Shown here: in pieces, positions 1-64,000 of the stretch | How positions within the stretch are numbered: the first letter of the stretch is position 1 | How the letters are laid out: the number at the start of each line of letters is the position of its first letter | Notes under the pieces: model-generated | Seen by the model: only the letters and a program-made list of their open reading frames with translations | Databases searched by the model: none | Told to the model about the DNA's origin: nothing | Assembly (NCBI RefSeq): GCF_029223525.1 | Contig: NZ_JARHTQ010000007.1 | Coordinates: 62,001 to 126,000 of the forward strand | Reading direction: 5' to 3' | Length of the DNA stretch: 64,000 bases | Origin: Streptantibioticus ferralitis | GTDB lineage: Bacteria > Actinomycetota > Actinomycetes > Streptomycetales > Streptomycetaceae | Position numbers and translations under genes: made by a program

Positions 1-65
1 TCGAGGGTACGGCCGCCAGCGGCAAACTCCTGGCGGTCGTGGACCGGCGGGCGCGCAACCGCTGA
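1..65 (+). CDS. 3' end of an unidentified gene (partial)
   Basis: An open frame enters from the left edge and stops with TGA at 63-65; about 20 residues ending in VVDRRARNR are visible. That is too little to assign a family. The frame is supported mainly by position: it stops just before a strong hairpin that separates it from the convergent gene on the minus strand. Confidence 0.35.
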   Translation, partial: EGTAASGKLLAVVDRRARNR

Positions 66-108
66 CCCGGGGCGGTGCGGGGGCCTCGGTGGCGGCGACG
101 CCGCGCCG

Positions 109-123
109 CCCCCCCCCCCCCCC
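109..123. repeat. C15 homopolymer
   Basis: An uninterrupted run of 15 cytosines lies in the spacer between two convergent genes. Runs this long are rare even in G+C-rich genomes and are prone to slippage and miscounting, so the length should not be trusted. No coding sequence covers it. Confidence 0.9.
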
Positions 124-140
124 ACCGCCGCGTACCCGGA

Positions 141-174
141 CCCGCCGCCGGACCGCTTCCGGTCCGGCGGCGGG
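141..174. terminator. Hairpin between convergent genes
   Basis: A perfect 14-bp inverted repeat (141-154 with 161-174, 6-nt loop) lies between the end of the left partial gene and the end of the minus-strand ligase. There is no T tract, as is usual for actinomycete terminators. It could serve both strands. Confidence 0.75.
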
Positions 175-196
175 CATCCGCGTCGGCTGGGCGGGG

Positions 197-1462
197 TCAG
201 CCCAGCCGTTCGTCGATCAGCCGGACCAGCTTCCCCGTCCGGGGGTTGAGGGTCAGGTCGTCCACCGCCACCCACTCGACGGCGAGCGGGTGGATCAGTC
301 CTTGCCGTACGTGCTCGTCGAACATCGGCCGTACGCCGGCCAGCCGTTCCACCAGTACGCGCTGCACAGCCGCCCGGTCCGCGGCTTCGCCCGAGTGCGC
401 CGCGAGGCGCAGCACCAGCTCGTCCCTGGCCTCCCGGTGCCGTAGCACCACCTGCACCCCCGCGACCAGGCCCTGTTCGTCGGCGCCCTCGACCAGCTGC
501 CGCAGGTCCTCCAGATACACGGTGACCGGTCCGACCCGGGCCCCCTCCTCGGAGCGGCCGAGCAGCCGGAAACGGCGCCGGGGGAAGTCGACCCACTCGG
601 CCATGTCGCCGACGGGGTAGCGGATCATCGGCATCAGCCGCCGTACCAGGTCGGTTGCGACCACCCGTCCGGGGCGGCCCGGTTCCTCGATGGGCTCACC
701 GGTCTCGGGGTCGAGCAGTTCCACGACCTTGTCCGGGGCGAAGACCTCGTGCACCCGTGTGTCCGCTTCCCCCGCGACCGGCCCGGCCAGTACCCCGGCG
801 TCCACGCTGGCATAGCCGATGGAGCGGACCTCGATGCCGGGGAACGCCTTGTCCAGCAGCGCGAGTTGATCGGCGTAGAGGGCCTCGCCGCTGAACAGGG
901 CCAGACGGACGCCCGGCAGCGTACCGACCGCGTTGATGACTTCAAGGGCGAGGCGGCACAGCGAGGTCGGCGGTGCGGCGACCACGGTGGCGGAGAAGTC
1001 GCGCAGCGCGCCGACGGTGAAGTCCAGTGGACTGGCGCCGCCGATCGGCAACTGGACCGTGGGGACGGGTGCGTCCTGGAGGCAGTTGAGGGTGAAGACG
1101 AAGCTGGAGTACAGCTCACCCGCGTAGAAGAGGTTGGCGACCCGGTCTCCGGCACGCAGCCCCGCGGCCGGTAGCCCGTCACCGAACCGGCGGCTCATCG
1201 CCCGCCACTCGTCCCGGGTGTAGACGGACACCCGTGGCGAGCCCGTGGTGCCCCCGGTCTTGAAGACGATTCCGTCGGTGTGCGGCCCGGTCAGCACCCG
1301 GCTGCCGTCAATGCCGTGCGCCTGCCAGTACGCCGTGTGATCGATGAGCGGCAGTGCGGCGAGTTCGGCCGTCCCCGGAGGTAAGGCGGAATACAGGTCG
1401 CGATAGAACGGCGAGTGCTCCCGTACGAAGGATATGAGCTCGGCGGTCCGGTGATGGTTCAC
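197..1462 (-). CDS. PaaK-like AMP-binding ligase
   Basis: About 421 residues of the phenylacetate-CoA ligase / coenzyme F390 synthetase type, which adenylates a carboxylic acid before transfer to a thiol. Visible are the N-terminal HSPFYRDLY segment, the P-loop FKTGGTTGSPR near residue 73, the AMP-contact block around LFSGEALY, the acidic hinge MIRYPVGDMAEW near residue 290 and a C-terminal lid ending LNPRTGKLVR with the expected lysine. A GTG at 1462 is preferred to an upstream TTG because AGGGAAG sits 9 nt before it. It stands alone between a hairpin and a frameshifted acetyltransferase, so the substrate cannot be guessed. The family is clear; a true phenylacetate ligase is unlikely without paa genes nearby. 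Confidence 0.82.
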   Translation of the reverse strand: MNHHRTAELISFVREHSPFYRDLYSALPPGTAELAALPLIDHTAYWQAHGIDGSRVLTGPHTDGIVFKTGGTTGSPRVSVYTRDEWRAMSRRFGDGLPAAGLRAGDRVANLFYAGELYSSFVFTLNCLQDAPVPTVQLPIGGASPLDFTVGALRDFSATVVAAPPTSLCRLALEVINAVGTLPGVRLALFSGEALYADQLALLDKAFPGIEVRSIGYASVDAGVLAGPVAGEADTRVHEVFAPDKVVELLDPETGEPIEEPGRPGRVVATDLVRRLMPMIRYPVGDMAEWVDFPRRRFRLLGRSEEGARVGPVTVYLEDLRQLVEGADEQGLVAGVQVVLRHREARDELVLRLAAHSGEAADRAAVQRVLVERLAGVRPMFDEHVRQGLIHPLAVEWVAVDDLTLNPRTGKLVRLIDERLG

Positions 1463-1561
1463 GTGATCCAACTTCCCTACGAGGCAAGGATTCCAGGGTA
1501 CTGAAGCCCTGTCACCGTGGATCCGGAGGGAGCCCGGTACCAGCCATCGTCACAGGGCGGA

Positions 1562-2090
1562 CTACGGGCGGATCCGGTACAGCACGTTGCGGCGCAGCGG
1601 CCCCTCGGGCGCGCTCGGGTCGTCGAAGTCGTCGGCAGGGTCGTGGGTCATGCCGATCCGGCGCATCACCGCCTGGGAACGGAGGTTGGTGGCGGTCGTC
1701 ACCGCGACGATCTCGGGCAGGGCGAGCGTCCCGAAGCCGAAGTCCAGACCGGCCAGGGCGGCTTCGGTGGCGTAGCCGTGGCCCCACGCGGATCGGGCCA
1801 GCCGCCAGCCGACCTCCACACCCGTGAACGGCAGGCCCTCGTCCACCTCGTCCAGGCCGGTGAAGCCGATGAACTCCCCGCTCTCCCGTACCTCGACCGC
1901 CCACCACCCGAATCCCCGCCGGTCGAACTCGGCCTGGAAGCGTGCCATCGAAGCCGCGCTCTGCTCCCGCGTGAGCAGGTCGGGGGAAGTGCTCCCGGAC
2001 CTCGGGGTCGGCGTTCATCGCCGCCCACGGGTCCAGGTCGGACTCGCGCCACTGGCGCAGCAGCAGGCGTTCGGTGCTCAGTTCGGGCAT
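1562..2090 (-). pseudogene. GNAT N-acetyltransferase, frameshifted
   Basis: The N-terminus (MPELSTERLLLRQWRESDL, from 2090) and the rest (residues after QSAASMARFQAEF, with the acetyl-CoA loop region ARSAWGHGYATEAA and the conserved NLRSQAVMRRIGM) lie in different frames. Together they make one RimJ/RimL-type acetyltransferase of about 175 residues. The break maps to a G5 run at 1982-1986 on the plus strand; removing one G restores a continuous protein through EHFPDLLTREQ. This is either a true one-base insertion or a homopolymer error. Downstream of the break a 128-residue frame starting at 1948 keeps the acetyl-CoA site but lacks the first beta strands. The substrate is unknown. Confidence 0.8.
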
Positions 2091-2266
2091 GCCGCCAAGC
2101 TAACGCGATCACGGCAGCCGGGGCGAAGCATTTCACCGGGACCGTCGGGCTGCCGAAACCGTCGGCCCTGGACGCCCGGGCGGCCGGCGAAATTGATTGG
2201 GCCGGGCAGCCCGGCCGCGGGTACCGTCAGGCGGTTGCGTTGCCGGTGTGAAGGACGGGTTACCAG

Positions 2267-3643
2267 ATGGACGTCGAACCGCAGGCGTTGCTGCCCACCA
2301 CCCGGCGGGCTCTGCTGCATCGGCTGGCCGTCGGCCAGGCAGAGGGCCGGACGCCGTCCCTCGTCGGGGCCGTGGTCCGGGAGGGGCGTGCGGTGTGGAC
2401 CGGGGCGCGCAGCATGCTCGACGACCATCAGCCGACCGACGACGTGCAGTACCGGATCGGCTCACTGACCAAGTCCTTCGTCGCGGTCCTGGTGCTGCGG
2501 CTGCGCGACGAGGGGCTGCTGGACCTGGCCGACCCGCTGGAGCGGCATCTGCCCGGTACCCCGGCCGGTGAGTTGACCATCCATCAGCTTCTCACCCACA
2601 CCTCGGGGTTGGCCGCCGAGACGCCGGGGCCCTGGTGGGAGCGCACACCGGGCGAGCTGCGTCCGGACCTCACGGACGTGCTCGGCGAGCAGCCGGTACG
2701 TCATCCGGCCGGTCGCCGGTTCCACTACTCCAACCCCGGCTACGCGCTGCTCGGCGCGCTCGTGGAGCGGCTGCGCGGTGCGCCGTGGGGCGAGGTGCTG
2801 CGCCGGGAGGCGCTGGAGCCGCTCGGCATGACACGGACCACGCTGCTGCCGCAGGCCCCGCACGCCGGGGGCTTCGCGGTGCATCCATGGGCGGACGTCA
2901 TGTTGCCGGAACCGCTTGAGGACACCGGGGTGATGGCGCCAGCCGGCCAACTGTGGTCCACGGCCGCCGACCTGTGCCGATGGGCGGCGTTCCTGGCCGC
3001 GGGCGACGAGAAGGTGCTCGGCCCGGCGGCGGCCCTGGAGATGCGCAGGCCCGCCTCGGAACCGGACGACGCGCAGTGGACCGCGGGGTACGGCCTCGGC
3101 CTGCAGGTCATCCGGCGGGACGGCCGGACGCTGTACGGCCACGGCGGCTCGATGCCCGGGTTCCTCGCGGGCCTGTGGGTGAGCGAGGCGGACGGTGTCG
3201 CGGCCGTCGCGCTGGCCAATGCGACCTCCGGCCCGCACGCCACGGCGATCGCCGCGGATCTGATCCGGATCGTGGCCGAGCACGAGCCGCGCATCCCCGG
3301 GCCCTGGCGCCCGCTGCGCGAGGCCGACCCGGACCTGCTCGCGCTGACCGGCCCCTGGTACTGGGGCGCGGCGCCGTTCACGCTGCGGCTACGGGGGGAC
3401 CGGTCCCTGGAGCTGACCGCGCTCGGCGCGGTGGGCCGCAGCTCGCGCTTCCGCGCGGAGGCGGACGGCACCTGGACCGGCCTGGACGGCTACTACGCCG
3501 GTGAGCAGCTACGGGTGGTAAGGGCCGCCGACGGGACGGTCGGCCACCTGGACATCGGCAGCTTCGTCCTGACCCGGCAGCCGTACGATCCGGCCGCGTC
3601 GATCCCCGGCGGCGTGGACCCGCGGGGCTGGCGCACCAGCTAG
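2267..3643 (+). CDS. Class C beta-lactamase-fold serine hydrolase
   Basis: 458 residues of the AmpC/DD-peptidase/esterase superfamily. The nucleophile motif SxxK is in GSLTKSF near residue 67, the YxN motif in HYSNPGY near residue 151, and the third motif is HGG (GHGGSMPG near residue 290) rather than KTG, as in esterase- and peptidase-like members. The last 100 residues form an extra C-terminal domain (PWYWGAAPFTLRLRGD) common in actinomycete family members. No signal peptide is seen, so it is likely cytoplasmic. AAGGACGG precedes the ATG. It could be an esterase, D-aminopeptidase or beta-lactamase-like enzyme; resistance should not be inferred. Confidence 0.85.
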   Translation: MDVEPQALLPTTRRALLHRLAVGQAEGRTPSLVGAVVREGRAVWTGARSMLDDHQPTDDVQYRIGSLTKSFVAVLVLRLRDEGLLDLADPLERHLPGTPAGELTIHQLLTHTSGLAAETPGPWWERTPGELRPDLTDVLGEQPVRHPAGRRFHYSNPGYALLGALVERLRGAPWGEVLRREALEPLGMTRTTLLPQAPHAGGFAVHPWADVMLPEPLEDTGVMAPAGQLWSTAADLCRWAAFLAAGDEKVLGPAAALEMRRPASEPDDAQWTAGYGLGLQVIRRDGRTLYGHGGSMPGFLAGLWVSEADGVAAVALANATSGPHATAIAADLIRIVAEHEPRIPGPWRPLREADPDLLALTGPWYWGAAPFTLRLRGDRSLELTALGAVGRSSRFRAEADGTWTGLDGYYAGEQLRVVRAADGTVGHLDIGSFVLTRQPYDPAASIPGGVDPRGWRTS

Positions 3644-3719
3644 GACCGCGACATCGCGACAAGGCAGCCGCCCGAACCTATTCTGGGAGTGTTCCCTGCA
3701 TCCGGGTTGCCGGACGGCG

Positions 3720-4016
3720 ATGGCGATGACAGAGCAGTACCTCGCCGGAGAGTTGTCCCAGCTCCTCGCCGAGATGCGGAAGGCGGCCGGGGAGGATCCG
3801 CCGCGGGCCCGCCAGGTGAGCGCCCTGCGGCGGCAGGCTGAGGCACTGCCGCCCGCGGCGCTCGGTCCGGTGGTGGAACGCGCGGTGGCGGTGGGCGATG
3901 ACCTGTGCTGGCGGTCGCTCGGGCGAGGAGACACGGCGGCGTTCGGCGAACAGGCGGCGGTCGTCCACAACGTGTACGAGTTCGGTGTCTGCTCCGGGCT
4001 GATCGACGACCGATGA
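3720..4016 (+). CDS. Small helical protein of unknown function
   Basis: 98 residues with no motif that I recognise. It is rich in Ala, Leu, Glu and Arg, predicted mostly helical, and ends in an aromatic/cysteine segment (VYEFGVCSGLIDDR). Two ATG codons (3720, 3726) could start it; neither has a strong ribosome site. It lies 39 nt before the acetyl-CoA synthetase gene on the same strand and may be cotranscribed. G+C bias by codon position supports real coding. Confidence 0.65.
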   Translation: MAMTEQYLAGELSQLLAEMRKAAGEDPPRARQVSALRRQAEALPPAALGPVVERAVAVGDDLCWRSLGRGDTAAFGEQAAVVHNVYEFGVCSGLIDDR

Positions 4017-4055
4017 GCCGGGCGGCGCCGGGCGTGAGGCCGGGAGGCTGAGCGC

Positions 4056-6173
4056 ATGAGTACCGCAGGTCCAGGCCGCGACGTTCCCGAGGCGCAGATC
4101 GCCGTCCACTGGCGCGAGGAGGAGTACTACTACCCGCCGGCGCGGTTCATCGGCCAGGCGAACGCCTCCGACCCCGGGATCCTGCGGCGGTTCGGCGAGG
4201 AGAACTTCCCCGAGTGCTTCCGCGAGTACGCGGACCTGCTGGACTGGGACGCGTACTGGCACACCACGCTGGACACCGGCAACCCCCCGTTCTGGAAGTG
4301 GTTCGTCGGCGGGCGGCTGAACGCCTGCCGCAACTGCGTCGACCGGCACCTGCCGACCAGCCGCGACAAGGCCGCCTTCATCTGGGTGCCCGAGCCCGAG
4401 ACCGAGCCGCCCCGGGTGCTCACGTACCAGGAGCTGTATGTACAGGTCAATGAATTCGCCGCGCTGCTACGGGACTTCTGCGGGATCCAACAGGGCGACC
4501 GGGTCACCTTCCACATGCCGATGGTGCCGGAGCTGCCGGTGTGCATGCTGGCCTGTGCGCGGCTCGGGGTGGTGCACTCCGAGGTCTTCGGCGGCTTCAG
4601 CGGCATGGCGTGCGGCGATCGGCTGGCGGATTCCGGCAGCCGGGTCCTGGTCACGATGGACGGCTACCACCGGGCCGGGAAGCTGTCCGACCACAAGGCC
4701 AAGGCCGACGAGGCGGTCCAGGTCGCGGACAAGCTCGGCCAGCAGGTGGACAAGGTGCTGGTGTGGCGGCGCCACCCTGGCCAGTACGTGTCGCAGACCC
4801 CGATGGTCGAGGGCCGGGACTTCTTCGTCGACGATCTGCTGCCCGGCTACCGCGGCCGGCGCGTCGAACCGGAGTCGATGCCCGCCGAGGCGCCGCTGTT
4901 CCTGATGTACAGCAGCGGCACCACCGGCCGCCCCAAGGGCGCGCAGCACAGAACCGGCGGCTACCTGTCGTATGTGGCCGGAACGGCCAAGTACTACCTG
5001 GACATCCACCCCGAGGACACCTACTGGTGCGCGGCGGACATCGGCTGGATCACCGGCCACTCCTACATCGTCTACGGCCCGCTGGCGCTCGGCACCACAA
5101 GCGTGCTGTACGAGGGCGCGCCGACCCACCCGGACGCCGGGCGGTGCTGGCGGATCGCCGAACGGCTCGGGGTGAACATCTTCCACACCGCTCCCACCAC
5201 GATCCGGCTGCTGCGCAAGCTCGGCCCGGACGAACCCGCCAAGTACGACTACCACTTCAAGCATCTGACGACGGTGGGCGAGCCGATCGAGCCCGAGGTG
5301 TGGCGCTGGTACCACGAGGCGGTGGGCAAGGGGGAGGCGGTCATCGACGACACCTGGTGGCTGACCGAGACCGGTGGCTTCCTCGGCGCCACGCTCCCCG
5401 CCCTGCAGCCGATGAAGCCGGGCAGCTGCGGCCCCGGCGTTCTGGGCATCTACCCGGTGATCTACGACGACGAGGGGAACACCGTCGAGCCGGGCAGCGG
5501 CCGAGCCGGGAACGTCTGCATCCGGAACCCCTGGCCCAGCGTCCTGCAGACCATCTGGGGTCAGCCGGAACGGTTCGTCGAGCTGTACTACGGCAAGTAC
5601 TGCCGCGACCGGCAGAGCACGGACTGGCGGGACTGGCCGTTCCTGTGCGGCGACGGCGCGGTCCAGGCGGCCGACGGCTACCTGCGCATCCTGGGCCGGA
5701 TCGACGACGTGATCAACGTGGCCGGGCACCGGCTGGGCACCAAGGAGCTGGAGTCGGCCTGCCTGACCGTGGCGGAGGTCGCCGAGGCGGCAGCCGTTCC
5801 GGTCGTCGACGAACTCCGTGGACGCGTGGTCGAGATGTACGTCGCGCTCAACCCGGGCCTGGAACCCGGCGGCGAACTGGAAACCAAGGTGGCCAGGGCG
5901 GTTGAGCGGCAGATCGGCCCGATCGCCCGGCCGAAGAAGGTGTGGATCGTGCCCGACATGCCCAAGACCCGGTCCGGCAAGATCATGCGCCGGGTGATCG
6001 CCGGTATCTCCAACTTCGCCGACGTGGGGGACACCAGCACCCTCGCCAACCCCGAAGTGGTCGATGCCATCCGGCACTTGGTGCAGAGCAGGAAGCTGGA
6101 GAGCGGCGAGGTACCGCGCGAACTCACCGAGCGGGAGATCGAGGAGATCAGATCCTTCGGCCGCGCCGAATGA
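4056..6173 (+). CDS. acs: Acetyl-CoA synthetase-type AMP-forming acyl-CoA ligase
   Basis: 705 residues. It activates acetate (or a close short-chain acid) to the acyl-adenylate and then acyl-CoA, letting the cell use scavenged carboxylates. The N-terminal ACAS region (FRKY-like block, WKWFVGGRLNACRNCVDRH), the P-loop LFLMYSSGTTGRPKG near residue 290, the signature WWLTETGG near residue 433, the hinge CGDGAVQAADGYLRILGRIDDVINVAGHR (positions about 533-560) and the acetylation-type lysine in PKTRSGKIMRR near residue 637 are all present. The family is normally about 650 residues; the extra length is at the ends. Active-site spelling differs from classic Acs, so propionate or another short acid is possible. 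RBS GGGAGG precedes the ATG. Confidence 0.85.
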   Translation: MSTAGPGRDVPEAQIAVHWREEEYYYPPARFIGQANASDPGILRRFGEENFPECFREYADLLDWDAYWHTTLDTGNPPFWKWFVGGRLNACRNCVDRHLPTSRDKAAFIWVPEPETEPPRVLTYQELYVQVNEFAALLRDFCGIQQGDRVTFHMPMVPELPVCMLACARLGVVHSEVFGGFSGMACGDRLADSGSRVLVTMDGYHRAGKLSDHKAKADEAVQVADKLGQQVDKVLVWRRHPGQYVSQTPMVEGRDFFVDDLLPGYRGRRVEPESMPAEAPLFLMYSSGTTGRPKGAQHRTGGYLSYVAGTAKYYLDIHPEDTYWCAADIGWITGHSYIVYGPLALGTTSVLYEGAPTHPDAGRCWRIAERLGVNIFHTAPTTIRLLRKLGPDEPAKYDYHFKHLTTVGEPIEPEVWRWYHEAVGKGEAVIDDTWWLTETGGFLGATLPALQPMKPGSCGPGVLGIYPVIYDDEGNTVEPGSGRAGNVCIRNPWPSVLQTIWGQPERFVELYYGKYCRDRQSTDWRDWPFLCGDGAVQAADGYLRILGRIDDVINVAGHRLGTKELESACLTVAEVAEAAAVPVVDELRGRVVEMYVALNPGLEPGGELETKVARAVERQIGPIARPKKVWIVPDMPKTRSGKIMRRVIAGISNFADVGDTSTLANPEVVDAIRHLVQSRKLESGEVPRELTEREIEEIRSFGRAE

Positions 6174-6278
6174 CCGCGGCGGGCTCGCCCTTCAGGGCCG
6201 GGCGATGACCGGGAACTGGGCGCCGAATCCCACCTGCCAGGCGGAAGTAGGATACGTACCGCACCTTGCGGAGGGCTG

Positions 6279-6694
6279 ATGCGCGGCAGGGGCGTGCAGT
6301 ACGACACCGGAACCTTCCCTGACGGCGACAGCGCCCGTCGCACCTTCGAACCGCACCAGGTGGCGCGCGAGATGCGGGTCATCGCCGACGACCTGCACTG
6401 CACCGCCGTCCGCGTCACCGGCGGCGATCCCGAACGACTCAGCACGGCAGCCGAGTTGGCGGCCGCCGCCGGACTGGAGGGGTGGTACTCGCCGTTCCCT
6501 TGCGAGATGACCGAGGAGCAGATGCTGCCCTACTTCGCGGACTGCGCCGACCGCGCCGATCCGTTGACCGATCTGGACCTGGGCTCCTACGGCATCGTCA
6601 AGATGCTCGACGGAACGGCGGCACACACCTACCCCGGCTGCCCTGGGAGCCCAAGGAGGCCTTCCACGCCCTCGCCCGGCACTACGCGCCGTGA
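6279..6694 (+). pseudogene. Internally deleted 'abortive infection'-type protein
   Basis: The first ~95 residues (from VQYDTGTFP through REMRVIADDLHCTAVRVTGG to PFPCEMTEEQMLPYFADCAD) resemble a roughly 300-residue actinomycete family often labelled abortive infection protein. They run straight into what looks like its C-terminus (LDLGSYGIVKMLDGTAAHTYPG), so some 200 central residues are missing. A further one-base deletion near 6640 (a missing C in GGCCTG) shifts the final WEPKEAFHALARHYAP out of frame; the stop for that frame is TGA at 6692-6694. The family label comes from annotation habit and says little about function. The gene is surely non-functional. Confidence 0.7.
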
Positions 6695-6704
6695 CCGGTA
6701 CCTC

Positions 6705-6742
6705 CCGGTCCGCCTGCTCAGGGACGCTGAGCGGCGGACCGG
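6705..6742. terminator. tuf3 terminator hairpin
   Basis: Arms 6705-6714 plus 6716-6720 pair with 6728-6742 with one bulged base and a 7-nt loop. The hairpin starts 8 nt beyond the tuf3 stop codon on the minus strand and also closes the broken gene on the plus strand. Confidence 0.7.
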
Positions 6743-6749
6743 CGAGGGT

Positions 6750-7919
6750 TCAGCCGACGGCCGTGACGGTGCCGGCGCCGACGGTCCGGCCGCCCTCACG
6801 GATGGCGAAGCCGAGTCCGGCCTCCAACGGCACCGGACGGCCCAACTGCACCGTCATCTCCACGGTGTCGCCCGGCCGCGCGATCCCGACCCCGCCGAGG
6901 TCCACATCACCGACCACGTCCGCGGTACGGATGTAGAACTGCGGCCGGTATCCGCTGCCGATCGGGGTACGGCGACCGCCCTGCCCGGTCGGCAGCACGT
7001 AGACCCGCGCGGTGAACCGTCCGCTCGGCACGACGCTCCCGGGCGCGGCCACCACATGCCCGCGCCGCACGGTCTCCCGCTGCACTCCGCGCAGCAGCAG
7101 CGCGACGTTGTCTCCGGCCTCGGCGGACTCCATCGGCTTGCCGAAGGTCTCCAGTCCTGTGACGGCGGTCTCGATCCCGGCTCCGAGCACCTCGACCCGG
7201 TCGCCGACCCGTATCGTGCCGCGCTCCACGGCACCGGTGACGACCGTGCCGCGGCCGGTGATGGTGAGCACGTTCTCCACCGGCAGCAGGAACGGCGCGT
7301 CGGTGTAGCGCGTCGGGACCGGTACGTAAGTGTCGACCGCGTCCAGCAGCGCCTCGATCGCCCCGGTCCAGCGCGGGTCGCCCTCCAGCGCGCGCAGCCC
7401 GGAGACCCGTACGACCGGCAGGCTCTCGCCCGGGTAGCCGTGCGCGCACAGCAACTCGCGCACCTCCAGCTCGACCAGGTCGGTCAGTTCCGGGTCCCCG
7501 GCGTCCGCCTTGTTGAGCGCGACCACGACATGCTCGACTCCGAGCTGCCGGGCGAGCAGTACGTGCTCCGCGGTCTGCGGCATGACGCCGTCGAGCGCCG
7601 AGACCACCAGCATCGCGCCGTCCAACTGCGCCGCACCGGTGATCATGTTCTTGACGAAGTCGGCGTGCCCGGGCATGTCCACGTGCGCGTAGTGCCGGGT
7701 GGCCGTCTCGTACTCGACATGCGCGATGTTGATGGTGATGCCGCGCGCCGACTCCTCCGGCGCGCGGTCGATCCGGTCGAACGGTACGAACGTGCCGGTC
7801 CCCCGGGCGCTGAGCACCTTGGTGATGGCGGCGGTCAGCGTGGTCTTGCCGTGGTCGACGTGCCCCATCGTGCCGATGTTCAGGTGCGGCTTGGTGCGCA
7901 CGTATGCCTGCTTGGCCAT
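6750..7919 (-). CDS. tuf3: Second elongation factor Tu (EF-Tu3 type)
   Basis: 389 residues. EF-Tu carries aminoacyl-tRNA to the ribosome as a GTP complex. All GTPase motifs are present: GHVDHGKT near residue 19, [13 protein letters not shown] (switch I), DMPGHADF (usual spelling DCPGHADY), NKAD and SGLRAL (usually SALKAL). Domains 2 and 3 follow, ending [18 protein letters not shown]. It is shorter and more divergent than the housekeeping tuf1 product of streptomycetes and its N-terminus [20 protein letters not shown] matches what I remember of tuf3. There is no rpsL-rpsG-fus context, unlike tuf1. The ATG at 7919 follows AAGGAAGG. In streptomycetes tuf3 is known as a poorly expressed, starvation-linked copy; a role here is inferred. 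Confidence 0.93.
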
Positions 7920-8128
7920 GATTCCTTCCTTGGACACTGCGGTGAGTCCGCGAACCCCTGGGCCCGGCCGACCCTCCCCCTGCGGGGTCCGCGGAAGTGT
8001 CCGGGAAGGGTCAGGTTCGGGCGCCGTCAAAGGACGCGGTCGCTGCGAAGGAATCGACGGATCCGGCGGCAGCCCGCAGCGCGTCCGCGACGGCGGACGA
8101 GGCTGCGAAGGCGTACCGGAACATGCGG

Positions 8129-8806
8129 TCAATGATCCATGGCGCGGCGGAGGTTGGCGACTGGTTTTCCGGCGGACACCGACGCGCCGGACCGCTCAGC
8201 CGTGCCGCGGCCGCAACGCAACCGGAACACCGGTCCACGGGCGGTGAACGGCAGTGAACCGGCCTGGGGAACCAGGAAGGCGTGCTCGCGGCGGATCCGC
8301 AGCATGTCGCAGTAGCCATCGGTGATCACCAGGACGGGCGCCGACGGCGGGAAGCCCTCGGCACGCGGCAGTAGGTCGATGCCCGGCTGCAGCAGCGTGC
8401 CGCCGCGGCCGCGCACCCGTACCCGTCCGGCGATCTCCGCGACCGGCGGATAGCCCGCGCCGCGCGGTGCGGCGTCGCAGAACACCACGCGTGCCGCCGG
8501 AACGTCCCGGGACTCGGCGTAGGACGCGATCGCGCCCAGCGCCTTGCCCAGCAAGGTGCGGCTCATCGAACCGGAGGTGTCCAGGACGATGCCGAAGGTG
8601 CAGCGTGCGATCTCCTCCGGCGGGAAGTACCGGCCCGCGCGCGGGATGTCGGGGGCGGCGGCCTGGCGGCGGGCCGGACGGGCATAACGCCGGTAGAACT
8701 CGTCGAGGTCCACGTAGTCCGCCGGTCGGTGGGGGAGCGGTTCACCGAGGATGTCGCCGCGCAGCTCGGGTATGCGGGCGGGAGTGACGGTGACGGCTGC
8801 CTGCAC
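8129..8806 (-). CDS. VWA-domain protein, C-terminal part of DUF2201 type
   Basis: 225 residues. A von Willebrand A fold with MIDAS motif DTSGSMSR (residue ~76), TLLQPGI and VITDGYCD is clear. Related proteins are about twice as long, with an N-terminal metallopeptidase-like half (DUF2201_N); here only the C-terminal half remains. Yet GTG at 8806 is preceded by AAGGAG at good spacing, so the short form may be translated. The last ~30 residues (after GPVFRLR) look unlike the family, where the protein normally ends, and may be read-through after a frameshift. In complete systems it pairs with a MoxR-type AAA ATPase, which is absent here. Best read as a truncated gene of doubtful function. Confidence 0.65.
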
Positions 8807-8908
8807 GCGCGGGCTCCTTGACAGATGAGATGGGCGCGCAGGTGCGCGGTGTCGTACGGACAGCTTCCGCGCCGCGGACCCTCCGGTACAACCGAATTCG
8901 ATCAGCGG

Positions 8909-8939
8909 TTGACCTTCACCTTGGGGGAAGCCACAGCAT
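8909..8939 (+). promoter_or_regulatory. MerR-type promoter with 19-bp spacer
   Basis: A -35 box TTGACC (8909-8914) and a weak -10 CAGCAT (8934-8939) are separated by 19 bp. The spacer holds an imperfect dyad (CTTCACC, TTG, GGGGAAG; one mismatch). Long spacers around a dyad are the hallmark of MerR-family promoters, and the next gene encodes a MerR-type DNA-binding domain. This suggests autoregulation. Confidence 0.45.
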
Positions 8940-8980
8940 CAATGGGCCGGGCGATGTGCCCGGCATGAGGAGGAGCGCGC

Positions 8981-10060
8981 ATGGGGTTGCTGACCATCGG
9001 GGCTTTCGCGAAGGCGTCCCGGCTGTCACCGAAGGCACTGCGTCTTTACGACGAGCTCGGACTGCTGACCCCGGCGCGCGTCGACCCGACGAACGGCTAC
9101 CGCCGCTACGACCCGCAACAGCTGGAGCAGGCCCGGCTGGTGGCCTGGCTGCGCCGCCTCGGTGTGCCGCTGGCGCAGATCCGGCAGATCTGTGTGCTGG
9201 AAGCGCCCGCCGCGGCGTGGGAGGTACGCGCGTACTGGGCGCGGGTCGAGGCCGATGTCGCGGCCCGGCGGGACCTGGCCGCCTTCCTCATCGACCATCT
9301 GTCCCGGAAGGACCCCGAGATGACACTGTCCGTCAAACCGCTGGAAATCCGTTACGCCGCGCTGTCCGACGCCGGACTGGTACGCGAGAGCAACCAGGAC
9401 ACCGCCTACGCCGGATCCCGGCTGCTCGCGGTCGCCGACGGCTTCGGCGGTGGTGGCGCCCCGGCCAGCGCGGCCGCGATCGACGTGCTCAAGTCCCTGG
9501 AAACCGACGGGATCCCGGCAGGCAACCTGCTCAACGCCCTCGAAGACACTGTGCAGCAGGCCCAACAGGCCGTGCACGGCATCGCCGCGGCCGACCCCGC
9601 ACCGCAACAGGTGGGCACCACGCTCACCGCGATGCTCTGGACCGGAACGCAACTGGCCCTGGTCCACATCGGCGACTCCCGCGCCTACCTGCTACGCGAC
9701 GGCGAGTTCCTGCAGATCACCCACGATCACACCGCGGTCCAGTCGATGGTCGACGAAGGACGCATCAGCGCCGAGGAAGCCGCCTCCCACCCCCAGCGCT
9801 CGCTGCTGGCAAGGGCCCTGGCGGGAGCGGGCGAAGCCACTCCCGAGGTACGCCTGCACGATGCTCGACCCGGTGACCGCTATCTGCTCTGCTCCGACGG
9901 CCTGTCCGGCGTCGTACCGCCGGAGGCACTGCGCCGGGTGCTCTCGACGGTCTCCGATCCCGAGCAGGCGGTGCGCGAACTGATCGCCCTGGCCAACCGC
10001 TCCGGCGGGCCCGACAACGTCAGCTGTGTGGTCGCCGATGTGCTGGAGCCGCGGCAGTAG
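8981..10060 (+). CDS. MerR DNA-binding domain fused to a PP2C phosphatase
   Basis: 359 residues. Residues 1-110 form a MerR winged helix (LLTIGAFAKASRLSPKALRLYDELGLL, YRRYDPQQLEQARLVAWLRRLGVPLAQI) followed by a short coiled coil. From about residue 118 a PP2C/SpoIIE-type Ser/Thr phosphatase follows with metal ligands in RESNQDTAYA, VADGFGG, VHIGDSRAYLLRDG, LCSDGLSG and GGPDNVSCVV. A phosphatase takes the place of the small effector-binding domain of MerR proteins, so DNA binding and dephosphorylation are joined in one chain. RBS AGGAGGAG precedes the ATG, and a MerR-type promoter lies 40 nt upstream. The partner kinase is not in the window. Domain calls are firm; the target is unknown. Confidence 0.92.
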   Translation: MGLLTIGAFAKASRLSPKALRLYDELGLLTPARVDPTNGYRRYDPQQLEQARLVAWLRRLGVPLAQIRQICVLEAPAAAWEVRAYWARVEADVAARRDLAAFLIDHLSRKDPEMTLSVKPLEIRYAALSDAGLVRESNQDTAYAGSRLLAVADGFGGGGAPASAAAIDVLKSLETDGIPAGNLLNALEDTVQQAQQAVHGIAAADPAPQQVGTTLTAMLWTGTQLALVHIGDSRAYLLRDGEFLQITHDHTAVQSMVDEGRISAEEAASHPQRSLLARALAGAGEATPEVRLHDARPGDRYLLCSDGLSGVVPPEALRRVLSTVSDPEQAVRELIALANRSGGPDNVSCVVADVLEPRQ

Positions 10061-10147
10061 GTCCGGCTCGGACCGCCTCAACTCCTCCTGGTTTCCGCTC
10101 GGTTCATGGCATCGGGGGTGACATGCTTTCGACCGGGCGGTAATTGA

Positions 10148-10180
10148 GCCCGCCTACTCACGTCGTCTGAGTAGGCGGGC
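10148..10180. terminator. Terminator of the MerR-PP2C gene
   Basis: A perfect 13-bp inverted repeat (10148-10160 with 10168-10180) has a 7-nt loop. It lies about 90 nt after the phosphatase stop codon. Confidence 0.75.
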
Positions 10181-10285
10181 CGATCGACCGCGCTCGGCGG
10201 GAGGGTTCGATGGGGGCCATGGACGGAACCATCACCCCCGAGCAAGAGCGCGAAGCGCTGGACCACAACCTGCGGAAGGGCGCGG

Positions 10286-10528
10286 GAGTTCGACCCAGTA
10301 CTGTCCGTCAACGTCCGCGCGGTCATACTCGCCGTCCAGACCGCGCTGCGGTTCCTGCCCGGGGGCGGGCGGATCGTCACTGTCGGCAGCAACATCCACG
10401 ACCACACGCCCTTTCCCGGTATGGCGCTGTACGTGGCGAGCAAGGCCGCGTTGAGCGGTCAGACCAGGGGCCTGGCCCGCGAGGTCGGCCCGCGTGGCAT
10501 CACGGCGGTCCTCGTCGTAGTCCGGCGT
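10286..10528 (+). pseudogene. Short-chain dehydrogenase fragment
   Basis: About 80 codons read as the middle of a classical SDR: SVNVRAVILAVQTAL (conserved Asn), GGGRIVTVGS (catalytic Ser), and YVASKAALSGQTRGLAREV with the Tyr-x-x-x-Lys pair. The N-terminal Rossmann half with GxxxGxG and the C-terminus are absent, and no start codon fits. It is a deletion remnant wedged between a terminator and the 3' end of the DinB gene. Confidence 0.8.
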
Positions 10529-10557
10529 CGGCCGTGCCCGGGCCGCGGGAGCGTACG

Positions 10558-11064
10558 TCAGGCGCCGACGGTTCCGTCGATGCCCTCGCGCAGGAAGTCG
10601 GCGTGTCCGTTGTGCCGGGCGTAGTCGTGGATCAGATGCAGCATCACCAGACGCAGCGACACGTCCTGGCCCCACCTGGGCTGATGGCCGATCACATCGA
10701 GCGACTCGGCCTCCCGCTCGATCCGCCGCGAGTGCTCGACCTCGGCCTGCCAGGCCTCGAACGCCCCCGACCGGGTCTGCGCACTCGCGTCGAACGCCGC
10801 CTGGTAGTCGCCCTCGTCCGACCACACGAGCGGGATGTCCTCCCCGTTGATCACCCGGCGGAACCATGTCCGCTCAACCTCCGCCATGTGCCGCACCAGG
10901 CCGAGCAGCGACAGCGTCGAGGGCGGCATCGACTGACGGCGCAGATCCTCGTCGGAGAGGCCGTCGCACTTCATGGCGAGCGTCGCCCGGTGGTAGTCCA
11001 GGAAGGCACGGAGCATCTCGCGCTCGTCCGCTATCAACGGCGGGCCGATCCGTTCGGTGGTCAT
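10558..11064 (-). CDS. DinB/DUF664 four-helix protein
   Basis: 168 residues of the DinB/YfiT-like metal-binding helical bundle. Likely ligands are His in LVRHMAEVERTWF and the late HLIHDYARHNGHADFLRE. Members include mycothiol- and bacillithiol-dependent transferases, but most DUF664 proteins are uncharacterised. ATG at 11064 overlaps the stop codon of the upstream gene as ATGA, so the two are translationally coupled. A longer upstream start is possible but reads through shadow sequence of the neighbour. Confidence 0.88.
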   Translation of the reverse strand: MTTERIGPPLIADEREMLRAFLDYHRATLAMKCDGLSDEDLRRQSMPPSTLSLLGLVRHMAEVERTWFRRVINGEDIPLVWSDEGDYQAAFDASAQTRSGAFEAWQAEVEHSRRIEREAESLDVIGHQPRWGQDVSLRLVMLHLIHDYARHNGHADFLREGIDGTVGA

Positions 11065-11624
11065 GAGTGGAAATCCCTTCGCTTGATCTTGGCCATGCGC
11101 ACCCCGTCCGGGTGGTGCCACACGATGCCCTCGTACTGCGGACGGGCGTGCAGCCAGTCCCGTAGCCCCTCGAAGTCCCGCGGTGCGGCCGCCACATCGG
11201 CGCTGACCGACGACGGTGCCCAGCCGTGGCGCACCAGGACGTGCCCCTCGAAGCCATCCGGGTTGCCATTGATCTTCGGCCCCACCAACTCGTAGGTGCC
11301 AGGAGCCCACGCCTCCCCCAACCGCTCGGCCTCAGCGTGGAACTTCGCGAACGACGACTGGGACATCGGCTCCCAGCCGACCGCCTTGCCGGTGGTCTCG
11401 TCGGTCTGCACGGGCAGGTAGTTCGCGGGCGACCGCCCACCGGCCTTCACCTCGCGCCGCGCCCACCACTCGCCGGACCGGTCGAGCATCACGCACGTCC
11501 CGTCCCACTTCCGTGTCGCCGTGCCCTCACCGGCCAGCACCCACTCGCAGTTGGGCGTCACCTCGGGCAGCAGGCCCCCGCGCTCCTGCCGATCGCGCAC
11601 GAACAGGGTAGGGATCTTACGCAT
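11061..11624 (-). CDS. RNA-ligase-like nucleotidyltransferase (DUF5565-like)
   Basis: 187 residues. The covalent nucleotidyltransferase motifs are visible in order: motif I TRKWDGT (Lys as the probable AMP acceptor, residue ~39), RREVK, YELVGPKINGNP (motif III/IIIa region), EGIVWHHPDG (motif IV) and MAKIKRRDF (motif V). This is the core of RNA/DNA ligases and capping enzymes without any accessory domain. Actinomycete homologues are known only as a DUF family of putative RNA ligases. ATGA overlap with the downstream DinB gene implies joint expression. RNA end healing or tRNA repair is possible; no kinase/phosphatase partner is present. Confidence 0.82.
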   Translation of the reverse strand: MRKIPTLFVRDRQERGGLLPEVTPNCEWVLAGEGTATRKWDGTCVMLDRSGEWWARREVKAGGRSPANYLPVQTDETTGKAVGWEPMSQSSFAKFHAEAERLGEAWAPGTYELVGPKINGNPDGFEGHVLVRHGWAPSSVSADVAAAPRDFEGLRDWLHARPQYEGIVWHHPDGVRMAKIKRRDFHS

Positions 11625-11717
11625 GACTTCCCCCGGTTTGGATGCAGCTTGTCCGGTGCGTAGTGAACCAGTACTGGCCAGCTGACCGGTACCGAATTGG
11701 GCGGCGTGCCCCGCGAC

Positions 11718-12719
11718 CTAGCCCGGCGCGAGATGCGCCACCACCTCGGCCAGTTCCTGGCAGGCGTCCTCCACCTTGCGGCGGGTGTTGTTCCGCTCGG
11801 TGGTGATCGCGGCCAGTAGGAGTGCGGTCAGGGCGGCGGCGCCGTTGAGGGCCTGCAGGTTGACCATGGTCGCGACGAGACCGTGATGTGCGAACGGTCC
11901 GGTGTGATGGGTCGCCGACGTCACCGCGCCCACGGACACGACCAGCGCGCAAGGCGCGGCTCCCGCAAGTTGGAAACGCAGCGCCGCCCAGATGAGTAGC
12001 GGGAAGACAAGGAACAGCAGCGACAGGGAGGTGCTGGTGACGCCGAACGTGACCACCACCGTGCCGACCAGCAGGGCCGCCGCCTCGGCCCACTGGAGGA
12101 AGGGGACGTCACGGGGCACGCGGACCCTGCGCACGGTCAGCAGCAGTGGTGTGACCACGAGCACGCCCAGCGCGTTGCCCGTCCACCACGCCGACCATGC
12201 CGTCCAGAACGAGTCGGCGGGCACCCGGCCGCTGAGCACCAGAGCACCGACGGCCAGCGTCGGATTGACCAGCGTGCCGGCCAATGCGCCCAGGAACACC
12301 AGTGCCAGCCCGTCCCGCAGCCGGCCCAACTCGACGCGGAAGCCGACCTGGCGGAGCATCAGGTAGGCACAGATCGGGGCGAGCGTGTTCCCCGCGATGA
12401 TTCCGACGTCAGCGAGCGGATAGTGCCACGGCAGGAACGTCAGCTCGGAGAAGAGTGCGCCGAGCGCGATCCCCGGCCAGGTCCGCATCCCCCAGTAGAG
12501 CAGGTAGGTCAGGGCGATGCCCGAGGGCAGCCAGAGTGGGGAGATGACCTGGTTGCCGGCGACCACCACCCGTTCCGTCTCGCCGAGCCAACTCGTGGCG
12601 ATGTAGGAGGCGGCGACGACGACCAGCCGAACGGCCGCTGTGGCGTCACGCCGGGGTTCCTCGTTGCGCACCACGGCGGCCATCACACTACGTATCGCTG
12701 CCGAAGCCCGTTCCGACAC
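11718..12719 (-). CDS. MASE1-domain integral membrane protein
   Basis: 333 residues with about eight to nine hydrophobic segments covering nearly the whole chain. SPLWLPSGIALTYLLYWG and WWTGNALGVLVVTPLL are typical of the MASE1 sensory membrane domain. MASE1 usually precedes a kinase, GGDEF or PP2C output domain; here the protein ends soon after the last helix with a short charged tail (TERNNTRRKVEDACQEL), so no output domain is encoded. Start GTG at 12719 with an AGGAG 10 nt upstream. It may act with a separate partner; the neighbours give no hint. Confidence 0.85.
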   Translation of the reverse strand: MSERASAAIRSVMAAVVRNEEPRRDATAAVRLVVVAASYIATSWLGETERVVVAGNQVISPLWLPSGIALTYLLYWGMRTWPGIALGALFSELTFLPWHYPLADVGIIAGNTLAPICAYLMLRQVGFRVELGRLRDGLALVFLGALAGTLVNPTLAVGALVLSGRVPADSFWTAWSAWWTGNALGVLVVTPLLLTVRRVRVPRDVPFLQWAEAAALLVGTVVVTFGVTSTSLSLLFLVFPLLIWAALRFQLAGAAPCALVVSVGAVTSATHHTGPFAHHGLVATMVNLQALNGAAALTALLLAAITTERNNTRRKVEDACQELAEVVAHLAPG

Positions 12720-13059
12720 GCGGGAGCGAGCTCCTCAGCCCATCGGACAGGGGAGCGCCGCGGAGCCGTTGGTCGGTGCCGCCAGAGGGACACCCGCCAG
12801 CACCGTCCGTCACACCGGCCCGTCGGCCCGCTCCGGGTCGTTGTTCGCGCGTGCCTCCGCGATCCCCGCCCGCGACACCACCCATGTGCGCGCCGCGGCC
12901 GCCTGGGGGGCCGGACCGTGCGGCTGGGCCGCTACGGCCTCAGCGTCCGCCGCGTCGGGCAGCCCGTCAGGATCGCCAGCCGGGTAATCCGCGTAATCCG
13001 ATTCGTCCACGACCACATCAACGGACGAGACGCGCGCAGGTGACGGTGGACTTGTGGCG
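12720..13059. other. Spacer without a recognisable gene
   Basis: Frames on both strands are open but low in coding character and match nothing I know. A minus-strand stretch (12810-13016) of acidic, Ala-rich composition may be a relic. No hairpin or promoter stands out. Confidence 0.5.
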
Positions 13060-13405
13060 CTCCCGCCGAAGATCCGGCACCGCCTGCCAGACCGGCGCGA
13101 CGCTGGTGGGCTCGCTGCTGGGACCGCGGGGCAGGACGCGGCTGACCATGCCGGTCGCTGTGCGGGCGATGCTTCTGGCGCCGGGGCATGCCTGCCCGCC
13201 GTCGCTGGGTTGGGCGTTGGCCTGCCAGACGCTGACCGGCTGATGTACGTCCTACAGCCTCGGGCTGGACCAGTGGTTCATCGCAGCGGTTCCGGACGAA
13301 CTCCTCGGTCGGGCCATGAGGTTGATGACCGCCGGGCTGCTGACCGGTCAGGGTCCGGGCATGACCCTGGCGGGTACCGCCGCCGATTGGGCACCGCCGC
13401 CGGGG
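13060..13405 (+). pseudogene. C-terminal remnant of an MFS drug transporter
   Basis: A continuous frame interrupted by one in-frame TGA (13241-13243) reads like the last four helices of an MFS exporter: SLLGPRGRTRLTMPVAVRAM, then after the stop SYSLGLDQWFIAAVPDELLG and RAMRLMTAGLLTGQGPGM. The N-terminal two thirds are absent and the expected C-terminal end is lost. There is no plausible start codon, so this is a relic. Confidence 0.7.
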
Positions 13406-13723
13406 TCGCGTGCTGACATAGCCGCTGGTTCTCGCAGTGAGAACCAGCCGTTCTTGGACATACCGCCGGGCGGACGACACCCTGGAGATCATGGGGAACA
13501 CAGCGCACCACAGAACGACGGAGGAAGTCAGAGCCGGATCGCGGCCGAACGCCGGGAGTTGGCGGCCATGTTGGGAGTCGGCGGGCGGCGTCAACTCGTC
13601 GGCCGCGACCACGCGATGGCGCTGGATGCCGCGGATCAGCGGCCGCGAGGGTGGCAACTGTCGGCGGCCTGCCGCTCTTTGGGAGCGTGGGTCCGGATAG
13701 GGGCGTCGCCCAGGTCGGGCGCG
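13406..13723. other. Spacer without a recognisable gene
   Basis: Follows the MFS remnant up to the end of the CDF gene. Nothing coding is recognised on either strand and no clear hairpin is seen. Confidence 0.5.
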
Positions 13724-14854
13724 TCAGGCGTGGGCGTGGTGCGCGAGGGCGGCGTGTGGGTCCCGGCCGACGGCGGTGTGGTCGGTGTGGACGGTGGCGG
13801 CGGCGAGCCGCGGGACGCCGTGGATGAGGGCGTGCTCGGCCGCGACTGCCAGGTCGTGGGCCTGGACGACGGTCAGATGCGGGTCGACGACGATGTCGGC
13901 CTCGGCGTGCAGCGCGTGTCCGATCCACCGCATCCGTACCTGCCCGGTACCGCGGACGCCGTCGATGGCGCGCAGGGCGGTCTCCGCCTTGTCGATCAGA
14001 GCCGGGTCGACGGAGTCCATCAGGCGCCGGTAGACCTCGCGGGCGGCGTCCTTGAGGACCATCAGGATCGCTACGGTGATGAGCAGGCCGATGATCGGGT
14101 CGGCGGCACGCCAGCCCAGCGCCGCGCCGCCGGCGCCGAGGAGGACGGCGAGGGAGGTGAAGCCGTCGGTGCGGGCATGCAGGCCGTCGGCGACCAGCGC
14201 GGCGGAGCCGATACGGCGGCCGGTGCCGATGCGGTAGCGGGCCACCCATTCGTTGCCCAGGAAGCCGACCACGGCTGCGACCGCGACGGCCCACAGGTGG
14301 CTGATGTCGTGGGGGTTGAGGAGATGGGCGACGGCCTCGTAGGCGGCCAGCGCGGAGGAGGCGGCGATGGTGAGCACGATGGCGATGCCCGCGAGGTCCT
14401 CGGCGCGTCCGTAGCCGTAGGTGTAGCGGCGGTTGGCCGCCCGTCGGCCGAGCATGAAGGCGATGCCCAGCGGGACGGCCGTCAACGCGTCGGCGGCGTT
14501 GTGGATGGTGTCGCCCAGTAGTGCCACCGATCCGGACAGCGCGACGATCACCGCTTGGACCACCGTGGTCAGCCCGAGGATGCCGAGCGACAGCGACAGG
14601 GTGCGCATGCCTTCGCGGGAGTTCTCCATCGCCGCGTCGACCTTGTCCATGGCCTCGTGGCTGTGCGGGGTGACCATGTGCGCGACGCGATGGCGGATCC
14701 GTGCCCATCGGCCATGACCGTCGTCATGGTCATGGCTGTGATCGCCGTGACCGTGTCGGTGTTCGCCCTGGTCGTGACCGCGCTGCCCGGCATCCCCATG
14801 CGGGTGGCGGTGGCCACGGCCAGTCTGGTCGTGGTCGTGGGTCGGCTTGCTCAC
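13724..14854 (-). CDS. CDF-family metal cation exporter
   Basis: 376 residues. It exports divalent metal ions (Zn, Co, Ni, Cd or Fe) in exchange for protons. A His-rich cytoplasmic N-terminus (many HDH, HGHG and HSHDHD repeats) precedes six membrane segments with the metal-binding pairs GDTIHNAAD in TM2 and VADGLHARTD in TM5, then a C-terminal CDF domain ending in a His-rich tail. GTG at 14854 is chosen because GAGAGGGGGAGG lies just upstream; a longer frame would run into the divergent ArsR promoter. Divergence from a metal-type ArsR gene 77 bp away suggests metal-induced expression. Which metal cannot be read from sequence. Confidence 0.92.
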   Translation of the reverse strand: MSKPTHDHDQTGRGHRHPHGDAGQRGHDQGEHRHGHGDHSHDHDDGHGRWARIRHRVAHMVTPHSHEAMDKVDAAMENSREGMRTLSLSLGILGLTTVVQAVIVALSGSVALLGDTIHNAADALTAVPLGIAFMLGRRAANRRYTYGYGRAEDLAGIAIVLTIAASSALAAYEAVAHLLNPHDISHLWAVAVAAVVGFLGNEWVARYRIGTGRRIGSAALVADGLHARTDGFTSLAVLLGAGGAALGWRAADPIIGLLITVAILMVLKDAAREVYRRLMDSVDPALIDKAETALRAIDGVRGTGQVRMRWIGHALHAEADIVVDPHLTVVQAHDLAVAAEHALIHGVPRLAAATVHTDHTAVGRDPHAALAHHAHA

Positions 14855-14895
14855 GGGTGCCTCCCCCTCTCGGGCTGGTGACGGCTGGGGCGGAG

Positions 14896-14946
14896 TGGAC
14901 GTCGCGCCGCTCCACACATCATTATGTACGCATGAACGCACGCATG
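14896..14946. promoter_or_regulatory. Divergent cdf/arsR control region
   Basis: On the plus strand TGGACG (14896-14901) and CATTAT (14920-14925), 18 bp apart, would place the transcription start at about the ATG of arsR (14932), implying a leaderless mRNA. Two direct repeats ACGCATG (14928-14934, 14940-14946) overlap the start and could be bound by the repressor. Confidence 0.4.
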
Positions 14947-15288
14947 CATCTATCAGGTGCGCATGGGTCGCAGGAGCCAGCCGACGGCGAGCGGCTGACG
15001 GTGGCCGTGGAGGTGCTGGGGCTGCTCGCCGACCGCACGCGCCTGGCGCTGCTGCGGCGCCTGGGTGCGGGCGAGGCCGATGTGACGACGCTGACGGAGT
15101 CCTGCGGCGCGACCCGGACTTCGGTCAGCCAGCATCTGGCGCGGCTGCGGCTGGCCGGGCTGGTGACCACCCGCAAGGAGGGGCGCCGGGTGATCTACGG
15201 GCTGCGCCACGGGCACTTGCGGGGACTGGTGGACGAGGCCCTGAACGTCGCTGACCACCAGATCGGCCACCTGCCGCCCCACGACTGA
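14932..15288 (+). CDS. ArsR-family metal-responsive repressor
   Basis: 118 residues with a winged helix-turn-helix: LLADRTRLALLRRLGAGEADV, recognition helix TRTSVSQHLARLRLAGLV and wing TTRKEGRRVIYGL. A single Cys in LTESCGAT sits where alpha3-type metal sensors have theirs, and His residues cluster near the C-terminus (HLRGLVDEALNVADHQIGHLPPHD) as in Ni/Co/Zn sensors of the alpha5 type. Placed head to head with the CDF exporter, it most likely represses that gene and is released by metal. No upstream ribosome site; leaderless start likely. The next ATG is at 14944. Confidence 0.9.
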   Translation: MNARMHLSGAHGSQEPADGERLTVAVEVLGLLADRTRLALLRRLGAGEADVTTLTESCGATRTSVSQHLARLRLAGLVTTRKEGRRVIYGLRHGHLRGLVDEALNVADHQIGHLPPHD

Positions 15289-15329
15289 CGCCGTTGTGCG
15301 GGCGCCTTCGGGCCTGACGGTGCAGCGGG

Positions 15330-15503
15330 CCGCCCCCGACCTGCGAGCGGCGGCCCAGCGGCGGCTCGCCGTGCTTTCCCGTTGTGGGCCCGGTGCCAGG
15401 CGGCGTCCGCCAGCAGGCGCAGGCCGTTGAGGCCGACGATGACGGTGGAGCCCTCATGGCCCGCGACACCGAGCGGAGCATGGAGCAGTCCGCCTGCAGC
15501 CAC
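15330..15503 (-). pseudogene. C-terminal remnant of a heavy-metal P-type ATPase
   Basis: The frame reads GLLHAPLGVAGHEGSTVIVGLNGLRLLADAAWHRA, the typical last membrane helix and tail of P1B ATPases (AVAGHEGSTVLVALNGLRLL). Everything upstream in the gene (actuator, phosphorylation and ATP domains) is missing. The 5' break abuts an ArsR fragment on the opposite strand. Confidence 0.8.
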
Positions 15504-15695
15504 CAGCTACGGCTGCTGCGCAACCTCGGTCCGGGCAGCGGCGCGCGCAAAGGCCGATCCGTGGTCTACGCGCTCTGCGACGACCACGTCGCCGAACTGC
15601 TGGACCAGGCCGTTCACCACATCGAACACCTACGGCCGCGCATCAGCGACGCTTCGCCCGCACCGCAAGCGAACACGGCAGCCCCCGTCCGCTGA
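15489..15695 (+). pseudogene. C-terminal remnant of a second ArsR regulator
   Basis: SHQLRLLRNLG, ARKGRSVVYALCDDHVAELLDQAVHHIEHLRP matches the recognition helix, wing and C-terminal His-rich helix of CzrA/SmtB-type repressors, with HHIEH as likely alpha5 metal ligands. The first ~45 residues are lost. Together with the ATPase tail on the other strand it marks a deletion that removed the intergenic core of a divergent arsR/ATPase pair. Confidence 0.8.
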
Positions 15696-15771
15696 GCCGT
15701 CCGTAGCGGTTCCGTGGCCCGGCCGTGCCCGTCGGCGGCGATTCGACCCCCGTCGTCTCACTGGCGGGTCA

Positions 15772-16983
15772 TCACTGGCGGTATCCCGCGAGGAACCGGC
15801 CGATGCGGCTGATGGCCGCCTCCAGATCGTCGGCGTTCGGCAGGGTGAGGATGCGGAAGTGGTCCGGGTGCGGCCAGTTGAAGCCGGTGCCCTGGACGAC
15901 CTGGATCTTCTCGCGCAACAGCAGGTCCAGTACGAACCGTTCGTCGTCGTGGATCTTGTGCACCTTCGGATCGAGGCGCGGGAAGGCGTAGAGGGCGCCC
16001 TTCGGTTTGACGCAGGAGACGCCGGGGATCTCGTTGAGCTTCTCCCAGGCGCGGTTGCGCTGTTCGTGCAGGCGTCCGCCGGGCAGGACCAGGTCCTCGA
16101 TGCTCTGGCGGCCGCCCAGCGCGGCCTGGATGGCGTACTGGGCGGGGGCGTTGGGGCACAGCCGCATCGAGGCGAGCATGGTCAGCCCCTCCAGGTAGTC
16201 CCTGGCGTGCTGTTTGGGGCCGGAGACGACGAGCCAGCCGGACCGGAACCCGGCGACGCGGTACGCCTTGGACAGGCCGTTGAAGGTCAGGCAGACCAGG
16301 TCCGGCGCGAGTACCGCGGCGCTGTGGTGCACGGCGTCGTCGTAAAGGATCTTGTCGTAGATCTCGTCGGAGAAGACCATCAGGCCGTGGCGGCGGGCGA
16401 GATCGAGGATGCCGTCGAGGATGTCCTTCGGATAGACGGCGCCGGTGGGGTTGTTGGGGTTGATGATCACCACTGCCTTGGTGCGGTCGGTGATCTTCGA
16501 CGCCATGTCGTTCAGATCCGGTAGCCAGTCGGCCGACTCGTCGCAGATGTAGTGCACCGGCTTGCCGCCCGCGAGGGTGGTCACCGCGGTCCACAGCGGG
16601 AAGTCCGGTGCCGGGATGAGGACTTCGTCGCCGTCGTCGAGCAGCGCCTGGACCGCCATGGAGACCAGTTCGGAGACGCCGTTGCCGAGGAAGACGTCGT
16701 CGACTCCGACATCGGGCAGGCCACGCTGCTGGTAGTGCTGGGCCACCGCGCGCCGGGCGGGCAGGATGCCGCGCGAGTCGGTGTAGCCATGGGCCTGCGA
16801 CAGGCTGCGGATCATGTCCTGCAGGATCTCCTCGGGCGCCTCGAACCCGAAGAGCGCCGGATTGCCGGTGTTCAGGCGCAGCACGCTGTGCCCCGCCTCC
16901 TCCAGCGCGTTGGCGTGCTCGATCACCGGTCCGCGGATCTCGTAGCAGACCTCGTTGAGCTTGCTCGACTGCCGGAACTCCAT
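15772..16983 (-). CDS. PLP-dependent aminotransferase, AlaA-like
   Basis: 403 residues of class I/II aminotransferases, close to the AlaA (alanine:2-oxoglutarate/pyruvate) group. Seen are the N-terminal YEIRGPVIEHANALEEAGHSVLRLNTGNP, GYTDSRG, IINPNNPTGAVY, FSDEIYDKILYD, the PLP lysine in FNGLSKAYRVAGFRSGW (residue ~240) and the terminal FRILTLPN Arg. GGGAGG precedes the ATG at 16983. It is divergent from an HxlR regulator with shared operators. Alanine aminotransferase is the best guess; valine or other substrates are possible. Confidence 0.92.
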   Translation of the reverse strand: MEFRQSSKLNEVCYEIRGPVIEHANALEEAGHSVLRLNTGNPALFGFEAPEEILQDMIRSLSQAHGYTDSRGILPARRAVAQHYQQRGLPDVGVDDVFLGNGVSELVSMAVQALLDDGDEVLIPAPDFPLWTAVTTLAGGKPVHYICDESADWLPDLNDMASKITDRTKAVVIINPNNPTGAVYPKDILDGILDLARRHGLMVFSDEIYDKILYDDAVHHSAAVLAPDLVCLTFNGLSKAYRVAGFRSGWLVVSGPKQHARDYLEGLTMLASMRLCPNAPAQYAIQAALGGRQSIEDLVLPGGRLHEQRNRAWEKLNEIPGVSCVKPKGALYAFPRLDPKVHKIHDDERFVLDLLLREKIQVVQGTGFNWPHPDHFRILTLPNADDLEAAISRIGRFLAGYRQ

Positions 16984-17037
16984 GCCGCCGCCTCCCACTT
17001 CGCACATCTGCCGCCGGACGGCGGGTGCCGATACTGG

Positions 17038-17088
17038 ACTTGGTTTTACCAAGTTGGCGCTTGGAAAGTCCAACCTCATGTCTAGACT
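17038..17088 (+). promoter_or_regulatory. Operators and promoter between aminotransferase and hxlR
   Basis: A perfect inverted repeat ACTTGGT-TTT-ACCAAGT (17038-17054) is followed by a second dyad TTGGA-AAG-TCCAA (17061-17073). TTGGAA (17061-17066) and TAGACT (17083-17088), 16 bp apart, form a promoter whose start would fall on the A of the ATG at 17096. The repeated TTGG/CCAA half sites suggest binding by the divergent HxlR protein, with control of both genes. Confidence 0.6.
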
Positions 17089-17095
17089 GAGCCGC

Positions 17096-17725
17096 ATGCC
17101 ACGTCGAAGCTACGACCAGTACTGCGCCATCGCCCGGGCTCTGGACACCGTTGGGGACAGATGGACCCTGCTGATCGTGCGGGAACTGCTGGCGGGCCCC
17201 CGCCGCTACACCGACCTGCACGCCGATCTGCCCGGCGTCAGCACCGACGTCCTTGCCTCACGGCTGAGGGACATGGAGCGCGACGGCCTGACGACCCGCC
17301 GCCGACTGCCCCCGCCCGCTACCGCCGTGGTCTACGAACTCACCCCGCACGGCCGCGATCTGCTGCCTGTCCTCGTGGCGCTGGCCGGGTGGGGCTCCCC
17401 GGCGTTGAGCGAGCGCAGGGCCACCGACGCCATGCGGGCCCACTGGTTCGCCATCCCGCTGATGAGCCGCCTGAAGCACCTGGCCTTCCAGGCGGGCACC
17501 ATCGAGATACAGCTTGAGGAAGGCGTGTTCCATCTGCGGTTCGATGACGGCGAACTGACCTACGGCGACGGTCCGGCCCAACTCGCCGACGCGCGGCTCA
17601 TCTTGGGCACCGAGACCTGTGTCGCCATCGCGGACGACTCCCTGTCCCTCGAAGCAGGGCTGAAACAGGGCAGGATCCAGCTGCGTGGCGAGGGCCCCCT
17701 CGCCTCCGCACTGCGGCAAACGTGA
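17096..17725 (+). CDS. HxlR-type regulator with SCP2-like tail
   Basis: 209 residues. Residues 1-100 form a winged helix of the HxlR family (YCAIARALDTVGDRWTLLIVRELLAGPRRYTDL, GVSTDVLASRLRDMERDGLTTRR). The C-terminal half (from about residue 125: AFQAGTIEIQLEEGVFHLRFDDGEL to LKQGRIQLRGEGPLASAL) resembles an SCP2 sterol-carrier fold, a known pairing that may sense a hydrophobic ligand. The ATG at 17096 is chosen because the -10 box ends 7 nt before it, giving a leaderless transcript; an in-frame ATG at 17078 lies inside the promoter. Confidence 0.9.
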   Translation: MPRRSYDQYCAIARALDTVGDRWTLLIVRELLAGPRRYTDLHADLPGVSTDVLASRLRDMERDGLTTRRRLPPPATAVVYELTPHGRDLLPVLVALAGWGSPALSERRATDAMRAHWFAIPLMSRLKHLAFQAGTIEIQLEEGVFHLRFDDGELTYGDGPAQLADARLILGTETCVAIADDSLSLEAGLKQGRIQLRGEGPLASALRQT

Positions 17726-17803
17726 CACCTGCCGTCAAGCGGTACCGCGGCGACGGCAGCGGCGCCGGCTGTCGGCGAGAAGACCGGCGGGGTCCGCGGC
17801 CGA

Positions 17804-18582
17804 TCACCGCTCAGGGACCAGCCACGGCTTCTGCGGCAGCGGGGTGCCGGTCTCGATGAAGGACTTCAGGTTGGACAGCACCGCGGCCCAGCCCGCGGCG
17901 GCCGCGTTCCGTTCGGCCTCGTCGGCCAGGTTCTCATGGGTCACGGTGAGCCGGACGATCTCGCCGTACGGCTCGATGTCGAAGGTGACCCGGGAGGGGC
18001 CGTCGGCCCGCTCATCGCCCGGTGCGGCCCAGGTGGTCACCAGTCGCTTCGGCGGGTCGCTCTCCATGACCGCGCCGACGACATCGGCGACGCCTGTACC
18101 GTCCGTGCGCCGGTGCTCCCAGGTCGAGCCGGACTGCCAGTCCGAAACGTTGCTGTGGCCCCAGTACTCGGCCGTCAGATCGGCGTCGGTCAGCGCGTGC
18201 CAGACCTTCTCCGGTGTGCTCTCGATGTAGATCACGTACACCAATGCGGGCGTGTCCGCCATGGCGCCCTCCGCTCGTCGTTTCAGTACGCCGAGCGCTT
18301 GCAGACGCGGGCGCTCGAACTTGCCGATCCACCGCTCCCGGATGTCATGGAGGGGGACGGGATTGAGGTAGTGGAGCTTCCCCCGTCCGCGCCGCACCGT
18401 GCTCATCAGGTTGGCGGCCTCCAGGACGGCCAGGTGCTGGGTGGCCGACTGGCGCGTCATCTCCCGGCACTCGCACAGCTCTCCCAGGGTCTGCCCGTTG
18501 TGCTCGTGCAGCCTGTCCAGCAGATACCGCCGGGTCTGGGCGGCCAGCGTTTGAAGACCTGGTCCATGTCCGGCTTGTCCAT
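17804..18582 (-). pseudogene. ArsR-AHSA1 (SRPBCC) fusion with N-terminal frameshift
   Basis: The expected start is ATG at 18582 (MDKPDMDQVFK), but a single missing base near 18548-18551 shifts the frame before TLAAQTRRYLLDRLHEHNG. After the break a winged helix (GELCECREMTRQSATQHLAVLEAANL) leads into an AHSA1/SRPBCC ligand-binding domain (VIYIESTPEKVWHALTDADLTAEYWG to NLKSFIETG). A GTG at 18604 keeps the second frame open, so a protein with a foreign N-terminus might still be made. Such fusions respond to small molecules and usually regulate their neighbours, here perhaps the MFS pump that follows on the same strand. Confidence 0.75.
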
Positions 18583-18628
18583 CTCGGTGCTGTGCACGCC
18601 TCACCTTGTGCAGGCAAACGCCTGCATG

Positions 18629-20137
18629 TCAATGCGGGGAGACGGCGGGGACGGGCCGGTGGCTCCTGCGCTGCGCCGCGACCAGGGCGGCCGCGGGCAA
18701 CATGCTGCATCCGCTCACCCCGATCAGCGCCCAGTAGGCGAGGTCGACCGCATGCGCCCTGGATATCGGCGCCGGGCTGTAGGTGTAGGGCATACGGGCC
18801 AGCAGGAGCACCAGCGTCGCGCTGCCCAGCGAACCGCCCACGTGCTCAAGGGTGTTGAACTGTGTGCTGGCCTGACCGATGTGCGTGGGGGAGAGCGACT
18901 GGTAGGCGGCGGTCATCGCCTGGGTGTGCGCCAGCCCGACACCCACGCCCCGGAGCACCGTGGCGGTGATCAGCCACCAGTACGGCGTCGTTGTCGTCAG
19001 GAAGGCGAACGGCAGCGTGGCGAGCAGCACGGCGCCGCTGCCGACCAGGACGGTGGCACTGCCCAGCCGCTCGAACAACCGGCCGGACAGCCACATCGCG
19101 GCGGCCGTGCCCAGCCCCTGCGGCGCGATGAGCAGACCGGTCCGCCAAGGGTCGTCGCCCCGGACGGTCTGAAGGTACAGCGGCAACAGGATCGTTCCGC
19201 CGAACACGACCGCGCCGGTCACCAGCATCGACTGTGCGGCCGCCCGGAACACCCCGTTCCGGTAGAGCCGCAGATCCAGCAGCGGACTTTCTCCCTGGAG
19301 CGACCAGACGATGAAGGCCGTGATCAGTACGGTCCCGGCGCACAACGGGACCACCACGGCCGGGCAGCCCAACTTCCCGGCATGACCGGCCTGGGTCAGC
19401 GCGAACGTCAGGGAGGCCAGCCCGGGGGAGACCAGCAGCAGCCCGATCACATCGAGGGATGCCGTGGGACGCGGCGGCCTGGGCTCCACGAGTCGGCGCG
19501 CCAGGAGCGTGGCGACGATACCGAGCGGCACGTTGATGAAGAAGATCGAACGCCAACCCTCGTAGGCCAGCAGTCCGCCACCCGCCAGCGGCCCGAGGAC
19601 CGCGACCAGCATCACCGGAATGCTGAAAGCGGCCATGGCCCTCGGCAGCCGATGGGGGCCGGCGGCGGTGACGAGCATGATCCGGCTGACCGAACTGATC
19701 AGTCCGGCGCCGACTCCCTGCACCGCGCGGACGCCGATGAGCTGCCAAGGGGCCTCGGACAGGCCGCACAACGCGGATGCGACGGTGAAGACGCCCATCG
19801 CGGTCAGGTACATCTGCTCCGGGCCGAATCGCTGCGCGGCCCAGGTACTTGTGGGGACCGCGGCCGCGAAGGCCAGCATGTAGGCCGAGACGATCCACTG
19901 CGTGGTGCTCAACGACATGTGCAGGCCGGTGGACAGCGACCGCAGCGCGACATGGACGACGGACGAGTCGAGGTAGAGCATGACCGCGCCCAGCAGGACG
20001 ACGAACATGGTCAGGCGCAGTCGGCCCGACCATCTCCCGTTCTCCTCAAGGGGCGTGGGCTCCTGGGACCAACTCGCCTCGCGGGGCGCGGGTCGCCGGG
20101 CATGCCGCCCATGGGCGGCGGCTTTACCTTTCTTCAT
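18629..20137 (-). CDS. MFS multidrug exporter, DHA2 type
   Basis: About 502 residues with 14 predicted membrane helices. Typical DHA2 features are motif D1-like LYLDSSVVHVALRSL in TM1, STTQWIVSAYMLAFAA, the ring motif GPLAGGGLL (motif C) and IFFINVPLGIVA. It is a proton-driven drug or metabolite exporter of the EmrB/QacA group. The start is uncertain: ATG at 20137 (MKKGKAAAHGRHARR) has no good ribosome site, and the frame remains open to 20302. Translation may be coupled to the small upstream frame that ends at 20124. The substrate is unknown. Confidence 0.87.
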   Translation of the reverse strand: MKKGKAAAHGRHARRPAPREASWSQEPTPLEENGRWSGRLRLTMFVVLLGAVMLYLDSSVVHVALRSLSTGLHMSLSTTQWIVSAYMLAFAAAVPTSTWAAQRFGPEQMYLTAMGVFTVASALCGLSEAPWQLIGVRAVQGVGAGLISSVSRIMLVTAAGPHRLPRAMAAFSIPVMLVAVLGPLAGGGLLAYEGWRSIFFINVPLGIVATLLARRLVEPRPPRPTASLDVIGLLLVSPGLASLTFALTQAGHAGKLGCPAVVVPLCAGTVLITAFIVWSLQGESPLLDLRLYRNGVFRAAAQSMLVTGAVVFGGTILLPLYLQTVRGDDPWRTGLLIAPQGLGTAAAMWLSGRLFERLGSATVLVGSGAVLLATLPFAFLTTTTPYWWLITATVLRGVGVGLAHTQAMTAAYQSLSPTHIGQASTQFNTLEHVGGSLGSATLVLLLARMPYTYSPAPISRAHAVDLAYWALIGVSGCSMLPAAALVAAQRRSHRPVPAVSPH

Positions 20138-20309
20138 CGCGGCGCAGCCGCATCGAAGCATCGCGGACGCGCGCCCTTGAAACGCTTCGCCCGAGATGGG
20201 CAATCCGTCTGACCCAGGCACTGGCGACCGCGGCACGACCAGTGTCCCGCCGGCGTTCCGCATCGTGTCCGGCGAGCTCGAACTGGGCCTCTTCTGGCGC
20301 AACAGGCAT
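20124..20309 (-). CDS. Possible small leader protein before the MFS gene
   Basis: 61 residues (MPVAPEEAQFELAGHDAERR to MRLRRDEER), Arg/Ala rich, probably helical. AAAGGGAGGGGG lies 8 nt before its ATG, the best ribosome site in this neighbourhood. Its end overlaps the likely start of the MFS exporter by 14 nt, which would allow translational coupling. No family is recognised; it could be a leader frame and nothing more. Confidence 0.4.
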   Translation of the reverse strand: MPVAPEEAQFELAGHDAERRRDTGRAAVASAWVRRIAHLGRSVSRARVRDASMRLRRDEER

Positions 20310-20678
20310 GGCAGCGATCCCCCTCCCTTTCAGGTAAGGACCCATGAAGGCCAATAGGGTGATTTGTCGCATACGTAGGGTTGCCGACACCCCCGGACTT
20401 CATCCAGACACGCCGAAGGGAATCCCCTGAAGGATGGAAAGTTGCTGGCGGTTGTTGACCACTTCTGGCGGTCGCCCGTGGGTGCGGTGCACCAACCGTC
20501 CGGGTGGCGGCGTCAGTTCGTCGGCAAGGATCGGCCGGGGGGTCGGGTGGTGCGAGCCCACGTGCCCGGGTGTGTCCGCCTGGCTGTGTGGCAACTGTGA
20601 GCCGGTCAAGTCACCCGACTGCCCAATCACCCCAACGTGTGGCGTACAACGGATCACGTCATGGGCAGATACTCCATG
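20310..20678. other. Spacer without a recognisable gene
   Basis: Divergent control region of the MFS pump and the secreted SH3-like protein. It is somewhat less G+C rich than its surroundings. No certain promoter; possible relic frames are too weak to name. Confidence 0.45.
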
Positions 20679-20724
20679 CCAATACCGGCAAAACAGCAAA
20701 TCCAATTGTATGTGCCGGTATTGG
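20679..20724 (+). repeat. 12-bp inverted repeat upstream of the secreted protein gene
   Basis: CCAATACCGGCA (20679-20690) and its exact complement (20713-20724) flank a 22-nt A/T-rich spacer. The second arm ends one base before the AGAGAGGAG ribosome site. In DNA it could be an operator with arms one and a half turns apart; in RNA it would form a 12-bp stem that stops at the ribosome site. Confidence 0.8.
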
Positions 20725-20737
20725 AGAGAGGAGCGTC

Positions 20738-21103
20738 ATGATGAAACGTCACTCCATCCGCAGGTCCGTCACCGCGGCCCTGCTCACCGCGGGAGTCGCG
20801 GTCGGCACGCTGACGACGGCCGCCGGGGCTCAGGCCCTCACTCCGGCCCACTACGGCCGCTGGCACCACCACGTCGAGGGGCGCGTGGTATCCCCGGAGC
20901 CGCTGACCGTCCACTACGGACCCGGCGTCAACCGGTGGGTCACCGGGACCATCAGCAACGGCATGCACGTCTGGATCGTGTGCAAGGCCGAGGGCAGCCG
21001 GGTCGGCGCCAACGACCGCTGGTACAAGCTCGCCGACGGGCAGGGCTGGGTCCCCGCCCACTACGTGAACAACTACCGGTACGTCCGCTGGTGCACGAGG
21101 TGA
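20738..21103 (+). CDS. Small secreted SH3-like protein
   Basis: 121 residues. A twin-Arg-like basic start (MMKRHSIRRSV) and hydrophobic stretch end in AGAQA, a good signal peptidase site near residue 33. The mature part has VHYGPGVNRWVTGTISNG, VWIVCKAEGSRV, RWYKLADGQGWVPAHYV, the pattern of bacterial SH3 domains, with two Cys that could form a disulfide. Such proteins bind cell wall or are secreted freely; the role is not known. GGAGAGAGGAG precedes the ATG. Expression may depend on the inverted repeat directly upstream. Confidence 0.85.
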   Translation: MMKRHSIRRSVTAALLTAGVAVGTLTTAAGAQALTPAHYGRWHHHVEGRVVSPEPLTVHYGPGVNRWVTGTISNGMHVWIVCKAEGSRVGANDRWYKLADGQGWVPAHYVNNYRYVRWCTR

Positions 21104-21193
21104 CGCACAGGTGAAGGAAGGTTTCGCCCCGCTCGGCTCGATGCCGGGCGGGGCGGAACCGCGTTCTCGTCCGATGTCTGCCGAGAGCTCGGC

Positions 21194-22567
21194 TCACCCG
21201 GCGCCAGGCTTACCGGAACGGCCTGAACCGGTCCCTGCGGGCGGTAGTTCGGGAAGCGCCGTGGTGTACAGCCAGTCGTGGAAGAAGTCACCCAGTGCGA
21301 CGCCCGACACCAACTCGGCGAGCGCGACGAAACGTTCGGTACCGGCGCTGCCGCCCCGGTACCGGGCCACCCACTCCCGGAGGATGCCGAAGAACCTCTC
21401 GTCACCCACGGTCAGTCGCAGGGCGTGCAGTGTCGACGCTCCCCGGCTGTAGAGGCGCTCGTCGTAGAGCGCGGCGGGACCGGGGTCGGCGATGACGAAG
21501 TCCTGGCCGACCGCGCGCAGTTCGGCCAGCTGGGACGCTGCCATCGCGTGGGCGCCGGGGCCGCCGGTCGCCTGGGACCACAGCCACTCGGCGTAGGTCG
21601 CGAAGCCCTCCTTGAGCCAGATGTCCCGCCAGTCGCCGATGCCGACGCTGTCGCCGAACCACTGGTGGGCCAACTCGTGTGCCACCTCGTCCTCATGGCC
21701 CCGTCTGCCGTCGATCCGGTCGGTTCCGAAGACGGATAACGTCTGCGCCTCCAGCGGGTCGCCGACCACGGCGTCCACCACGACGGCCCCGTACTGCTCG
21801 AAGGGGAACCGGCCGAACAGGTCGGAGAACAACCGGAGCATCCGCGGCTGGCGGCCGAAGTCGAACCGTGCGCGATCCACCAGGCGTTCGGGGAACGCGT
21901 TCCGCAGCAGTACTCCCGGCGGACCGCCGGACTGCTCGTCCCACACGAAACGGCCGATCGCGACGGTCGCCAGATAGGCTGACATCGGCTCCTGGTGATC
22001 GTAGACCCACTCGGTGCGGTGCCCGCCGACCGGTCGCCGCAGCGCCAACCGTCCGTTGGCGCACACCTGGTAGGCCTCCGGTGCCGTCACCGCTATCCGG
22101 TACCGGGCCTTGTCGTCCGGCCGGTCGTTGCTCGGGAACCACGAGGGGGCGCCCAGCGGTTCGCTCATCACAGCGACGCCGTCGCGGGTCCGGAACCAGC
22201 CTGCCTCGTCGTCCAGTTCCGGGATCCCCACCGGTCTCGGGACACCGCGGTAGCCGACCTCGATGTCAACGGGCCGTCCGGGCGGCAACGGCAGGCCGGG
22301 CCTGATGTACAGCTTCTTCTTCCGCCGCCGGAACTCCGCGGGCACGTCGGCGGCGACGACCCGGGAGACCTCCATACGGGACAGATCCAGACTGAGCACG
22401 TCCAGCGCGCGCTCCGGGACCACGGTGATGCTCGCGGTGCCGAGGACGCGACCGGATCCCGGCTTCCAGTCCAGCTGTATGCGGTACCGCAGGACCCGGT
22501 AGTCATCGCTTCCATGCCGGGGAAAGTACCTGTGCCGTCCGAGGTCTCCCGCCCCCCTCGACTCCAC
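21194..22567 (-). CDS. M1-family zinc metallopeptidase of the poly-amino-acid locus
   Basis: 457 residues. The gluzincin site HELAHQWFG (residue ~296) and the third ligand Glu in KEGFATYAEWLW 19 residues later are intact, with the exopeptidase-type loop reading DPLEAQT in place of GAMEN. No signal peptide or membrane segment is seen, so it is probably cytoplasmic or membrane associated. The GTG at 22567 follows AAAGGGAGG. It lies 118 nt after the aspartokinase gene on the same strand, last in the pls-dat-ask-peptidase series. From memory, epsilon-poly-lysine-degrading enzymes of producers are zinc aminopeptidases, so I infer a role in trimming or clearing the polymer. A generic aminopeptidase is the alternative. 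Confidence 0.9.
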   Translation of the reverse strand: MESRGAGDLGRHRYFPRHGSDDYRVLRYRIQLDWKPGSGRVLGTASITVVPERALDVLSLDLSRMEVSRVVAADVPAEFRRRKKKLYIRPGLPLPPGRPVDIEVGYRGVPRPVGIPELDDEAGWFRTRDGVAVMSEPLGAPSWFPSNDRPDDKARYRIAVTAPEAYQVCANGRLALRRPVGGHRTEWVYDHQEPMSAYLATVAIGRFVWDEQSGGPPGVLLRNAFPERLVDRARFDFGRQPRMLRLFSDLFGRFPFEQYGAVVVDAVVGDPLEAQTLSVFGTDRIDGRRGHEDEVAHELAHQWFGDSVGIGDWRDIWLKEGFATYAEWLWSQATGGPGAHAMAASQLAELRAVGQDFVIADPGPAALYDERLYSRGASTLHALRLTVGDERFFGILREWVARYRGGSAGTERFVALAELVSGVALGDFFHDWLYTTALPELPPAGTGSGRSGKPGAG

Positions 22568-22685
22568 GCGAATTCCTCCCTTTGGGCACTGGCTGGGCGG
22601 GATGCCGGGCAGGGGACGGGCGCTTGCCGATCCCGTCCCCAAGGTGACTGCCCGAGGCCGCGGCCCTCGTTGGCGAACGGTCCCG

Positions 22686-23969
22686 CTACGTCCTTGCGCG
22701 GACCTCCTCTCCCTCGGCCGAGACCATGGCCGGTGCCTCAGGTGTCCCCAGCCCGAATGCCGTATGCAACGCACGGACGGCGTCGCCCAGTTGAGCGGCC
22801 CGGCACACGGCCGAGATCCGGATTCCCGAGGTGGAGATGATGTCGATGTTCACTCCCGCCGCGGCCAGGGTCTCGCAGAAGGTGGCGAGCACCCCGGGTT
22901 GTGCGCGCATACCGGTTCCGACCAGCGAGACCTTGCCGATGTGCTGGTCCAGGCAGATGTCCTCGAACCCGATCTCCGCGTGCTGTCCGCGCAGCGCCGC
23001 CAGCACGGACAGACAGCGGTCCGCCGGAACGAGGAAGGACAGTTCTGTACGACCGTCGGCTGGGTGCGATGCGTTCTGCACCGCCATGTCGAGCTCGGCC
23101 CCGGCGTCGGTGACGGCCCGGAAGACTCGGGCGGCGTGGGCGGGCCGGTCGGGCAGACCGGTCACGGTGATCTTGGCACCGGACTCGTCGTGTGCGACCC
23201 CGGTGATCGACGGCCGTTCGGCGGCGGGCACCTCGCGGGCCGCGCAGACCATGGTGCCCGGCCTGCTGTGGTACGAGGAGCGCACGTGTACGGGTACGCC
23301 GTGGCGGCGGGCGTACTCCACACTGCGCGGCGCCAGCACTCTGGCGCCGCATGCGGCCAGCTCCTGCATCGTCTCGTAGGTGATGTGGTCCAGCCGCCCG
23401 GCGTCCGGCACGATCCTCGGGTCCGCGGTGTAGACCCCGTCCACGTCGGTGTAGATCTCGCAGGTGTCGGCCTTCAGGGCGGCGGCCAGCGCTATCGCCG
23501 TGGTGTCGGAGCCGCCACGGCCCAACGTGGTGACGTCGCCGGTTTCCCGGTTGACTCCCTGGAACCCCGCGACCAGGACGATCGCGCCGCGGTCGAGCTC
23601 CTGCCGTACCCGGCCGGGGTCCATGTCGGTGATCCGTGCCCTGCCGTGCGCGGCGTTGGTGAACACCCCCGCCTGCGAGCCGGTCAGGGAGCACGCTGCG
23701 CCATCGAGCGCCTGGATGGCCATGGCGACCAGGGCGTTCGAGACGCGCTCGCCCGATGTCAGCAGCATGTCCAGCTCGCGTGGCGTGGGTGCGGCGGTCA
23801 CCTCCTGCGCCAGGCCGAGCAGTTCGTCGGTGGTGCCGCCCATCGCGGAGACCACCACCACGACGTCGTGACCTGCCTTGCGGGTCGCGACGATGTGCTC
23901 GGCGACCTTCTTGATCCGCTCGGTGTCGCGCACCGAGGAGCCGCCGTACTTCTGGACGATGAGAGCCAC
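22686..23969 (-). CDS. ask: Aspartokinase dedicated to the diaminobutyrate locus
   Basis: 427 residues. It phosphorylates L-aspartate, the first step to aspartate semialdehyde. Seen are KYGGSSV at the N-terminus, [60 protein letters not shown] and two C-terminal ACT domains. It is of the alpha2beta2 type with an internal start expected for the beta subunit. The GTG at 23969 lies 4 nt after the aminotransferase stop, and its AGGAGG is inside that gene, so the two are translationally coupled. No asd gene follows, unlike the housekeeping ask-asd pair, so this is probably a second, pathway-specific copy. Feedback behaviour cannot be read by eye. Confidence 0.93.
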
Positions 23970-23973
23970 GTGG

Positions 23974-25359
23974 TCACGCCTCCTGCCGTGCCTTGTCCCT
24001 GGTCGCTTCGGCGATCGCGCCGACGAGGATCGCGCAGGCGGTGTCGACGACTTCCGCGGTGACGTTGAGCGGTGGCATCAGACGGACCACGCAGTCGGCG
24101 CGGCCGCCGACCTCGACGATCAACCCGCGCCGCAGTGCGCGGGCCTGCACTTCGGTGGCGAGTTCGCCCGCCGGGCCGCCGTCGGTGGGGTCGGCGAACT
24201 CGATCCCCCACATCAGTCCGCGACCGCGCACCTCGCTGACCCAGGGGTCGGCATGCAGCCCGGCGAGTGCCCTGGTGATCTGCTCCCCGCGCTGGCGCAC
24301 GTTGCCCAGCACGTCGTCGCGGCGGAAGACGCGCACCGCCTCCGCGCCGGCGGCGAAGGCCAGTTGGTTGCCGCGGAAGGTCCCGGTGTGCGCGCCCGGC
24401 GCCCACACGTCAAGTCGCCGGTCGTAGAGGATGACGGCGACCGGTGTACCGATGCCGCTCAACGCCTTGGACGCGACGATGACATCGGGCTCGATACCGT
24501 ACTGCTCGAAGGCGAACCAGGTACCGGTGCGTCCGCAGCCGCTTTGCACCTCGTCGACCACCAACGGGATGCCCAACTCCAGCGTCAACTCCCGTACCCG
24601 GCGTACGAAGTCGGCGCGCGCGGGGATGATGCCGCCCTCGCCCTGCACCATTTCCAGGATCACGGCGGCGGGCAGCGGCACTCCGCCGTTGCCGTCCCGC
24701 AGCGAACGCTCCAGATAGCCGGCGCAGTTGGTGGTGCAGGTGTCCGGCGTCAGGTCGAGCGGGCACCTGGCGCAGTAGGAGTAGGGGAAGAAGTGGATGC
24801 CGGGTACTCCGTTGGGCACCGGTTGCTTCTGCGAAACGAGTCCGGTGATCGCCATGGCGGCATGGCTGCTGCCGTGGAAGCCGCCCTGGAAGGAGATCAC
24901 ATCGCCGCGGCCGGTCGCGGTCTTGCAGAGCTTCAGCGCGGCGTCGACGGCGTTCGCTCCCGTCGGACCGCAGAAGTGGAACTTCATCCGGTCCCGCAGG
25001 CCCGGCGCCAGCATGGACAGTTGGGCCTCGATGAACTCCTCCTTCGCGGGGGTGGGGAAGTCCAGGCCGTGCGTGAGCCGGCCGAGTTGCGCGGTCATGG
25101 CCGCCACCAGATCGGGGTGGTTGTGGCCCAGGGAGAGCACACCGGCCCCGGCGAGGAAGTCGATGAAGACATTGCCGTCGACGTCCCGGACGAAGCTTCC
25201 GGAAGCCTCCTCGATGGCGATGGGTAACCGGCGCGGGTAGGTTCGGGCATTGGACTCGTGGCGCTGCTGGAGCGCCAGGAACTCGGCCGAGCGGGGGCCC
25301 GGCAGCTCGTGGTCGACGTGTGGGGCGGTCCATGGGCTGCACTGGTCGAGCGATGTCAT
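23974..25359 (-). CDS. dat: Diaminobutyrate:2-oxoglutarate aminotransferase
   Basis: 461 residues, class III PLP aminotransferase. It should transfer the Glu amino group to L-aspartate-4-semialdehyde giving L-2,4-diaminobutyrate. Family signs are [88 protein letters not shown] and the PLP lysine in [14 protein letters not shown]. This pattern is that of Dat/PvdH/EctB-like DABA transaminases; ectA and ectC are absent, so ectoine is not the goal. An unusual Cys cluster ([17 protein letters not shown], residues ~195-215) is present. Placed between the NRPS and the aspartokinase, it links primary metabolism to the polymerase. Start ATG at 25359 after CGGAGA. Confidence 0.9.
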
Positions 25360-25451
25360 GAGTGTCTCCGCGAAGTGTCGAAGGAGGCAGGCGTGATGGG
25401 TCGATGCGGCTCTCGGCCGCCGACGGCGTGCTGCCGTACGCCGTCGTATGC

Positions 25452-28400
25452 TCAGCAGGGGCGGGCCGGAATGCCGCGCCAGCGGGTCTGGTCGGGCAGT
25501 CGCTCGCCCTTCATGACCAGGGACAGCGCATCCAGTGAGGTACCGTCGCCGACTTCGGCGTCATAGAGGACGACGGACCGGGGGCCGACCGAACTGGCCT
25601 TTCCGACCCTGACGTTGGACATCTTCATCACCCGGTCCTCGAACAGGTGGGTCTGCAGGGATGTGACCTCTCCGACGGCCGCGTCGTCGCCGACCTCCAC
25701 GAGGTCGAACTCCGTCATGTAGGTGGTGGCCAGCCACACCCGTCGGCCGATGCGGGCGCCGAACAGCCGCATCATCGTGGCCATCCACGGGGTGCCGGTC
25801 AGGAAGTTCACCAGGGAGGGCACGACGAGGTTCTCGAACAGCCCCGTGATGAGTTCGGTGCGCCGCACCCAGATCCCCCACAGCGGTTCGACCCGCGGTC
25901 GATAGCGGCCGATGACCAGCCATTTCAGGGCCACAGTCACCAGGGTGGAGAGCACACCGACGCAGAGCAGCAGCGCCGGTCCCAACAGGAAGAGGGCGAG
26001 CGGGGAGGCCGACCTGGCGAGGTGGATCGAGGCGTACAGGCTTACCAGGACGCCGAGTGCCGCGATCGTGGCGGGCAGGGTCACCCGGAAGTACTCGATC
26101 ACCAGGCGTGCGGCGATGAGCCCGGGGCTGGGGTGGTAGGTGAACTTCGCAGGGAAGTCCTGGCTGGCCTCCCGGCGGGGCAGGAAGATGGCCGGTGATC
26201 CCAACCAGGTCGTCTCGGGGTCCACCGGCCGGGTCGGCGCCACCGAGTGCACACCCAGCAGGCTGTTGTCGCCCATCCGGCAGGAGCCCGGCACCAGCGC
26301 GCCGTTGCCGACGAAGCTTCGGCGTCCCACCTCCGCCGGTGCCAGAGCGATCCGGCCCCGGTGGAAGACGGCGGGCCCCACCACACTGACGTCCGCCACG
26401 AAGCTGCGTTCTCCGATGACCAGCATGTCCGGATCGACGAAGCTGACGGTGGCCACTTCGGACCAACGACCGGTGCGCGCACCGAGCATACGGAGGAACG
26501 GCACCAGGTAGAGGGTGGAGTACAGCGCGTGGGTGAGCACCATGCTGGTGGTCATCAGACCGTCGGCGATCCATTTGCGCACCCCGAAGCCGCTACGTTC
26601 CGGGTAGACGCCCGCCCGCACTTTCGGCAGCACCGCACGCTTGACCACCAGCACCAGGGCGCAGGTGAGCAGCACGACCAACGGCCCGACCGCGGCCGTG
26701 GACGCGCAGGCCCAGCCGAAGCCGTCCTGGACCGCCACATAGCCGACGAGCGTCCCAGCCGTGTCGGCGATGATCAGCGGCACCAGTATGAGCACCAGCG
26801 CGCCCGCGGCGTATCCGCCGATCAGCCGCAGGGGCCACCGCCGGTGGTCGGCGTCCGCAGCCAGGGCCTCAAGTACCGGTGGGGGAGCGGCCTGTCGGCG
26901 GGCCGGAGACCCGGACCAGTGCTCGTCGGCCGGTACGGTCTGGTCCGCGGGCACCAGCGACTGGTCTCCCACGGACGCGTCGCTGCCGACCACGGCGCCC
27001 GGCATGATGACGCTGTTGGTCCCCACGAAGCTCCGGTCGCCGAGCGTGACCGGCGCCAGCCGCAGCCAGCCGTCCTGGACCAGGAAGGACTGCACCCGCG
27101 CGCCGTATCCGATGCTCGCCTCGTCGCCGATCGTCACGAAGGTCGGCAACGCGATGACCGAGGACAGGTGGCAACCGCGCCCGATCCCCGCCCCCAGCAG
27201 CCGAAGCAGGGGCGGCAGCAGCGGTGAGCCGGTCAGCAGGGCGAGCGGCGACATCGCCAGCACCTTGCCGTAAAGCCAGAACCTCAGGTACGTCACACCC
27301 CACAGCGGATACCAGCCGGGGCGTACCCCGGACATCAGCAGCCGCCCGCCGAGCAGCGGCAACGCCAGCAGGCTGACCAGCAGCCATCCGATCTCCAGCG
27401 GAACGAACGAGCCGAACCCCAGGCGGCTCAGCTGGTCCAGCGCGGAGCCGGGCGCGACTGCGCGCGCCGGGACGTGCCACACGGCCAACAGCCGGTAGAC
27501 GAGCACGCCGACGGGCAGGCCGATCAGCAGCAACCACCCGTACAGTGCGGCTATTTGGGCAAGTCCGCACGCTATGACCCGGGCGGTGGAGTGGCGCCTG
27601 GCCGGAGGGACAGGCGCCGCCGATCGCTGTTCGGCCGGCGTCGCGTCACCGGTGTCGAGGAACGTGGCCAGATCGCGGATGGTGGGGTGGGCGTACAGAT
27701 CGGCCATCGCCACTGTCGCCAGCTCCGGTTGCCGCCGTAGCCGGGAGACGAGGCGGGCCGCCGCCATGGAGTGGCCGCCCAGGTCGCAGAAGAAGTCGTC
27801 CTCCACCGAGATCGTCTCGGTGCCCAGAACTTCCCGCCATACCGCGGCCAGTCGGCGCTCCACCGGGGTCCGTGCGGCGGCATGGGGTCTGAGGCGTCGC
27901 GCGAGCGGGGGAGAGGTGGCGGCGGGCAGCGCGGTACGGTCCACCTTGTCGGCCGCCAGCAGCGGGAATTCGGGCAGCACCTCGACGAACGACGGGATCA
28001 TGTAGTCCGGAAGCCTGCGACGCAGCGCGGTGTGCAAGCGCGTGCGCAGGTCATCCTGGGTGTCATGGCCCGTACGGCCGTTCAGCGTGACGTAGCCGAC
28101 CAGGTCCTGCACCACGCCGTCCCGCTCCAGCGGGGTGACCACCGCGTTCTCGACCGCGTGGTCCTCGCGCAGTACCTCCTCGATCTCGGCCAACTCGATG
28201 CGGTATCCGCGGATCTTCACCTGGGTGTCGATCCGGCCCAGGAACTCGATCTCTCCGGCGGAGGTGAACCGCCCCAGATCGCCCGTGCGGTAGATCCGCG
28301 GGTTCTCCGCCCGCTCGTGCTCCACCGGATTGGTCACGAAGCGTTCCGCGGTGAGCTCCGGCCGGTTGAGGTAGCCGATCGCCACCCCCGGACCGCCGAC

Positions 28401-29498
28401 GCAGATTTCACCGCTCTCACCTTCGGCGACCGGGCGCAGCCGGTCGTTGAGGATGTAGATCCGGTAGGTGGGCAGCGGGGTGCCGATGGTGACCGGCCGA
28501 TGGGGCAGCAGTTCCCCGCAGGTCGCCGTGACGGTCGATTCGGTGGGGCCGTACGCGTTGAGGATGCGGCGCCCGGGGCGGTGCCAGCGGCGTACCAGGT
28601 CCGGTGGGCAGGCCTCTCCGCTGACCAACAGGCTGCGCAGGGTGGGTACTTCGGCCTCGATGGTGGTCAGCAGCGTCGGAACGCAGCACAGCACGGTGAT
28701 CGCGTTCTCGATGAGGAAGTCGGCGAGCCCCTGTCCGACGCGCCGGTCGTCGGTTGGTCCGGCCACCAGCGTCGCCCCCGCCGCCCATGCGGGCCAGATC
28801 TCCTCGACCGAGAAGTCGAAGGCGATGGACAGCCCCTGATAGACCCGGTCCGCACTGTTCACCCGATAGATCGGTGTGACGACGCGCAGGAAGTTGACGA
28901 TGTTGGCGTGCGAGACGGCAACACCCTTGGGTCGACCGGTGGTTCCAGAGGTGTAGATGACGTAGCACAGCGACGACGCGCTGACACCGCCCTCGGGGCG
29001 ATCGTCCGGTTGGTCGGCCAACTGGCCCGCGTCCACGTCGAGTTCGAGCACCTGGCAGGGCAGTCCCCGAGTCCGGGCCGACATGGTGGAGGTCGTCACC
29101 AGGTCGCACAGTCCGGCGTCCTGCGCGATGAACGCGACCCGGTCGGCCGGGAACGAAGGGTCCAGCGGAACATATGCGGCACCGGCCTTCATGATGCCGA
29201 GTAGCGCCACGTAGGTGTCGACGGATCGATCCAGCAGGATTCCGACCGCCTGGCCCTCCTTGGCGCCGCGCTGTCCCAGCAGCCGCGCCAACTGGTTGGC
29301 GCGGCCGTCGAGTTCGGCGTAGCTGAGCCGCGTGTCGGCGCAGATCAGGGCTGTATTCTCCGGCTCTCGGTCACATGCTCGCTCGAAGAACTGGACCAGT
29401 CCCCGAGTCGGCGGTAACGCCCGGGGGCGCGGTGTGGCGGACGCGCCCGGATCATCACCCGCCCTGGGGGAAAGTGCCGTTGACTTCGCGTCTGGCAT
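25452..29498 (-). CDS. Pls/PosA-type NRPS, probable homopoly-diaminobutyrate synthetase
   Basis: 1348 residues. An adenylation domain (about 25-535; AMP loop YTSGTTGRPKG near 184, NAYGPTESTVTATCG, IKIRGYRIELAEIEEVL-like hinge, A10 lysine in AADKVDRTALP near 518) and a thiolation domain (DLGGHSMAA, Ser near 575) are followed by three repeats of two membrane helices plus a left-handed beta-helix domain (helices near 646-722, 893-955 and 1133-1195; beta-helices near 785-850, 1020-1080 and 1256-1346). No classical condensation or thioesterase domain exists. This is the architecture of epsilon-poly-lysine synthetase. A hand-aligned A-domain code reads D-F-E-C-L-S-A-V-T, with Glu at the third position able to bind an amino side chain. 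ATG at 29498 after AAGGAG. Confidence 0.92.
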   Translation of the reverse strand: MPDAKSTALSPRAGDDPGASATPRPRALPPTRGLVQFFERACDREPENTALICADTRLSYAELDGRANQLARLLGQRGAKEGQAVGILLDRSVDTYVALLGIMKAGAAYVPLDPSFPADRVAFIAQDAGLCDLVTTSTMSARTRGLPCQVLELDVDAGQLADQPDDRPEGGVSASSLCYVIYTSGTTGRPKGVAVSHANIVNFLRVVTPIYRVNSADRVYQGLSIAFDFSVEEIWPAWAAGATLVAGPTDDRRVGQGLADFLIENAITVLCCVPTLLTTIEAEVPTLRSLLVSGEACPPDLVRRWHRPGRRILNAYGPTESTVTATCGELLPHRPVTIGTPLPTYRIYILNDRLRPVAEGESGEICVGGPGVAIGYLNRPELTAERFVTNPVEHERAENPRIYRTGDLGRFTSAGEIEFLGRIDTQVKIRGYRIELAEIEEVLREDHAVENAVVTPLERDGVVQDLVGYVTLNGRTGHDTQDDLRTRLHTALRRRLPDYMIPSFVEVLPEFPLLAADKVDRTALPAATSPPLARRLRPHAAARTPVERRLAAVWREVLGTETISVEDDFFCDLGGHSMAAARLVSRLRRQPELATVAMADLYAHPTIRDLATFLDTGDATPAEQRSAAPVPPARRHSTARVIACGLAQIAALYGWLLLIGLPVGVLVYRLLAVWHVPARAVAPGSALDQLSRLGFGSFVPLEIGWLLVSLLALPLLGGRLLMSGVRPGWYPLWGVTYLRFWLYGKVLAMSPLALLTGSPLLPPLLRLLGAGIGRGCHLSSVIALPTFVTIGDEASIGYGARVQSFLVQDGWLRLAPVTLGDRSFVGTNSVIMPGAVVGSDASVGDQSLVPADQTVPADEHWSGSPARRQAAPPPVLEALAADADHRRWPLRLIGGYAAGALVLILVPLIIADTAGTLVGYVAVQDGFGWACASTAAVGPLVVLLTCALVLVVKRAVLPKVRAGVYPERSGFGVRKWIADGLMTTSMVLTHALYSTLYLVPFLRMLGARTGRWSEVATVSFVDPDMLVIGERSFVADVSVVGPAVFHRGRIALAPAEVGRRSFVGNGALVPGSCRMGDNSLLGVHSVAPTRPVDPETTWLGSPAIFLPRREASQDFPAKFTYHPSPGLIAARLVIEYFRVTLPATIAALGVLVSLYASIHLARSASPLALFLLGPALLLCVGVLSTLVTVALKWLVIGRYRPRVEPLWGIWVRRTELITGLFENLVVPSLVNFLTGTPWMATMMRLFGARIGRRVWLATTYMTEFDLVEVGDDAAVGEVTSLQTHLFEDRVMKMSNVRVGKASSVGPRSVVLYDAEVGDGTSLDALSLVMKGERLPDQTRWRGIPARPC

Positions 29499-30098
29499 GG
29501 CCGCTCCTTGTCACCCATAACGCAGAAGGGTTTTTTAATTGTCTTTGCATTTCACTGTGCGCCGCTTGATGTTTCCCGGAAGTGACGGTGCCATCAGCCG
29601 CTGACGCGCGCGGTAGTAGCACGTTGAACCGAATCGAAAGCTAGGTGCGCCCGGCCTCGGGGAATAGCGGGATACGGGCCAACGTCCGGTGGCCGGTTAC
29701 TCCCGAACAACGTATACGAGAAGCGACGGTCACATCTTCGTGGTTGACAGTAATTTCACAGGTGCGTCACAGGCTTGGATTCGAACGGCCCTCCGGTCGA
29801 TCACTGTTTCCGTCGTGAGGTCCCGTTCGCGATTTTTTGCCGGTCATGTCCATGGAAATCACCCAGTGACTTTGCGTCGCCGCCCGGCAGAAGTGTTCCT
29901 CCGGGAACCGGCCAGCGGAATGCCGTGGGCGCGGCCCCGATCCCGCCGAGCGGCGCTCGGATCGCGTAAAGACCCGCCCTCGGTGAGGCCGCTTCCGGAT
30001 GCGCCGCGTCCGGCGAACACCTAGCCTCGAATCCGAGCTGCCGCTGGGCGCTCCGCTCGGCCTGACCGGCTTCGGCGCGGCACGAGGAGTGGTGCTCC
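29499..30098. other. 600-bp control region upstream of the NRPS operon
   Basis: No gene is recognised between the divergent NRPS and DUF5996 genes. The 100 bp next to the NRPS are unusually A/T rich (a T6 run at 29531-29536 and a stretch with little G+C to about 29580), as often seen at strong or bacterially silenced promoters. A plus-strand TTGACA (29744-29749) lacks a convincing -10 box. The length suggests complex regulation of the operon. Confidence 0.5.
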
Positions 30099-31040
30099 AT
30101 GGAGATCTTCCCCCCGATCCCGCTCGCGGAGTGGAAGGACTCGAAAGAGACGCTGCACCGGTTCGCCCAGATCGTCGGCAAGATCCGACTGGCCTCCGGC
30201 GTCCGACGCAACCACTGGTGGAACGTGCCGTGCCACCTGACCGGCCGCGGCACCACGACCCGCCCGATGGGTCAGGTGGACGGGAATCCGGTTTTCACGA
30301 TCGATTTCGATTTCGTCGGCCACCGACTGATCGCACGTACGTTGGACGGGAGGGCGGCGTCGTTCTCCCTGCCCGGACACTCGGTCGCGTCGTTCTACCG
30401 CGAGACGCTGAACGCCCTTCGCTCCATCGGGGTGGCGGTGCACATCGAACACCCCCATCCCTACGAACTGCCCGACGCGAAACGACCTTTTGCCGACGAC
30501 ACCGAGCACGCCTCATACGACCCGTTCTGGATCAACCGCTACTGGCAGGTGCTCAGCCAGGTCAATCTGGTCCTGGAGGAGTTCTCCGCGGGATTCTCCG
30601 GAAAAATCAGCCCGGTGCACCACTTCTGGCACACGTTCGACATCGCGGCCACCCGCTTCTCGGGCCGAATCGTCGAGCAGCCGCCGAGCGTCGACCCGGT
30701 CACCCGCGAGGCGTACTCCCGGGAGGTCATCAGCGCGGGCTTCTGGTTCGGCGACGACGCCTTCCCGCGGCCGACCTTCTACTCCTATGCCGCGCCGGAG
30801 CCTGAGGGCCTGGCCGACCAGCGGCTGTCCCCCGCGCCCGCACGATGGGTCGAACAACGCGGCAGTCACCTGGCGGTGTTGGACTACGACGACATCCGGG
30901 GTGGTGCGAACGCCCGAGCCGCTGTCCTCGACTTCTACGAGGGCGTCTATCGGTCCGCGGCGCGCCTCGCCGGGTGGGACATCGAGCGGCTGGCCTCTCC
31001 CGGGGGCATCACCGACCCCTACGCGCCGGCGGCGGAGTGA
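30099..31040 (+). CDS. DUF5996 family protein
   Basis: 313 residues, soluble, matching what I recall of DUF5996: PPIPLAEWKDSKETLHRFAQIVGKIRLA at the N-terminus, WWNVPCHLTGRGTTTRPM, FTIDFDFVGHRL, and the later SPVHHFWHTFDIAATRFSGR with REAYSREVISAGFWFGDD. The conserved His/Trp/Asp clusters could bind a ligand or metal, but no reaction is known. GAGGAG precedes the ATG. It is divergent from the NRPS operon and probably unrelated to it. Confidence 0.85.
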   Translation: MEIFPPIPLAEWKDSKETLHRFAQIVGKIRLASGVRRNHWWNVPCHLTGRGTTTRPMGQVDGNPVFTIDFDFVGHRLIARTLDGRAASFSLPGHSVASFYRETLNALRSIGVAVHIEHPHPYELPDAKRPFADDTEHASYDPFWINRYWQVLSQVNLVLEEFSAGFSGKISPVHHFWHTFDIAATRFSGRIVEQPPSVDPVTREAYSREVISAGFWFGDDAFPRPTFYSYAAPEPEGLADQRLSPAPARWVEQRGSHLAVLDYDDIRGGANARAAVLDFYEGVYRSAARLAGWDIERLASPGGITDPYAPAAE

Positions 31041-31346
31041 GAGCGCTTCCCCGGCGGTCAGTGGCTCATATCGGCGCATCTCCCGCCGCCTCAACGGCCG
31101 GTTCGGGGTCGCGGCGCTCGACCGCGGTGATGAGACGGCTCACCGTACCCCGGTGACCTGCGGTGCCGCTTCTCGCGATCACGCGGCACAGTGGCCCGGT
31201 CGCGATCCGTGGCCGCTTGTCGCCCGCCGGGCTTTCGGGGCGCCGAGTCGACCCGCGCCGGTCATGTGCGGTGGCGGGAATGAAGATGAGTCGTTCAACG
31301 TTCAACCAAATGCTTCGGCTTACACGCCCCGCCCGAGGAGGATGCA
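31041..31346 (+). promoter_or_regulatory. Upstream region of the pirin gene with tandem repeat
   Basis: No gene is seen. Two tandem copies of GTTCAAC (31293-31299, 31300-31306) lie about 40 nt before the pirin start. A MarR-type remnant follows the pirin gene, so the repeat may have been its operator. Confidence 0.4.
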
Positions 31347-32336
31347 ATGCCTGCTGTGACCGTAGAGAACACCCTGCTCCTGCCACGCGTCCCGGAACCG
31401 GACCCGCAGGCGGCTCCGCAGCGTCCGGTGCGCTCGGTGACCAGTGCGCCGCAGGGCTTCGAGGGCGAGGGATTCCCCGTGTACCGGGCCTTCGCGGGGG
31501 CGACGCTGCGTGATCTTGACCCGTTCGTCCACATGGATCAGATGGGTGAGGTCGAGTACGCGCCCGGCGAACCCAAGGGCACCGCCTGGCACCCGCACCG
31601 CGGCTTCGAAACCGTCACGTACATGATCGACGGCCTGATGGAACACCAGGACTCGCACGGCGGCGGAGGCACGATCACCGACGGCGCGACCCAGTGGATG
31701 ACCGCGGGCAGCGGCATCCTGCACATCGAGACACCGCCCGAGGCCCTGGTCGCCTCCGGAGGCCTGTTCCACGGCATCCAGTTGTGGGTCAACCTGCCGC
31801 GCGCCAACAAGGGCAACCCCCCGCGGTACCAGAGCATCGAGGGCCAGCAGACGGTGCTGCTGTCCTCGCCGGACGGCGGCGCGCTCGTCCGCGTCATCGC
31901 CGGTGACGTGGCCGGGCACCACGGGCCGGGCGCCACCTTCACACCGATCACCATGATCCACGCCACGCTGAGCCCCGGCGCCCGTCTGGTGCTGCCCTGG
32001 CGGCCCGACTTCAACGCACTGGTGTACGCGCTGTCCGGACGCGGCACAGTCGGAGCCGAACAGCGCCCGCTCGACGCACACCAGCTGGCCGTCTTCGGAC
32101 CGGGCGCCGCCCTGACGGTGTCCGCCACCGGGCAGCCGGACAGCCGGACGCCCCAGCTCGACGTACTGATCCTCGGCGGTCGGCCGATCCGCGAACCCGT
32201 CGCGCACTTCGGGCCGTTCGTCATGAACACCAAGGCCGAGGTCATCCAGGCGTTCGAGGACTTCCAGAGCGGCCGGCTCGGGGTCATCCCCGCCGACCGC
32301 ATCCCCCACACGGCACCCGGCGAGGAGCTCAGTTGA
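31347..32336 (+). CDS. Pirin family protein (bicupin)
   Basis: 329 residues. The N-terminal cupin carries the pirin metal site: WHPHRGFETVTYMIDG, EHQDSHG and the Glu of GILHIETPP, which together supply three His and one Glu for iron. The C-terminal cupin (PGARLVLPWRPDFNALVYALSGRGTVG) follows. Some bacterial pirins are quercetin 2,3-dioxygenases; others act as redox-sensing partners, and the substrate here is unknown. GAGGAGG lies before the ATG. The stop codon overlaps a TTG start of a TPR fragment, a coupling that looks like the leftover of an intact two-gene unit. Confidence 0.92.
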   Translation: MPAVTVENTLLLPRVPEPDPQAAPQRPVRSVTSAPQGFEGEGFPVYRAFAGATLRDLDPFVHMDQMGEVEYAPGEPKGTAWHPHRGFETVTYMIDGLMEHQDSHGGGGTITDGATQWMTAGSGILHIETPPEALVASGGLFHGIQLWVNLPRANKGNPPRYQSIEGQQTVLLSSPDGGALVRVIAGDVAGHHGPGATFTPITMIHATLSPGARLVLPWRPDFNALVYALSGRGTVGAEQRPLDAHQLAVFGPGAALTVSATGQPDSRTPQLDVLILGGRPIREPVAHFGPFVMNTKAEVIQAFEDFQSGRLGVIPADRIPHTAPGEELS

Positions 32337-32479
32337 CCAACACCTCGCCCCCGTACCCGCAGGAGAGCTTGGCCGGGCGCTGGGCGCGCGCCGGGCGGTT
32401 CTTCGAGGCCACGGAGTACGCCGAGGCCGCCCGGCTGCTCGTCGACATAGGGAAACCTGTTGTCATGGGGAGCCGTTGA
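32333..32479 (+). pseudogene. N-terminal remnant of a TPR protein
   Basis: 48 codons from a TTG that overlaps the pirin stop (TTGA). ESLAGRWARAGRFFEATEYAEAARLLVDIG resembles the first repeat of tetratricopeptide proteins that commonly follow pirin genes in actinomycetes. The rest is lost at a deletion joint near 32450-32480, where a MarR tail begins. Confidence 0.6.
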
Positions 32480-32483
32480 TAGG

Positions 32484-32610
32484 CGATGAAGTCGCGGCCG
32501 AGCAGGACCACCGCCTCTGGGCGGCGAGCATCCGGCCCGAGGAGATCACGAGCCTGCCGGACACCCTTCACCGCATGCTGGCCGAACTGCACCGCCACGA
32601 GGTCAAGTAG
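32484..32610 (+). pseudogene. C-terminal remnant of a MarR regulator
   Basis: The last ~40 residues (DHRLWAASIRPEEITSLPDTLHRMLAELHRHEVK) match the dimerisation helix of MarR proteins. The DNA-binding part is missing. Together with the TPR stub upstream it shows a deletion of at least one and a half genes. Confidence 0.6.
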
Positions 32611-32643
32611 GGCGAGTCGCCGTGGTGGCGCTGCTCCGTACGT

Positions 32644-34110
32644 CTAGTGGCCGTCCGGCAGATACCAGTGGTGGGGCGCGATCAGGTCATTGATCGATTC
32701 CGGCCCCCAGGACCCCCGGGCGTGCAGTTCCACCTCTGGCGGGGCTTTGAGGAGCGGCTCGGAGATCTCCCAGAGGCGTTCGATTCCGTCCGAGCGGGTG
32801 AACAGCGCCTGGTTGCCGAGCATCGCGTCCAGGATCAGCCGTTCGTATCCCTCAAGGCCGTGCGCCTTCTGGAAGGAGTCGGCGTAACGAAAGGTCATCT
32901 CCGCCTCGGCGAGGCGCATGGTCGGGCCTGGCTCCTTCGCGAGGAAGCGGGTGGCGATCCAGCCGGGGTCGTCGAAGTCGATCACGAGGGTGTTGGCCCG
33001 GTGGTCGACGCTCGCGCGCGTGTCGACGGGGAACATCCGCAAGGGGGTTTCCTTGAAGTGGAGTGACACCACCTGGCGTCTTTGCGCGAGTGACTTGCCG
33101 GAGCGCAAGAAGAACGGGACACCGGCCCAGCGCCAGTTGTCGACCTCTGTGCGCAGCGCGACGAACGTCTCGGTCTGTGAGTGCGGATCGACGCCCGGCT
33201 CGGAGCGGTAGCCGTCGTACTGGCCGCGTACGACGTGTGCGACATCGATCGGCTTCATCGCCTCGAAGACCTTGCTCCGCTCGTCTCGCAGTGGTTTCGC
33301 GGCCAGCGTCGTCGGTGGCTCCATCGCCACGAAGCCGAGCACCTGGAACAGATGGGTCACGATCATGTCCCGGAAGGTGCCCGTACCTTCGAAGAACCCG
33401 GCGCGCCCCTCGATCCCGATGGCCTCCGGCACGTCGATCTGCACATGGCTGATGTGGTCGCGGTTCCAGATGGGTTCCAGGAGTCCGTTGGCGAAGCGGA
33501 GCGCGAGGATGTTGTCCACCGACTCCTTGCCGAGGAAATGGTCGATACGGAAGATCCGGGACTCGTCGAAGACCGCGTGGACGGTCCCGTTGAGGTCACG
33601 GGCCGATGCCAGATCGGAACCGAAGGGCTTTTCGATGATGACGCTGCCGCCCTCTGCGAGCCGCGTCGCACCGAGCATTCCGACGACCGAGCCGAAGGCC
33701 GCTGGCGGCACCGCGAGATGGAACAGCCGGCGCGGGCTCCCGCCGATGGCCTTCTCGGCCGCCTTCACCGCCGCGATCAGTGGCCCAGGCTGCTCGGGAT
33801 CGGCGGTGCCGAAGCTCAACGCACTCTCGAACGCCCGCCATGCCTCGCCCACCGGCTTGGCCATCCCGAACTCGGCGACGGCGTCCTTGGCGCGCTGACG
33901 GAACTCCTCGTCGCGCAACGCGGACTTCGTCGGCGCCGAGCCGATGATCCGGTACTTCCTGGGCAGCAGACCGGCGTTGGCCAGATGGAAGAGTCCGGGC
34001 AGCAGCTTGCGCCTGGCAAGGTCCCCGGTCGCCCCGAACAGCACGATGACATGGTCGTCGGGGACCTGGGACGTGGTGTCGGTATCTGCTGACTTCGCGG
34101 CGGAGCTCAT
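32644..34110 (-). CDS. zwf: Glucose-6-phosphate 1-dehydrogenase
   Basis: 488 residues. It oxidises glucose 6-phosphate to 6-phosphogluconolactone, making NADPH at the entry of the pentose phosphate pathway. The nucleotide-binding FGATGDLARRKLLPGL, the substrate motif RIDHFLGKESVDNILALRFAN with catalytic His, EKPFGSDLASA and the C-terminal AEMTFRYADSF, YERLILDAMLGNQALFTRSD are all present. ATG at 34110 is chosen over longer frames by homology; its ribosome site GAAGAAGGG lies at the end of gnd, 5 nt separate the genes, and the pair is an operon. No opcA or tal is adjacent, so this may be a second, non-housekeeping zwf. Confidence 0.95.
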   Translation of the reverse strand: MSSAAKSADTDTTSQVPDDHVIVLFGATGDLARRKLLPGLFHLANAGLLPRKYRIIGSAPTKSALRDEEFRQRAKDAVAEFGMAKPVGEAWRAFESALSFGTADPEQPGPLIAAVKAAEKAIGGSPRRLFHLAVPPAAFGSVVGMLGATRLAEGGSVIIEKPFGSDLASARDLNGTVHAVFDESRIFRIDHFLGKESVDNILALRFANGLLEPIWNRDHISHVQIDVPEAIGIEGRAGFFEGTGTFRDMIVTHLFQVLGFVAMEPPTTLAAKPLRDERSKVFEAMKPIDVAHVVRGQYDGYRSEPGVDPHSQTETFVALRTEVDNWRWAGVPFFLRSGKSLAQRRQVVSLHFKETPLRMFPVDTRASVDHRANTLVIDFDDPGWIATRFLAKEPGPTMRLAEAEMTFRYADSFQKAHGLEGYERLILDAMLGNQALFTRSDGIERLWEISEPLLKAPPEVELHARGSWGPESINDLIAPHHWYLPDGH

Positions 34111-34115
34111 CGGCG

Positions 34116-35147
34116 TCAGCCCTTCTTCTCCGCGTGGCCCCCGAACTCGCTCCGCATCGCGGAGAGGGCCTTGTGGGCCAACTCGCCCAGCGCCTGCGAC
34201 TGGAAACGGTCGGTAAGCGCCGCGGTGATGACGGGTGCGGGTACGCCCTCGTCGACCGCCGCCAGCACCGTCCACCGGCCCTCACCGGAGTCCGACACAC
34301 GTCCGGCGAAGTCGTCGAGCCGGGGTGATCGGGCGAGGGCGTCGGCCATCAGGTCTACCAGCCACGAACCGACGACCGAGCCGCGACGCCAGACCTCGGC
34401 GACCTCGGCGACGTCGATGTCGAACCGGTAGGCATCCGGATCGCGCATGGGTGCGGTCTCCGCGTCGAGCGGGCGGGCCGTCTCGCCGACGTTGGCGTGC
34501 CTGATGATGCTGAGGCCCTCCGCGATCGCGGCCATCATGCCGTACTCAACGCCGTTGTGGACCATCTTCACGAAGTGGCCCGCGCCGCTCGGGCCGCAGT
34601 GGAGGTAGCCCTCGGGAGCGGTGCCGCCGGGCCGCGTACGGCTGGGCGTGGGCTCGGCGCTGCCGACGCCGGGGGCGATGCTGCGGAAGATCGGGTCCAG
34701 CCGGCGGACGGGCTCCTCCTCGCCGCCGATCATGAGACAGTAACCGCGCTCCAGGCCCCAGACGCCACCCGAGGTCCCGCAGTCCAGATAGTGGAGGTTC
34801 CGCGCCGCGAGCTGCTTGGCGCGTGCCATGTCGTCCCGGTAGTAGGAGTTGCCACCGTCGATCACGGCATCGCCCGGGTCGAGCAGTCCGGCCAACTGGT
34901 CGAGTGTGGTCTGTACGACACCGGCGGGCAGCATCAGCCAGATGGCCCGAGGCTTCTCCAACTTCGCCACGAAGTCCGGCAGGGATGCCGCGCCCAGGGC
35001 TCCCTCGCCCTCAAGCGTCTTCACCGCGCTCTCGCTGATGTCATGGACGACGCAGCGGTGTCCGTCCCGCATGAGCCTGCGCACCAGATTCGCACCCATC
35101 CGGCCGAGCCCGACCATGCCGAGCTGCATGGGGTGGTCGCTTGCCAT
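34116..35147 (-). CDS. gnd: 6-phosphogluconate dehydrogenase, short NAD-type
   Basis: 343 residues, the short GndB/YqeC class rather than the ~470-residue NADP enzyme. Seen are LGMVGLGRMGANLVRRLMRDGH, the glycine-rich GGNSYYRDD (DGGNSYY), CGTSGGVWGLERGYCLMIGG and GAGHFVKMVHNGVEYGMMAAIAEG with the catalytic Lys. It converts 6-phosphogluconate to ribulose 5-phosphate. A slightly unusual insert (SAEPTPSRTRPGGTAPEG) sits before the HCGPSGAG segment. First gene of the gnd-zwf operon. Cofactor preference for NAD is inferred from the subfamily. Confidence 0.92.
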   Translation of the reverse strand: MASDHPMQLGMVGLGRMGANLVRRLMRDGHRCVVHDISESAVKTLEGEGALGAASLPDFVAKLEKPRAIWLMLPAGVVQTTLDQLAGLLDPGDAVIDGGNSYYRDDMARAKQLAARNLHYLDCGTSGGVWGLERGYCLMIGGEEEPVRRLDPIFRSIAPGVGSAEPTPSRTRPGGTAPEGYLHCGPSGAGHFVKMVHNGVEYGMMAAIAEGLSIIRHANVGETARPLDAETAPMRDPDAYRFDIDVAEVAEVWRRGSVVGSWLVDLMADALARSPRLDDFAGRVSDSGEGRWTVLAAVDEGVPAPVITAALTDRFQSQALGELAHKALSAMRSEFGGHAEKKG

Positions 35148-35369
35148 TGCCGTACTCCTCGCTCTCCGGACGGACGCCAGTGGCGAGGTCCAGCGGCTTC
35201 TCAGGCCCCCTGCTCTCGACGATGTTCTCGACGATCACGAGCACTTCCTACCCTGGGGTCATCTGCATGAAATGGCCCATACAGGGGGTGATTCCACGGC
35301 TGGGGAGGGAGCCCGTGTGCCCACCAGGCGAGGCACCCGGGCTCCCTCCCCCCGTCGCGGGATCAGGGG

Positions 35370-36389
35370 TCAGCCGGACATCGCGCATCCGCCGGCGGCG
35401 TTGCTCCACGTCGGCTGCATGGCGAAGGAGCCGGTCGGCAGGCTGATCGCGCCCAGGTTCTGCCAGGCGCACAGGTCACCGTTCTCCGAACCGTCCGAAG
35501 CCACCCAACCGCTGGACGGCTGGGGGTCGGTGGCCGTCTCCGCGTACTCGTGCCCTTCGACGATGCTGAAACCGTCGAGCTGGTTCTGGACGGAGTTCGC
35601 GCCGCAGCTGGACCCCGCGTCCAGGACGTAGGGCATGTTCGTGTACGGGACCGTGCCGTTGTAGTCGTGCCAGGCGCAGAACCCGGAGTTCGGGAACCCG
35701 TCCGGAGAGGTGCCGCTCGGGCTGAGCACGACGATCTGCACGTCGTTGCCGGACACCCCGAAGTGCTGGGCGCCCACGGTCGCTTCGGCGGCGATGTCCG
35801 AGGCGGCGGCGGAGCTCGGAGCGGCCGCGGAGTCGTCGACCCAGGTTCCGGCCAGCACCGGCCCGTTGAAGGACGGCCCCTGACCGGAGGAGTCGGTGTA
35901 CTGGGAGGTGACGGTGGACCAGGTGTCCTGCGAGGTGCCCAGACCGTTGAAGAGGTTGGTCTCGTAGCTCTGGACGCCGTTGGAGTCGCTGTCCCACTGG
36001 TTGCCCCAGAACACCAGGTACACCTTCAGCTGGTGTTGGACCGGGCCGCCGTTGTACTGCAGGGTGCCACTCGCCGTCGGCCGCCGCCGATCGGCGGTAC
36101 GTGGTGTGGCGGCGCCGCGCAGGGCGGGTACGACACCGAAGCGTCCGTGTGTCTCCACGCGGACGGTACGGCCGTGGGTGCGCACGTAGTGCACCTGGCC
36201 GGAGTGGTGCGCGCCAGCGCCGTTCGGCGTGGCGGCGATGCCACCGGATGACGCGGTACTGGACGCGGCCGCGCCCAGCACCGCCGTCACCGCTGCGGCG
36301 AGTACTGCCAGGGTGTGCCGGAACGAGCGCCAGGAGCGGTCGCCCGAGGAACGCGTGGAGCTGGTATTGCGGGATCTGTGTTTGCGCAT
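35370..36389 (-). CDS. Secreted protein with HEYAE motif
   Basis: 339 residues. A basic start (MRKHRSRNTSSTRSSGDRSWR), hydrophobic segment and Ala-rich cleavage region show export. The mature part contains YLVFWGNQWDSDSNG, QYTDSSGQGPSFNGP, FCAWHDYNG, VEGHEYAETATDPQP and GDLCAWQN; four Cys may form two disulfides. The layout recalls the plant EXORDIUM/PHI-1 proteins and their bacterial relatives (HELAE-type motif), and the His-Glu pair could be part of a metal site, but no peptidase signature is complete. GAGGAG precedes the ATG at 36389. Function unknown. Confidence 0.8.
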   Translation of the reverse strand: MRKHRSRNTSSTRSSGDRSWRSFRHTLAVLAAAVTAVLGAAASSTASSGGIAATPNGAGAHHSGQVHYVRTHGRTVRVETHGRFGVVPALRGAATPRTADRRRPTASGTLQYNGGPVQHQLKVYLVFWGNQWDSDSNGVQSYETNLFNGLGTSQDTWSTVTSQYTDSSGQGPSFNGPVLAGTWVDDSAAAPSSAAASDIAAEATVGAQHFGVSGNDVQIVVLSPSGTSPDGFPNSGFCAWHDYNGTVPYTNMPYVLDAGSSCGANSVQNQLDGFSIVEGHEYAETATDPQPSSGWVASDGSENGDLCAWQNLGAISLPTGSFAMQPTWSNAAGGCAMSG

Positions 36390-36955
36390 CCCGAACTCCT
36401 CATGCGTGGTGGGGGATGACAACGCGCTGGGCGTGGTTCGCACGGCCGAAAGCGGTTGTCCGTGTCCAGTCAAGCGCCCTGAGGGTGTGTCAGCAAGCCT
36501 CAGGAGGCGTCAAATCTCCGACACGTCACGCGGGTCGCGTCCGGCCACAGCTCCCGCGTCGACGGACGGGTAGCCCGTTCGCCGAGGGCGCCGAGGCGCC
36601 GAAGTGCCCTTCAGGGCATAGAGGTTGGGCTTCGTCGCGCGATCGTGATGATCTCCGGTCTGGTGCCGGACGGAGGGCTGCGGTCCCGGCTCCCGGGCAG
36701 CTCCTGATCACCAGGAGCGATGGGCCATCGCGCCAGACTGCCGGCCCTGCCCGATCGACCACAACCGAATACGCCGCGCCGGCCCGCGTCCGCGCCAGTG
36801 GCGCCACGGCCTTGCCCGTCCTCGGCGAACGGCTTGGGCGCCTGTTCGGCTGTCAGGGGGAAATGCGGGATGAAGCCGCTTTGATGGGCGGAGCCAAGCT
36901 AACCATGGAAGTGGTGTCTGGTTTGTTCTGATCGCTACCGTTACGGAGTGCTCGC
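36390..36955. other. Divergent spacer, no gene recognised
   Basis: Lies between the secreted protein and the P450 gene. Open frames are present on both strands but none has a family match or ribosome site. No strong hairpin is seen. Confidence 0.45.
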
Positions 36956-38155
36956 GTGGACGAGGACGTTGCTGTGAGCTGTCCGTTCGACTTTCGGGAG
37001 GGGCTGGAGTTCGACCCGCTGTTCCGCGAACTCATGTCCGCCGGCCCTGTCACCCGCATCCGTATGCCCTATGGCGACCCGGCGTGGCTGGTCACGGATT
37101 TCGAGGGGGTGCGGCAGGTGACCACGGACCACAGGTTCAGTCGGGCGGCCATCATCGGTCGTGACTACCCGCGGTTGACCCCGGAACCCATCGTCTCCCC
37201 CGAATCCATCAACGTGATGGATCCGCCCCACAGCAGCAGACTGCGCAGACTGGCCTCGCAGGCGTTCACCAAGCCGCATGTGGACCGGATGCGGCCCGCG
37301 GTGCAGCGCATCGTGGACAGCCTCCTTGATGAGATGGCCGAGCACGGAGCACCCGCGGATCTGGCCGGCCACCTGTCGACGCCCCTGCCCCAGCGAACCA
37401 TCTGCGAACTGCTGGGCATCCCCTCCGCTGACTGGCCCATGTTGCAGGGGCATGTCCACGAGATGCTGTCCACCGGCCCGGACACGCGCCATGCCGCCGC
37501 CGAGGCCAAGGCGCACCTGCGCTCCTATTTCGTCGATCTCACCGCGCGACGGCGGCGCAGTCCGGGCGGCGACCTGATCGGCAACCTGGCCGCCGCCCGG
37601 GACGGCGATGACGCCTTCGACGACCAGGAACTGGCCGTCATGGCGCTGACGTTGATGATGAGCGGCCATGACACGGCCACCTGCCAGATCAGCAACATCG
37701 CCTACCTCCTGCTCACCCACCCCGACCAGATGGCCCTGCTGCGCCGCCGTCCCGAGCTGCTGCCCGACGCCCTGGAGGAACTCCTGCGCTTCATCCCGTT
37801 CCGCACGGGAGTCGGTATTCCGCGCGTCGCGACGGAAGACGTGGACCTGTCCGGGGTCCTGATCCGGGCGGGGGAGTTCGTGCACGTCTCCTATCTGACG
37901 GCGAATCGGGATCCGGGCAGGTACAGCGATCCTGATGTGCTTGACCTCGGGCGTCCGCCCAGTCCGCACATGGCGTTCGGCTGGGGTGGGCACCACTGCA
38001 TCGCCGTTCCCCTGGCCATGGCCGAACTGGAGGTGGCCATTGGCGCCTTGCTCACCCGTTTCCCGCGGTTGCGGCTGGCGGTGGCCGCCGAAGACCTGCG
38101 GTGGAACACCGAAACCATCCGGCGCTTTCCCTGTGAACTGCCGGTGAGCTGGTAG
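36956..38155 (+). CDS. Cytochrome P450
   Basis: 399 residues, soluble actinomycete P450. The I-helix oxygen-binding motif is MSGHDTATCQ (residue ~238), ExxR is EELLR, and the heme loop FGWGGHHCIAVPLAMAELE holds the axial Cys near residue 350. After the Cys the usual Gly is Ala (C-I-A instead of C-x-G), a rare change. PPHSSRLRRLASQAFT (C-helix) is normal. GTG at 36956 follows GGAG. No ferredoxin or reductase gene is adjacent and no biosynthetic cluster surrounds it, so the substrate is open. Confidence 0.93.
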   Translation: MDEDVAVSCPFDFREGLEFDPLFRELMSAGPVTRIRMPYGDPAWLVTDFEGVRQVTTDHRFSRAAIIGRDYPRLTPEPIVSPESINVMDPPHSSRLRRLASQAFTKPHVDRMRPAVQRIVDSLLDEMAEHGAPADLAGHLSTPLPQRTICELLGIPSADWPMLQGHVHEMLSTGPDTRHAAAEAKAHLRSYFVDLTARRRRSPGGDLIGNLAAARDGDDAFDDQELAVMALTLMMSGHDTATCQISNIAYLLLTHPDQMALLRRRPELLPDALEELLRFIPFRTGVGIPRVATEDVDLSGVLIRAGEFVHVSYLTANRDPGRYSDPDVLDLGRPPSPHMAFGWGGHHCIAVPLAMAELEVAIGALLTRFPRLRLAVAAEDLRWNTETIRRFPCELPVSW

Positions 38156-38187
38156 GCGACGCCGGAGCAGGGCCGGCCGCGGCGTCC

Positions 38188-38730
38188 TCAGCCGCGGTGG
38201 GCGTGTACCGCCGCCGCCCATCCGGACGTCTCCAGGTCCGGGAACTTCCGGAACGCCCGTGCCGTGAAACTCAGTTCGTGGAGCAGCTCGGGCGGCGGGA
38301 CCGCGATGACGGGGCACTTCGCGCGGGCCAGGCAGTAGCGGCTGACCGAGGTGTGGAGGAGGCGGCGCAGTCGACCGCGGCGCCCGGTGCCGACCACGAG
38401 GAGGTCGTCCGGGTCGTCGGCGAGCTGCACCAGGGCGGGCCCGGCGGCGAACTGCACCGGCATCGGGTGGATGCGCAGGTCGGACGGGTAGCCGCCGAAG
38501 GCCTCGTCGAAAGCGGTGTCCAGGCGCTTGCGGGCGGCCTGTTGCCACTCCCACAGCAGGTGCGGGACGGGGTGCCTGCGGTACGCGGTCTCGCCGCCTG
38601 GCGGGGACCAGGCGAGCACCGGCACGAGCAGAGCCTCGGCGCGCCGCGCTTCGGCCACGGCCCGGCGCAGCGCCGCCAGGCTGGCCGGCGATCCGCTGAC
38701 GCCGACGATGACTCGCTTGCCCCCGGCCAT
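38188..38730 (-). CDS. Universal stress (UspA) protein
   Basis: 180 residues, a single Usp domain. VIVGVSGSPASLAALRRAVAEARR at the N-terminus and LVVGTGRRGRLRRLLHTSVSRYCLARAKCPVIAVPPP near the end give the ATP-binding pattern, although the second Gly of the Gly-9x-Gly-Ser signature reads His-Thr-Ser. The tail after 150 is longer than usual. It may bind ATP and help in dormancy or hypoxia, by family analogy only. The stop lies 33 nt from the end of the convergent P450 gene. Confidence 0.88.
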   Translation of the reverse strand: MAGGKRVIVGVSGSPASLAALRRAVAEARRAEALLVPVLAWSPPGGETAYRRHPVPHLLWEWQQAARKRLDTAFDEAFGGYPSDLRIHPMPVQFAAGPALVQLADDPDDLLVVGTGRRGRLRRLLHTSVSRYCLARAKCPVIAVPPPELLHELSFTARAFRKFPDLETSGWAAAVHAHRG

Positions 38731-38970
38731 GACTGTCTGCCCCCTCTATCGGCACTTAAGATTCGTTTGAATATTAGCAGTGAAGTGGAGCGATTCTTAG
38801 GCTTGAGAGGGTGATCTGCCATACATTCGATGGTCTATTCGTCTGGCTGTCGGACAGTGTTCGGCGTCGCGTTCCGATTGGGTTGATGTGGTCGCATCGA
38901 CCTGCGGTACGGGCACCCGCTTCGGCCAGGCCGCCTGCGCCGGTCGCCGGTCAGTCGGCATCATGAGGAC

Positions 38971-39078
38971 ATGGACGATCAGCGTGAGTTCTCAGCAGAC
39001 GAGGACAGCGACCTGCTCAGCGACGAGGAACGGGACGCCGGATGGGGAGAGGACGACGACGGCGACCGGGGCCGGTGA
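38971..39078 (+). CDS. Very small acidic protein
   Basis: 35 residues with 14 Asp/Glu: DEDSDLLSDEERDAGWGEDDD. The segment DERDAGWGE-like is recurrent in small streptomycete proteins of about 40-60 residues, so I believe it is real. AGGA lies just before the ATG. Function unknown; the family may be truncated here. Confidence 0.5.
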   Translation: MDDQREFSADEDSDLLSDEERDAGWGEDDDGDRGR

Positions 39079-39204
39079 CCACGGCGCGCCCTCGGCCCCG
39101 CGCTCCAGCATGACGGCGGCCGGGCCGCCGCCAACTGAGCCCGCCACCGCGGACGTTGCTCCGGCTCACCTCGGCGAGGATCGCGGCCGGCCGCCGGAGA
39201 GGCG

Positions 39205-39864
39205 CTAGCCCTCCGCCCGTTGGGTGACGGGCGCCTCGGTGCGGTCCCCCAGGAACTCGTACCACCGGCGCTCCAGGCAGACGTATCGCACATCGGCCCC
39301 GACGAGGGTGAGGAAGGCCCGGACCGTTTCGGTGAGGCGCTGCTGCAGGTCGGAGTCGACGAGCCGGCCGTCCCCGGTGAACGCCTGGTACGCCCTGGCG
39401 AGGCTGAACATGTCCGGATAGACGCGGGTGCCGAGGTGCTCCAGGGGAACCCTCAGCGCCCACAACCCGCGGTTGCCGCCGAACAGGGACGGCGATGCGG
39501 AGACGAGCAGCGCGTGCTTGGTCCTGAACGGCTGTGGTCGGACGCGGGAGACCCAGTCGATCGCGTTCTTCAGCAACCCGGGCACCGAACCGTTGTACTC
39601 GGGGGAGGAGATGACGAAGGCGTCGCTGCGCTCAATCCGGTCCCGCAACGCCAGAGCGCCCCCCGGCAGACCCTGGGCGGCTTCCACGTCGCCGTCGTAG
39701 AGGGGCATGTCGAAGTCGTGCATGGTGGCGTGATCGACGGTGGCTCCGGTGTCGGCGATCAGCCGGGCCACAAGGGAGGCCAGCCGGGCGTTGGTTGAGT
39801 CGGCCCGCAGCGCGGCGCCGAAGACGAGTACCCGCAGCGGACCGGGATGGGAGTCCGTGGGCAT
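39205..39864 (-). CDS. NADPH-dependent FMN reductase
   Basis: 219 residues with a flavodoxin-like fold. ALRADSTNARLASLVA is the phosphate-binding loop, SSPEYNGSVPGLLKNAIDWVSR the family signature around the isoalloxazine. It reduces FMN or quinones/azo compounds with NAD(P)H. AGGAAGG lies before ATG at 39864. It is 66 nt upstream of nothing coding on the same strand except the SDR gene (start 40755) whose end precedes it, so the two could form an operon of redox enzymes. Confidence 0.92.
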   Translation of the reverse strand: MPTDSHPGPLRVLVFGAALRADSTNARLASLVARLIADTGATVDHATMHDFDMPLYDGDVEAAQGLPGGALALRDRIERSDAFVISSPEYNGSVPGLLKNAIDWVSRVRPQPFRTKHALLVSASPSLFGGNRGLWALRVPLEHLGTRVYPDMFSLARAYQAFTGDGRLVDSDLQQRLTETVRAFLTLVGADVRYVCLERRWYEFLGDRTEAPVTQRAEG

Positions 39865-39930
39865 GGGCACATCCTTCCTGCGTGTGTGCGCCCGCACCTG
39901 CCCGGGCGTTGACCGCGTCCGCCTCGGCGG

Positions 39931-40755
39931 TCAGTGCCCCCGGGCCGTCGGACGCACCATGATCTCGTTGACCGCGGCGTGCGGGGGCTGGGTGACCATG
40001 AAGCTGATGGCGCGGGCGATGTCCTCGGCGCGCAGCCAACTGCTCTCCGGGATGTCACGCGCGATGGCCGCGGCACCGCCGTCGGCCGTCATCTCCGTGC
40101 GGGTCAGTCCCGGCTCGACCAGACCCACCCGGACACCCCGCGCGGTCACTTCTTGGCGCAGGCCCTCGCTGAACGCGCCCACCGCGTGCTTCGTCGCCGA
40201 GTAGACGCTGCTCCTCTCCCGTACCACCCGGCCCGCGACCGAGCTGACGTTCACCAGATCGGCGACCCCGCGCGGGCCGTCCGCTGCCGCACGCAGCAGA
40301 TGCGGCAGCGCCGCCTGCGACATGTGCAGGACCGCCTTGACATTGAGATCGATCATCCGCTCCCAGTCCTCGGGGTCGCTCTCTTCGACGGATCCCGTCG
40401 CCGCGTAACCGGCGTTGTTCACCAGGACGTCCAGCCGCCCGAGGCGGTCCGCGGTGTCCTCGACGGTGCGACGTGCCTGCGCCGCGTCCCGTAGGTCGGC
40501 GGTGAGGGCGATGCATGTGCCGCCCTGGTCCCTGATCGCGGTGGCCAGCTCCTCCAGCCGCTCCGCGCGGCGGGCGGCCAGTGCGACAGCGGCGCCCCGC
40601 TGGGCTACGGCCATGGCGGTGGCCGCTCCGATGCCGCTGGACGCGCCCGTCACCAGTGCCGCACAACCCGCCAGTGCGGCGTCGGTGGCACCCTTCACCG
40701 TGGCGGCCTGGCTTCCGGTGCTGGCGTTCCCGGGGTTCGCATCCCTCACATTCAT
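39931..40755 (-). CDS. Short-chain dehydrogenase/reductase
   Basis: 274 residues of the classical SDR type. ALVTGASSGIGAATA (NAD(P) loop, residue ~34), LTADLRDA, LVNNAGYAATG, NVSSVAGR and YSATKHAVGAFSEGLRQE (Tyr-x-x-x-Lys) are all in place. An Arg after the first beta strands (LAARRAERLEEL) suggests NADP. About 28 extra N-terminal residues precede the Rossmann start. AAGGGG lies before the ATG. It probably reduces a carbonyl compound; the substrate is unknown. Likely cotranscribed with the FMN reductase 66 nt downstream. Confidence 0.92.
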   Translation of the reverse strand: MNVRDANPGNASTGSQAATVKGATDAALAGCAALVTGASSGIGAATAMAVAQRGAAVALAARRAERLEELATAIRDQGGTCIALTADLRDAAQARRTVEDTADRLGRLDVLVNNAGYAATGSVEESDPEDWERMIDLNVKAVLHMSQAALPHLLRAAADGPRGVADLVNVSSVAGRVVRERSSVYSATKHAVGAFSEGLRQEVTARGVRVGLVEPGLTRTEMTADGGAAAIARDIPESSWLRAEDIARAISFMVTQPPHAAVNEIMVRPTARGH

Positions 40756-41088
40756 GATCGCCCCTTGCGGTGCGTCTGGCGGAACTCGGGCTGATTCGGG
40801 CGCACTTGACGTCGCCGACCCAACCCACCCATCGCCACTCAAGAACGCGGCCGGGGCGTCGCGCACGAGTCGGGGCCCGACCACCTGCGGTGGGTCATCG
40901 GTTCCATCCTCGCGCATCCGCGACGGTTCCGCCTCTGGATGCGGCGAGGGCCGCCCCCTGGCATCCGCCGGCGCCTACGCCGACCACGCCTCGTTCACGT
41001 TTCCTTAAAGGTGAATACACCGTTCGCGACCGGTCGGCCCCTAGGATTAACCGGCTAGAACCATCCAAAGGGGTAAGGGGGGTATGGA
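40756..41088. other. Divergent spacer between SDR and secreted protein
   Basis: No gene recognised. The last 80 bp are A/T richer (CCTTAAAGGTGAATAC near 41005-41020) and TAGGAT at 41043-41048 could be a -10 box for the secreted protein gene, without a clear -35. Confidence 0.4.
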
Positions 41089-41646
41089 GTGCGCAAAATC
41101 CTCCACCTGGCCATTGCCTTCGCCGCGTTCCTGGTGGCGAGTGTCGGCCTGGTCCTACCGGCAGTCGCCGCGGGTGACTACGGCGAGAAGTACTTCGAGA
41201 TCGGCGATCAGTTCTTCCAAGCCACCGACTCCAACGGGCACTTCACCGCACAGGTCAGCTACGTGAGCGGCGGGCGACCGTTCCGTGAGAACCCGGTCGC
41301 GTTCTCGTTCGTCATCAGCCCGTACCTGAGGTCGATCGCCACCGGCACGATGCAGTGCAGAGCGTGGCAGTCCAAGAACGGCGCACTCACCGGCGCGAGT
41401 GACTACCACTCGATCCCGCCGGGTTACCTATGGCACTGGACGTTCCCGGAGAACCCGATGGGACCGCATATGCAGGCCAGCGGGAGCTGCGTCTTCCCGG
41501 TCAACGCCGATGGTCGTACCGGCATCGCCAACGTCCGGTTCGTCTTCCGTTACGTCGTCGACAACGGGGGTGGCGACGCGGTGTCGCACCGGCACGCTGT
41601 GTCGGCCGGCGCCTCCGCACTGGTCAGCAGCGCTTCGATCCGATAG
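41089..41646 (+). CDS. Secreted protein of unknown function
   Basis: 185 residues. The signal peptide (RKILHLAIAFAAFLVASVGLVLPAVAA) is cut near residue 28. The mature chain is beta-rich with two Cys (MQCRAWQ, GSCVFPV) and repeated aromatic residues; nothing recognisable. GTG at 41089 follows GGGGTAAGGGGGG. The neighbour downstream begins 16 nt later and may be cotranscribed. Confidence 0.75.
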   Translation: MRKILHLAIAFAAFLVASVGLVLPAVAAGDYGEKYFEIGDQFFQATDSNGHFTAQVSYVSGGRPFRENPVAFSFVISPYLRSIATGTMQCRAWQSKNGALTGASDYHSIPPGYLWHWTFPENPMGPHMQASGSCVFPVNADGRTGIANVRFVFRYVVDNGGGDAVSHRHAVSAGASALVSSASIR

Positions 41647-41662
41647 AGGCGGCACCGAATTG

Positions 41663-42100
41663 ATGTCAGCCGCACCGAAGCCGGCTTCCTGGGAACTGGT
41701 CGGCGCACCCGCGGAAGGTCTGCCGACCAGCCTGGTGGGCTCCTGTGCTCGCGTCGGGCATGACCTCCTCCATGACCCCACGGTGCACGCGCGCCTCCCC
41801 GAGCTGCGCTGGTGGGCCGGGCGGGAAGCGGGCGCCCCGGCCGGTTACGTAGTCGTGGGGCTGCGGACTCCGCAGATGACGCTCTTCGGGTCCGGTGTGA
41901 ACACCGAGTTGGCGGAAGCGGAACTGGCCGCTCGGATCGCCGAAATCACTCAGGACGATCTGATCGGTTACGAGGCGCTGCCCTGGCCCGCCTGCCCAGG
42001 TCACAACCACCCGATGGAACCCTGTGCCGTGGACGAGGAGGCGTGGTGGTGCTGCCCTGCCTCGCACCACCCTCTTTCCGTCATCGGCCAACTCGGTTGA
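41663..42100 (+). CDS. Conserved hypothetical protein with Cys/His tail
   Basis: 145 residues, soluble. The start ELVGAPAEGLPTSLVGSCARVGHDLLHDP and a C-terminal segment rich in Cys, His and Trp (WPACPGHNHPMEPCAVDEEAWWCCP) suggest a metal site or zinc ribbon. A start at 41663 gives the shortest frame that keeps the conserved-looking part; no strong ribosome site. I do not know the family. Confidence 0.6.
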   Translation: MSAAPKPASWELVGAPAEGLPTSLVGSCARVGHDLLHDPTVHARLPELRWWAGREAGAPAGYVVVGLRTPQMTLFGSGVNTELAEAELAARIAEITQDDLIGYEALPWPACPGHNHPMEPCAVDEEAWWCCPASHHPLSVIGQLG

Positions 42101-42191
42101 AACATCCACAGCCGGCTGCGGCCGTTCGCCCGCAGTTCATCCGGCCATGTTCTGTTGGGGCGCCGCAGCAACGTTGAAGGAGCGCCTTTCC

Positions 42192-42743
42192 ATGGACATG
42201 CCGCCCGTGAACAGCGTCGATGAGCTGATGGCGCTGCTCTGTTCCTGCCGGGGAGCCTGGGACACCCCGGATCGTTCCGGCGATCCGGTGGACCTGCACG
42301 ATCACGGGCTGCAGACGGCTCGGCTGCTGCGCGGTGCGTACCCCGAGGACGAGGAACTCCAGGTAGCCGGTCTGATGCACGACATCGGCCACCTGCTGCG
42401 GCCGGGAGACGACGCGGGGCACGCCCAGCACGCGGCGAACGCGGTGCGGCCCCTGCTCGGCGAGCGGGTGGCCCGGCTCGTCGAACTGCACATACCGGCC
42501 AAGCGCTACCTGGCAGCGACCGACACCGGGCGGAGCCTGTCCCCGCAGAGCGCCCTGACGCTCAAGTCGCAGGGCGGAGCGATGACGCAGGCCGAAGCGG
42601 AGCGCTTTCGCCGTGACCCGCTGGCGCAGGCCGCGATAGCGCTGCGCGAGGCGGACGACGCGGGCAAGGTCGTCGGCCTGGACACCGGCACGATGGAGGA
42701 CTGGCGGCCGGTCATCGCAGCCGTTGCCACCCGCACCCGTTGA
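42192..42743 (+). CDS. PhnZ-like HD-domain protein
   Basis: 183 residues. HD-fold metal ligands are present in order: His in DLHDHGLQT, His-Asp in LMHDIGHLL, His in DAGHAQHA, His in VELHIPAKRYLAATD and Asp in READDAGK. AKRYL, SPQSALTLKSQGG and DDAGKVVGL match the phosphonate-degradation oxygenase PhnZ and related mixed-valence diiron enzymes. The Tyr-x-x-Glu loop that guides PhnZ chemistry (before GEPV) is not visible; the site reads RSGDPVDL. So the substrate may not be 2-amino-1-hydroxyethylphosphonate. AAGGAG lies before the ATG at 42192. No phosphonate genes are near. Confidence 0.85.
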   Translation: MDMPPVNSVDELMALLCSCRGAWDTPDRSGDPVDLHDHGLQTARLLRGAYPEDEELQVAGLMHDIGHLLRPGDDAGHAQHAANAVRPLLGERVARLVELHIPAKRYLAATDTGRSLSPQSALTLKSQGGAMTQAEAERFRRDPLAQAAIALREADDAGKVVGLDTGTMEDWRPVIAAVATRTR

Positions 42744-42879
42744 CTGGCGCCGGTCCCGAACGGGGCGCCCCCTGCGGGGCGTGACACGAGGTCAGCGGTG
42801 GCTGAACACCCTGCGCCACCTCGACCGTCACCCGACGCTCCGCCGCACGACCTCGCCCAGCTGACCTGCCAGACCGGCT

Positions 42880-43130
42880 AGTCCTTCGGTCCCCTCGCCA
42901 ACCGCATGGCCGAGCGCGGCCGCATCGAACGCCTCCCCGGGCCGGGGCGCGCCGTACGGCACCGCCGCACGGGAAGCCGGCGACAGCTACGCGATGCCGG
43001 AGGCGCCCTCGTCAGCGAGGTCGTCACCGGCTCCTTCCCCCCTGGCGGCCGACCAGCTCGACCAACTCGGCGATCTGCTCCACCAGCTCCTGGACCAGTC
43101 GGCAGCTCCTGGACCCGTCGGCCACCGAGG
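42880..43130 (+). pseudogene. MarR-family regulator remnant
   Basis: Fragments in two frames: LANRMAERGRIERLPGPG (end of the recognition helix and wing) and GGALVSEVVTGSFP followed, after one extra C in a C6 run near 43038-43043, by LAADQLDQLGDLLHQLLDQ, the dimerisation helices. The N-terminal half is absent. It is a decayed MarR gene. Confidence 0.65.
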
Positions 43131-43188
43131 CAGGTGCGCACACCGCCCGTCCGTAGGCGGTACGAGGGCGCCCGTGGGCCTCAGGCGC

Positions 43189-44514
43189 TCACCGCAGGGT
43201 GCCCGCGGCGATGGTGATGATGGCGCGGAGTTGGCTGAGGATGGCCATCCGGTTGTGTTCGAAGGCTGGATCGGTGATCGCACCGGTGTTGCCTGCCCCG
43301 AACTCCAGAACCGGGGTGTGGACATGGCCGCCCGGAACGTGGAGTGCCGCCGCGTCCCTGAGCCGGGTCGCGCGGTAGGCGATCTCGTTGGACAGGTAGT
43401 CACCTCCGCCGCCCGCTCGCGCGGTAGAGCCCGGCGTGGGTCCGTCGGGCCGGGTCACCGGTGTGCTCTGACCAGCCGGGAGTTCGGTGACCTCGGTGTG
43501 GTCGTACACCGGGAAGGGGCCGGTGTACGCCTGGACGATCCGCTGGTACGGCAGCGTGGTGACCGTCCACTGCGGCTGCTGGCGATGGCCGGGCACCCAG
43601 ACGGGCAGCGGGATCGTGCCCGTACGGGACAGGTTGTCGTTGTCGGGGAAGCCGCCGCGCCAGGCACCGTTCCACCGTTCCACGTCGAAGCGGCCGACCC
43701 GGCCCTGGCTGACGGTGACGAACATGTCGACCCGCCGCGGGCCGGGGGTGAAGTAGGGGAACAGCGTCCGTTCGACCGTACCGTCGGCGAAGTCATCCCA
43801 GCGGACCGGGAAGATGACGGTCTCGATCCGCACCGGACCGGCCGCGGTCCGCAGGGTCGTCCCGTCCAGCGCCAGCGCGTTGGCGCCCGAAGGGTTGCCG
43901 ATGCGGATGTCGGTGTCCAGGGTGAACGGATCGAAGCCGGTGACGATGACGCGCTTGACGCGGCTGCCCGCGGGCAGGTCGACCGAGTCCTCGCCGCGCG
44001 ACGACCGTTCCAACCGCCCGAGCAAAGCAGCCCGTTCGCGCTCGCCGAGCGGGAATCGCGGCTGCCACTGGCGCAGCGCCCGTGTCATGCCGAGTCGTGC
44101 CCAGTACAGCGGCCGGTCGTCGGACCTGTCGAGCCCTGCCTGCTGCCCGCCGTCCGCGGCGGACGGCCCACGGCCGTCGGCATGCTCTTCCGCCGGGCCG
44201 CGTCCCTGCGCCCGGTCGACCGCGGCCCGCCACAGCTGCCGGCCGCTCTCGGTGACGACGCGCCGGGCCCGCGCCGCAGTGTGGGCCGCGCACAACTCCC
44301 GTACGAACGCGGGGGCCTTGGCGCCGAAGCCACTACGGTGCAGTATCTCCTGAGGCACGGGCTTGGCCAGGCGCTGTTCCTCGACGGTGAGCGGAGCCGA
44401 GGTGTTCACGCAGGCCGGGGCCGCGTGCGCGGCCGGGGCGCCGAGCACGGCGACGGGGGCGACCAGCGCCGCGGTGGCGAGCAGCGTGCCCGTGCGGGTT
44501 CTCAACCGATTCAT
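43189..44514 (-). CDS. Secreted pyroglutamyl-peptidase-like (C15) protein
   Basis: 441 residues. A signal peptide (NRLRTRTGTLLATAALVAPVAVLGAPAAHA) directs export. After a long N-terminal region (to ~165) the C15 fold begins: VIVTGFDPF (residue ~175), GNPSGANALALDG, PVRWDD, then GGGGDYLSNEIAYR and GHVHTPV. In cytoplasmic pyroglutamyl peptidase the second site is (T/S)YVCN with the catalytic Cys; here the aligned residue is Ser (YLSN). His is kept. So it is a Ser variant or an inactive relative. Export is also unusual for the family. GGAGGGG precedes the ATG at 44514. Confidence 0.82.
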   Translation of the reverse strand: MNRLRTRTGTLLATAALVAPVAVLGAPAAHAAPACVNTSAPLTVEEQRLAKPVPQEILHRSGFGAKAPAFVRELCAAHTAARARRVVTESGRQLWRAAVDRAQGRGPAEEHADGRGPSAADGGQQAGLDRSDDRPLYWARLGMTRALRQWQPRFPLGERERAALLGRLERSSRGEDSVDLPAGSRVKRVIVTGFDPFTLDTDIRIGNPSGANALALDGTTLRTAAGPVRIETVIFPVRWDDFADGTVERTLFPYFTPGPRRVDMFVTVSQGRVGRFDVERWNGAWRGGFPDNDNLSRTGTIPLPVWVPGHRQQPQWTVTTLPYQRIVQAYTGPFPVYDHTEVTELPAGQSTPVTRPDGPTPGSTARAGGGGDYLSNEIAYRATRLRDAAALHVPGGHVHTPVLEFGAGNTGAITDPAFEHNRMAILSQLRAIITIAAGTLR

Positions 44515-44661
44515 GCAGGCCCCTCCGACTTGGCGGTTTCATGCCAAGACTGTCAGTGGGTCGCTCGCGGTGGCCAGAGCGCGTTCGACCGCCCGTACAC
44601 CCGACGAGGCGGCTACCCCTCGACAGAACGGCCTCATACCACCCAACTCGTCCGCACCGCC

Positions 44662-44673
44662 TAAAATGGGAGC
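44662..44673 (+). promoter_or_regulatory. -10 box of a leaderless polX transcript
   Basis: TAAAAT (44662-44667) lies 6 nt before the ATG at 44674, placing the transcription start at the start codon. No ribosome site has usable spacing. A clear -35 box is not seen. Confidence 0.4.
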
Positions 44674-46413
44674 ATGGTGCGGCCCAACGAGGAGGTCGCG
44701 GCGCTTCTCCAGGAGTACGCCGACCTCCTGTCCGTCACCGGTGGCGACGCCTTCAAGGCCCGCGCCTACGAGAAGGCGGCCCGCGCGGTGGGCGGGTACC
44801 ACGCTGATGTCTCCCGGCTGGACGCCAGACAACTGCGCGAGATTCCCGGCGTCGGCGCCTCCATCGCCGAGAAGGTCGCCGAATACTTCCGCAGCGGGCA
44901 CATCCCGGCACTCGAGGAACGACGCTCCCGAATTCCCGCGAGCGTCCGCGAGCTGATCCGGATCCCCACCCTCGGACCCAAGAAAGCCATGGCGCTCTAC
45001 GAGGACCTGCACATCGCCTCGGTCGACGAGCTGGCCGAGGCCATCCGCACCGAAAGACTGCGCGGTCTGAAGGGTTTCGGCCCGAAGACCGAGGAGAACC
45101 TGCTGCACGGCATCGGTCTGCTACGACAGGCGGGCGACCGGATCCTGCTCAACACCGCCGTGCAGACGGCCGAGGACGTGCTCGCCAGACTCTCCGCGAT
45201 CACCGGGGGTGTCCGCTGCACCTACGCGGGCTCCCTGCGCCGGATGCGCGAGACCGTCGGGGACATCGACATCCTCGTCGCGGCCAAGGACTCGGCACCC
45301 TTCATGGACGCCTTCGTCAGCCTGCCCTACACCGCCGACGTCATCGCGCACGGCGGCACCAAGAGCTCGATCCGCACCGCGGAAGGCGTGCAGGTGGACC
45401 TGCGGGTGCTGCCACCCGAATCCTGGGGCGCGGGTCTGCTCTACTTCACCGGATCGAAGGCGCACAACATCCGCCTGCGGACGATCGCGGTACGCCAGGG
45501 CCTGAAGCTCTCCGAATACGGCCTGTTCGAAGCCGAGAGCGGGAAGCTGATCGTCTCGCGGAGCGAGGAGGAGGTGTACGCGCGGCTCGGTCTGCCGTGG
45601 ATCCCGCCGACGCTGCGCGAGGACCGGGGGGAGATCGCCGCCGCACTGGACGGCACGCTTCCCGACCCGGTGGCCGAGGCGGAACTCCGCGGTGATCTGC
45701 ACACCCACACTGACCTCACCGACGGCCTCGCCCCCCTTGAGGAGATGGTGGCCGCCGCGGCGGAACGCGGCTACGCGTACTACGCGGTCACCGACCACGC
45801 CCCCGACCTCTACATGCAACGGATGACCGATGAGAAGGCGCTCGCCCAACGCGAGCTGGTGCGCCAACTCGACGGGAAACACCGCAAGTTGCGGGTGCTG
45901 CACGGTACCGAGCTGAACATCGGGCGCACCGGCGACGTCGACTGGCCCGCCGACTTCCTGGCGGGCTTCGACCTGTGCGTGGCCTCCGTCCACTCGTACT
46001 TCCAGCAGAGCCGCGAGGCCCAGACCCGGCGCCTGATCCGGGCCTGTGAGAACCCGTACGTCAACGTCATCGGCCATCCGACGGCCCGTCACATCGGCAA
46101 ACGCCCGCCCATCGACGTGGACCTCGACGCGGTGTTCGCGGCCTGCGGCCGCACGGGCACCGCGATGGAGGTGAACGGCCAGCCCGAACGACTCGACCTG
46201 CGCGACGAGGACATCATGCTGGCCAGGCGCTACGGCGTGAAGTTCGCCCTCGACAGCGACGCCCACACCCCGATCCACCTGCCCTATCTGCGCTATGCGA
46301 CAGGCACCGCACAGCGTGGCTGGCTGACCGCGGACGACGTGATCAACACCTGGCCGCTGCGGCGGTTGAAGAGCTTCCTGCGCAAGGGGCACGGGGGAGC
46401 GGCGGCGGCGTGA
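44674..46413 (+). CDS. polX: PolX: family X DNA polymerase with PHP 3'-5' exonuclease
   Basis: 579 residues. Residues 1-75 form the 8-kDa-like helical domain, followed by helix-hairpin-helix repeats (IPGVGASIAEKV, IPTLGPKKAMALY, LKGFGPKTEENLL), the polymerase palm with YAGSLRRMRETVGDIDILVAA (metal Asp pair) and VQVDLRVL (third Asp), and from about 335 a PHP domain with DLHTHTDLTDG, VTDHAPD, HGTELNIG, VASVHSYF, VIGHPTARH and SDAHTP. It fills gaps in base excision repair. Length is normal for bacterial PolX. Probably leaderless. Confidence 0.96.
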   Translation: MVRPNEEVAALLQEYADLLSVTGGDAFKARAYEKAARAVGGYHADVSRLDARQLREIPGVGASIAEKVAEYFRSGHIPALEERRSRIPASVRELIRIPTLGPKKAMALYEDLHIASVDELAEAIRTERLRGLKGFGPKTEENLLHGIGLLRQAGDRILLNTAVQTAEDVLARLSAITGGVRCTYAGSLRRMRETVGDIDILVAAKDSAPFMDAFVSLPYTADVIAHGGTKSSIRTAEGVQVDLRVLPPESWGAGLLYFTGSKAHNIRLRTIAVRQGLKLSEYGLFEAESGKLIVSRSEEEVYARLGLPWIPPTLREDRGEIAAALDGTLPDPVAEAELRGDLHTHTDLTDGLAPLEEMVAAAAERGYAYYAVTDHAPDLYMQRMTDEKALAQRELVRQLDGKHRKLRVLHGTELNIGRTGDVDWPADFLAGFDLCVASVHSYFQQSREAQTRRLIRACENPYVNVIGHPTARHIGKRPPIDVDLDAVFAACGRTGTAMEVNGQPERLDLRDEDIMLARRYGVKFALDSDAHTPIHLPYLRYATGTAQRGWLTADDVINTWPLRRLKSFLRKGHGGAAAA

Positions 46414-46555
46414 GCCGTGCACCGGCCATGGCGGCCGGCGGACCGGTGACCTCATGTACGGGATTCCGGCGGTGCGGCCGGGGCGCCGCACCGCCGTGCG
46501 ACCGGTGCCTCGTAGGCTTCCCTCGTTGGAGCGGGTGCCGGGAAGGAACGTCATT

Positions 46556-47644
46556 GTGCTGCGGGTACTGATGGGCATCGCCGGTGCCGTGGTCGTGCTT
46601 GGGATCTTCTCCTCGGTGCTGCGCACACTGGTGATCCCCCGGCCGACGCGTTCCAGCTTCACCCGGATCGTCCAGCGCGCCGTGCAACGGCCGGTCCAAC
46701 TGCTGGCCGACCAGATGGAAAGCGCGGAGGCCAAGGACCGGGCACTCGCCCCCGTGGCGCCGCTGGCCATCGTCATCACGCTGATCAGCTGGCTGGCGTC
46801 CTTCATGGTCGGCTATGCGCTGCTGGAGGCGGCGGTGAGCGGACTCAGCGTCAGCGACGCGCTGGTCGAGTCCGGTTCGTCACTGTTCACCCTTGGCTTC
46901 GCCAGCGGGACCCGGGCGACGTTGAACGCCATCGACTTCTGTGCCGCCGCCACCGGGCCCATCGTGATCGGCCTGCAGGTCGGCTATCTGCCCGCCCTCT
47001 ACACCGCCTATCAGCGTCGCGAGACCGAGGTCACCCTGCTGGAGGCGCGCGCCGGGAGCCCGCCCTGGGGGCCGGAGATCCTCGCCCGGTACGCACAGGT
47101 CGAGCTGCTGGACAGCCTCACCGACCTCTTCCGCAGCTGGGAGCGGTGGAGCGCCGGGCTGAGCGAGAGCCACACCACCTACCCGGTGCTGATCAACTTC
47201 CGGTCCACCAAGCCGGTCCGCAACTGGCTGATCGCCCTGCTCGCGGTGATGGACGCCGCGGCGCTGCGGCTGGCCTTCAACCCCTCCCAGCCGGGAGCCG
47301 ACGTTCGGATGGCGCTTCGGGCGGGCTTCGTCTGCCTGCGCGACATCGCCGACAGCCGCGGCATTCCTTACGACTACGATCCCCATCCGGACGACGTGCT
47401 GGAGCTCACCTACGAGGACTTCCTCAAGGGCGTGGCGCGGATGGCCGAGCAGGGGTATCCGATGGAGCGCACACCGCAGGAGGCGTGGCCGCACTTCCGC
47501 GGCTGGCGGGTCAACTACGAGGCGCTCACCTACCGGCTGGCACGTGACATCGACGCCGTCCCGGCCCCGTGGTCCGGGCCGCGCCGTACGTCGGTCACCA
47601 TCAGCACTCCGCTCACCCCGATCGACCGCCGCCCCGCGGGCTGA
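46556..47644 (+). CDS. Two-TM ion-channel-like membrane protein
   Basis: 362 residues. An N-terminal helix (LMGIAGAVVVLGIFSSVLRTLVIP), a second and third hydrophobic stretch (APLAIVITLISWLASFMVGYALLEAAV, LFTLGFASG region, GPIVIGLQVGYLPALYTAY) and a cytosolic C-terminal half of about 200 residues. The pore-like segment SSLFTLGFASG resembles potassium-channel loops (TxGFG-like). Members are usually annotated as hypothetical membrane or K-channel-like proteins. GTG at 46556 after GGGAAGGAA. Transport of ions is possible but unproven. Confidence 0.75.
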   Translation: MLRVLMGIAGAVVVLGIFSSVLRTLVIPRPTRSSFTRIVQRAVQRPVQLLADQMESAEAKDRALAPVAPLAIVITLISWLASFMVGYALLEAAVSGLSVSDALVESGSSLFTLGFASGTRATLNAIDFCAAATGPIVIGLQVGYLPALYTAYQRRETEVTLLEARAGSPPWGPEILARYAQVELLDSLTDLFRSWERWSAGLSESHTTYPVLINFRSTKPVRNWLIALLAVMDAAALRLAFNPSQPGADVRMALRAGFVCLRDIADSRGIPYDYDPHPDDVLELTYEDFLKGVARMAEQGYPMERTPQEAWPHFRGWRVNYEALTYRLARDIDAVPAPWSGPRRTSVTISTPLTPIDRRPAG

Positions 47645-47879
47645 CCCTCTCGGCCGCGCTCGCGGCGCCGTGCAGGACCGCGGTCACACGGGGGGAGTGC
47701 TCCGGGCCGGAGCACCCGTCTTCGATGTTCACCCGGATGGCCTACCTCTGATGGTCCATTCGGGGGCCGGGCGTTTCGATGGATCCGCAGGTGGGCTGGG
47801 AAATGCCTGCGCGGGGCCGCCCGGCTCTGCCCGTGCCGGGGCCCGTCGCCCCACTGCGACATGAGCCAGGGAGAGGCCG

Positions 47880-48122
47880 ATGTACGAGATGCGCGCCGAA
47901 TTCGACCCCGATGTGACCGGTAGCGTCGAGAATGCCACTAACAGCTTGGCACTGCTGTGGCATGTCATCGCTAAGGACGACAGTGGCATGGCTTTGTGTG
48001 GGCAGCAGCTTGTCCAGACGGTACACGCCGGACTGCTCGTGGGCGGCCATGCGTCGACGGAGCGCTGCTGCTCCCCGTGCCTGGCCGCCGTCCGCGCCAC
48101 GATGCAGGCCGAGGCCGTCTAG
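47880..48122 (+). CDS. Small Cys-containing conserved protein
   Basis: 80 residues: SLALLWHVIAKDDSGMALCGQQL then ERCCSPCLAAVRATM. The four Cys may bind zinc. Similar short proteins recur in streptomycetes without known role. GGGAGAGG precedes the ATG. Preceded by 235 bp with no gene and followed by a hairpin. Confidence 0.65.
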   Translation: MYEMRAEFDPDVTGSVENATNSLALLWHVIAKDDSGMALCGQQLVQTVHAGLLVGGHASTERCCSPCLAAVRATMQAEAV

Positions 48123-48445
48123 GGGTGCCCGGCCAGTGTGTCGGATGCGCTGGCGGCAGCCAGCAGCCGCGCCCGCCGGTAGGCGCGGGCACCGCTGACA
48201 CGAGCACCCGAATCCGCTGCACCAGGGCAGCACCGGTATCCCGGTGCTGCCCATCTCCATGCCCGGATCCGCACCCGGACGTCGAGCACGTCCGTCGAAG
48301 TCCGAACAGGGTGAGCCGCCAGCCAGGTGAAGCACCCACGGAGTCGGCGCCGCATCCAGGGGCGTCCGATGGGCACAGGAAGCCGTACCCAGACGGCCTT
48401 GGGCGCGTCGGGCCGCGAGCGTTCAACTGGACCGGCCGATGACCG
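48123..48445. other. Spacer with a hairpin, no gene recognised
   Basis: Frames on both strands have no family signal. The only structure is the hairpin at 48225-48252. Right of it the sequence leads into the hemerythrin fragment and may hold decayed coding sequence. Confidence 0.45.
48225..48252. terminator. Hairpin terminator
   Basis: A perfect 12-bp inverted repeat, GGGCAGCACCGG (48225-48236) and its complement (48241-48252), with a 4-nt loop, about 100 nt after the small Cys protein gene. Confidence 0.7.
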
Positions 48446-48739
48446 ATGGAGCCGTCGGCGAGGTGGTCGAGTCGCGGTCGGCCGGTTTTGCGGGACGCCC
48501 TCAACCGGCTCCGCGACGAGCATCAGACAGTCACGCGCATCCAGGGCGAGCTGCTCGCCCTGCTGGCTGACATCGGCACCGCCGGCCCCGGTCGCTTCCG
48601 CAGCGAACTGGACCGGATGTCGCGGGAACTGACAGCGCACCTCGACTACGAGGAGGCGTCGCTGCTCCCCGTACTGACCGAGATCCCGTTTCCCCCCACT
48701 CCGCCGGCACCCGAGGCGGCCGTGAGCGCCGGCGCCTGA
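48446..48739 (+). pseudogene. C-terminal half of a hemerythrin-like protein
   Basis: 97 codons: LRDEHQTVTRIQGELLALLADIG, RFRSELDRMSRELTAHLDYEEASLLPVL. The late HxxxE pair (HLDYEE) is typical of hemerythrin helices, but the first two helices with the other His ligands are absent and the ATG at 48446 has no ribosome site. I read it as a fragment of a roughly 200-residue gene. Confidence 0.65.
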
Positions 48740-48756
48740 CTGGCGGGACGCAGGAA

Positions 48757-48822
48757 GGGCCTGTCCGGTGGATCTTGACCACCGGATGGTGGTGGTTCGA
48801 CCAAGATCCACCGGACAGACCC
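48757..48822. repeat. Long palindrome, terminator or mobile repeat
   Basis: CTGTCCGGTGGATCTTG (48761-48777) is exactly inverted at 48802-48818; GGG/CCC extend it by three pairs beyond one mismatch, and an inner dyad ACCACC-GGAT-GGTGGT (48778-48793) sits in the loop. It separates convergent genes, so it can act as a terminator, but the arm length and nested dyad also fit a small palindromic element. Confidence 0.75.
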
Positions 48823-48856
48823 TAACCGAGGCCTGGCCGCTCAGGGTGAGGAGGCA

Positions 48857-50392
48857 TCAGATGCCTTCCAACTCCGCTTCGAGCGCGGCGCGTTCCTCTG
48901 GCGTTCCGTGGACCTTCGGCCCGGTGAACCAGCGACGGGCCGACACCAGCCACCACACTCCGGCGAAGCCGAGGACGATCAGTACCGCGACGGGCGTGTA
49001 GTTGAAGTTGGCGGCCGTGATCGGGCTGGTGGTGGGCAACATGAACAGCACCGTGATCAACGCGGTCCAGGCGACCGCCACCACCCCGATGGGCTTGCTC
49101 CACCTGCCCAGATGCCAGGGGCCGCGCTGGAACGCGTCGCCCTGGCGCAGCCTCAGGAACACGGGGATCACGTACGCGATGTACAGGCCGATCACGGAAA
49201 CCGAGGTGACGGCGGCGTAGGCGGTGGCGTTCCACAAGTAGGGCAGGCCCAGCAGGAACGCTCCACCGGCGGCCAGCCACACCGCGTTGGTCGGGGTGCA
49301 GGTCCGCTCGTTCAGCCGGTGCCACAGGCGTGCACCCGGCAGCGCGCCGTCCCGGGAAAAGGCGTAGATCATCCGCGAGTTGGCGGTGACCGAGGCCATG
49401 CCGCAGAAGAACTGGGCGCCGATCGCGATGACCAGGAGCAGTTTGGCGCCGGTCACACCTACGGCGTCGATGAAGATCTGCGCGGGAGGCACTCCGGTGG
49501 CGCTGTTCAACGCACCGCTGTAGTCACGGATGGCGAAGGTGATGCCGAGCAGCAGCACCCATCCGGCGGCCAGCGAGACCAGGATGGACATCACGATGCC
49601 GCGCGGGCCCGAGCGGGACGCGTCATGGGTCTCCTCGGTCATGTGCGCCGAGGCGTCGTAGCCGGTGAACGTGTACTGGGCGAGCAGCAGGCCCAGCAGG
49701 CCGACGTAGACGGGACTGTGGAAGCCGGTGTTGTTGACGAACTTGGTGAAGACGAACTCCGCCGACGCGTGATGGGTAGGCAGCAGGACCAGCGCGCCGA
49801 CGATGATCAGCACGCCGAGCAGATGCCACCACACACTGACGTTGTTGAAGATCGACACCACTTTGACGCCGAAGGTGTTCAGCAGGCCGTGTATCGCCAG
49901 GATCACGCCGAACAGCGTGATGGTGTGAGCAGGTGTCGCGGCGAAGCCGAACTGCATCTCCAGCAGTGCGTTGGTGAAGAACGCGGCGCCGAAGTCGACT
50001 CCGGCGGTGACCGCCACCTGGCCGAGGAAGTTGAACCAGCCGGTGAACCATGACCACGCGGGACCGCGTCTGGGGGCGAGCATGGCGGCCCAGTAGTACA
50101 GACCACCCGCCGTCGGATAGCTGGAACACACCTCGGCCATGGCCAGTCCGACGAACAGCGTCATCAGCCCGACCAGCGGCCAGCCCCAACTGATCAGCGC
50201 GGGGCCACCGGTGGCCATGCCGAATCCGTACAACGTCAGACAGCCGGACAGGACCGAGATGATGGAGAAGGAGACCGCGAAGTTGGAGAAGGCCGACATC
50301 GAGCGGGCGAGTTCCTGGGTGTAGCCCAGTTCGTGTAGGCGTTGCTCGTCGGCCGAAAGCGTCTTGCCGGACGTGGATCGTTCGGAAGCCAC
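48857..50392 (-). CDS. APC-family amino acid/polyamine permease
   Basis: 511 residues with 12 predicted helices. The N-terminus LGYTQELARSMSAFSNFAVSFSIISVLSG and the segments SSYPTAGGLYYWAAMLAPRRGPAWSW, FTGYDASAHMTEETHDASRSGPRGI and VTANSRMIYAFSRDGALPG are those of the ACT/GABA-type permeases (amino acids, choline, ethanolamine-like substrates). GTG at 50392 after GGGAGG. The divergent-looking order is in fact tandem: the FadR-type regulator ends 183 bp upstream on the same strand, with an operator-like dyad between. Confidence 0.92.
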   Translation of the reverse strand: MASERSTSGKTLSADEQRLHELGYTQELARSMSAFSNFAVSFSIISVLSGCLTLYGFGMATGGPALISWGWPLVGLMTLFVGLAMAEVCSSYPTAGGLYYWAAMLAPRRGPAWSWFTGWFNFLGQVAVTAGVDFGAAFFTNALLEMQFGFAATPAHTITLFGVILAIHGLLNTFGVKVVSIFNNVSVWWHLLGVLIIVGALVLLPTHHASAEFVFTKFVNNTGFHSPVYVGLLGLLLAQYTFTGYDASAHMTEETHDASRSGPRGIVMSILVSLAAGWVLLLGITFAIRDYSGALNSATGVPPAQIFIDAVGVTGAKLLLVIAIGAQFFCGMASVTANSRMIYAFSRDGALPGARLWHRLNERTCTPTNAVWLAAGGAFLLGLPYLWNATAYAAVTSVSVIGLYIAYVIPVFLRLRQGDAFQRGPWHLGRWSKPIGVVAVAWTALITVLFMLPTTSPITAANFNYTPVAVLIVLGFAGVWWLVSARRWFTGPKVHGTPEERAALEAELEGI

Positions 50393-50486
50393 GGGCGCCT
50401 CCCGGAAGGCGTGATGAGGGTTGGGACGGGGGCGCGCGTCCGCGCTGACGGCGCATCTCCCGGGTCGTGAGGGGGGTCGACTCGTT

Positions 50487-50510
50487 CAATGGATTAAAAT
50501 CAGTCCATTG
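50487..50510. promoter_or_regulatory. Operator-like dyad before the permease gene
   Basis: CAATGGA (50487-50493) and TCCATTG (50504-50510) are a perfect dyad around a 10-bp A/T-rich core, about 95 bp before the permease start. GntR/FadR repressors bind such short dyads, and the regulator gene lies next to it. Confidence 0.5.
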
Positions 50511-50574
50511 GGATGGGGGGAATCTGCCACTCCAGGCGACCGACGTCAAGGGTTCTTCACTGCTCGGTTGGCGA

Positions 50575-51321
50575 TCAGCCGAGGAAGGCGCGGAGCAGGG
50601 ACGCGGTCCCCGCCAGGTGTTCCTCCGTCGCCCGGCGGGCGCCTTCCGGGTCGCCCTTCAAGATCGCCTCGGCCATGGCGCGGTGCTGCGCCGTGGCGTG
50701 CTCGATGTTGCGATCGAGGACCGGGATCGCGTTGAGCAGGTCGTTCAGCCGCATCCGGGCGTCGGCGATGCTGGCGGCCAGCGAGTCCGAACCGGTCAGC
50801 TCCGCGATGGCCAGATGGAACCGGGAGTCGGCCGACCGGTACTCCACCGGCGACGCGCTCTCCAACTCCAGCAGGCGGGTGCGCAGGTACGCGCGCTGTT
50901 CGTCGGTCAACCGCCGCTCGGCGGCCCGCTCGGCGGCGCCGACCTCCAGCACCAGGCGGTAGGTCAACGCGTCGGTCAGCTGGCCGCCCATGTCTTCGGC
51001 GACCCGTCGTAGATCGTCCGGGCCGGGAGCCGCGACCTGGTAGGTCACGAAGGTGCCGCCGTAGCGACCGCGGCGCGACTCCACGTACCCGGCCTGTTGC
51101 AGCGAGCGCATGGCCTCCCTGAGGGTGACCCGGCTGATGTTCAGCCGGGTCGCCAGGTCCCGCTCCGAAGGCAGCCGATCACCGTAGGAGAACACCCCCA
51201 GCTTGATCGCCTGCAGGATCCGCTCGACCGTCTCCTCGAACGCGTTGCCGGTCCGGACAGGGCGGAAGATCGCGCCGCCTGCCCAATCTATCCGGCCATG
51301 CCGGTCGAGCCCTTCACGCAT
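50575..51321 (-). CDS. FadR-subfamily GntR regulator
   Basis: 248 residues. Winged helix at residues 25-95 (ETVERILQAIKLGVFSYGDRLPSERDLATRLNISRVTLREAMRSLQQAGYVESRRGRYGGTFV) and a helical FCD effector domain with metal-site residues in DSRFHLAIAELTGS, QHRAMAEAI and the late EEHLAG. The ligand is probably an amino acid or organic acid handled by the permease that follows. Start ATG at 51321. A longer frame exists but is unsupported. Confidence 0.92.
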   Translation of the reverse strand: MREGLDRHGRIDWAGGAIFRPVRTGNAFEETVERILQAIKLGVFSYGDRLPSERDLATRLNISRVTLREAMRSLQQAGYVESRRGRYGGTFVTYQVAAPGPDDLRRVAEDMGGQLTDALTYRLVLEVGAAERAAERRLTDEQRAYLRTRLLELESASPVEYRSADSRFHLAIAELTGSDSLAASIADARMRLNDLLNAIPVLDRNIEHATAQHRAMAEAILKGDPEGARRATEEHLAGTASLLRAFLG

Positions 51322-51361
51322 CGGGATCACCCTATCCGTCGGCAGGGTGTCCGCGACGGGG

Positions 51362-52693
51362 CTACGAGGCCTTGGGGGAGTTCGCGTCCGGCGCGGTGAC
51401 GGCGGACCGCCGTTGCGGCAGCCGCAGTTGCCGTACCCGACGGACACCGGAGGCCAGCGCGGAACGCGAGACCCCGGCGGCACCGGAGCGCGTACCGGTC
51501 CCCGTACCGCAGTCGTGCCGCGCGTCTCGTTGGCCCTCGTCGCGCCAGCGGCGTGCCAGGTCGCCGACGACGTTGACGGCCTGCCGGTGCGGGGGCAGGG
51601 TCGGCAGGTGCACCCGGCCGCGTTCGGCCTGCTGATCCAGCGCTTCGGCCAGCCCGGCGGGGGTGCGGGGCCAAGGGGCGATCCCGGCGTGGGCCAGGGT
51701 GGCCGCGTTCGCCCGCCCGTGCCCGGACAGCACCTCGTAGCTCACCGCGGGCAGCCCCGCCACCAGTGCCTCGGTCAGGGAAAGCCCGCCCGCGTTGTGC
51801 ACCAGCACGTCGGCGGCGGACATGAAGCGCGGCATGTCGTCGCGCCAGCCCAGCGCGACCACACCGGGCAGCCCCGCGACGCGCTGCCGAAGCCGTTCGT
51901 TCCTGCCGCACAGGACGACGGGCACGGTGCCCGGTACGGCGTGCACCGCGCGCACGCTGGCCATCACATCGCCGAGGCCCATCGAGCCCGTCACCAGCAG
52001 CGCCATCCGGTGGTCCGCCGGCACCCCGAGCTCGGCGCGCAGCGCCTGCCGGTCCGCCGCGTCGACCGGTTCCGCGAACGCGGCCGGGGCCAGCGGCCCC
52101 GCGGCGGTCATCGGGACGCCGTACCGTGCGCTGCCTTCGGTGGCCGTGGCCTGCGTGACGGTGAGATGCGCGTCGACGCGGGGATGCACCCACAGCCGGT
52201 GCGGTGCCGGATCGGTGAGGTAGCACACCGCGGGCGCGGTCAGGATGCCGTCCTCCTTCAGCATGCCCAGGCTCTGCGCGGCGAACGGGAAGGTGGTCAC
52301 CACCACGTCGTAGCCCTGGCCGACCCAGTCCGCCATGTCCCGGCATGCCAGTCGGCACAGGTGCATGGTGAGCGTGCGCACCGTCGAGTCCCGTTCCTCG
52401 CTGCGGAACAGCCAGTCGAAGACCCGCGGCGCGCGGCTGGCGCTGAACGCGTAGCCGTCCCGCAGCACACGGCGGTAGGCGCGCGGCAGGGTGTCGAGGT
52501 AGTCACGGTACGTGGCCTCGACACCCTGTGCCTCCAGCCGCCGCACCAGTTCCGTGGCGGCCCCGTTGTGGCCCGCGCCGACACTGCCTGTTATGACCAG
52601 TGCGCGCAGCGGCCGTTCCGGGGGGCTGGCAGGTGGCTCCGCGCCCGAGGCGCGGTTGGGGGTGTCCTGGGAGGCATGTTGAAGGACGTCCAT
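51362..52693 (-). CDS. MGDG-synthase/MurG-like glycosyltransferase
   Basis: 443 residues. The N-terminal half has the MGDG synthase-type loop VITGSVGAGHNGAATELVRRL (residue ~33) and the C-terminal half a GT28 fold with LVTGSMGLGDVM, LCGRNERLRQRVAGL, GWRDDMPRFMSAADVLVHNAGGLSLTEALVAGLP. It should glycosylate a lipid acceptor such as diacylglycerol. The last 70 residues are low-complexity and basic. The ribosome site before the ATG is weak. The mannosyltransferase that follows on the same strand fits a glycolipid theme. Confidence 0.85.
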   Translation of the reverse strand: MDVLQHASQDTPNRASGAEPPASPPERPLRALVITGSVGAGHNGAATELVRRLEAQGVEATYRDYLDTLPRAYRRVLRDGYAFSASRAPRVFDWLFRSEERDSTVRTLTMHLCRLACRDMADWVGQGYDVVVTTFPFAAQSLGMLKEDGILTAPAVCYLTDPAPHRLWVHPRVDAHLTVTQATATEGSARYGVPMTAAGPLAPAAFAEPVDAADRQALRAELGVPADHRMALLVTGSMGLGDVMASVRAVHAVPGTVPVVLCGRNERLRQRVAGLPGVVALGWRDDMPRFMSAADVLVHNAGGLSLTEALVAGLPAVSYEVLSGHGRANAATLAHAGIAPWPRTPAGLAEALDQQAERGRVHLPTLPPHRQAVNVVGDLARRWRDEGQRDARHDCGTGTGTRSGAAGVSRSALASGVRRVRQLRLPQRRSAVTAPDANSPKAS

Positions 52694-52929
52694 GATCTTC
52701 CGCTCGACGAGAGCGCCCGGCCGCGTACGGCATGCGGCGCTGTCCGGTTGAAGGGGCACTGCGGCGAGTACAGCGAGCCCCTCGTGCTTGCGCCGTACCG
52801 TAGGAGCTACCTGCCCCGGTCCGCCGCTCGCCCGCGTGAGCGGCAGGAGGCGGCTTGGTGAACTTCACCCCATGTCCGGGCAGGCGGCCGGGCGGAGCGG
52901 GGAGCGCCGGGCCAGGACGGCCGCCGGTG

Positions 52930-54429
52930 CTACCAACTCCAGCCGTGACCGCCGCTGTTGTGACAGAAGGCGAGGACGGACGTCGTCAGGATCAGCCAGC
53001 GGATCAGTGGGGTGCGGGGGAGAAGGGCGGCCATGGCCCAGATGGTGGCGGTGTACCAGGGCATGGACCAGGGCGCCATCAGGATCCAGGCGAAGCCCAA
53101 CGCGAAGGACCCCGAGACGGCCAGTGGAGCCCTGGACGGGATCCAGCGGTGGATCAGCCAGGCGAGGGCGAGCATCAGGACGGGCCACGCGATGCTGATG
53201 ACGGCGCTGGTTGCGGCAGGGCCCACGGTGGCCTGGCCGAGCTGTTGTACGGCCGCCCACAACGAGGGCACGGAAACCAGGTGCGACGCCGCCGACAGCG
53301 GGGCCAGCGCGTGCAGTCCGTACCAGCGGTAGCCAACGAGTGAAATGAGTGCGAAGGCGGATATCTGCCGGGTGATCCGCCACCAGGCACGTTCGCGCAG
53401 CAGCGGCCACAACAGGCCCAGGCCCAGCAGAACCGCGCTGATCTTGATACCGCAGGCCAGCCCGACGAGCAGGCCCGCCAGCAGGTCGTCACGCGCCCCG
53501 GCGGCTCGGCGGGCGCAGTACACCGCGCAGACCGCCAGAGCGGCGATGAGGGTGTCCAGATGGCCACCCGCGACGAGCAGCACGATCAGCACCGGATTGG
53601 CGACCCACATCAATCCGGCGCGGACCGGGTCATCCGCGGTACGTATCAGAAAATATCCGGCGGCAAGGAACGCGGCACCGTTCACCAGCATCAGCAGCCA
53701 GATGGTCAACCAGGGCCGGTGACCGCCAACCTGTGCCGCCGCGGCCTGCACCCAGGTCGCGACCGGTCCGTACACCGAGGGCGTGCGCAGCCATACGTCG
53801 CTCACCAAGTGTGCGTAGGCGCCACCCAGTTGTCCGGGCGTGGTCACATAGGGGTCGCCGCCGAGAGCGGCTATCCGGCCATAGGCGGCGTAACTGGCCG
53901 TATCGGAGGAACCGACCGGCGTCAGGTTGGCGACGACCGCCACGGTGGCGGCTCCTATGCCGAACAGTCTTCGAGGACTGGGGCGCCAGCCGTGGCTGTT
54001 GGCGCCGAGCAGTCCGACCAGCCCCAGACAGCACAGCGCGATGGAGACGTAGACGGCCACCGTGGACGCGCCGCCCGGCATGGGGGCCAGCAGCGGCAGC
54101 GGAAGGGGCGCCCGCAGGGTGTGGTTGTTGGGTGCGCTGGCGCCTACGAGCACCAGCAGCACGATGCCGGCCGCCGATATGGACACCGCGACCTTCGGCC
54201 GGGTGAGCGCGCTGTCCTTGAGACGGTGGAACAGCGCGCCCCCGAGGACCCCGGGGGAGACCGTCGCGGATACCGGCGCACCGTCAAGGGCGACCCGTGG
54301 TGCCGGCGGCATCAGGGTTTTCGTCGCCGTGGCCCGTTGGTGCGCACCGACCGCCACCCTCCTCTGAACGGCCTTGCGCGTCTGGCCGGCAGTCGGAGAG
54401 AGGGTCGATGTTCGGTCGTCGGTCGTCAC
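52930..54429 (-). CDS. MptB-like polyprenol-phosphomannose-dependent mannosyltransferase
   Basis: 499 residues with about 12 to 13 helices after a 80-residue cytoplasmic N-terminus. Features are GSSDTASYAAYGRIAALGGDPYVTTP (acidic site after TM3), DVWLRTPSVYGP and GGHLDTLIAALAV, as in MptA/MptB and other GT-C alpha-1,6-mannosyltransferases that lengthen lipomannan in actinobacteria. It uses polyprenol-phosphate mannose on the outer side of the membrane. GTG at 54429. Acceptor unknown. Confidence 0.87.
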   Translation of the reverse strand: MTTDDRTSTLSPTAGQTRKAVQRRVAVGAHQRATATKTLMPPAPRVALDGAPVSATVSPGVLGGALFHRLKDSALTRPKVAVSISAAGIVLLVLVGASAPNNHTLRAPLPLPLLAPMPGGASTVAVYVSIALCCLGLVGLLGANSHGWRPSPRRLFGIGAATVAVVANLTPVGSSDTASYAAYGRIAALGGDPYVTTPGQLGGAYAHLVSDVWLRTPSVYGPVATWVQAAAAQVGGHRPWLTIWLLMLVNGAAFLAAGYFLIRTADDPVRAGLMWVANPVLIVLLVAGGHLDTLIAALAVCAVYCARRAAGARDDLLAGLLVGLACGIKISAVLLGLGLLWPLLRERAWWRITRQISAFALISLVGYRWYGLHALAPLSAASHLVSVPSLWAAVQQLGQATVGPAATSAVISIAWPVLMLALAWLIHRWIPSRAPLAVSGSFALGFAWILMAPWSMPWYTATIWAMAALLPRTPLIRWLILTTSVLAFCHNSGGHGWSW

Positions 54430-55145
54430 GGTCGCTCTCTGAGTCGCGTACGGGGGGACGGGCAGCGCAACATCTGGCGCGGATCACCGCGGAAGCCGGG
54501 CTCATCGCGTCGCCTGGCCGGTCGTCGCCATCCTGCTCACCGCCTCTCCGCGCTGCCTTACCGCGCCCGCCAGCGCCCGCACCAGCGCGGGCCCGGGACG
54601 GGTACCGCGCGCGAGGTAAGCTACTACAGCGCGTAGACGACCGCATGCGTGCCCCTTCGGCGAGTCCGCTGAACGGTCTCGCGCGGCGGCTCATCGCCGG
54701 CAACGTCACGGAGGCGCAGACGTGTTCGTGCGGTGCTCGGCCGATACCCGTGATGACCGTGGCGCCCACTCCTCCCGTGACGGGTTATGACGCGCTCCGC
54801 CGCACGGTGTTGAGTGAGGCGGTGGCGGAATCGCCGCCGGTGGGATGGGCGTCGGGAGGGGGCATGGAGGGCCTTTGGCGAGCTCGACGTGGGCGGTGGA
54901 GCGGCGGCAGCCGCGGACTGGACGCCGTCAGTGTCCCAGGTATCGCACCGTTCGGTGGACCCCAGATGGCCAGTACTGAAACAGACGTTGTCGCTACCGC
55001 GAGTTATGCGTGAGTCGACGACTGCCGCTGCGGGGCTCGTCACGCCGGTGCGTTTGTCACCCTCACAAGTCCGCCCGTGTGCAGGACGTCGGAAGCGTCG
55101 TCGTTGACGATATCGTACATGGTGGAAATGTCGGTCGGCACGGCC
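54430..55145. other. 716-bp stretch without a recognisable gene
   Basis: Long open frames exist on both strands, but none has a family match, a ribosome site and natural amino-acid use at once. It may hold a decayed gene. No strong hairpin or promoter is evident. Confidence 0.45.
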
Positions 55146-55898
55146 TCAGCGCGCGGTGCGGTCCAGGATGAGTGAACGCAGGTGCCGCAGACCCCGCTCG
55201 ACCGACGGGCGCAGCGCCGGAACCAGTGCACGGGCGTCGGCGCGCAACTGGTCCACGGCACCGGGCCCGTGGGCTTCCGTAACGTCTGCCACGAACGACG
55301 GCTCGGCGAGCCAGTCGTCCAGCAGACCGATGGTGATCTCCAGGTGGAACTGCACTCCCCATGCCGCGGGTCCGGCGCGGAACGCCTGACACGGCGTGCT
55401 CTTGGTACTGGCCAGCAGATGCGTGTCCGCCTCCGGTACGATGCGGTCCCGGTGCCAGTGCAGAAGGCCGGGGGCATCCGCCAGCGGCCCGACGACCGGG
55501 TCGCGCCGGTCGACATCGCGCAGCGGCGCCCAGCCGAGTTCCCATTCCCGCGGGTCCCCAGCGCCGCTGCGTACGGTCAAACCCCCGGCTCGGGCGAGCA
55601 GTTGGGCACCCAGGCAGATGCCCAGTGTCGGCACCTCGGCCCGTAGCGCTTCGGACAGCAGGTCGAGCTCCGACCTCAAGGCGGGGTACCCGGCCGTGTC
55701 GTTGGCGTTCATCGGCCCACCCATGACCACCAGCCCGGCCAGGTCGGCCGTCGACGGAAGGTCGTTGGCCGAGGCGTCCGGAGTCGCCAGCAGGTTCCGA
55801 ACCTCGACATCGCAACCGTGAAGTGCCTCCAGAACCAGGCCGGGCTTCTCCACCTCGGCATGCTGCAGGACCAACACCGTACTGGTGGGCATGCTCAT
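55146..55898 (-). CDS. Class I glutamine amidotransferase-like protein
   Basis: 250 residues. Triad Cys in TLGICLGAQLLARAGG (residue ~94), His in WGVQFHLEITIGLLDDWL (residue ~182) and the following Glu. GLVVMGGPMNAND is the usual oxyanion loop. Stand-alone GMP-synthase-like GATases of this type hydrolyse glutamine or gamma-glutamyl compounds. ATG at 55898 is a homology-based choice; the ribosome site is weak. It is divergent from the methyltransferase gene. Confidence 0.9.
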   Translation of the reverse strand: MSMPTSTVLVLQHAEVEKPGLVLEALHGCDVEVRNLLATPDASANDLPSTADLAGLVVMGGPMNANDTAGYPALRSELDLLSEALRAEVPTLGICLGAQLLARAGGLTVRSGAGDPREWELGWAPLRDVDRRDPVVGPLADAPGLLHWHRDRIVPEADTHLLASTKSTPCQAFRAGPAAWGVQFHLEITIGLLDDWLAEPSFVADVTEAHGPGAVDQLRADARALVPALRPSVERGLRHLRSLILDRTAR

Positions 55899-56077
55899 CT
55901 CAATCTGGTGCGGTGAGTCAACCTCTGGCGGGCAGTTTCGCATGACACGGCATACGTGTGCTTCGACTGGTAGAGACGTTGAGATGTCCGGCGCCCGGTG
56001 TAGGCTGCGGCGCGCACCGGTGCGTACTTCGACCGCTCGGGACACGTCGCTGACGTCATCACGCTTTGGGGGAACAG

Positions 56078-56956
56078 GTGTTGGCGGTCCAACGGGTCAC
56101 TTCTCGCAACGCCCGGTTCCAGCAGTGGCAGTCCCTGCTCGCCAACCGCAACAAGCGGCAGCGCGCCGGGAAGTTCCTTGTCCAAGGCGTGCGGCCCGTT
56201 TCGCTGGCGGTCCAGTACGGCTGGCCCATTCACGCGCTGATCTTCGACGGTGAGCGGAAGCTGTCCCAGTGGGCCGGTGAGCTGCTGCGGGAGGTCAGGA
56301 CCGAGCACATCGCCATGGCTTCGGACATGCTGGCGGACCTCGGTGAGAAGAACGAGTCCGCGCCCGAACTGATCGCCGTGGTGGGGATGCCCGCCGACGA
56401 CCTCGACCGGATCCCGGTCGGGGGCGACTTCCTCGGTGTGCTGTTCGACCGGCCGACGAGCCCGGGGAACATCGGCAGCATCATCCGCTCGGCCGACGCC
56501 TTCGGCGCGGGCGGGCTGATCGTGGCCGGGCACGCTGCCGACGTCTACGACCCCAAGTCGGTACGGGCCAGCACCGGTTCCCTGTTCGCACTGCCCGCCG
56601 TCCGGGTTCCGTCGCCCCGTGAGGTGATGGACTGGGTGGCGGCCCGGCGCGCGTCCGGGCAACCGGTGGTGATGGTCGGTACGGACGAGCACGGAGACTG
56701 CGATGTCTTCGACTTCGACTTCACCCAGCCGGTCCTACTGCTGGTCGGCAACGAGACCAGCGGGCTCAGCAACGCCTGGCGCGAGCTGTGCGACCACACC
56801 GTGAGCATCCCGATGACCGGCGCGGCGAGTTCCCTGAACGCGGCCAACGCCGCGACGGCCGTCCTCTACGAGGCGTCCCGGCAGCGGATCGCCGCCGGAA
56901 GGCGCACCTTGACGGGGCGCGCGCCCGAAGGTTCCCCGGCCGCCGCCCGCACGTAG
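56078..56956 (+). CDS. SPOUT-class RNA 2'-O-methyltransferase, AviRb-like
   Basis: About 292 residues. N-terminal substrate-binding domain (RVTSRNARFQQWQSLLANRN, RQRAGKFLVQGVRPVSLAV) and C-terminal trefoil knot with motif 1 DRPTSPGNIGSIIRSADAFG, motif 2 LLLVGNETSGLS and motif 3 SIPMTGAASSLNAANAATAVLYE. The whole reads very like my memory of AviRb, which methylates U2479 of 23S rRNA and gives avilamycin/evernimicin resistance. Its partner AviRa is not in the window. The start is uncertain (TTG 56066, GTG 56078, TTG 56081). Resistance is inferred; a housekeeping rRNA methylase of the same clade is possible. Confidence 0.9.
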   Translation: MLAVQRVTSRNARFQQWQSLLANRNKRQRAGKFLVQGVRPVSLAVQYGWPIHALIFDGERKLSQWAGELLREVRTEHIAMASDMLADLGEKNESAPELIAVVGMPADDLDRIPVGGDFLGVLFDRPTSPGNIGSIIRSADAFGAGGLIVAGHAADVYDPKSVRASTGSLFALPAVRVPSPREVMDWVAARRASGQPVVMVGTDEHGDCDVFDFDFTQPVLLLVGNETSGLSNAWRELCDHTVSIPMTGAASSLNAANAATAVLYEASRQRIAAGRRTLTGRAPEGSPAAART

Positions 56957-57285
56957 CAAGCGCGCCCGGCGCACCGACGAATGGCCCCACGCCTCAGCCG
57001 CCCTGCTCGCGGTCGACCACATGGGGAGTCGGACGCACATACTGTCGAAGCGTCAGGACCACCTATTGGCGCCCCGCCGACCGGATGAATCGCTGTCGCC
57101 CGGTCATGCCATTGACCCGCGACAACGGCGCGGGGCTACTCCGGCCGGGCGACCCGAGACGCCGGTTGGATCGACATCTCAAGCTGCGACATGCGCCGAA
57201 TGCTCTTTAGCTCGTAACCAGGGTGCGGATCTTCCGACGCTCAGCAGCCACTCGCCTGCGTCCGCCGCCCGAGGAGGTCATTCCC
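56957..57285. other. Spacer without a recognisable gene
   Basis: Lies between the methyltransferase and a secreted protein gene. Base composition is slightly less G+C rich around 57080-57210. No family match, no strong hairpin. Confidence 0.45.
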
Positions 57286-57756
57286 ATGAGCCCTCGCATG
57301 TGGGCCGCCGCTCCGCTGGCAGGAGCGGTCATCGCCCTGGCCGCTCCGACGGCGGCTGACGCAGCCACAGTGACTGTCGCGGCGCGGCCTGCGGTCGGCG
57401 CCACGGGCGACAGCCTGCGTCACGACACCGCCGCGACCCCGTTCCGGGCCCACGACCGGCGTCAGCCGCTGGGCGGCGGCTTCTTCCCTCACTGCCCCTT
57501 CCGCAACCTGGTCATCGGCGAGGACCTCAGAGCGATCCTGACGAACTGCAGGCGCGGTCCGAGAGCGGTCATCAAGTCGATCAAGACCAACGAGATCCTG
57601 ACATATCTGGACGTCAACTTCCCGGTCAACTCGACCCGGAGCTTCCAGCTGCGGATCGTCGGCTTCTACCGGCGCCACCCAGCACTGCTGGTACAGAATT
57701 TCGGCCGCCGCCCCCGGTGGTTCTACTTCCTGCCCAGCCGCTACCACTACCGCTGA
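57286..57756 (+). CDS. Small secreted protein of unknown function
   Basis: 156 residues. The signal peptide (SPRMWAAAPLAGAVIALAAPTAADAA) ends near residue 27. The mature part has a Cys pair (HCPFRNLV, LTNCRRGP), basic stretches and aromatic residues (LRIVGFYRRHPALLVQNFG, WFYFLPSRYHYR). Not recognised. GAGGAGG precedes the ATG at 57286, which is preferred to an upstream GTG. Confidence 0.75.
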   Translation: MSPRMWAAAPLAGAVIALAAPTAADAATVTVAARPAVGATGDSLRHDTAATPFRAHDRRQPLGGGFFPHCPFRNLVIGEDLRAILTNCRRGPRAVIKSIKTNEILTYLDVNFPVNSTRSFQLRIVGFYRRHPALLVQNFGRRPRWFYFLPSRYHYR

Positions 57757-57919
57757 CCGTCGCATCGCTCCAGCGCGGTGGGCCGGTACACAACCCGCCG
57801 TTTGACGAGTTCGGGCCGCCGAGCAACCGACGACCCGAGCTACTTGGAAATCAAAGCTCACTTGACCATCGGTGACGTTTACAGGGCAAGGCACTGATCG
57901 CGCGCCCATAGTGGGTCTC

Positions 57920-58200
57920 GTGTCCTTGACGGCGTCGTTCACCACGCCACTGGGGCTGCGGCATCCGGTCGCACTCGCGCCCATGGGCGGTTCCGCCGGT
58001 GGGGAGTTGGCGGCCGCGGTGTCGAATGGCGGCGGATTGGCGCTGGTCGGCGGCGGGCGAGGGGACCGCGACTGGCTCCGACGTGGCGCCGGTTCCCGTA
58101 CTCGCGGCGGGCGGAATCGCCGACGGGCGGGGAGTCGCGGCGCCGCTCCGGTCCTGGGCGTGGCTGGCGCCTTCGCCGGTGAGGATCTGACCTCGGGGAC
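57920..58200 (+). pseudogene. Nitronate monooxygenase fragment
   Basis: An N-terminal stretch (SLTASFTTPLGLRHPVALAPMGG, ELAAAVSNGGGLALVGGG) runs into a late internal segment (VPVLAAGGIADGRGVAA) in another frame. This is a 2-nitropropane dioxygenase/nitronate monooxygenase with most of the TIM barrel deleted and a frameshift near 58080. Confidence 0.7.
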
Positions 58201-58482
58201 GTGAGGGCGAGGGGAACAGCACCGAGGCGGCGGTGCCGGATCCGGCCCCGGCAGCGGAACCGCGCACTTCGGGCTGCCCGCCGCTCGGCTGGCCGTCGGC
58301 CACGGCGGGCGTCACACTGGTGTGACGGCGCGCCACCGCGGCGCCCCAGGGCGCGTCCAGATGGCCGGTCTGCATGGCCGGTCTGGTCCCGCGTCGGTCG
58401 ACGCGCGGCGGGAATGACCTGCGCGAGGTGGGCCGCTGTGGCTACGGTAGCGGCAGTCGTGGCTGCGAGGGGACGGTGTCGG

Positions 58483-59742
58483 ATGCGTGGAATGTCGTGG
58501 CTGCGGGTCGTGATCGCTGCACTGGTCATCCTGACCGCGTTCCCCGACACCGCCAGTGCGTCCCCGTCGGGCAGGACGCCGGTCGTGCTGTTTCCCGCGT
58601 TCCACCTCACCAAGCTCAAGGTCAGGGTCCATCACCAGACAGCGGCGCCGGGATGTCCCCGGTCGGGCGGTTTCGAGGACTGGTACCGCAACGATCACCC
58701 GAGCAGGCTGTTCAGTCAGGTCTGCCAGGACAAGCTGCTGACGCTGCGCTATGACGCGAACCCGTCGAAACCGATGGCGTCGCGCTTCTCGAACCAGCCC
58801 GGCGTCGACGTGCGGATCGTCGACTACGGCCGGACGGACAGCGCGCCGTTCTACGAGCCGCTCTACCGGGCGCTGGAGGCCCACGGCTACCGGCGGGACG
58901 CCGACATCCGCGTCGCCGGTTACGACGCCCGACTCACTCCGGACATGGGCGGCTTCCCGCAGCGGACCCGCGCACTCATCGAGGACACCTACCGGGACAA
59001 CGGCAACCGGCCGGTTCATCTGATCGGCCACTCGAACGGGCCGCTCTACGCGCAGTACCTGCTCACCCACATGTCACGCGCCTGGCGCGACAAGTACATC
59101 CACGGTTTCACCCCGATCGCCGGCAACTTCCCGGGGCAGGGCCTGCTCTACCCGGTGCTGTTCACCGGCCTCAACGTCCAGGACTTCGGCTATCCGACGA
59201 CCGGGGACAACGCCGAGAGCAGCGCGCGTATGTACCTGAGCGCTCCGTCAAGCTACATGAGCGCCTCCGACCCCAAGGTTTTCCGGAACCGTGAGGTCGT
59301 CGTCCAGAACACCTCGACCGGCCGCAGGTACACGCCGCGCGACTACCCGGAACTGTTCGCCGACGCGGGCCTGCCGGTGGCCAAGGCGATCGCCGACCAC
59401 TACGTCGGTTTCGTCAGGTTCACCGACGCCCGGTCCTTCCCCGACGTCGACGTGTACGCGGAGAGGGGATCCGGACTCGCCACGACGGTGGGCGCGCGGC
59501 TGGCGAACCTGACGCCGGGGCAGATCGTCAAGCCCGGCCAGTTCCTGAACCGGGACGGCGACAGCAACCAGGAGGACATCACCAACGAGGCGGTTCTGGC
59601 CTGGCGGGCAATGCCCTGCCACCGCTTCAGCCTCACCGACAACCGGGGTGTGGACCACTTCTCGCTACCTGGCAGCCAGCATGTCCTCGACCGCCTGCTC
59701 GCACACCTGGGTGAGCCGCGCTCACACTGCCCGGGCACGTAG
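58483..59742 (+). CDS. Secreted LCAT-family lipase/acyltransferase
   Basis: 419 residues. A signal peptide (SWLRVVIAALVILTAFPDTASA) is followed by an alpha/beta hydrolase of the lecithin-cholesterol acyltransferase group: PVVLFPAFHLTKLKVRVH, FEDWYRNDHPSRLFSQVCQDKLL, the nucleophile GHSNG in VHLIGHSNGPLYAQYLL, VKPGQFLNRDGD and a late His in NRGVDHFSLPGSQHVL. Such enzymes act on phospholipids or sterol esters and resemble plant and fungal members; few bacterial ones are known. GAGGGGACGG lies before the ATG. Confidence 0.88.
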   Translation: MRGMSWLRVVIAALVILTAFPDTASASPSGRTPVVLFPAFHLTKLKVRVHHQTAAPGCPRSGGFEDWYRNDHPSRLFSQVCQDKLLTLRYDANPSKPMASRFSNQPGVDVRIVDYGRTDSAPFYEPLYRALEAHGYRRDADIRVAGYDARLTPDMGGFPQRTRALIEDTYRDNGNRPVHLIGHSNGPLYAQYLLTHMSRAWRDKYIHGFTPIAGNFPGQGLLYPVLFTGLNVQDFGYPTTGDNAESSARMYLSAPSSYMSASDPKVFRNREVVVQNTSTGRRYTPRDYPELFADAGLPVAKAIADHYVGFVRFTDARSFPDVDVYAERGSGLATTVGARLANLTPGQIVKPGQFLNRDGDSNQEDITNEAVLAWRAMPCHRFSLTDNRGVDHFSLPGSQHVLDRLLAHLGEPRSHCPGT

Positions 59743-59929
59743 GCAAGCCGCGCTCACACTGCCCGAGCCCATGCCGCTGACCGCGCCCGGTGCCGGGCTA
59801 CGGCGGGAATCGCCGGACGCGCGGTGCCGTGCGAGGTGCCCCTGTCCCCATCCGAGCCGTGCCCGCACTACGCTCAGGGGCGGAACAGTGCCACTGACCT
59901 GGCAGAAGTGATCTGGACGGGGATTACCC

Positions 59930-60433
59930 ATGCGCTACCTGGTACGCGATCGCATGCTGGCCTTTCACGAGGAGGCCTGGATCGAAACCGAGCACCGGGA
60001 GAAGGTCTTCAAAGTCAACAGGAAACTGCTGCGGCTCCGGCGCACCTTCACCTTCGTGGACGCTCAGGGCAACCACGTGGCCAGCATCGTCAAGAAGGCC
60101 CTCACCTTTCACCACACCATCCTCATCATGCGGGACGGCCAGCTGGAAGCCCGGTTCAGCAAGCGGACGTTCAAGATCTTCGGGGATCGCTTCAAGGCCA
60201 GCCTGCGGGACGGCCGACGGCTGCGGATAGTCGGCAACTTCTGGGACCGGGAGTTCGACATCCAGCACGACGGCAACACTCTCGCGCACATCTCGCGGCG
60301 CTGGTTCTCCATCCGGGACGCCTACGCGGTCGATGTGATGAGCGAGCGCGACGCGACCCTCCTGGTCATCCTGGCCGTGTGTGTGGATCACACCCTCCAG
60401 GACATGAAGGGCGACAAACTCACCAACTTCTAG
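59930..60433 (+). CDS. LURP-one-related (scramblase-like) protein
   Basis: 167 residues with the tubby-like beta-barrel pattern of the LURP-one family: MRYLVRDRMLAFHEEAWI, VFKVNRKLLRLRRTFTFVDAQGNHV, TIMRDG-like IIMRDGQLEARFSKRTF, ISRRWFSIRDAYAVDVM and a hydrophobic C-terminal helix. Function in bacteria is unknown; phospholipid binding or scrambling is suggested for relatives. The stop TAG lies inside the following palindrome. Confidence 0.88.
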   Translation: MRYLVRDRMLAFHEEAWIETEHREKVFKVNRKLLRLRRTFTFVDAQGNHVASIVKKALTFHHTILIMRDGQLEARFSKRTFKIFGDRFKASLRDGRRLRIVGNFWDREFDIQHDGNTLAHISRRWFSIRDAYAVDVMSERDATLLVILAVCVDHTLQDMKGDKLTNF

Positions 60434-60462
60434 AAGCAACGCCGACGGCGTTGCTTCTAGAA
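60428..60462. terminator. Perfect palindrome over the stop codon
   Basis: TTCTAGAAGCAACGCCG (60428-60444) and its exact complement (60446-60462) flank a single base. The stop codon of the LURP-one gene lies in the first arm. It should fold as a strong terminator. Confidence 0.85.
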
Positions 60463-60732
60463 CCCGCCTTTCCTGGCGCCGAGTTCGTCCTCGGCGCCGG
60501 GACGCCGCTCGTGGTGACCGCCAGCCCCGCGCGGGCCGGGGGCTGGCCCGGTGCTGACATGACCGGGCGGCCCGGTGCGTCAACTCGCCGTGCTGGCAGG
60601 GGCGTTGGCGGGGTGGGCGGGGTGAGAATCGGATCTGCACCGGCTCGCGGTGCAAGGCTGCGTTGGCCCTGCGGCGCCGGATGGCGCAAGACCGACTTGT
60701 CGTTATGGATCAAGAGGAGGCATCGTACATAC
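60463..60732. other. Spacer before the acyl-CoA ligase gene
   Basis: No gene recognised. The right half carries the ligase promoter region; no clear -35/-10 pair. Confidence 0.4.
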
Positions 60733-60749
60733 GGTTGCCTTGGGCAACC
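60733..60749. promoter_or_regulatory. Operator-like dyad before the acyl-CoA ligase
   Basis: GGTTGCC-TTG-GGCAACC is a perfect 7-bp dyad with a 3-bp core, 25 bp before the ligase start and just before AGGAGGAG. It could be a TetR- or MarR-type operator or a 5' UTR hairpin. No regulator gene is adjacent. Confidence 0.5.
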
Positions 60750-60774
60750 CTATGGACTCAAGGAGGAGTTATCG

Positions 60775-62319
60775 ATGTCTGCCGATGCCGGCGATTTCCG
60801 TACTTACGTGGAGGAGAACCTCGACGCCCTGGGGACTGACCCCGGGCGGGAGACTCTGGTCCACGAGGGGCGGCGCATGACCGCGGGAGAACTCCGTGAA
60901 CTTGTCTACCGGATGGCGCGGGCACTGCAGGCCCAAGGGATAGGCCGCGGTGAGACGGTCACGTTGCTGTGCGGGAACCTTCCGGAGACCATCGCCGCAC
61001 GCTATGCCGCCAATCTGATCGGTTGCCGGGTCAACCACCTCTACAACAAGCTGTCGGCCGAGGTTCAGGCCGCGATCGTCCAGGACGTCGAGACCCGAGC
61101 GCTGATCGTCGACCCGCGTCTCGCCGAGCGCGCCGCTGAGGTGACCGATCGGACGTCGGTCAAGGACGTCCTCGTGCTCGGTCCCTCGGAGATCGGTTCG
61201 GACCTCCTGGCGCTGGCCGCCGAGGAGTCCGCGGAACCGTTCGCCAGCCAGGCCGATCCGCAGGACATCTGCACCATCCGCCACACCGGCGGCACCACCG
61301 GCCATCCCAAGGGCATCTGCACCTCCTTCGAGCAGACGCGGGGCCTGCGTGGACGGCTGCCGGAGACCCGGGACGACATGCACCGGCAGTTGGTGTGCAC
61401 CACCTTGGCCCACGCCGCAGGCCTCCTTGTCGACGACACCCTCAACTCGGGCGGCGTCGTGGTGCTCCTGGAGGACTTCGACCCCGCGGCCGTGCTGGCC
61501 ACGATCGAGCGTGAGCGCATCACCCACCTGTTCCTGCTGCCGCCGCTGCTCTACCAGTTGATGGACCATCCGCACGCTGCCCGCACCGACACCTCCAGCC
61601 TGAGCAGTGTGGTGTACGGGGGCTGCCAGTCGTCCCCCGCCCGGATCGCCGACGCCGTGCGGCGCTTCGGCAAGGTGCTGCTCCAGTTCTACGGGCAGAA
61701 CGAGGCCGGTGGCATCAGCGTGCTCACCACCGAGGATCACGATGTGGAGCGTCCGGAGCGGCTGCGCTCCGCGGGCAAGGTGTTGGACGATGTCGAGGTC
61801 GCCATCCGCGACGAGTCCGGCCGCGACCTGCCCGCGGGCGAGCACGGCGAGATTTGCGTGCGCTCCGACCAGATCATGACGGGGTACTGGAAGCAGCCCG
61901 AGTTGACCGCCGAGGTGCTGCGGGACGGCTGGCTGCACACCGGTGACATCGGCTACCTGGACGACGAGGGATATCTGACGATCGTCGACCGGCTCAAGGA
62001 CATGATCGTCGTGGTGGGCGGCCATGTGTACACCACGGAGCTTGAGGACCTGCTCAACTCACACCCGCAGGTGCTGCAAAGCGCCGTCTTCGGCGTCCGG
62101 GACGACGACCGGATGGAGCGGGTGCACGCGGCCGTCGTACGCGTACCGGGCAGCGCGGTCGACGAGCGGCAGCTGCGCGAGATGGTGCGCGGGGAGCGCG
62201 GTGCGATGTACGAGCCCGCCCGGATCACGTTCGTCGAGGCCTTGCCGTTGACGGACGCGGGCAAGCCGGACAAGAAGCGGCTGCGCCAGGAGGCTGAACG
62301 GGCGCACGCTCTGAGCTGA
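60775..62319 (+). CDS. Fatty-acid-type acyl-CoA ligase
   Basis: 514 residues of the class I adenylate-forming family. P-loop IRHTGGTTGHPKG (residue ~163), YGGCQSSPARI, FYGQNEAGG, GEICVRSDQIMTGYW, the hinge GDIGYLDDEGYLTIVDRLKDMIVVVGG and the terminal lysine in TDAGKPDKKRLRQ. It activates a carboxylic acid (fatty, benzoic or similar) to the CoA thioester. AGGAGGAG at ideal distance sets the start. Stands alone; a dyad upstream hints at local control. Confidence 0.92.
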   Translation: MSADAGDFRTYVEENLDALGTDPGRETLVHEGRRMTAGELRELVYRMARALQAQGIGRGETVTLLCGNLPETIAARYAANLIGCRVNHLYNKLSAEVQAAIVQDVETRALIVDPRLAERAAEVTDRTSVKDVLVLGPSEIGSDLLALAAEESAEPFASQADPQDICTIRHTGGTTGHPKGICTSFEQTRGLRGRLPETRDDMHRQLVCTTLAHAAGLLVDDTLNSGGVVVLLEDFDPAAVLATIERERITHLFLLPPLLYQLMDHPHAARTDTSSLSSVVYGGCQSSPARIADAVRRFGKVLLQFYGQNEAGGISVLTTEDHDVERPERLRSAGKVLDDVEVAIRDESGRDLPAGEHGEICVRSDQIMTGYWKQPELTAEVLRDGWLHTGDIGYLDDEGYLTIVDRLKDMIVVVGGHVYTTELEDLLNSHPQVLQSAVFGVRDDDRMERVHAAVVRVPGSAVDERQLREMVRGERGAMYEPARITFVEALPLTDAGKPDKKRLRQEAERAHALS

Positions 62320-62441
62320 CCCGACCTCACTGAAGAATCGTTACTCCCCAGACGTTGGGGCGCAGCCGCACGTGGTCGGCGTGCGCTGCCTGACGACCTG
62401 CCAGGTGTGGCGCTCGTCCTGTGCCGCTGCGGTCGTGATGC

Positions 62442-62481
62442 CGCGAGGCCCCACCGGGCTGACGTCCGGTGGGGCCTCGCG
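62442..62481. terminator. Bidirectional terminator hairpin
   Basis: CGCGAGGCCCCACCGG (62442-62457) pairs perfectly with 62466-62481 around an 8-nt loop, between the ends of two convergent genes. Confidence 0.85.
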
Positions 62482-62547
62482 ATGTCGATCGGGAGATCTC
62501 CGTCAGCCATTCCCCGTTACCGCGACGAGTGCTCGGCCGGCCGGGTG

Positions 62548-63228
62548 CTATCCGGCGTTCTGGTGCGCTCGCGCCGCCAGATGGGCCGGGACCGGTATGT
62601 CGTCGGGGAGTGTGGGGTCGGGTTCGAGGGCGCCCCAGCTGGCGTGGAGGGGGAGCACGCCCGCCCAGACGGCGCGTTCCGCGTCGGGGATGTCACCGTC
62701 GTCCGGCGGACCGGTGCGGATCTTCACGGACGCTTCTTCGAGGGACAGGGCGAGCAGAACGGTGGCGGCGAGTTCCTTGCGGTTGGGCTGGCGGGCGTAG
62801 TCCCACTGGCCGGGGACGATGTGTTCGGTCAGGCACCGTAGACCGGCGAGTTTCTCCTCCGGGTCGGTGAGCGCCCGCGGCACGCCGTAGATCATCGCGC
62901 TGCGGTAGTTGACGCCGTGTTCGAACACGGAGCGGGCCAGCACGAGTCCGTCGACGTGAGTGACCGTGACACAGACCGTGGTCCGGGGCGAGGCGACCAG
63001 ACTGCGGCTGGCGACCGAGCCGTGGAGGTACAAGGTGGTCTCGTCGGCGCCGTAGACGGTCGGCACGACCATGGTGTGTCCGTCCACGACGACACCGAGG
63101 TGGCACAGGAAGCCGACCTTCAAGATGGCGTTGAGGTCCGCCCGGTCGCGGCTGCCCTGCTCGCGCAGGCGCCGGTGGCGGGTGCGTTCGGTCTCCGGCA
63201 GGACATGGCTCGGCGTCTGCTCGCTCAT
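62548..63228 (-). CDS. Pyridoxamine-oxidase-fold flavin protein
   Basis: 226 residues of the FMN-binding split barrel family. RDRADLNAILKVGFLCHLGVVVDGHTMVVPTVYGAD, TLYLHGSVASRSL, VCVTVTHVDGLVLARSVFEHGVNYRSAMIYG and KELAATVLLALSLEEASVKIRTGPPDD match nitroimidazole-resistance/NimA-like and PPOX-class proteins. Binding of FMN or F420 is expected; the substrate is unknown. The ATG at 63228 has only AGAGAGA as a ribosome site and is preceded by two direct repeats. Confidence 0.9.
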   Translation of the reverse strand: MSEQTPSHVLPETERTRHRRLREQGSRDRADLNAILKVGFLCHLGVVVDGHTMVVPTVYGADETTLYLHGSVASRSLVASPRTTVCVTVTHVDGLVLARSVFEHGVNYRSAMIYGVPRALTDPEEKLAGLRCLTEHIVPGQWDYARQPNRKELAATVLLALSLEEASVKIRTGPPDDGDIPDAERAVWAGVLPLHASWGALEPDPTLPDDIPVPAHLAARAHQNAG

Positions 63229-63237
63229 TCGGTCTCT

Positions 63238-63265
63238 CTGTCGGTACGGCGACTGTCGGTACGGC
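63238..63265. promoter_or_regulatory. 13-bp direct repeat next to the flavin protein start
   Basis: CTGTCGGTACGGC occurs at 63238-63250 and again at 63253-63265, a period of 15 bp, ending 10 bp before the start codon. Tandem repeats here could bind a regulator or shape the leader. Confidence 0.6.
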
Positions 63266-63287
63266 AGCGCGAGCCGGTCAGCGGCAC

Positions 63288-63313
63288 CCAGCCTGCGCCG
63301 TGGCGCAGGCTGG
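63288..63313. terminator. Hairpin between methyltransferase and flavin protein genes
   Basis: CCAGCCTGCGCC (63288-63299) and its exact complement (63302-63313) are separated by 2 nt. It lies after the methyltransferase gene and before the flavin protein on the same strand, so it probably ends the first transcript. Confidence 0.65.
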
Positions 63314-63499
63314 CGCTGCGGCCAAGTGGAGGACGCGTCGGTGATGATCGAAGACTAGCGATCTGCTTTGTGTATGACCATGGTCTCAACCGAATCAGTT
63401 GTCGGTTGGAGAGATCGCAACGGATATCATGTCGAAGCCGCCTGTGACGCAGTGGAGCCACATGGCGTCGGCTGAGCACGGGCGGCCCGGCGGCCCCCC

Positions 63500-64000
63500 T
63501 CAGCCCAGGCGTCGTACTTTGACGGAGCCGTCCTTCCAGGTGGTCAACTGGCCGTCGGGGCCGGTCTGGACGCGTTCATGCTCCTCCTTGACCAGCACTT
63601 CCCACTGCCCCTCCGGAAGGTCCAGGTCTTCGATGACCTCGTCCGGCGTGGGCAGGCGCATCTCGGAGTGCGGGCTGTGTTCGGATGTGGGGAACGCCGT
63701 GTGTCCTGCGATGAGGAGCACCCCGCCCGGCGCGACGGCCGAGGCGGCGGTGTGCAGGATCCTCTCCCGCGGCAGGTCGCCGGGGGAGTGCAGGAACTGG
63801 GCGGAGACGAGATCGAAGGTGCCGGAAGGGAAGGACGCCGCGAGGTCGTACTGCTGCCAGTCGATCCGGTCGCGGACACCTGCGGTGGCCGCGTGCTTGG
63901 CCGCTCGGTCCAGGGCGACACGGGAGATGTCGACCGCGGTGACGCGCCAGTCTCGCTGCGCGAGCCAGATCGCATCGGCCCCCTCACCGCATCCCAGGTC
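63500..64000 (-). CDS. Class I SAM-dependent methyltransferase (partial)
   Basis: The C-terminal 166 residues; the start lies beyond the right edge. SAM motif I is DLGCGEGADAIWLAQRDW, motif II VTAVDISRVALDRAAKHA, and FDLVSAQFLHSP is the acidic motif; APGGVLLIAGH follows. The tail (PDEVIEDLDLPEGQWEVLVKEEHER, LTTWKDGSVKVRRLG) is common in actinomycete small-molecule methyltransferases. The substrate is unknown. Confidence 0.9.
   Translation of the reverse strand, partial: DLGCGEGADAIWLAQRDWRVTAVDISRVALDRAAKHAATAGVRDRIDWQQYDLAASFPSGTFDLVSAQFLHSPGDLPRERILHTAASAVAPGGVLLIAGHTAFPTSEHSPHSEMRLPTPDEVIEDLDLPEGQWEVLVKEEHERVQTGPDGQLTTWKDGSVKVRRLG

Follow-up and report, generated by a model that had tools for sequence, protein, structure and literature searches.

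A gene for an M1-family zinc peptidase lies at the end of what appears to be a cluster for a polycationic isopeptide in Streptantibioticus ferralitis, raising the question of whether the enzyme is a hydrolase dedicated to the cluster's polymer and, if so, what purpose it would serve. The gene, which we call the window M1, was analysed within a stretch of 64,000 nucleotides (NZ_JARHTQ010000007.1, positions 62,001–126,000), referred to here as the window.

The M1 gene and its cluster

The window M1 is an intact two-domain M1 zinc aminopeptidase (Table 1). In profile searches it matched PF01433 with 85 bits (cut-off 27.7) and PF17900 with 42 bits (cut-off 25.8), and it combines the N-terminal domain of peptidase family M1 with an HEXXH-X18-E zinc site, the Glu of a GxMEN-like motif (PLEAQ in this protein) and Tyr373, so that the M1 catalytic set is complete. 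The first-pass annotation had read the HELAHQWFG motif and the third Glu ligand from the DNA and both are confirmed, the latter as Glu320; His297, Glu298 and His301 are invariant across 101 M1 peptidases linked to pls genes. Glu273 we take to be the anchor for the N-terminal amine of the substrate. An AlphaFold model, with the window M1 and 26 pls-linked relatives as input, reached a pLDDT of 89.7, and its best PDB match was the two-domain M1 enzyme of Deinococcus radiodurans (6ifg/6a8z; TM 0.84–0.89). The D. radiodurans enzyme shares the two-domain fold and a Glu at the position of Glu136 with the window M1, but the two are just 29% identical, and we know of no association of the former with a polymer synthetase.

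On the minus strand the genes run synthetase, dat, ask, M1, and because the downstream neighbour, which encodes a small SH3-like protein, lies on the opposite strand, the M1 gene is the last of the same-strand series, as had been proposed. The same four-gene order is retained in a congener (G001), where the start of the M1 gene is likewise preceded by a ribosome-binding site (GGAGGA) and the M1 is 74% identical to the window M1. The dN/dS of this pair is 0.095, indicating purifying selection, and together with the conserved order this argues that the arrangement is not due to chance. Close to the end of the cluster lies an MFS transporter gene (18629–20008), also present in G001 (85% identical), which encodes a possible exporter.

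The synthetase, transaminase and aspartokinase genes make up the gene set of a gamma-poly-L-diaminobutyrate (Dab) cluster. The A-domain code of the synthetase recurs, identical or nearly so, across the related Dab clusters compared; Lys-type synthetases, including three others in the same genome and the S. albulus-like one, have the code DAESIGTVVK. No DapF/PddB-type racemase gene (DAP_epimerase family) was found on the window's contig, the only matches in the genome being on C23 and C48. From the dat and ask genes, the A-domain code and the lack of a linked racemase, we infer that the product is likely gamma-poly-L-Dab. The pldA-dat-ask cluster of Streptomyces celluloflavus (PMC8117764) likewise unites a synthetase, a Dab transaminase and an aspartokinase; its gene context is described as unlike the pls-peptidase operon, whereas the window cluster, compared with it at the level of gene context, includes a peptidase gene. 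Similarly, the poly-D-Dab cluster pddA-D of Streptoalloteichus hindustanus (PMC8225329) combines a Pls-type synthetase with a dedicated aspartokinase and a Dab transaminase; in contrast to the window cluster, beside which there is none (two DapF-like genes lie elsewhere in the genome), it contains a PddB-type racemase gene.

Three further loci touch on this chemistry. In G023 a synthetase 36% identical to that of the window also has a DFECLSxVTK code, and the gene immediately following it encodes a class-III aminotransferase (L053, 5956–11253). In the window's own genome, C23 holds a second Dab-transaminase-like gene (L042, 4705–6114 and neighbours) in what appears by eye to be an IucA/IucC-type siderophore set, and C48 holds the second DapF-like gene (L211, 8132–9019), near what by eye is a DnaB-helicase-like gene and with no Pls gene seen linked to it.

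The interval between ask and M1 measures 118 bp. It contains a hairpin that recurs in G001 with longer arms and one compensatory A-T to G-C change; there is no U tract, and the window copy alone is not clearly above shuffled sequences. The hairpin may serve as an attenuator or as a tail-less terminator. Scans of the interval for consensus promoters and terminators gave no match. Given the gap and the conserved hairpin, the M1 gene may be transcribed separately, and shared transcription is not to be assumed.

Table 1. Features of the M1 gene and its cluster, in window coordinates.
Feature	Position	Strand	Basis
Pls/PosA-family single-module isopeptide synthetase, A-domain code DFECLSAVTK	25452..29498	-	TIGR02353 550 bits, cut-off 423; code extraction
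Diaminobutyrate-2-oxoglutarate transaminase (dat)	23974..25359	-	TIGR00709 447 bits, cut-off 402
Aspartokinase (ask), GTG start	22686..23969	-	NF005153 627 bits, cut-off 585
Hairpin in ask-M1 gap, 9-bp perfect arms, 11-nt loop	22612..22640	-	Sequence; recurs in G001
Ribosome-binding site GGGAGG, 7 nt 5' of the M1 GTG at 22567	22575..22580	-	Sequence
M1-family two-domain zinc aminopeptidase (window M1), 457 aa, GTG start	21194..22567	-	PF01433/PF17900; AlphaFold model
Glu273 of GxMEN-like motif	21749..21751	-	Invariant in linked and unlinked M1s
HELAHQWFG zinc/catalytic motif, residues 297–305	21653..21679	-	Translation
Third zinc ligand Glu320 (HEXXH-X18-E)	21608..21610	-	Invariant in linked and unlinked M1s
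Small SH3-like protein, marks end of gene set	20738..21103	+	Weak PF08239 match below cut-off; kept beside cluster in G001

M1 peptidases at polylysine and poly-Dab loci

An M1 gene behind an isopeptide synthetase gene is already known for polylysine. The neighbour of pls in Streptomyces albulus is PldII, a demonstrated epsilon-polylysine-degrading aminopeptidase (PMC9223678; PMC8117764), and PldII-type hydrolases have, as far as published accounts show, been described from polylysine producers only. Using the A-domain sequence of S. albulus Pls as query, confirmed against PDB 7wew, we retrieved 80 named pls loci, and in 70 of the 77 actinobacterial ones with enough downstream sequence an M1 peptidase gene lies directly 3' of pls. 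As a stand-in for S. albulus we used a Streptomyces locus (L058) with this arrangement, the Pls A domain of which is 93% identical to that of S. albulus Pls. The window M1 also lies 3' of a Pls/PosA-family synthetase gene on the same strand, with dat and ask intervening. Across 150 relatives, every M1 match above about 340 bits for which the flank could be inspected adjoins a Pls gene. The window's own genome has seven M1 genes, three of which stand 3' of one of its four Pls-type genes: the window M1 and those on C34, which is 51% identical to it, and C62. Small M1s on C44 and C23 are not near pls, and the third Lys-type synthetase gene of this genome (L040 on C33, 8060–11980) has no M1 behind it.

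In a tree from which long branches had been removed, unlinked secreted M1s were split from the pls-linked and Dab-linked M1s with support of 100/100, and the Dab-linked pair (the window M1 and that of G001) was sister to the pls-linked set (95/82). In the tree of all rows the pair instead nested inside the pls-linked M1s, together with Tat-bearing enzymes (95/92), and AU tests do not separate the two placements (p ~0.4). On sequence grounds we therefore place the window M1 in the same group as the pls-linked M1s, PldII included, either inside or as sister, and the class given in the first-pass annotation, that of the polylysine-degrading zinc aminopeptidases, proves largely right.

Several Pls relatives and M1 homologs stand apart from this pattern. 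Locus L050 in G121 (7131–8504 and 9370–13515, minus strand) has a Pls relative with the code DFEYLGTVTK and no dat, perhaps for a different monomer, followed by genes for a 247-aa protein and an M1. This M1 falls in the unlinked, secreted group, which suggests that M1 peptidases were recruited to such synthetases at least two times. A further Pls relative, in G007 (L051, 6615–10544; DFEYVGTVTK), has neither dat nor M1. An M1 homolog in G094 (L180, 6972–8225), on a long branch next to the Dab-linked M1s, has a ruined zinc motif (ARTLAAQW for HELAHQW) and resembles a pseudoenzyme.

Among the genomes compared, linkage of an M1 to a Dab cluster is specific to the window's genus, where it is seen in both members with the cluster (the window's genome and G001) and is absent from the single member lacking the cluster. 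The search for related Dab synthetases yielded loci in G006, G031, G035, G037, G095, G154, G192, G235, G237, G298 and G535, with fragments in G093 and G096, and at these clusters in other genera no M1 was found where the flank was readable. The M1 is therefore dispensable for the pathway. Because G006, G031, G035, G037 and G095 carry M1s of the pls-linked type elsewhere, the polymer could be hydrolysed in trans in those genera. Two other Dab clusters have hydrolase genes after ask; that of G095 encodes an S9 oligopeptidase, and that of G037 a protein resembling S12 beta-lactamases. We considered whether such unrelated hydrolases fill the M1 slot and rejected this; both are kept in congeners for which our searches gave no Dab-type synthetase (S9 in G097, G100 and G103, S12 in G021), which argues that they are bystanders. 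No peptidase belongs to the published poly-Dab clusters, and the synthetases for poly-L-Dab, poly-D-Dab and poly-Dap are reported to stand in a gene context unlike the pls-peptidase operon (PMC8117764), so that an M1 in a Dab cluster departs from the published picture.

Sequence departures and export signal

PldII and the window M1 are both M1 zinc peptidases encoded behind a Pls/PosA-family synthetase gene, with the catalytic residues kept, but their partner clusters differ (Lys versus Dab), and PldII is encoded directly behind pls, in contrast to the window M1 with dat, ask and the gap in between. The proteins differ as well. At 72 positions conserved in at least 97% of the 101 pls-linked M1s, which we term near-invariant, both Dab-linked M1s carry other residues at nine (41, 120, 134, 136, 268, 283, 284, 294 and 368), compared to 0–3 departures in nine control subclades. 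As these residues are not kept, we call the window M1 PldII-like and not PldII. Several of the departures adjoin the catalytic motifs at 271–275 and 297–301. Position 136 is occupied by Gln in 98% of the pls-linked M1s, whereas 92% of the unlinked ones have Glu there, as do the Dab-linked enzymes; we take it to be the counterpart of Glu121 in E. coli PepN and Gln136 in LTA4H and to help hold the free amine of the substrate. Furthermore, an acidic stretch ahead of Glu273 in pls-linked M1s is partly missing from the Dab-linked M1, with two acidic residues at 262–272 compared to a mean of 3.8 in the pls-linked set, which could mean that a polycation is bound more weakly, and a new Asp293-Glu294 precedes the HEXXH motif.

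Neither the window M1 nor its G001 counterpart has a hydrophobic N-terminus that could act as an export signal, and extension of the window ORF upstream to 22774 added no hydrophobic stretch. A hydrophobic N-terminus is present in the unlinked small M1s and a Tat-like RR signal in S. albulus-type (L058-type) enzymes; most other pls-linked M1s lack an export signal. The all-rows tree had pointed to the loss of a Tat signal in the window M1; however, this was upheld neither by the tree without long branches nor by the AU tests. PldII itself is located at the outer face of the membrane (PMC9223678). The homology model of PldII in that paper places two zinc ions at D44, T45, D173 and K174, an assignment at odds with the HEXXH site of family M1, in which our analysis places the pls-linked peptidases.

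Function of the window M1

Taken together, these observations make it probable that the window M1 is a PldII-type aminopeptidase of a poly-(gamma-L-diaminobutyrate) cluster that hydrolyses this polymer in the cytoplasm. In such an isopeptide polymer the alpha-amine of every residue would stay free beside the scissile carbonyl, and Glu273 and Glu136, as anchors for an amine, could thus accommodate residues within the chain as well as at its end. Lacking the C-terminal domain of larger M1 enzymes, the two-domain form would leave the site open to the chain. The enzyme would break down polymer or oligomers that find their way into the cytoplasm, recovering their Dab, and would not set the length of secreted chains; self-protection and recycling are the best reading of its role. 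Specificity for gamma-linked Dab, as the first-pass annotation had envisaged, is plausible, and the nine departures from the PldII type point that way. The stronger claim, that the window M1 is a cytoplasmic enzyme specialised for gamma-linked poly-Dab through its altered active site (Gln136 to Glu, the acidic loss before Glu273 and the new Asp293-Glu294) and the first hydrolase associated with any polycationic isopeptide besides polylysine, is one we advance only tentatively.

The enzyme might instead still act mainly on epsilon-polylysine, that of its own genome or of neighbours, its place in the Dab cluster being historical. Its resemblance to the C34 enzyme would fit this, as would the presence of Lys-code synthetases on C34, C62 and C33, the last without a linked M1. 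However, C34 and C62 each have an M1 of their own, the nine positions that Lys-type enzymes keep are changed in the window M1, and in both species where it occurs the M1 has remained part of the Dab cluster, and we consider this explanation unlikely. That the window M1 is an ordinary cytoplasmic aminopeptidase come to rest beside the cluster and acting on normal peptides seems decidedly improbable. Glu136 does restore the ordinary M1 residue, as in the D. radiodurans enzyme, and the S9 and S12 enzymes encoded next to ask in G095 and G037 provide a precedent for bystanders, but the nearest kin of the window M1 are polymer-linked. Moreover, an ortholog kept without the pls cluster, which had been named at the outset as counting against a dedicated hydrolase, was looked for, and none above ~54% identity was found outside the cluster in 150 relatives, nor any in a congener that has no cluster (G002).

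We give very little credence to the proposal, also made in the first-pass annotation, that the hydrolase sets chain length by trimming the growing or exported polymer. Repression of pldII in S. albulus gave chains of more than 40 residues (PMC9223678), but an earlier inactivation of pldII left the 25–35-mers unchanged, according to the passage of PMC9223678 that cites it, and the window M1 has no export signal, which makes trimming of a secreted polymer unlikely. The proposal is thus unsupported here.

What is new is the apparent occurrence of a PldII-like M1 in a putative poly-Dab cluster. The purpose of PldII-type hydrolases is debated, with self-protection, recycling and length control all proposed, and a relative tied to another polymer, with few changed residues and no export signal, offers a handle on isopeptide specificity and on intracellular self-protection. 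If the window M1 is indeed a poly-Dab hydrolase, it would be useful for making antimicrobial polymers of defined length.

What the first reader, a model, noticed from the sequence alone, without database searches (positions are those of the whole stretch)
43189..44514. Exported C15-like protein with Ser in place of the catalytic Cys
The site reads YLSN where pyroglutamyl peptidases have (T/S)YVCN, and the protein has a signal peptide and a long N-terminal extension. A Ser-dependent or non-enzymatic extracellular relative of C15 would be unusual.
Basis: partly seen in the sequence, partly recalled or inferred. Interest (0 to 1): 0.5.

Follow-up and report, generated by a model that had tools for sequence, protein, structure and literature searches.

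The report
Exported serine version of pyroglutamyl peptidase
A predicted secreted Streptomyces-family protein has the shape of a known cysteine peptidase but carries a serine where the catalytic cysteine should be; the same swap is kept in relatives from three bacterial phyla, so it looks more like a working serine enzyme than a decayed copy.

Summary
The ORF at 43189-44514(-) encodes 441 aa with a probable signal peptide, a helical N-terminal domain and a C-terminal domain with the C15 (pyroglutamyl peptidase I) fold (model pLDDT 87.8; the 23 best solved entries are all C15, Z 20.0-23.5, next 11.5). Profile-profile alignment puts Ser375 on the C15 catalytic Cys, His399 on the His and Glu279 on the Glu. 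Ser375, His397 and His399 are kept in 139 of 139 matching loci (123 distinct) and in Burkholderia, a comamonad, an Enterobacter plasmid and Tenacibaculum. No Cys has moved: 21 of 38 aligned stretches have none. The extension is a conserved domain (invariant DDRxLYWxR). The genome has a separate Cys-type C15. In Tenacibaculum the unit sits behind a VgrG-like gene in a type VI secretion cluster, followed by an ORF that looks exported. Best reading: an exported Ser-His-Glu hydrolase, a serine-type branch of a clan described as Cys-only. Substrate unknown; nothing here shows activity. The domain and the C15 label are in print; seven paper searches listed no paper that I could see describing the swap.

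The parts
43189..44514 (-). Whole gene: predicted exported C15-fold protein with Ser at the catalytic-Cys position (441 aa + stop)
   Evidence: ORF; 85-86% identical orthologs in two same-genus genomes
44422..44514 (-). Probable signal peptide, residues 1-31 (AHA|A)
   Evidence: Read by eye from the sequence; low pLDDT at residues 1-30; no predictor run
43990..44397 (-). Conserved N-terminal helical domain (about residues 40-175)
   Evidence: Helices 44-48, 52-61, 66-75, 80-102, 134-149, 158-172 in the model; 11 residues invariant across A2
44095..44121 (-). Family signature DDRPLYWAR (residues 132-140)
   Evidence: DDRxLYWxR invariant in A2
43192..43959 (-). C15-fold catalytic domain (residues 186-441)
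   Evidence: VIA-align Z 20.0-23.5 to 23 solved C15 entries, rmsd 2.5-3.4 over 186-206 residues; hhalign
43678..43680 (-). Glu279, equivalent of the C15 catalytic Glu
   Evidence: hhalign; E in 137 and D in 2 of 139 loci
43390..43392 (-). Ser375 (TCC), at the position of the C15 catalytic Cys
   Evidence: hhalign; 139 of 139 loci; 132 of 132 distinct instances use TCN
43324..43326 (-). His397, extra invariant His two residues before the catalytic-His equivalent
   Evidence: 139 of 139 loci; Phe at this position in the host's canonical C15
43318..43320 (-). His399, equivalent of the C15 catalytic His
   Evidence: hhalign; 139 of 139 loci

Best explanation
The gene encodes an exported hydrolase with the C15 (clan CF) fold whose nucleophile is Ser375 instead of Cys, activated by His399 and Glu279, with a conserved helical N-terminal domain that is an integral part of the protein. 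Shown: homology and predicted fold, the one-for-one Ser/Cys position, strict conservation of the triad equivalents, and the family's spread. Inferred: export (signal sequences read by eye), that Ser is a catalytic nucleophile, and that the target lies outside the cytoplasm (extracellular peptides or cell-envelope material). Most likely chemistry: acyl-enzyme hydrolysis of an amide or ester at a small ring or N-blocked end, since the equivalents of Phe10, Phe13, Asn19 and Gln71 of the Bacillus enzyme are largely kept (their role in binding pyroglutamate is recalled, not tested).
For: Fold: Foldseek, 16 matches at E<=0.001, all C15; VIA-align, the top 23 entries all C15 at Z 20.0-23.5 and the next entry at 11.5. 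Site equivalence. Conservation: Ser375/His397/His399 in 139 of 139 matching loci (123 distinct), invariant in 38-row A4 and in A2, which spans Actinomycetota, Pseudomonadota and Bacteroidota down to 28% identity. Distinct instances: 132 of 132 Ser. No spare Cys. Pocket equivalents: F194 and N207 invariant, F197 F/Y, Q270 Q except one Met. Prevalence: 190 of 295 sampled Streptomyces-genus genomes, against 16 of 101 with a canonical C15 at E<=1e-40.
Against: No activity data. Engineered P. furiosus C15 chains with YLSN at this site, one of them titled Cys-free, are in the PDB, and from recall a Cys-to-Ser change abolishes activity in a canonical C15; so Ser at this site alone does not make an active enzyme. 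Active-site geometry could not be measured (no coordinates given). The good model rests on an alignment drawn only from actinobacteria. The Burkholderia and comamonad members do not hit PF01470 at E<=1, so membership there rests on similarity to the other members. Some hits are degraded: L166 is a fragment reading YLPNE, L156/L167 (one locus) read TSPTR in the aligned frame with a second frame matching there, G537 and G695 hits are split over two frames, and L014/L154 carry an internal TGA.
Confidence: 0.66

Rival explanations
1. Pseudoenzyme: catalysis was lost with the Cys-to-Ser change and the protein survives as an extracellular binding protein for pyroglutamyl or other ligands, with Ser375, His399 and Glu279 kept for binding.
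For: The site reads like that of engineered C15 mutants such as 1ioi. The pocket equivalents are largely kept.
Against: His399 and Glu279, needed for acid-base chemistry rather than binding, stay invariant or conservative (E to D) over three phyla; pseudoenzymes often lose such partners (general knowledge). A further His (397) is fixed.
Confidence: 0.2
2. Enzyme with a different set: the invariant His397-x-His399 pair with Glu279 acts as a metal site or a Ser-His-His arrangement, so Ser375 may not work as a plain C15-like nucleophile.
For: His397 is kept in 139 of 139 loci and is Phe in the host's canonical C15; residues i and i+2 of the strand 395-400 should face the same side.
Against: C15 relatives are not known to use a metal (recalled); Ser375 is as invariant as both His.
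Confidence: 0.12
3. An ordinary pyroglutamyl peptidase that simply uses Ser and does the housekeeping job of the Cys enzyme.
For: Two plasmid-borne members are annotated 'pyroglutamyl peptidase'; pocket equivalents are kept.
Against: All 3 genomes of the window's genus that were searched keep a separate high-scoring C15, so the two are not substitutes there; this protein carries an extra conserved domain and a probable export signal.
Confidence: 0.12

Closest known systems
Peptidase family C15, clan CF (pyroglutamyl peptidase I / pyrrolidone-carboxylate peptidase, PF01470)
   Same: Same predicted fold (Z up to 23.5); equivalents of the catalytic Glu and His; GFDPF and NPS motifs and the DN and LP positions in the profile alignment
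   Different: Ser instead of Cys; HxH instead of a single His; N-terminal helical domain of about 140 residues; probable export; 21.5 bits to PF01470 against a cut-off of 22.7, though relatives P0004 (33.7) and P0002 (23.4) pass it
'Peptidase C15' orf next to blaOXA-48-like genes in Shewanella (PMC3480492, passages seen)
   Same: The pOXA436 neighbour of blaOXA-436 (P0004, between blaOXA-436 and sprT) is a member of this Ser family with YLSNE and HIH; the paper gives a like gene order
   Different: I matched the paper's orf by name and gene order only, not by sequence; the passages seen do not discuss the active site
Pyroglutamyl-peptidase domains in polymorphic toxins and PVC systems (Zhang et al. 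2012, PMC3482391, section 18 and passages seen)
   Same: That paper recovers pyroglutamyl-peptidase domains in such toxins; the Tenacibaculum relative sits behind a VgrG-like gene in a type VI cluster
   Different: One clause, no residues named; I could not tell whether those domains have Cys or Ser. The window protein has its own probable signal peptide and no secretion-system gene among the neighbours looked at
Mixed Ser/Cys peptidase clans such as PA (recalled)
   Same: Ser and Cys nucleophiles alternate on one fold
   Different: Clan CF is described as holding only the Cys family C15 (PMC12445089, passages seen)

Membership tests
Peptidase family C15 (MEROPS clan CF) | C15 alpha/beta fold | tested here: met
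   (predicted model): top 23 entries all C15, Z 20.0-23.5
Peptidase family C15 (MEROPS clan CF) | Catalytic Cys nucleophile | tested here: not met
   Ser375 in place of Cys, kept throughout; no other conserved Cys
Peptidase family C15 (MEROPS clan CF) | Catalytic His and Glu | tested here: met
   His399 and Glu279 align with them; His 139 of 139, Glu 137 and Asp 2 of 139
Peptidase family C15 (MEROPS clan CF) | PF01470 gathering score 22.7 bits | tested here: inconclusive
   Window protein 21.5 bits, below; of five relatives two pass (33.7, 23.4), Tenacibaculum scores 16.5, and the Burkholderia and comamonad members give no hit at E<=1
Peptidase family C15 (MEROPS clan CF) | Removes N-terminal pyroglutamate | not testable with these tools
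   Needs an enzyme assay
Type VI secretion effector (Tenacibaculum relative only) | Gene directly behind vgrG in a T6SS cluster, with a candidate immunity gene next | tested here: met
   annotated tssF, tssN, tssO, tssR, tssD and a baseplate V (VgrG-like) gene; the member starts 2 bases after it; the next ORF overlaps it and has a hydrophobic N-terminal stretch (by eye; its immunity role is inference)
Type VI secretion effector (Tenacibaculum relative only) | Delivery and toxicity | not testable with these tools
   Needs experiments

The most novel reading that the evidence does not exclude
A serine-type branch of clan CF, hitherto described as Cys-only: a family in at least three bacterial phyla whose members act outside the producing cell's cytoplasm as Ser-His-Glu hydrolases on cell-envelope peptides or another extracellular target, and one of which has been taken up as the warhead of a type VI secretion effector.
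Probability: 0.35. Interest if true: 0.75.

Novelty: new variant of a known kind. Interest (0 to 1): 0.56.

Why it matters
If Ser375 is catalytic, one fold supports both Cys and Ser nucleophiles, which makes a direct test possible of what else must change for a Cys peptidase to run on Ser: here the extra invariant His397 and the N-terminal domain are the candidates. A Ser nucleophile does not oxidise as Cys does, which would fit an enzyme that works outside the cell. It also gives a testable function to a gene present in about two thirds of sampled Streptomyces-genus genomes (190 of 295), and warns that 'pyroglutamyl peptidase' and 'peptidase C15' labels on these genes are unproven.

Tried and rejected
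Chance Ser or alignment slip: rejected. Cys moved elsewhere: rejected. Phage or viral origin: no match in phage records at E<=0.01, 22 pattern matches but none confirmed in viral contigs, no BFVD fold match at E<=0.001. Operon partner: among the 80 loci the most frequent other gene cluster is in 51, in 48 of them scored downstream on the opposite strand, so that neighbour is not in an operon with it ('membrane protein, EI24-like' is by eye and recall, not tested); in the window the neighbours tested include an HD-domain and a PolX-type gene. E. coli carriage of the pOXA436 gene: no match in E. coli genomes. The first AlphaFold run (11 rows, pLDDT 67.4; Foldseek best match a C15 at E 8.7e-4) was superseded by the 38-row run. 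The N-terminal domain was not folded or searched alone, so its fold is unassigned. Paper searches for a Ser C15 or the Cys-to-Ser swap: seen as listings; four papers were opened at passages or a section (PMC3480492, PMC12445089, PMC7804941, PMC3482391) and none of what I saw describes it (PMC7804941 gives Glu, Cys, His for the Aspergillus C15). Three further searches were on other points. Only open-licence PMC papers are held.

Limits of the counts: the scan used YLSNE as one of two seed patterns and so favours Ser; searches do not. Tallies include the window's own genome. One search counts 139 of 149 loci; the ten without a match are the canonical C15 loci, and 16 of the 139 repeat a stretch already held. 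removes repeats but demands L.NE..YR and GH.H around the free position; of 156 loci, 132 gave a distinct instance, 21 were repeats and three (L156/L167, one locus, and L166) lack the motif. Of the 190 matching genomes only the best 30 were given loci there, and nine outliers were fetched; for most of the rest the site residue was not read.

Full report
What is there. The ORF 43189-44514 on the minus strand encodes 441 residues, with a GGAGG 7 bases ahead of its ATG. By eye it starts with a Sec-type signal peptide ending AHA|A. Orthologs at 85-86% identity occur in the two other genomes of its genus. Pfam finds only Peptidase_C15, just under its cut-off (21.5 of 22.7 bits); all 11 members of a first alignment hit the same family at E<=1.

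Fold. A model from a 38-row alignment has mean pLDDT 87.8. Foldseek gives 16 PDB matches at E<=0.001, all C15. VIA-align puts 23 C15 entries on top (Z 20.0-23.5, rmsd 2.5-3.4 over 186-206 residues, model residues about 181-441); the next rows, purine nucleoside phosphorylases and related nucleosidases, reach Z 11.5 at most. Residues about 40-175 form a helical domain that these matches do not cover; it was not searched alone.

The active site. Profile-profile comparison with six canonical C15 sequences (A3) gives probability 96.7 and E 3.1e-10, aligning Glu279, Ser375 and His399 with the C15 Glu, Cys and His. The same Ser and His pairing appears in an HMM search of the PDB, where the best 18 of 19 sequences are C15 enzymes. 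The four best alignments shown there are P. furiosus chains whose site reads YLSN, as here, and the title of one (1ioi) speaks of a Cys-free form. The host genome also carries one canonical C15 with the motif TFVCN; the other two genomes of the genus have a high-scoring C15 each (their motif was not read).

Conservation. Of 149 loci held at that point, 139 had a tblastn match and all 139 had Ser375, His397 and His399; Glu279 was Glu in 137 and Asp in 2. The ten without a match are the canonical C15 loci, and 16 of the 139 repeat stretches already held. Over 156 loci, 132 distinct motif instances all had Ser, always with a TCN codon, which fits one old change with no later switch. Outliers fetched separately read YLSNE or FLSNE, except one locus reading TSPTR in the aligned frame (L156/L167, where a second frame also matches) and a fragment reading YLPNE (L166). 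21 of 38 aligned members contain no Cys in the aligned stretch, so no displaced Cys can do the work.

Spread. The family is in 190 of 295 sampled genomes of the Streptomyces genus, 14 of 100 relatives and 8 of 396 genomes spread over the phylum, the last two counts including the window's own genome. A canonical C15 at E<=1e-40 is in 16 of 101 genomes of that genus. A protein search of plasmids found 8 records: Streptomyces, Kitasatospora, Tsukamurella, Burkholderia, a comamonad, Enterobacter and two Tenacibaculum. Seven of the eight were translated and all seven have YLSNE; the eighth, L137, is a split copy. Against a tidy family assignment, the Burkholderia and comamonad proteins give no PF01470 hit at E<=1 and Tenacibaculum scores below cut-off. 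Invariant over A2 are DDRxLYWxR in the N-terminal domain and GFD, NPSG, YLSNE and GHxH in the catalytic domain. The N-terminal domain therefore travels with the catalytic one and is not a mere extension.

Two telling contexts. On pOXA436 the relative lies between blaOXA-436 and sprT, the place where a 2012 paper on Shewanella put an orf it called peptidase C15 (PMC3480492, passages). On a Tenacibaculum plasmid the unit is the C-terminal part of a 594-residue protein that starts 2 bases behind a baseplate V (VgrG-like) gene in a cluster with tssF, tssN, tssO, tssR and tssD. It overlaps a 186-residue ORF with a hydrophobic N-terminus, which would suit an immunity protein outside the cytoplasm. 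That reading is inference. Zhang et al. 2012 had already mentioned pyroglutamyl-peptidase domains in polymorphic toxins, in one clause without residues (PMC3482391, section 18).

How it most likely works. Ser375 sits at the start of helix 374-388, Glu279 at the end of a short strand and His399 in strand 395-400, the layout expected from C15. I take it to be a Ser-His-Glu hydrolase acting outside the cytoplasm. Residues equivalent to Phe10, Phe13, Asn19 and Gln71 of the Bacillus enzyme (roles and the last number recalled) are Phe194, Phe197 (Tyr in some), Asn207 and Gln270 (Met in one), so a pyroglutamyl-like or other small-ring substrate is possible. The extra invariant His397 is new relative to the host's C15 and may help a Ser nucleophile. 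The case against is that a Cys-to-Ser change kills canonical C15 (recalled), and that no activity is shown here.

Known or new. Clan CF is described as holding only C15 with a Glu-Cys-His triad (PMC12445089, passages). Seven paper searches listed no paper whose title, abstract start or opened passages describe a Ser version, within an open-licence library only and without reading most listed papers. The fold, the family name and the toxin link are known; the Ser branch, with its domain and its conservation, is the new part. Failing the Cys test means it should not be filed as a cysteine peptidase, although it uses the same scaffold.

Noticed in passing
L136:3134-4918 and L136:4884-5444 (CP116296.1, Tenacibaculum finnmarkense plasmid): The Ser-C15 unit forms the C-terminal part of a protein directly behind a VgrG-like gene in a type VI secretion cluster, overlapped by a short ORF with a hydrophobic N-terminus that could be its immunity gene.
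   Followed up: partly
L137 (CP116298.1, second T. finnmarkense strain): The same effector gene is split over several annotated ORFs, so this copy looks broken.
   Followed up: no
L135:3731-4888 (pOXA436, Enterobacter asburiae): A family member lies between blaOXA-436 and sprT, a gene order like that reported around blaOXA-48-like genes in Shewanella; it may be a passenger of the resistance-gene transfer.
   Followed up: partly
G000:C77:36301-36894 (L015): The genome has a separate canonical Cys-type pyroglutamyl peptidase.
   Followed up: yes
window 41089-41646 (+): Small protein of 185 aa with a probable signal peptide (by eye) and no Pfam match at E<=0.01.
   Followed up: no
loci L016-L095: 51 of 80 loci share one neighbour gene, in 48 of them scored downstream on the opposite strand; by eye it is a membrane protein. 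This suggests a stable chromosomal position in Streptomyces, different from the window's.
   Followed up: partly
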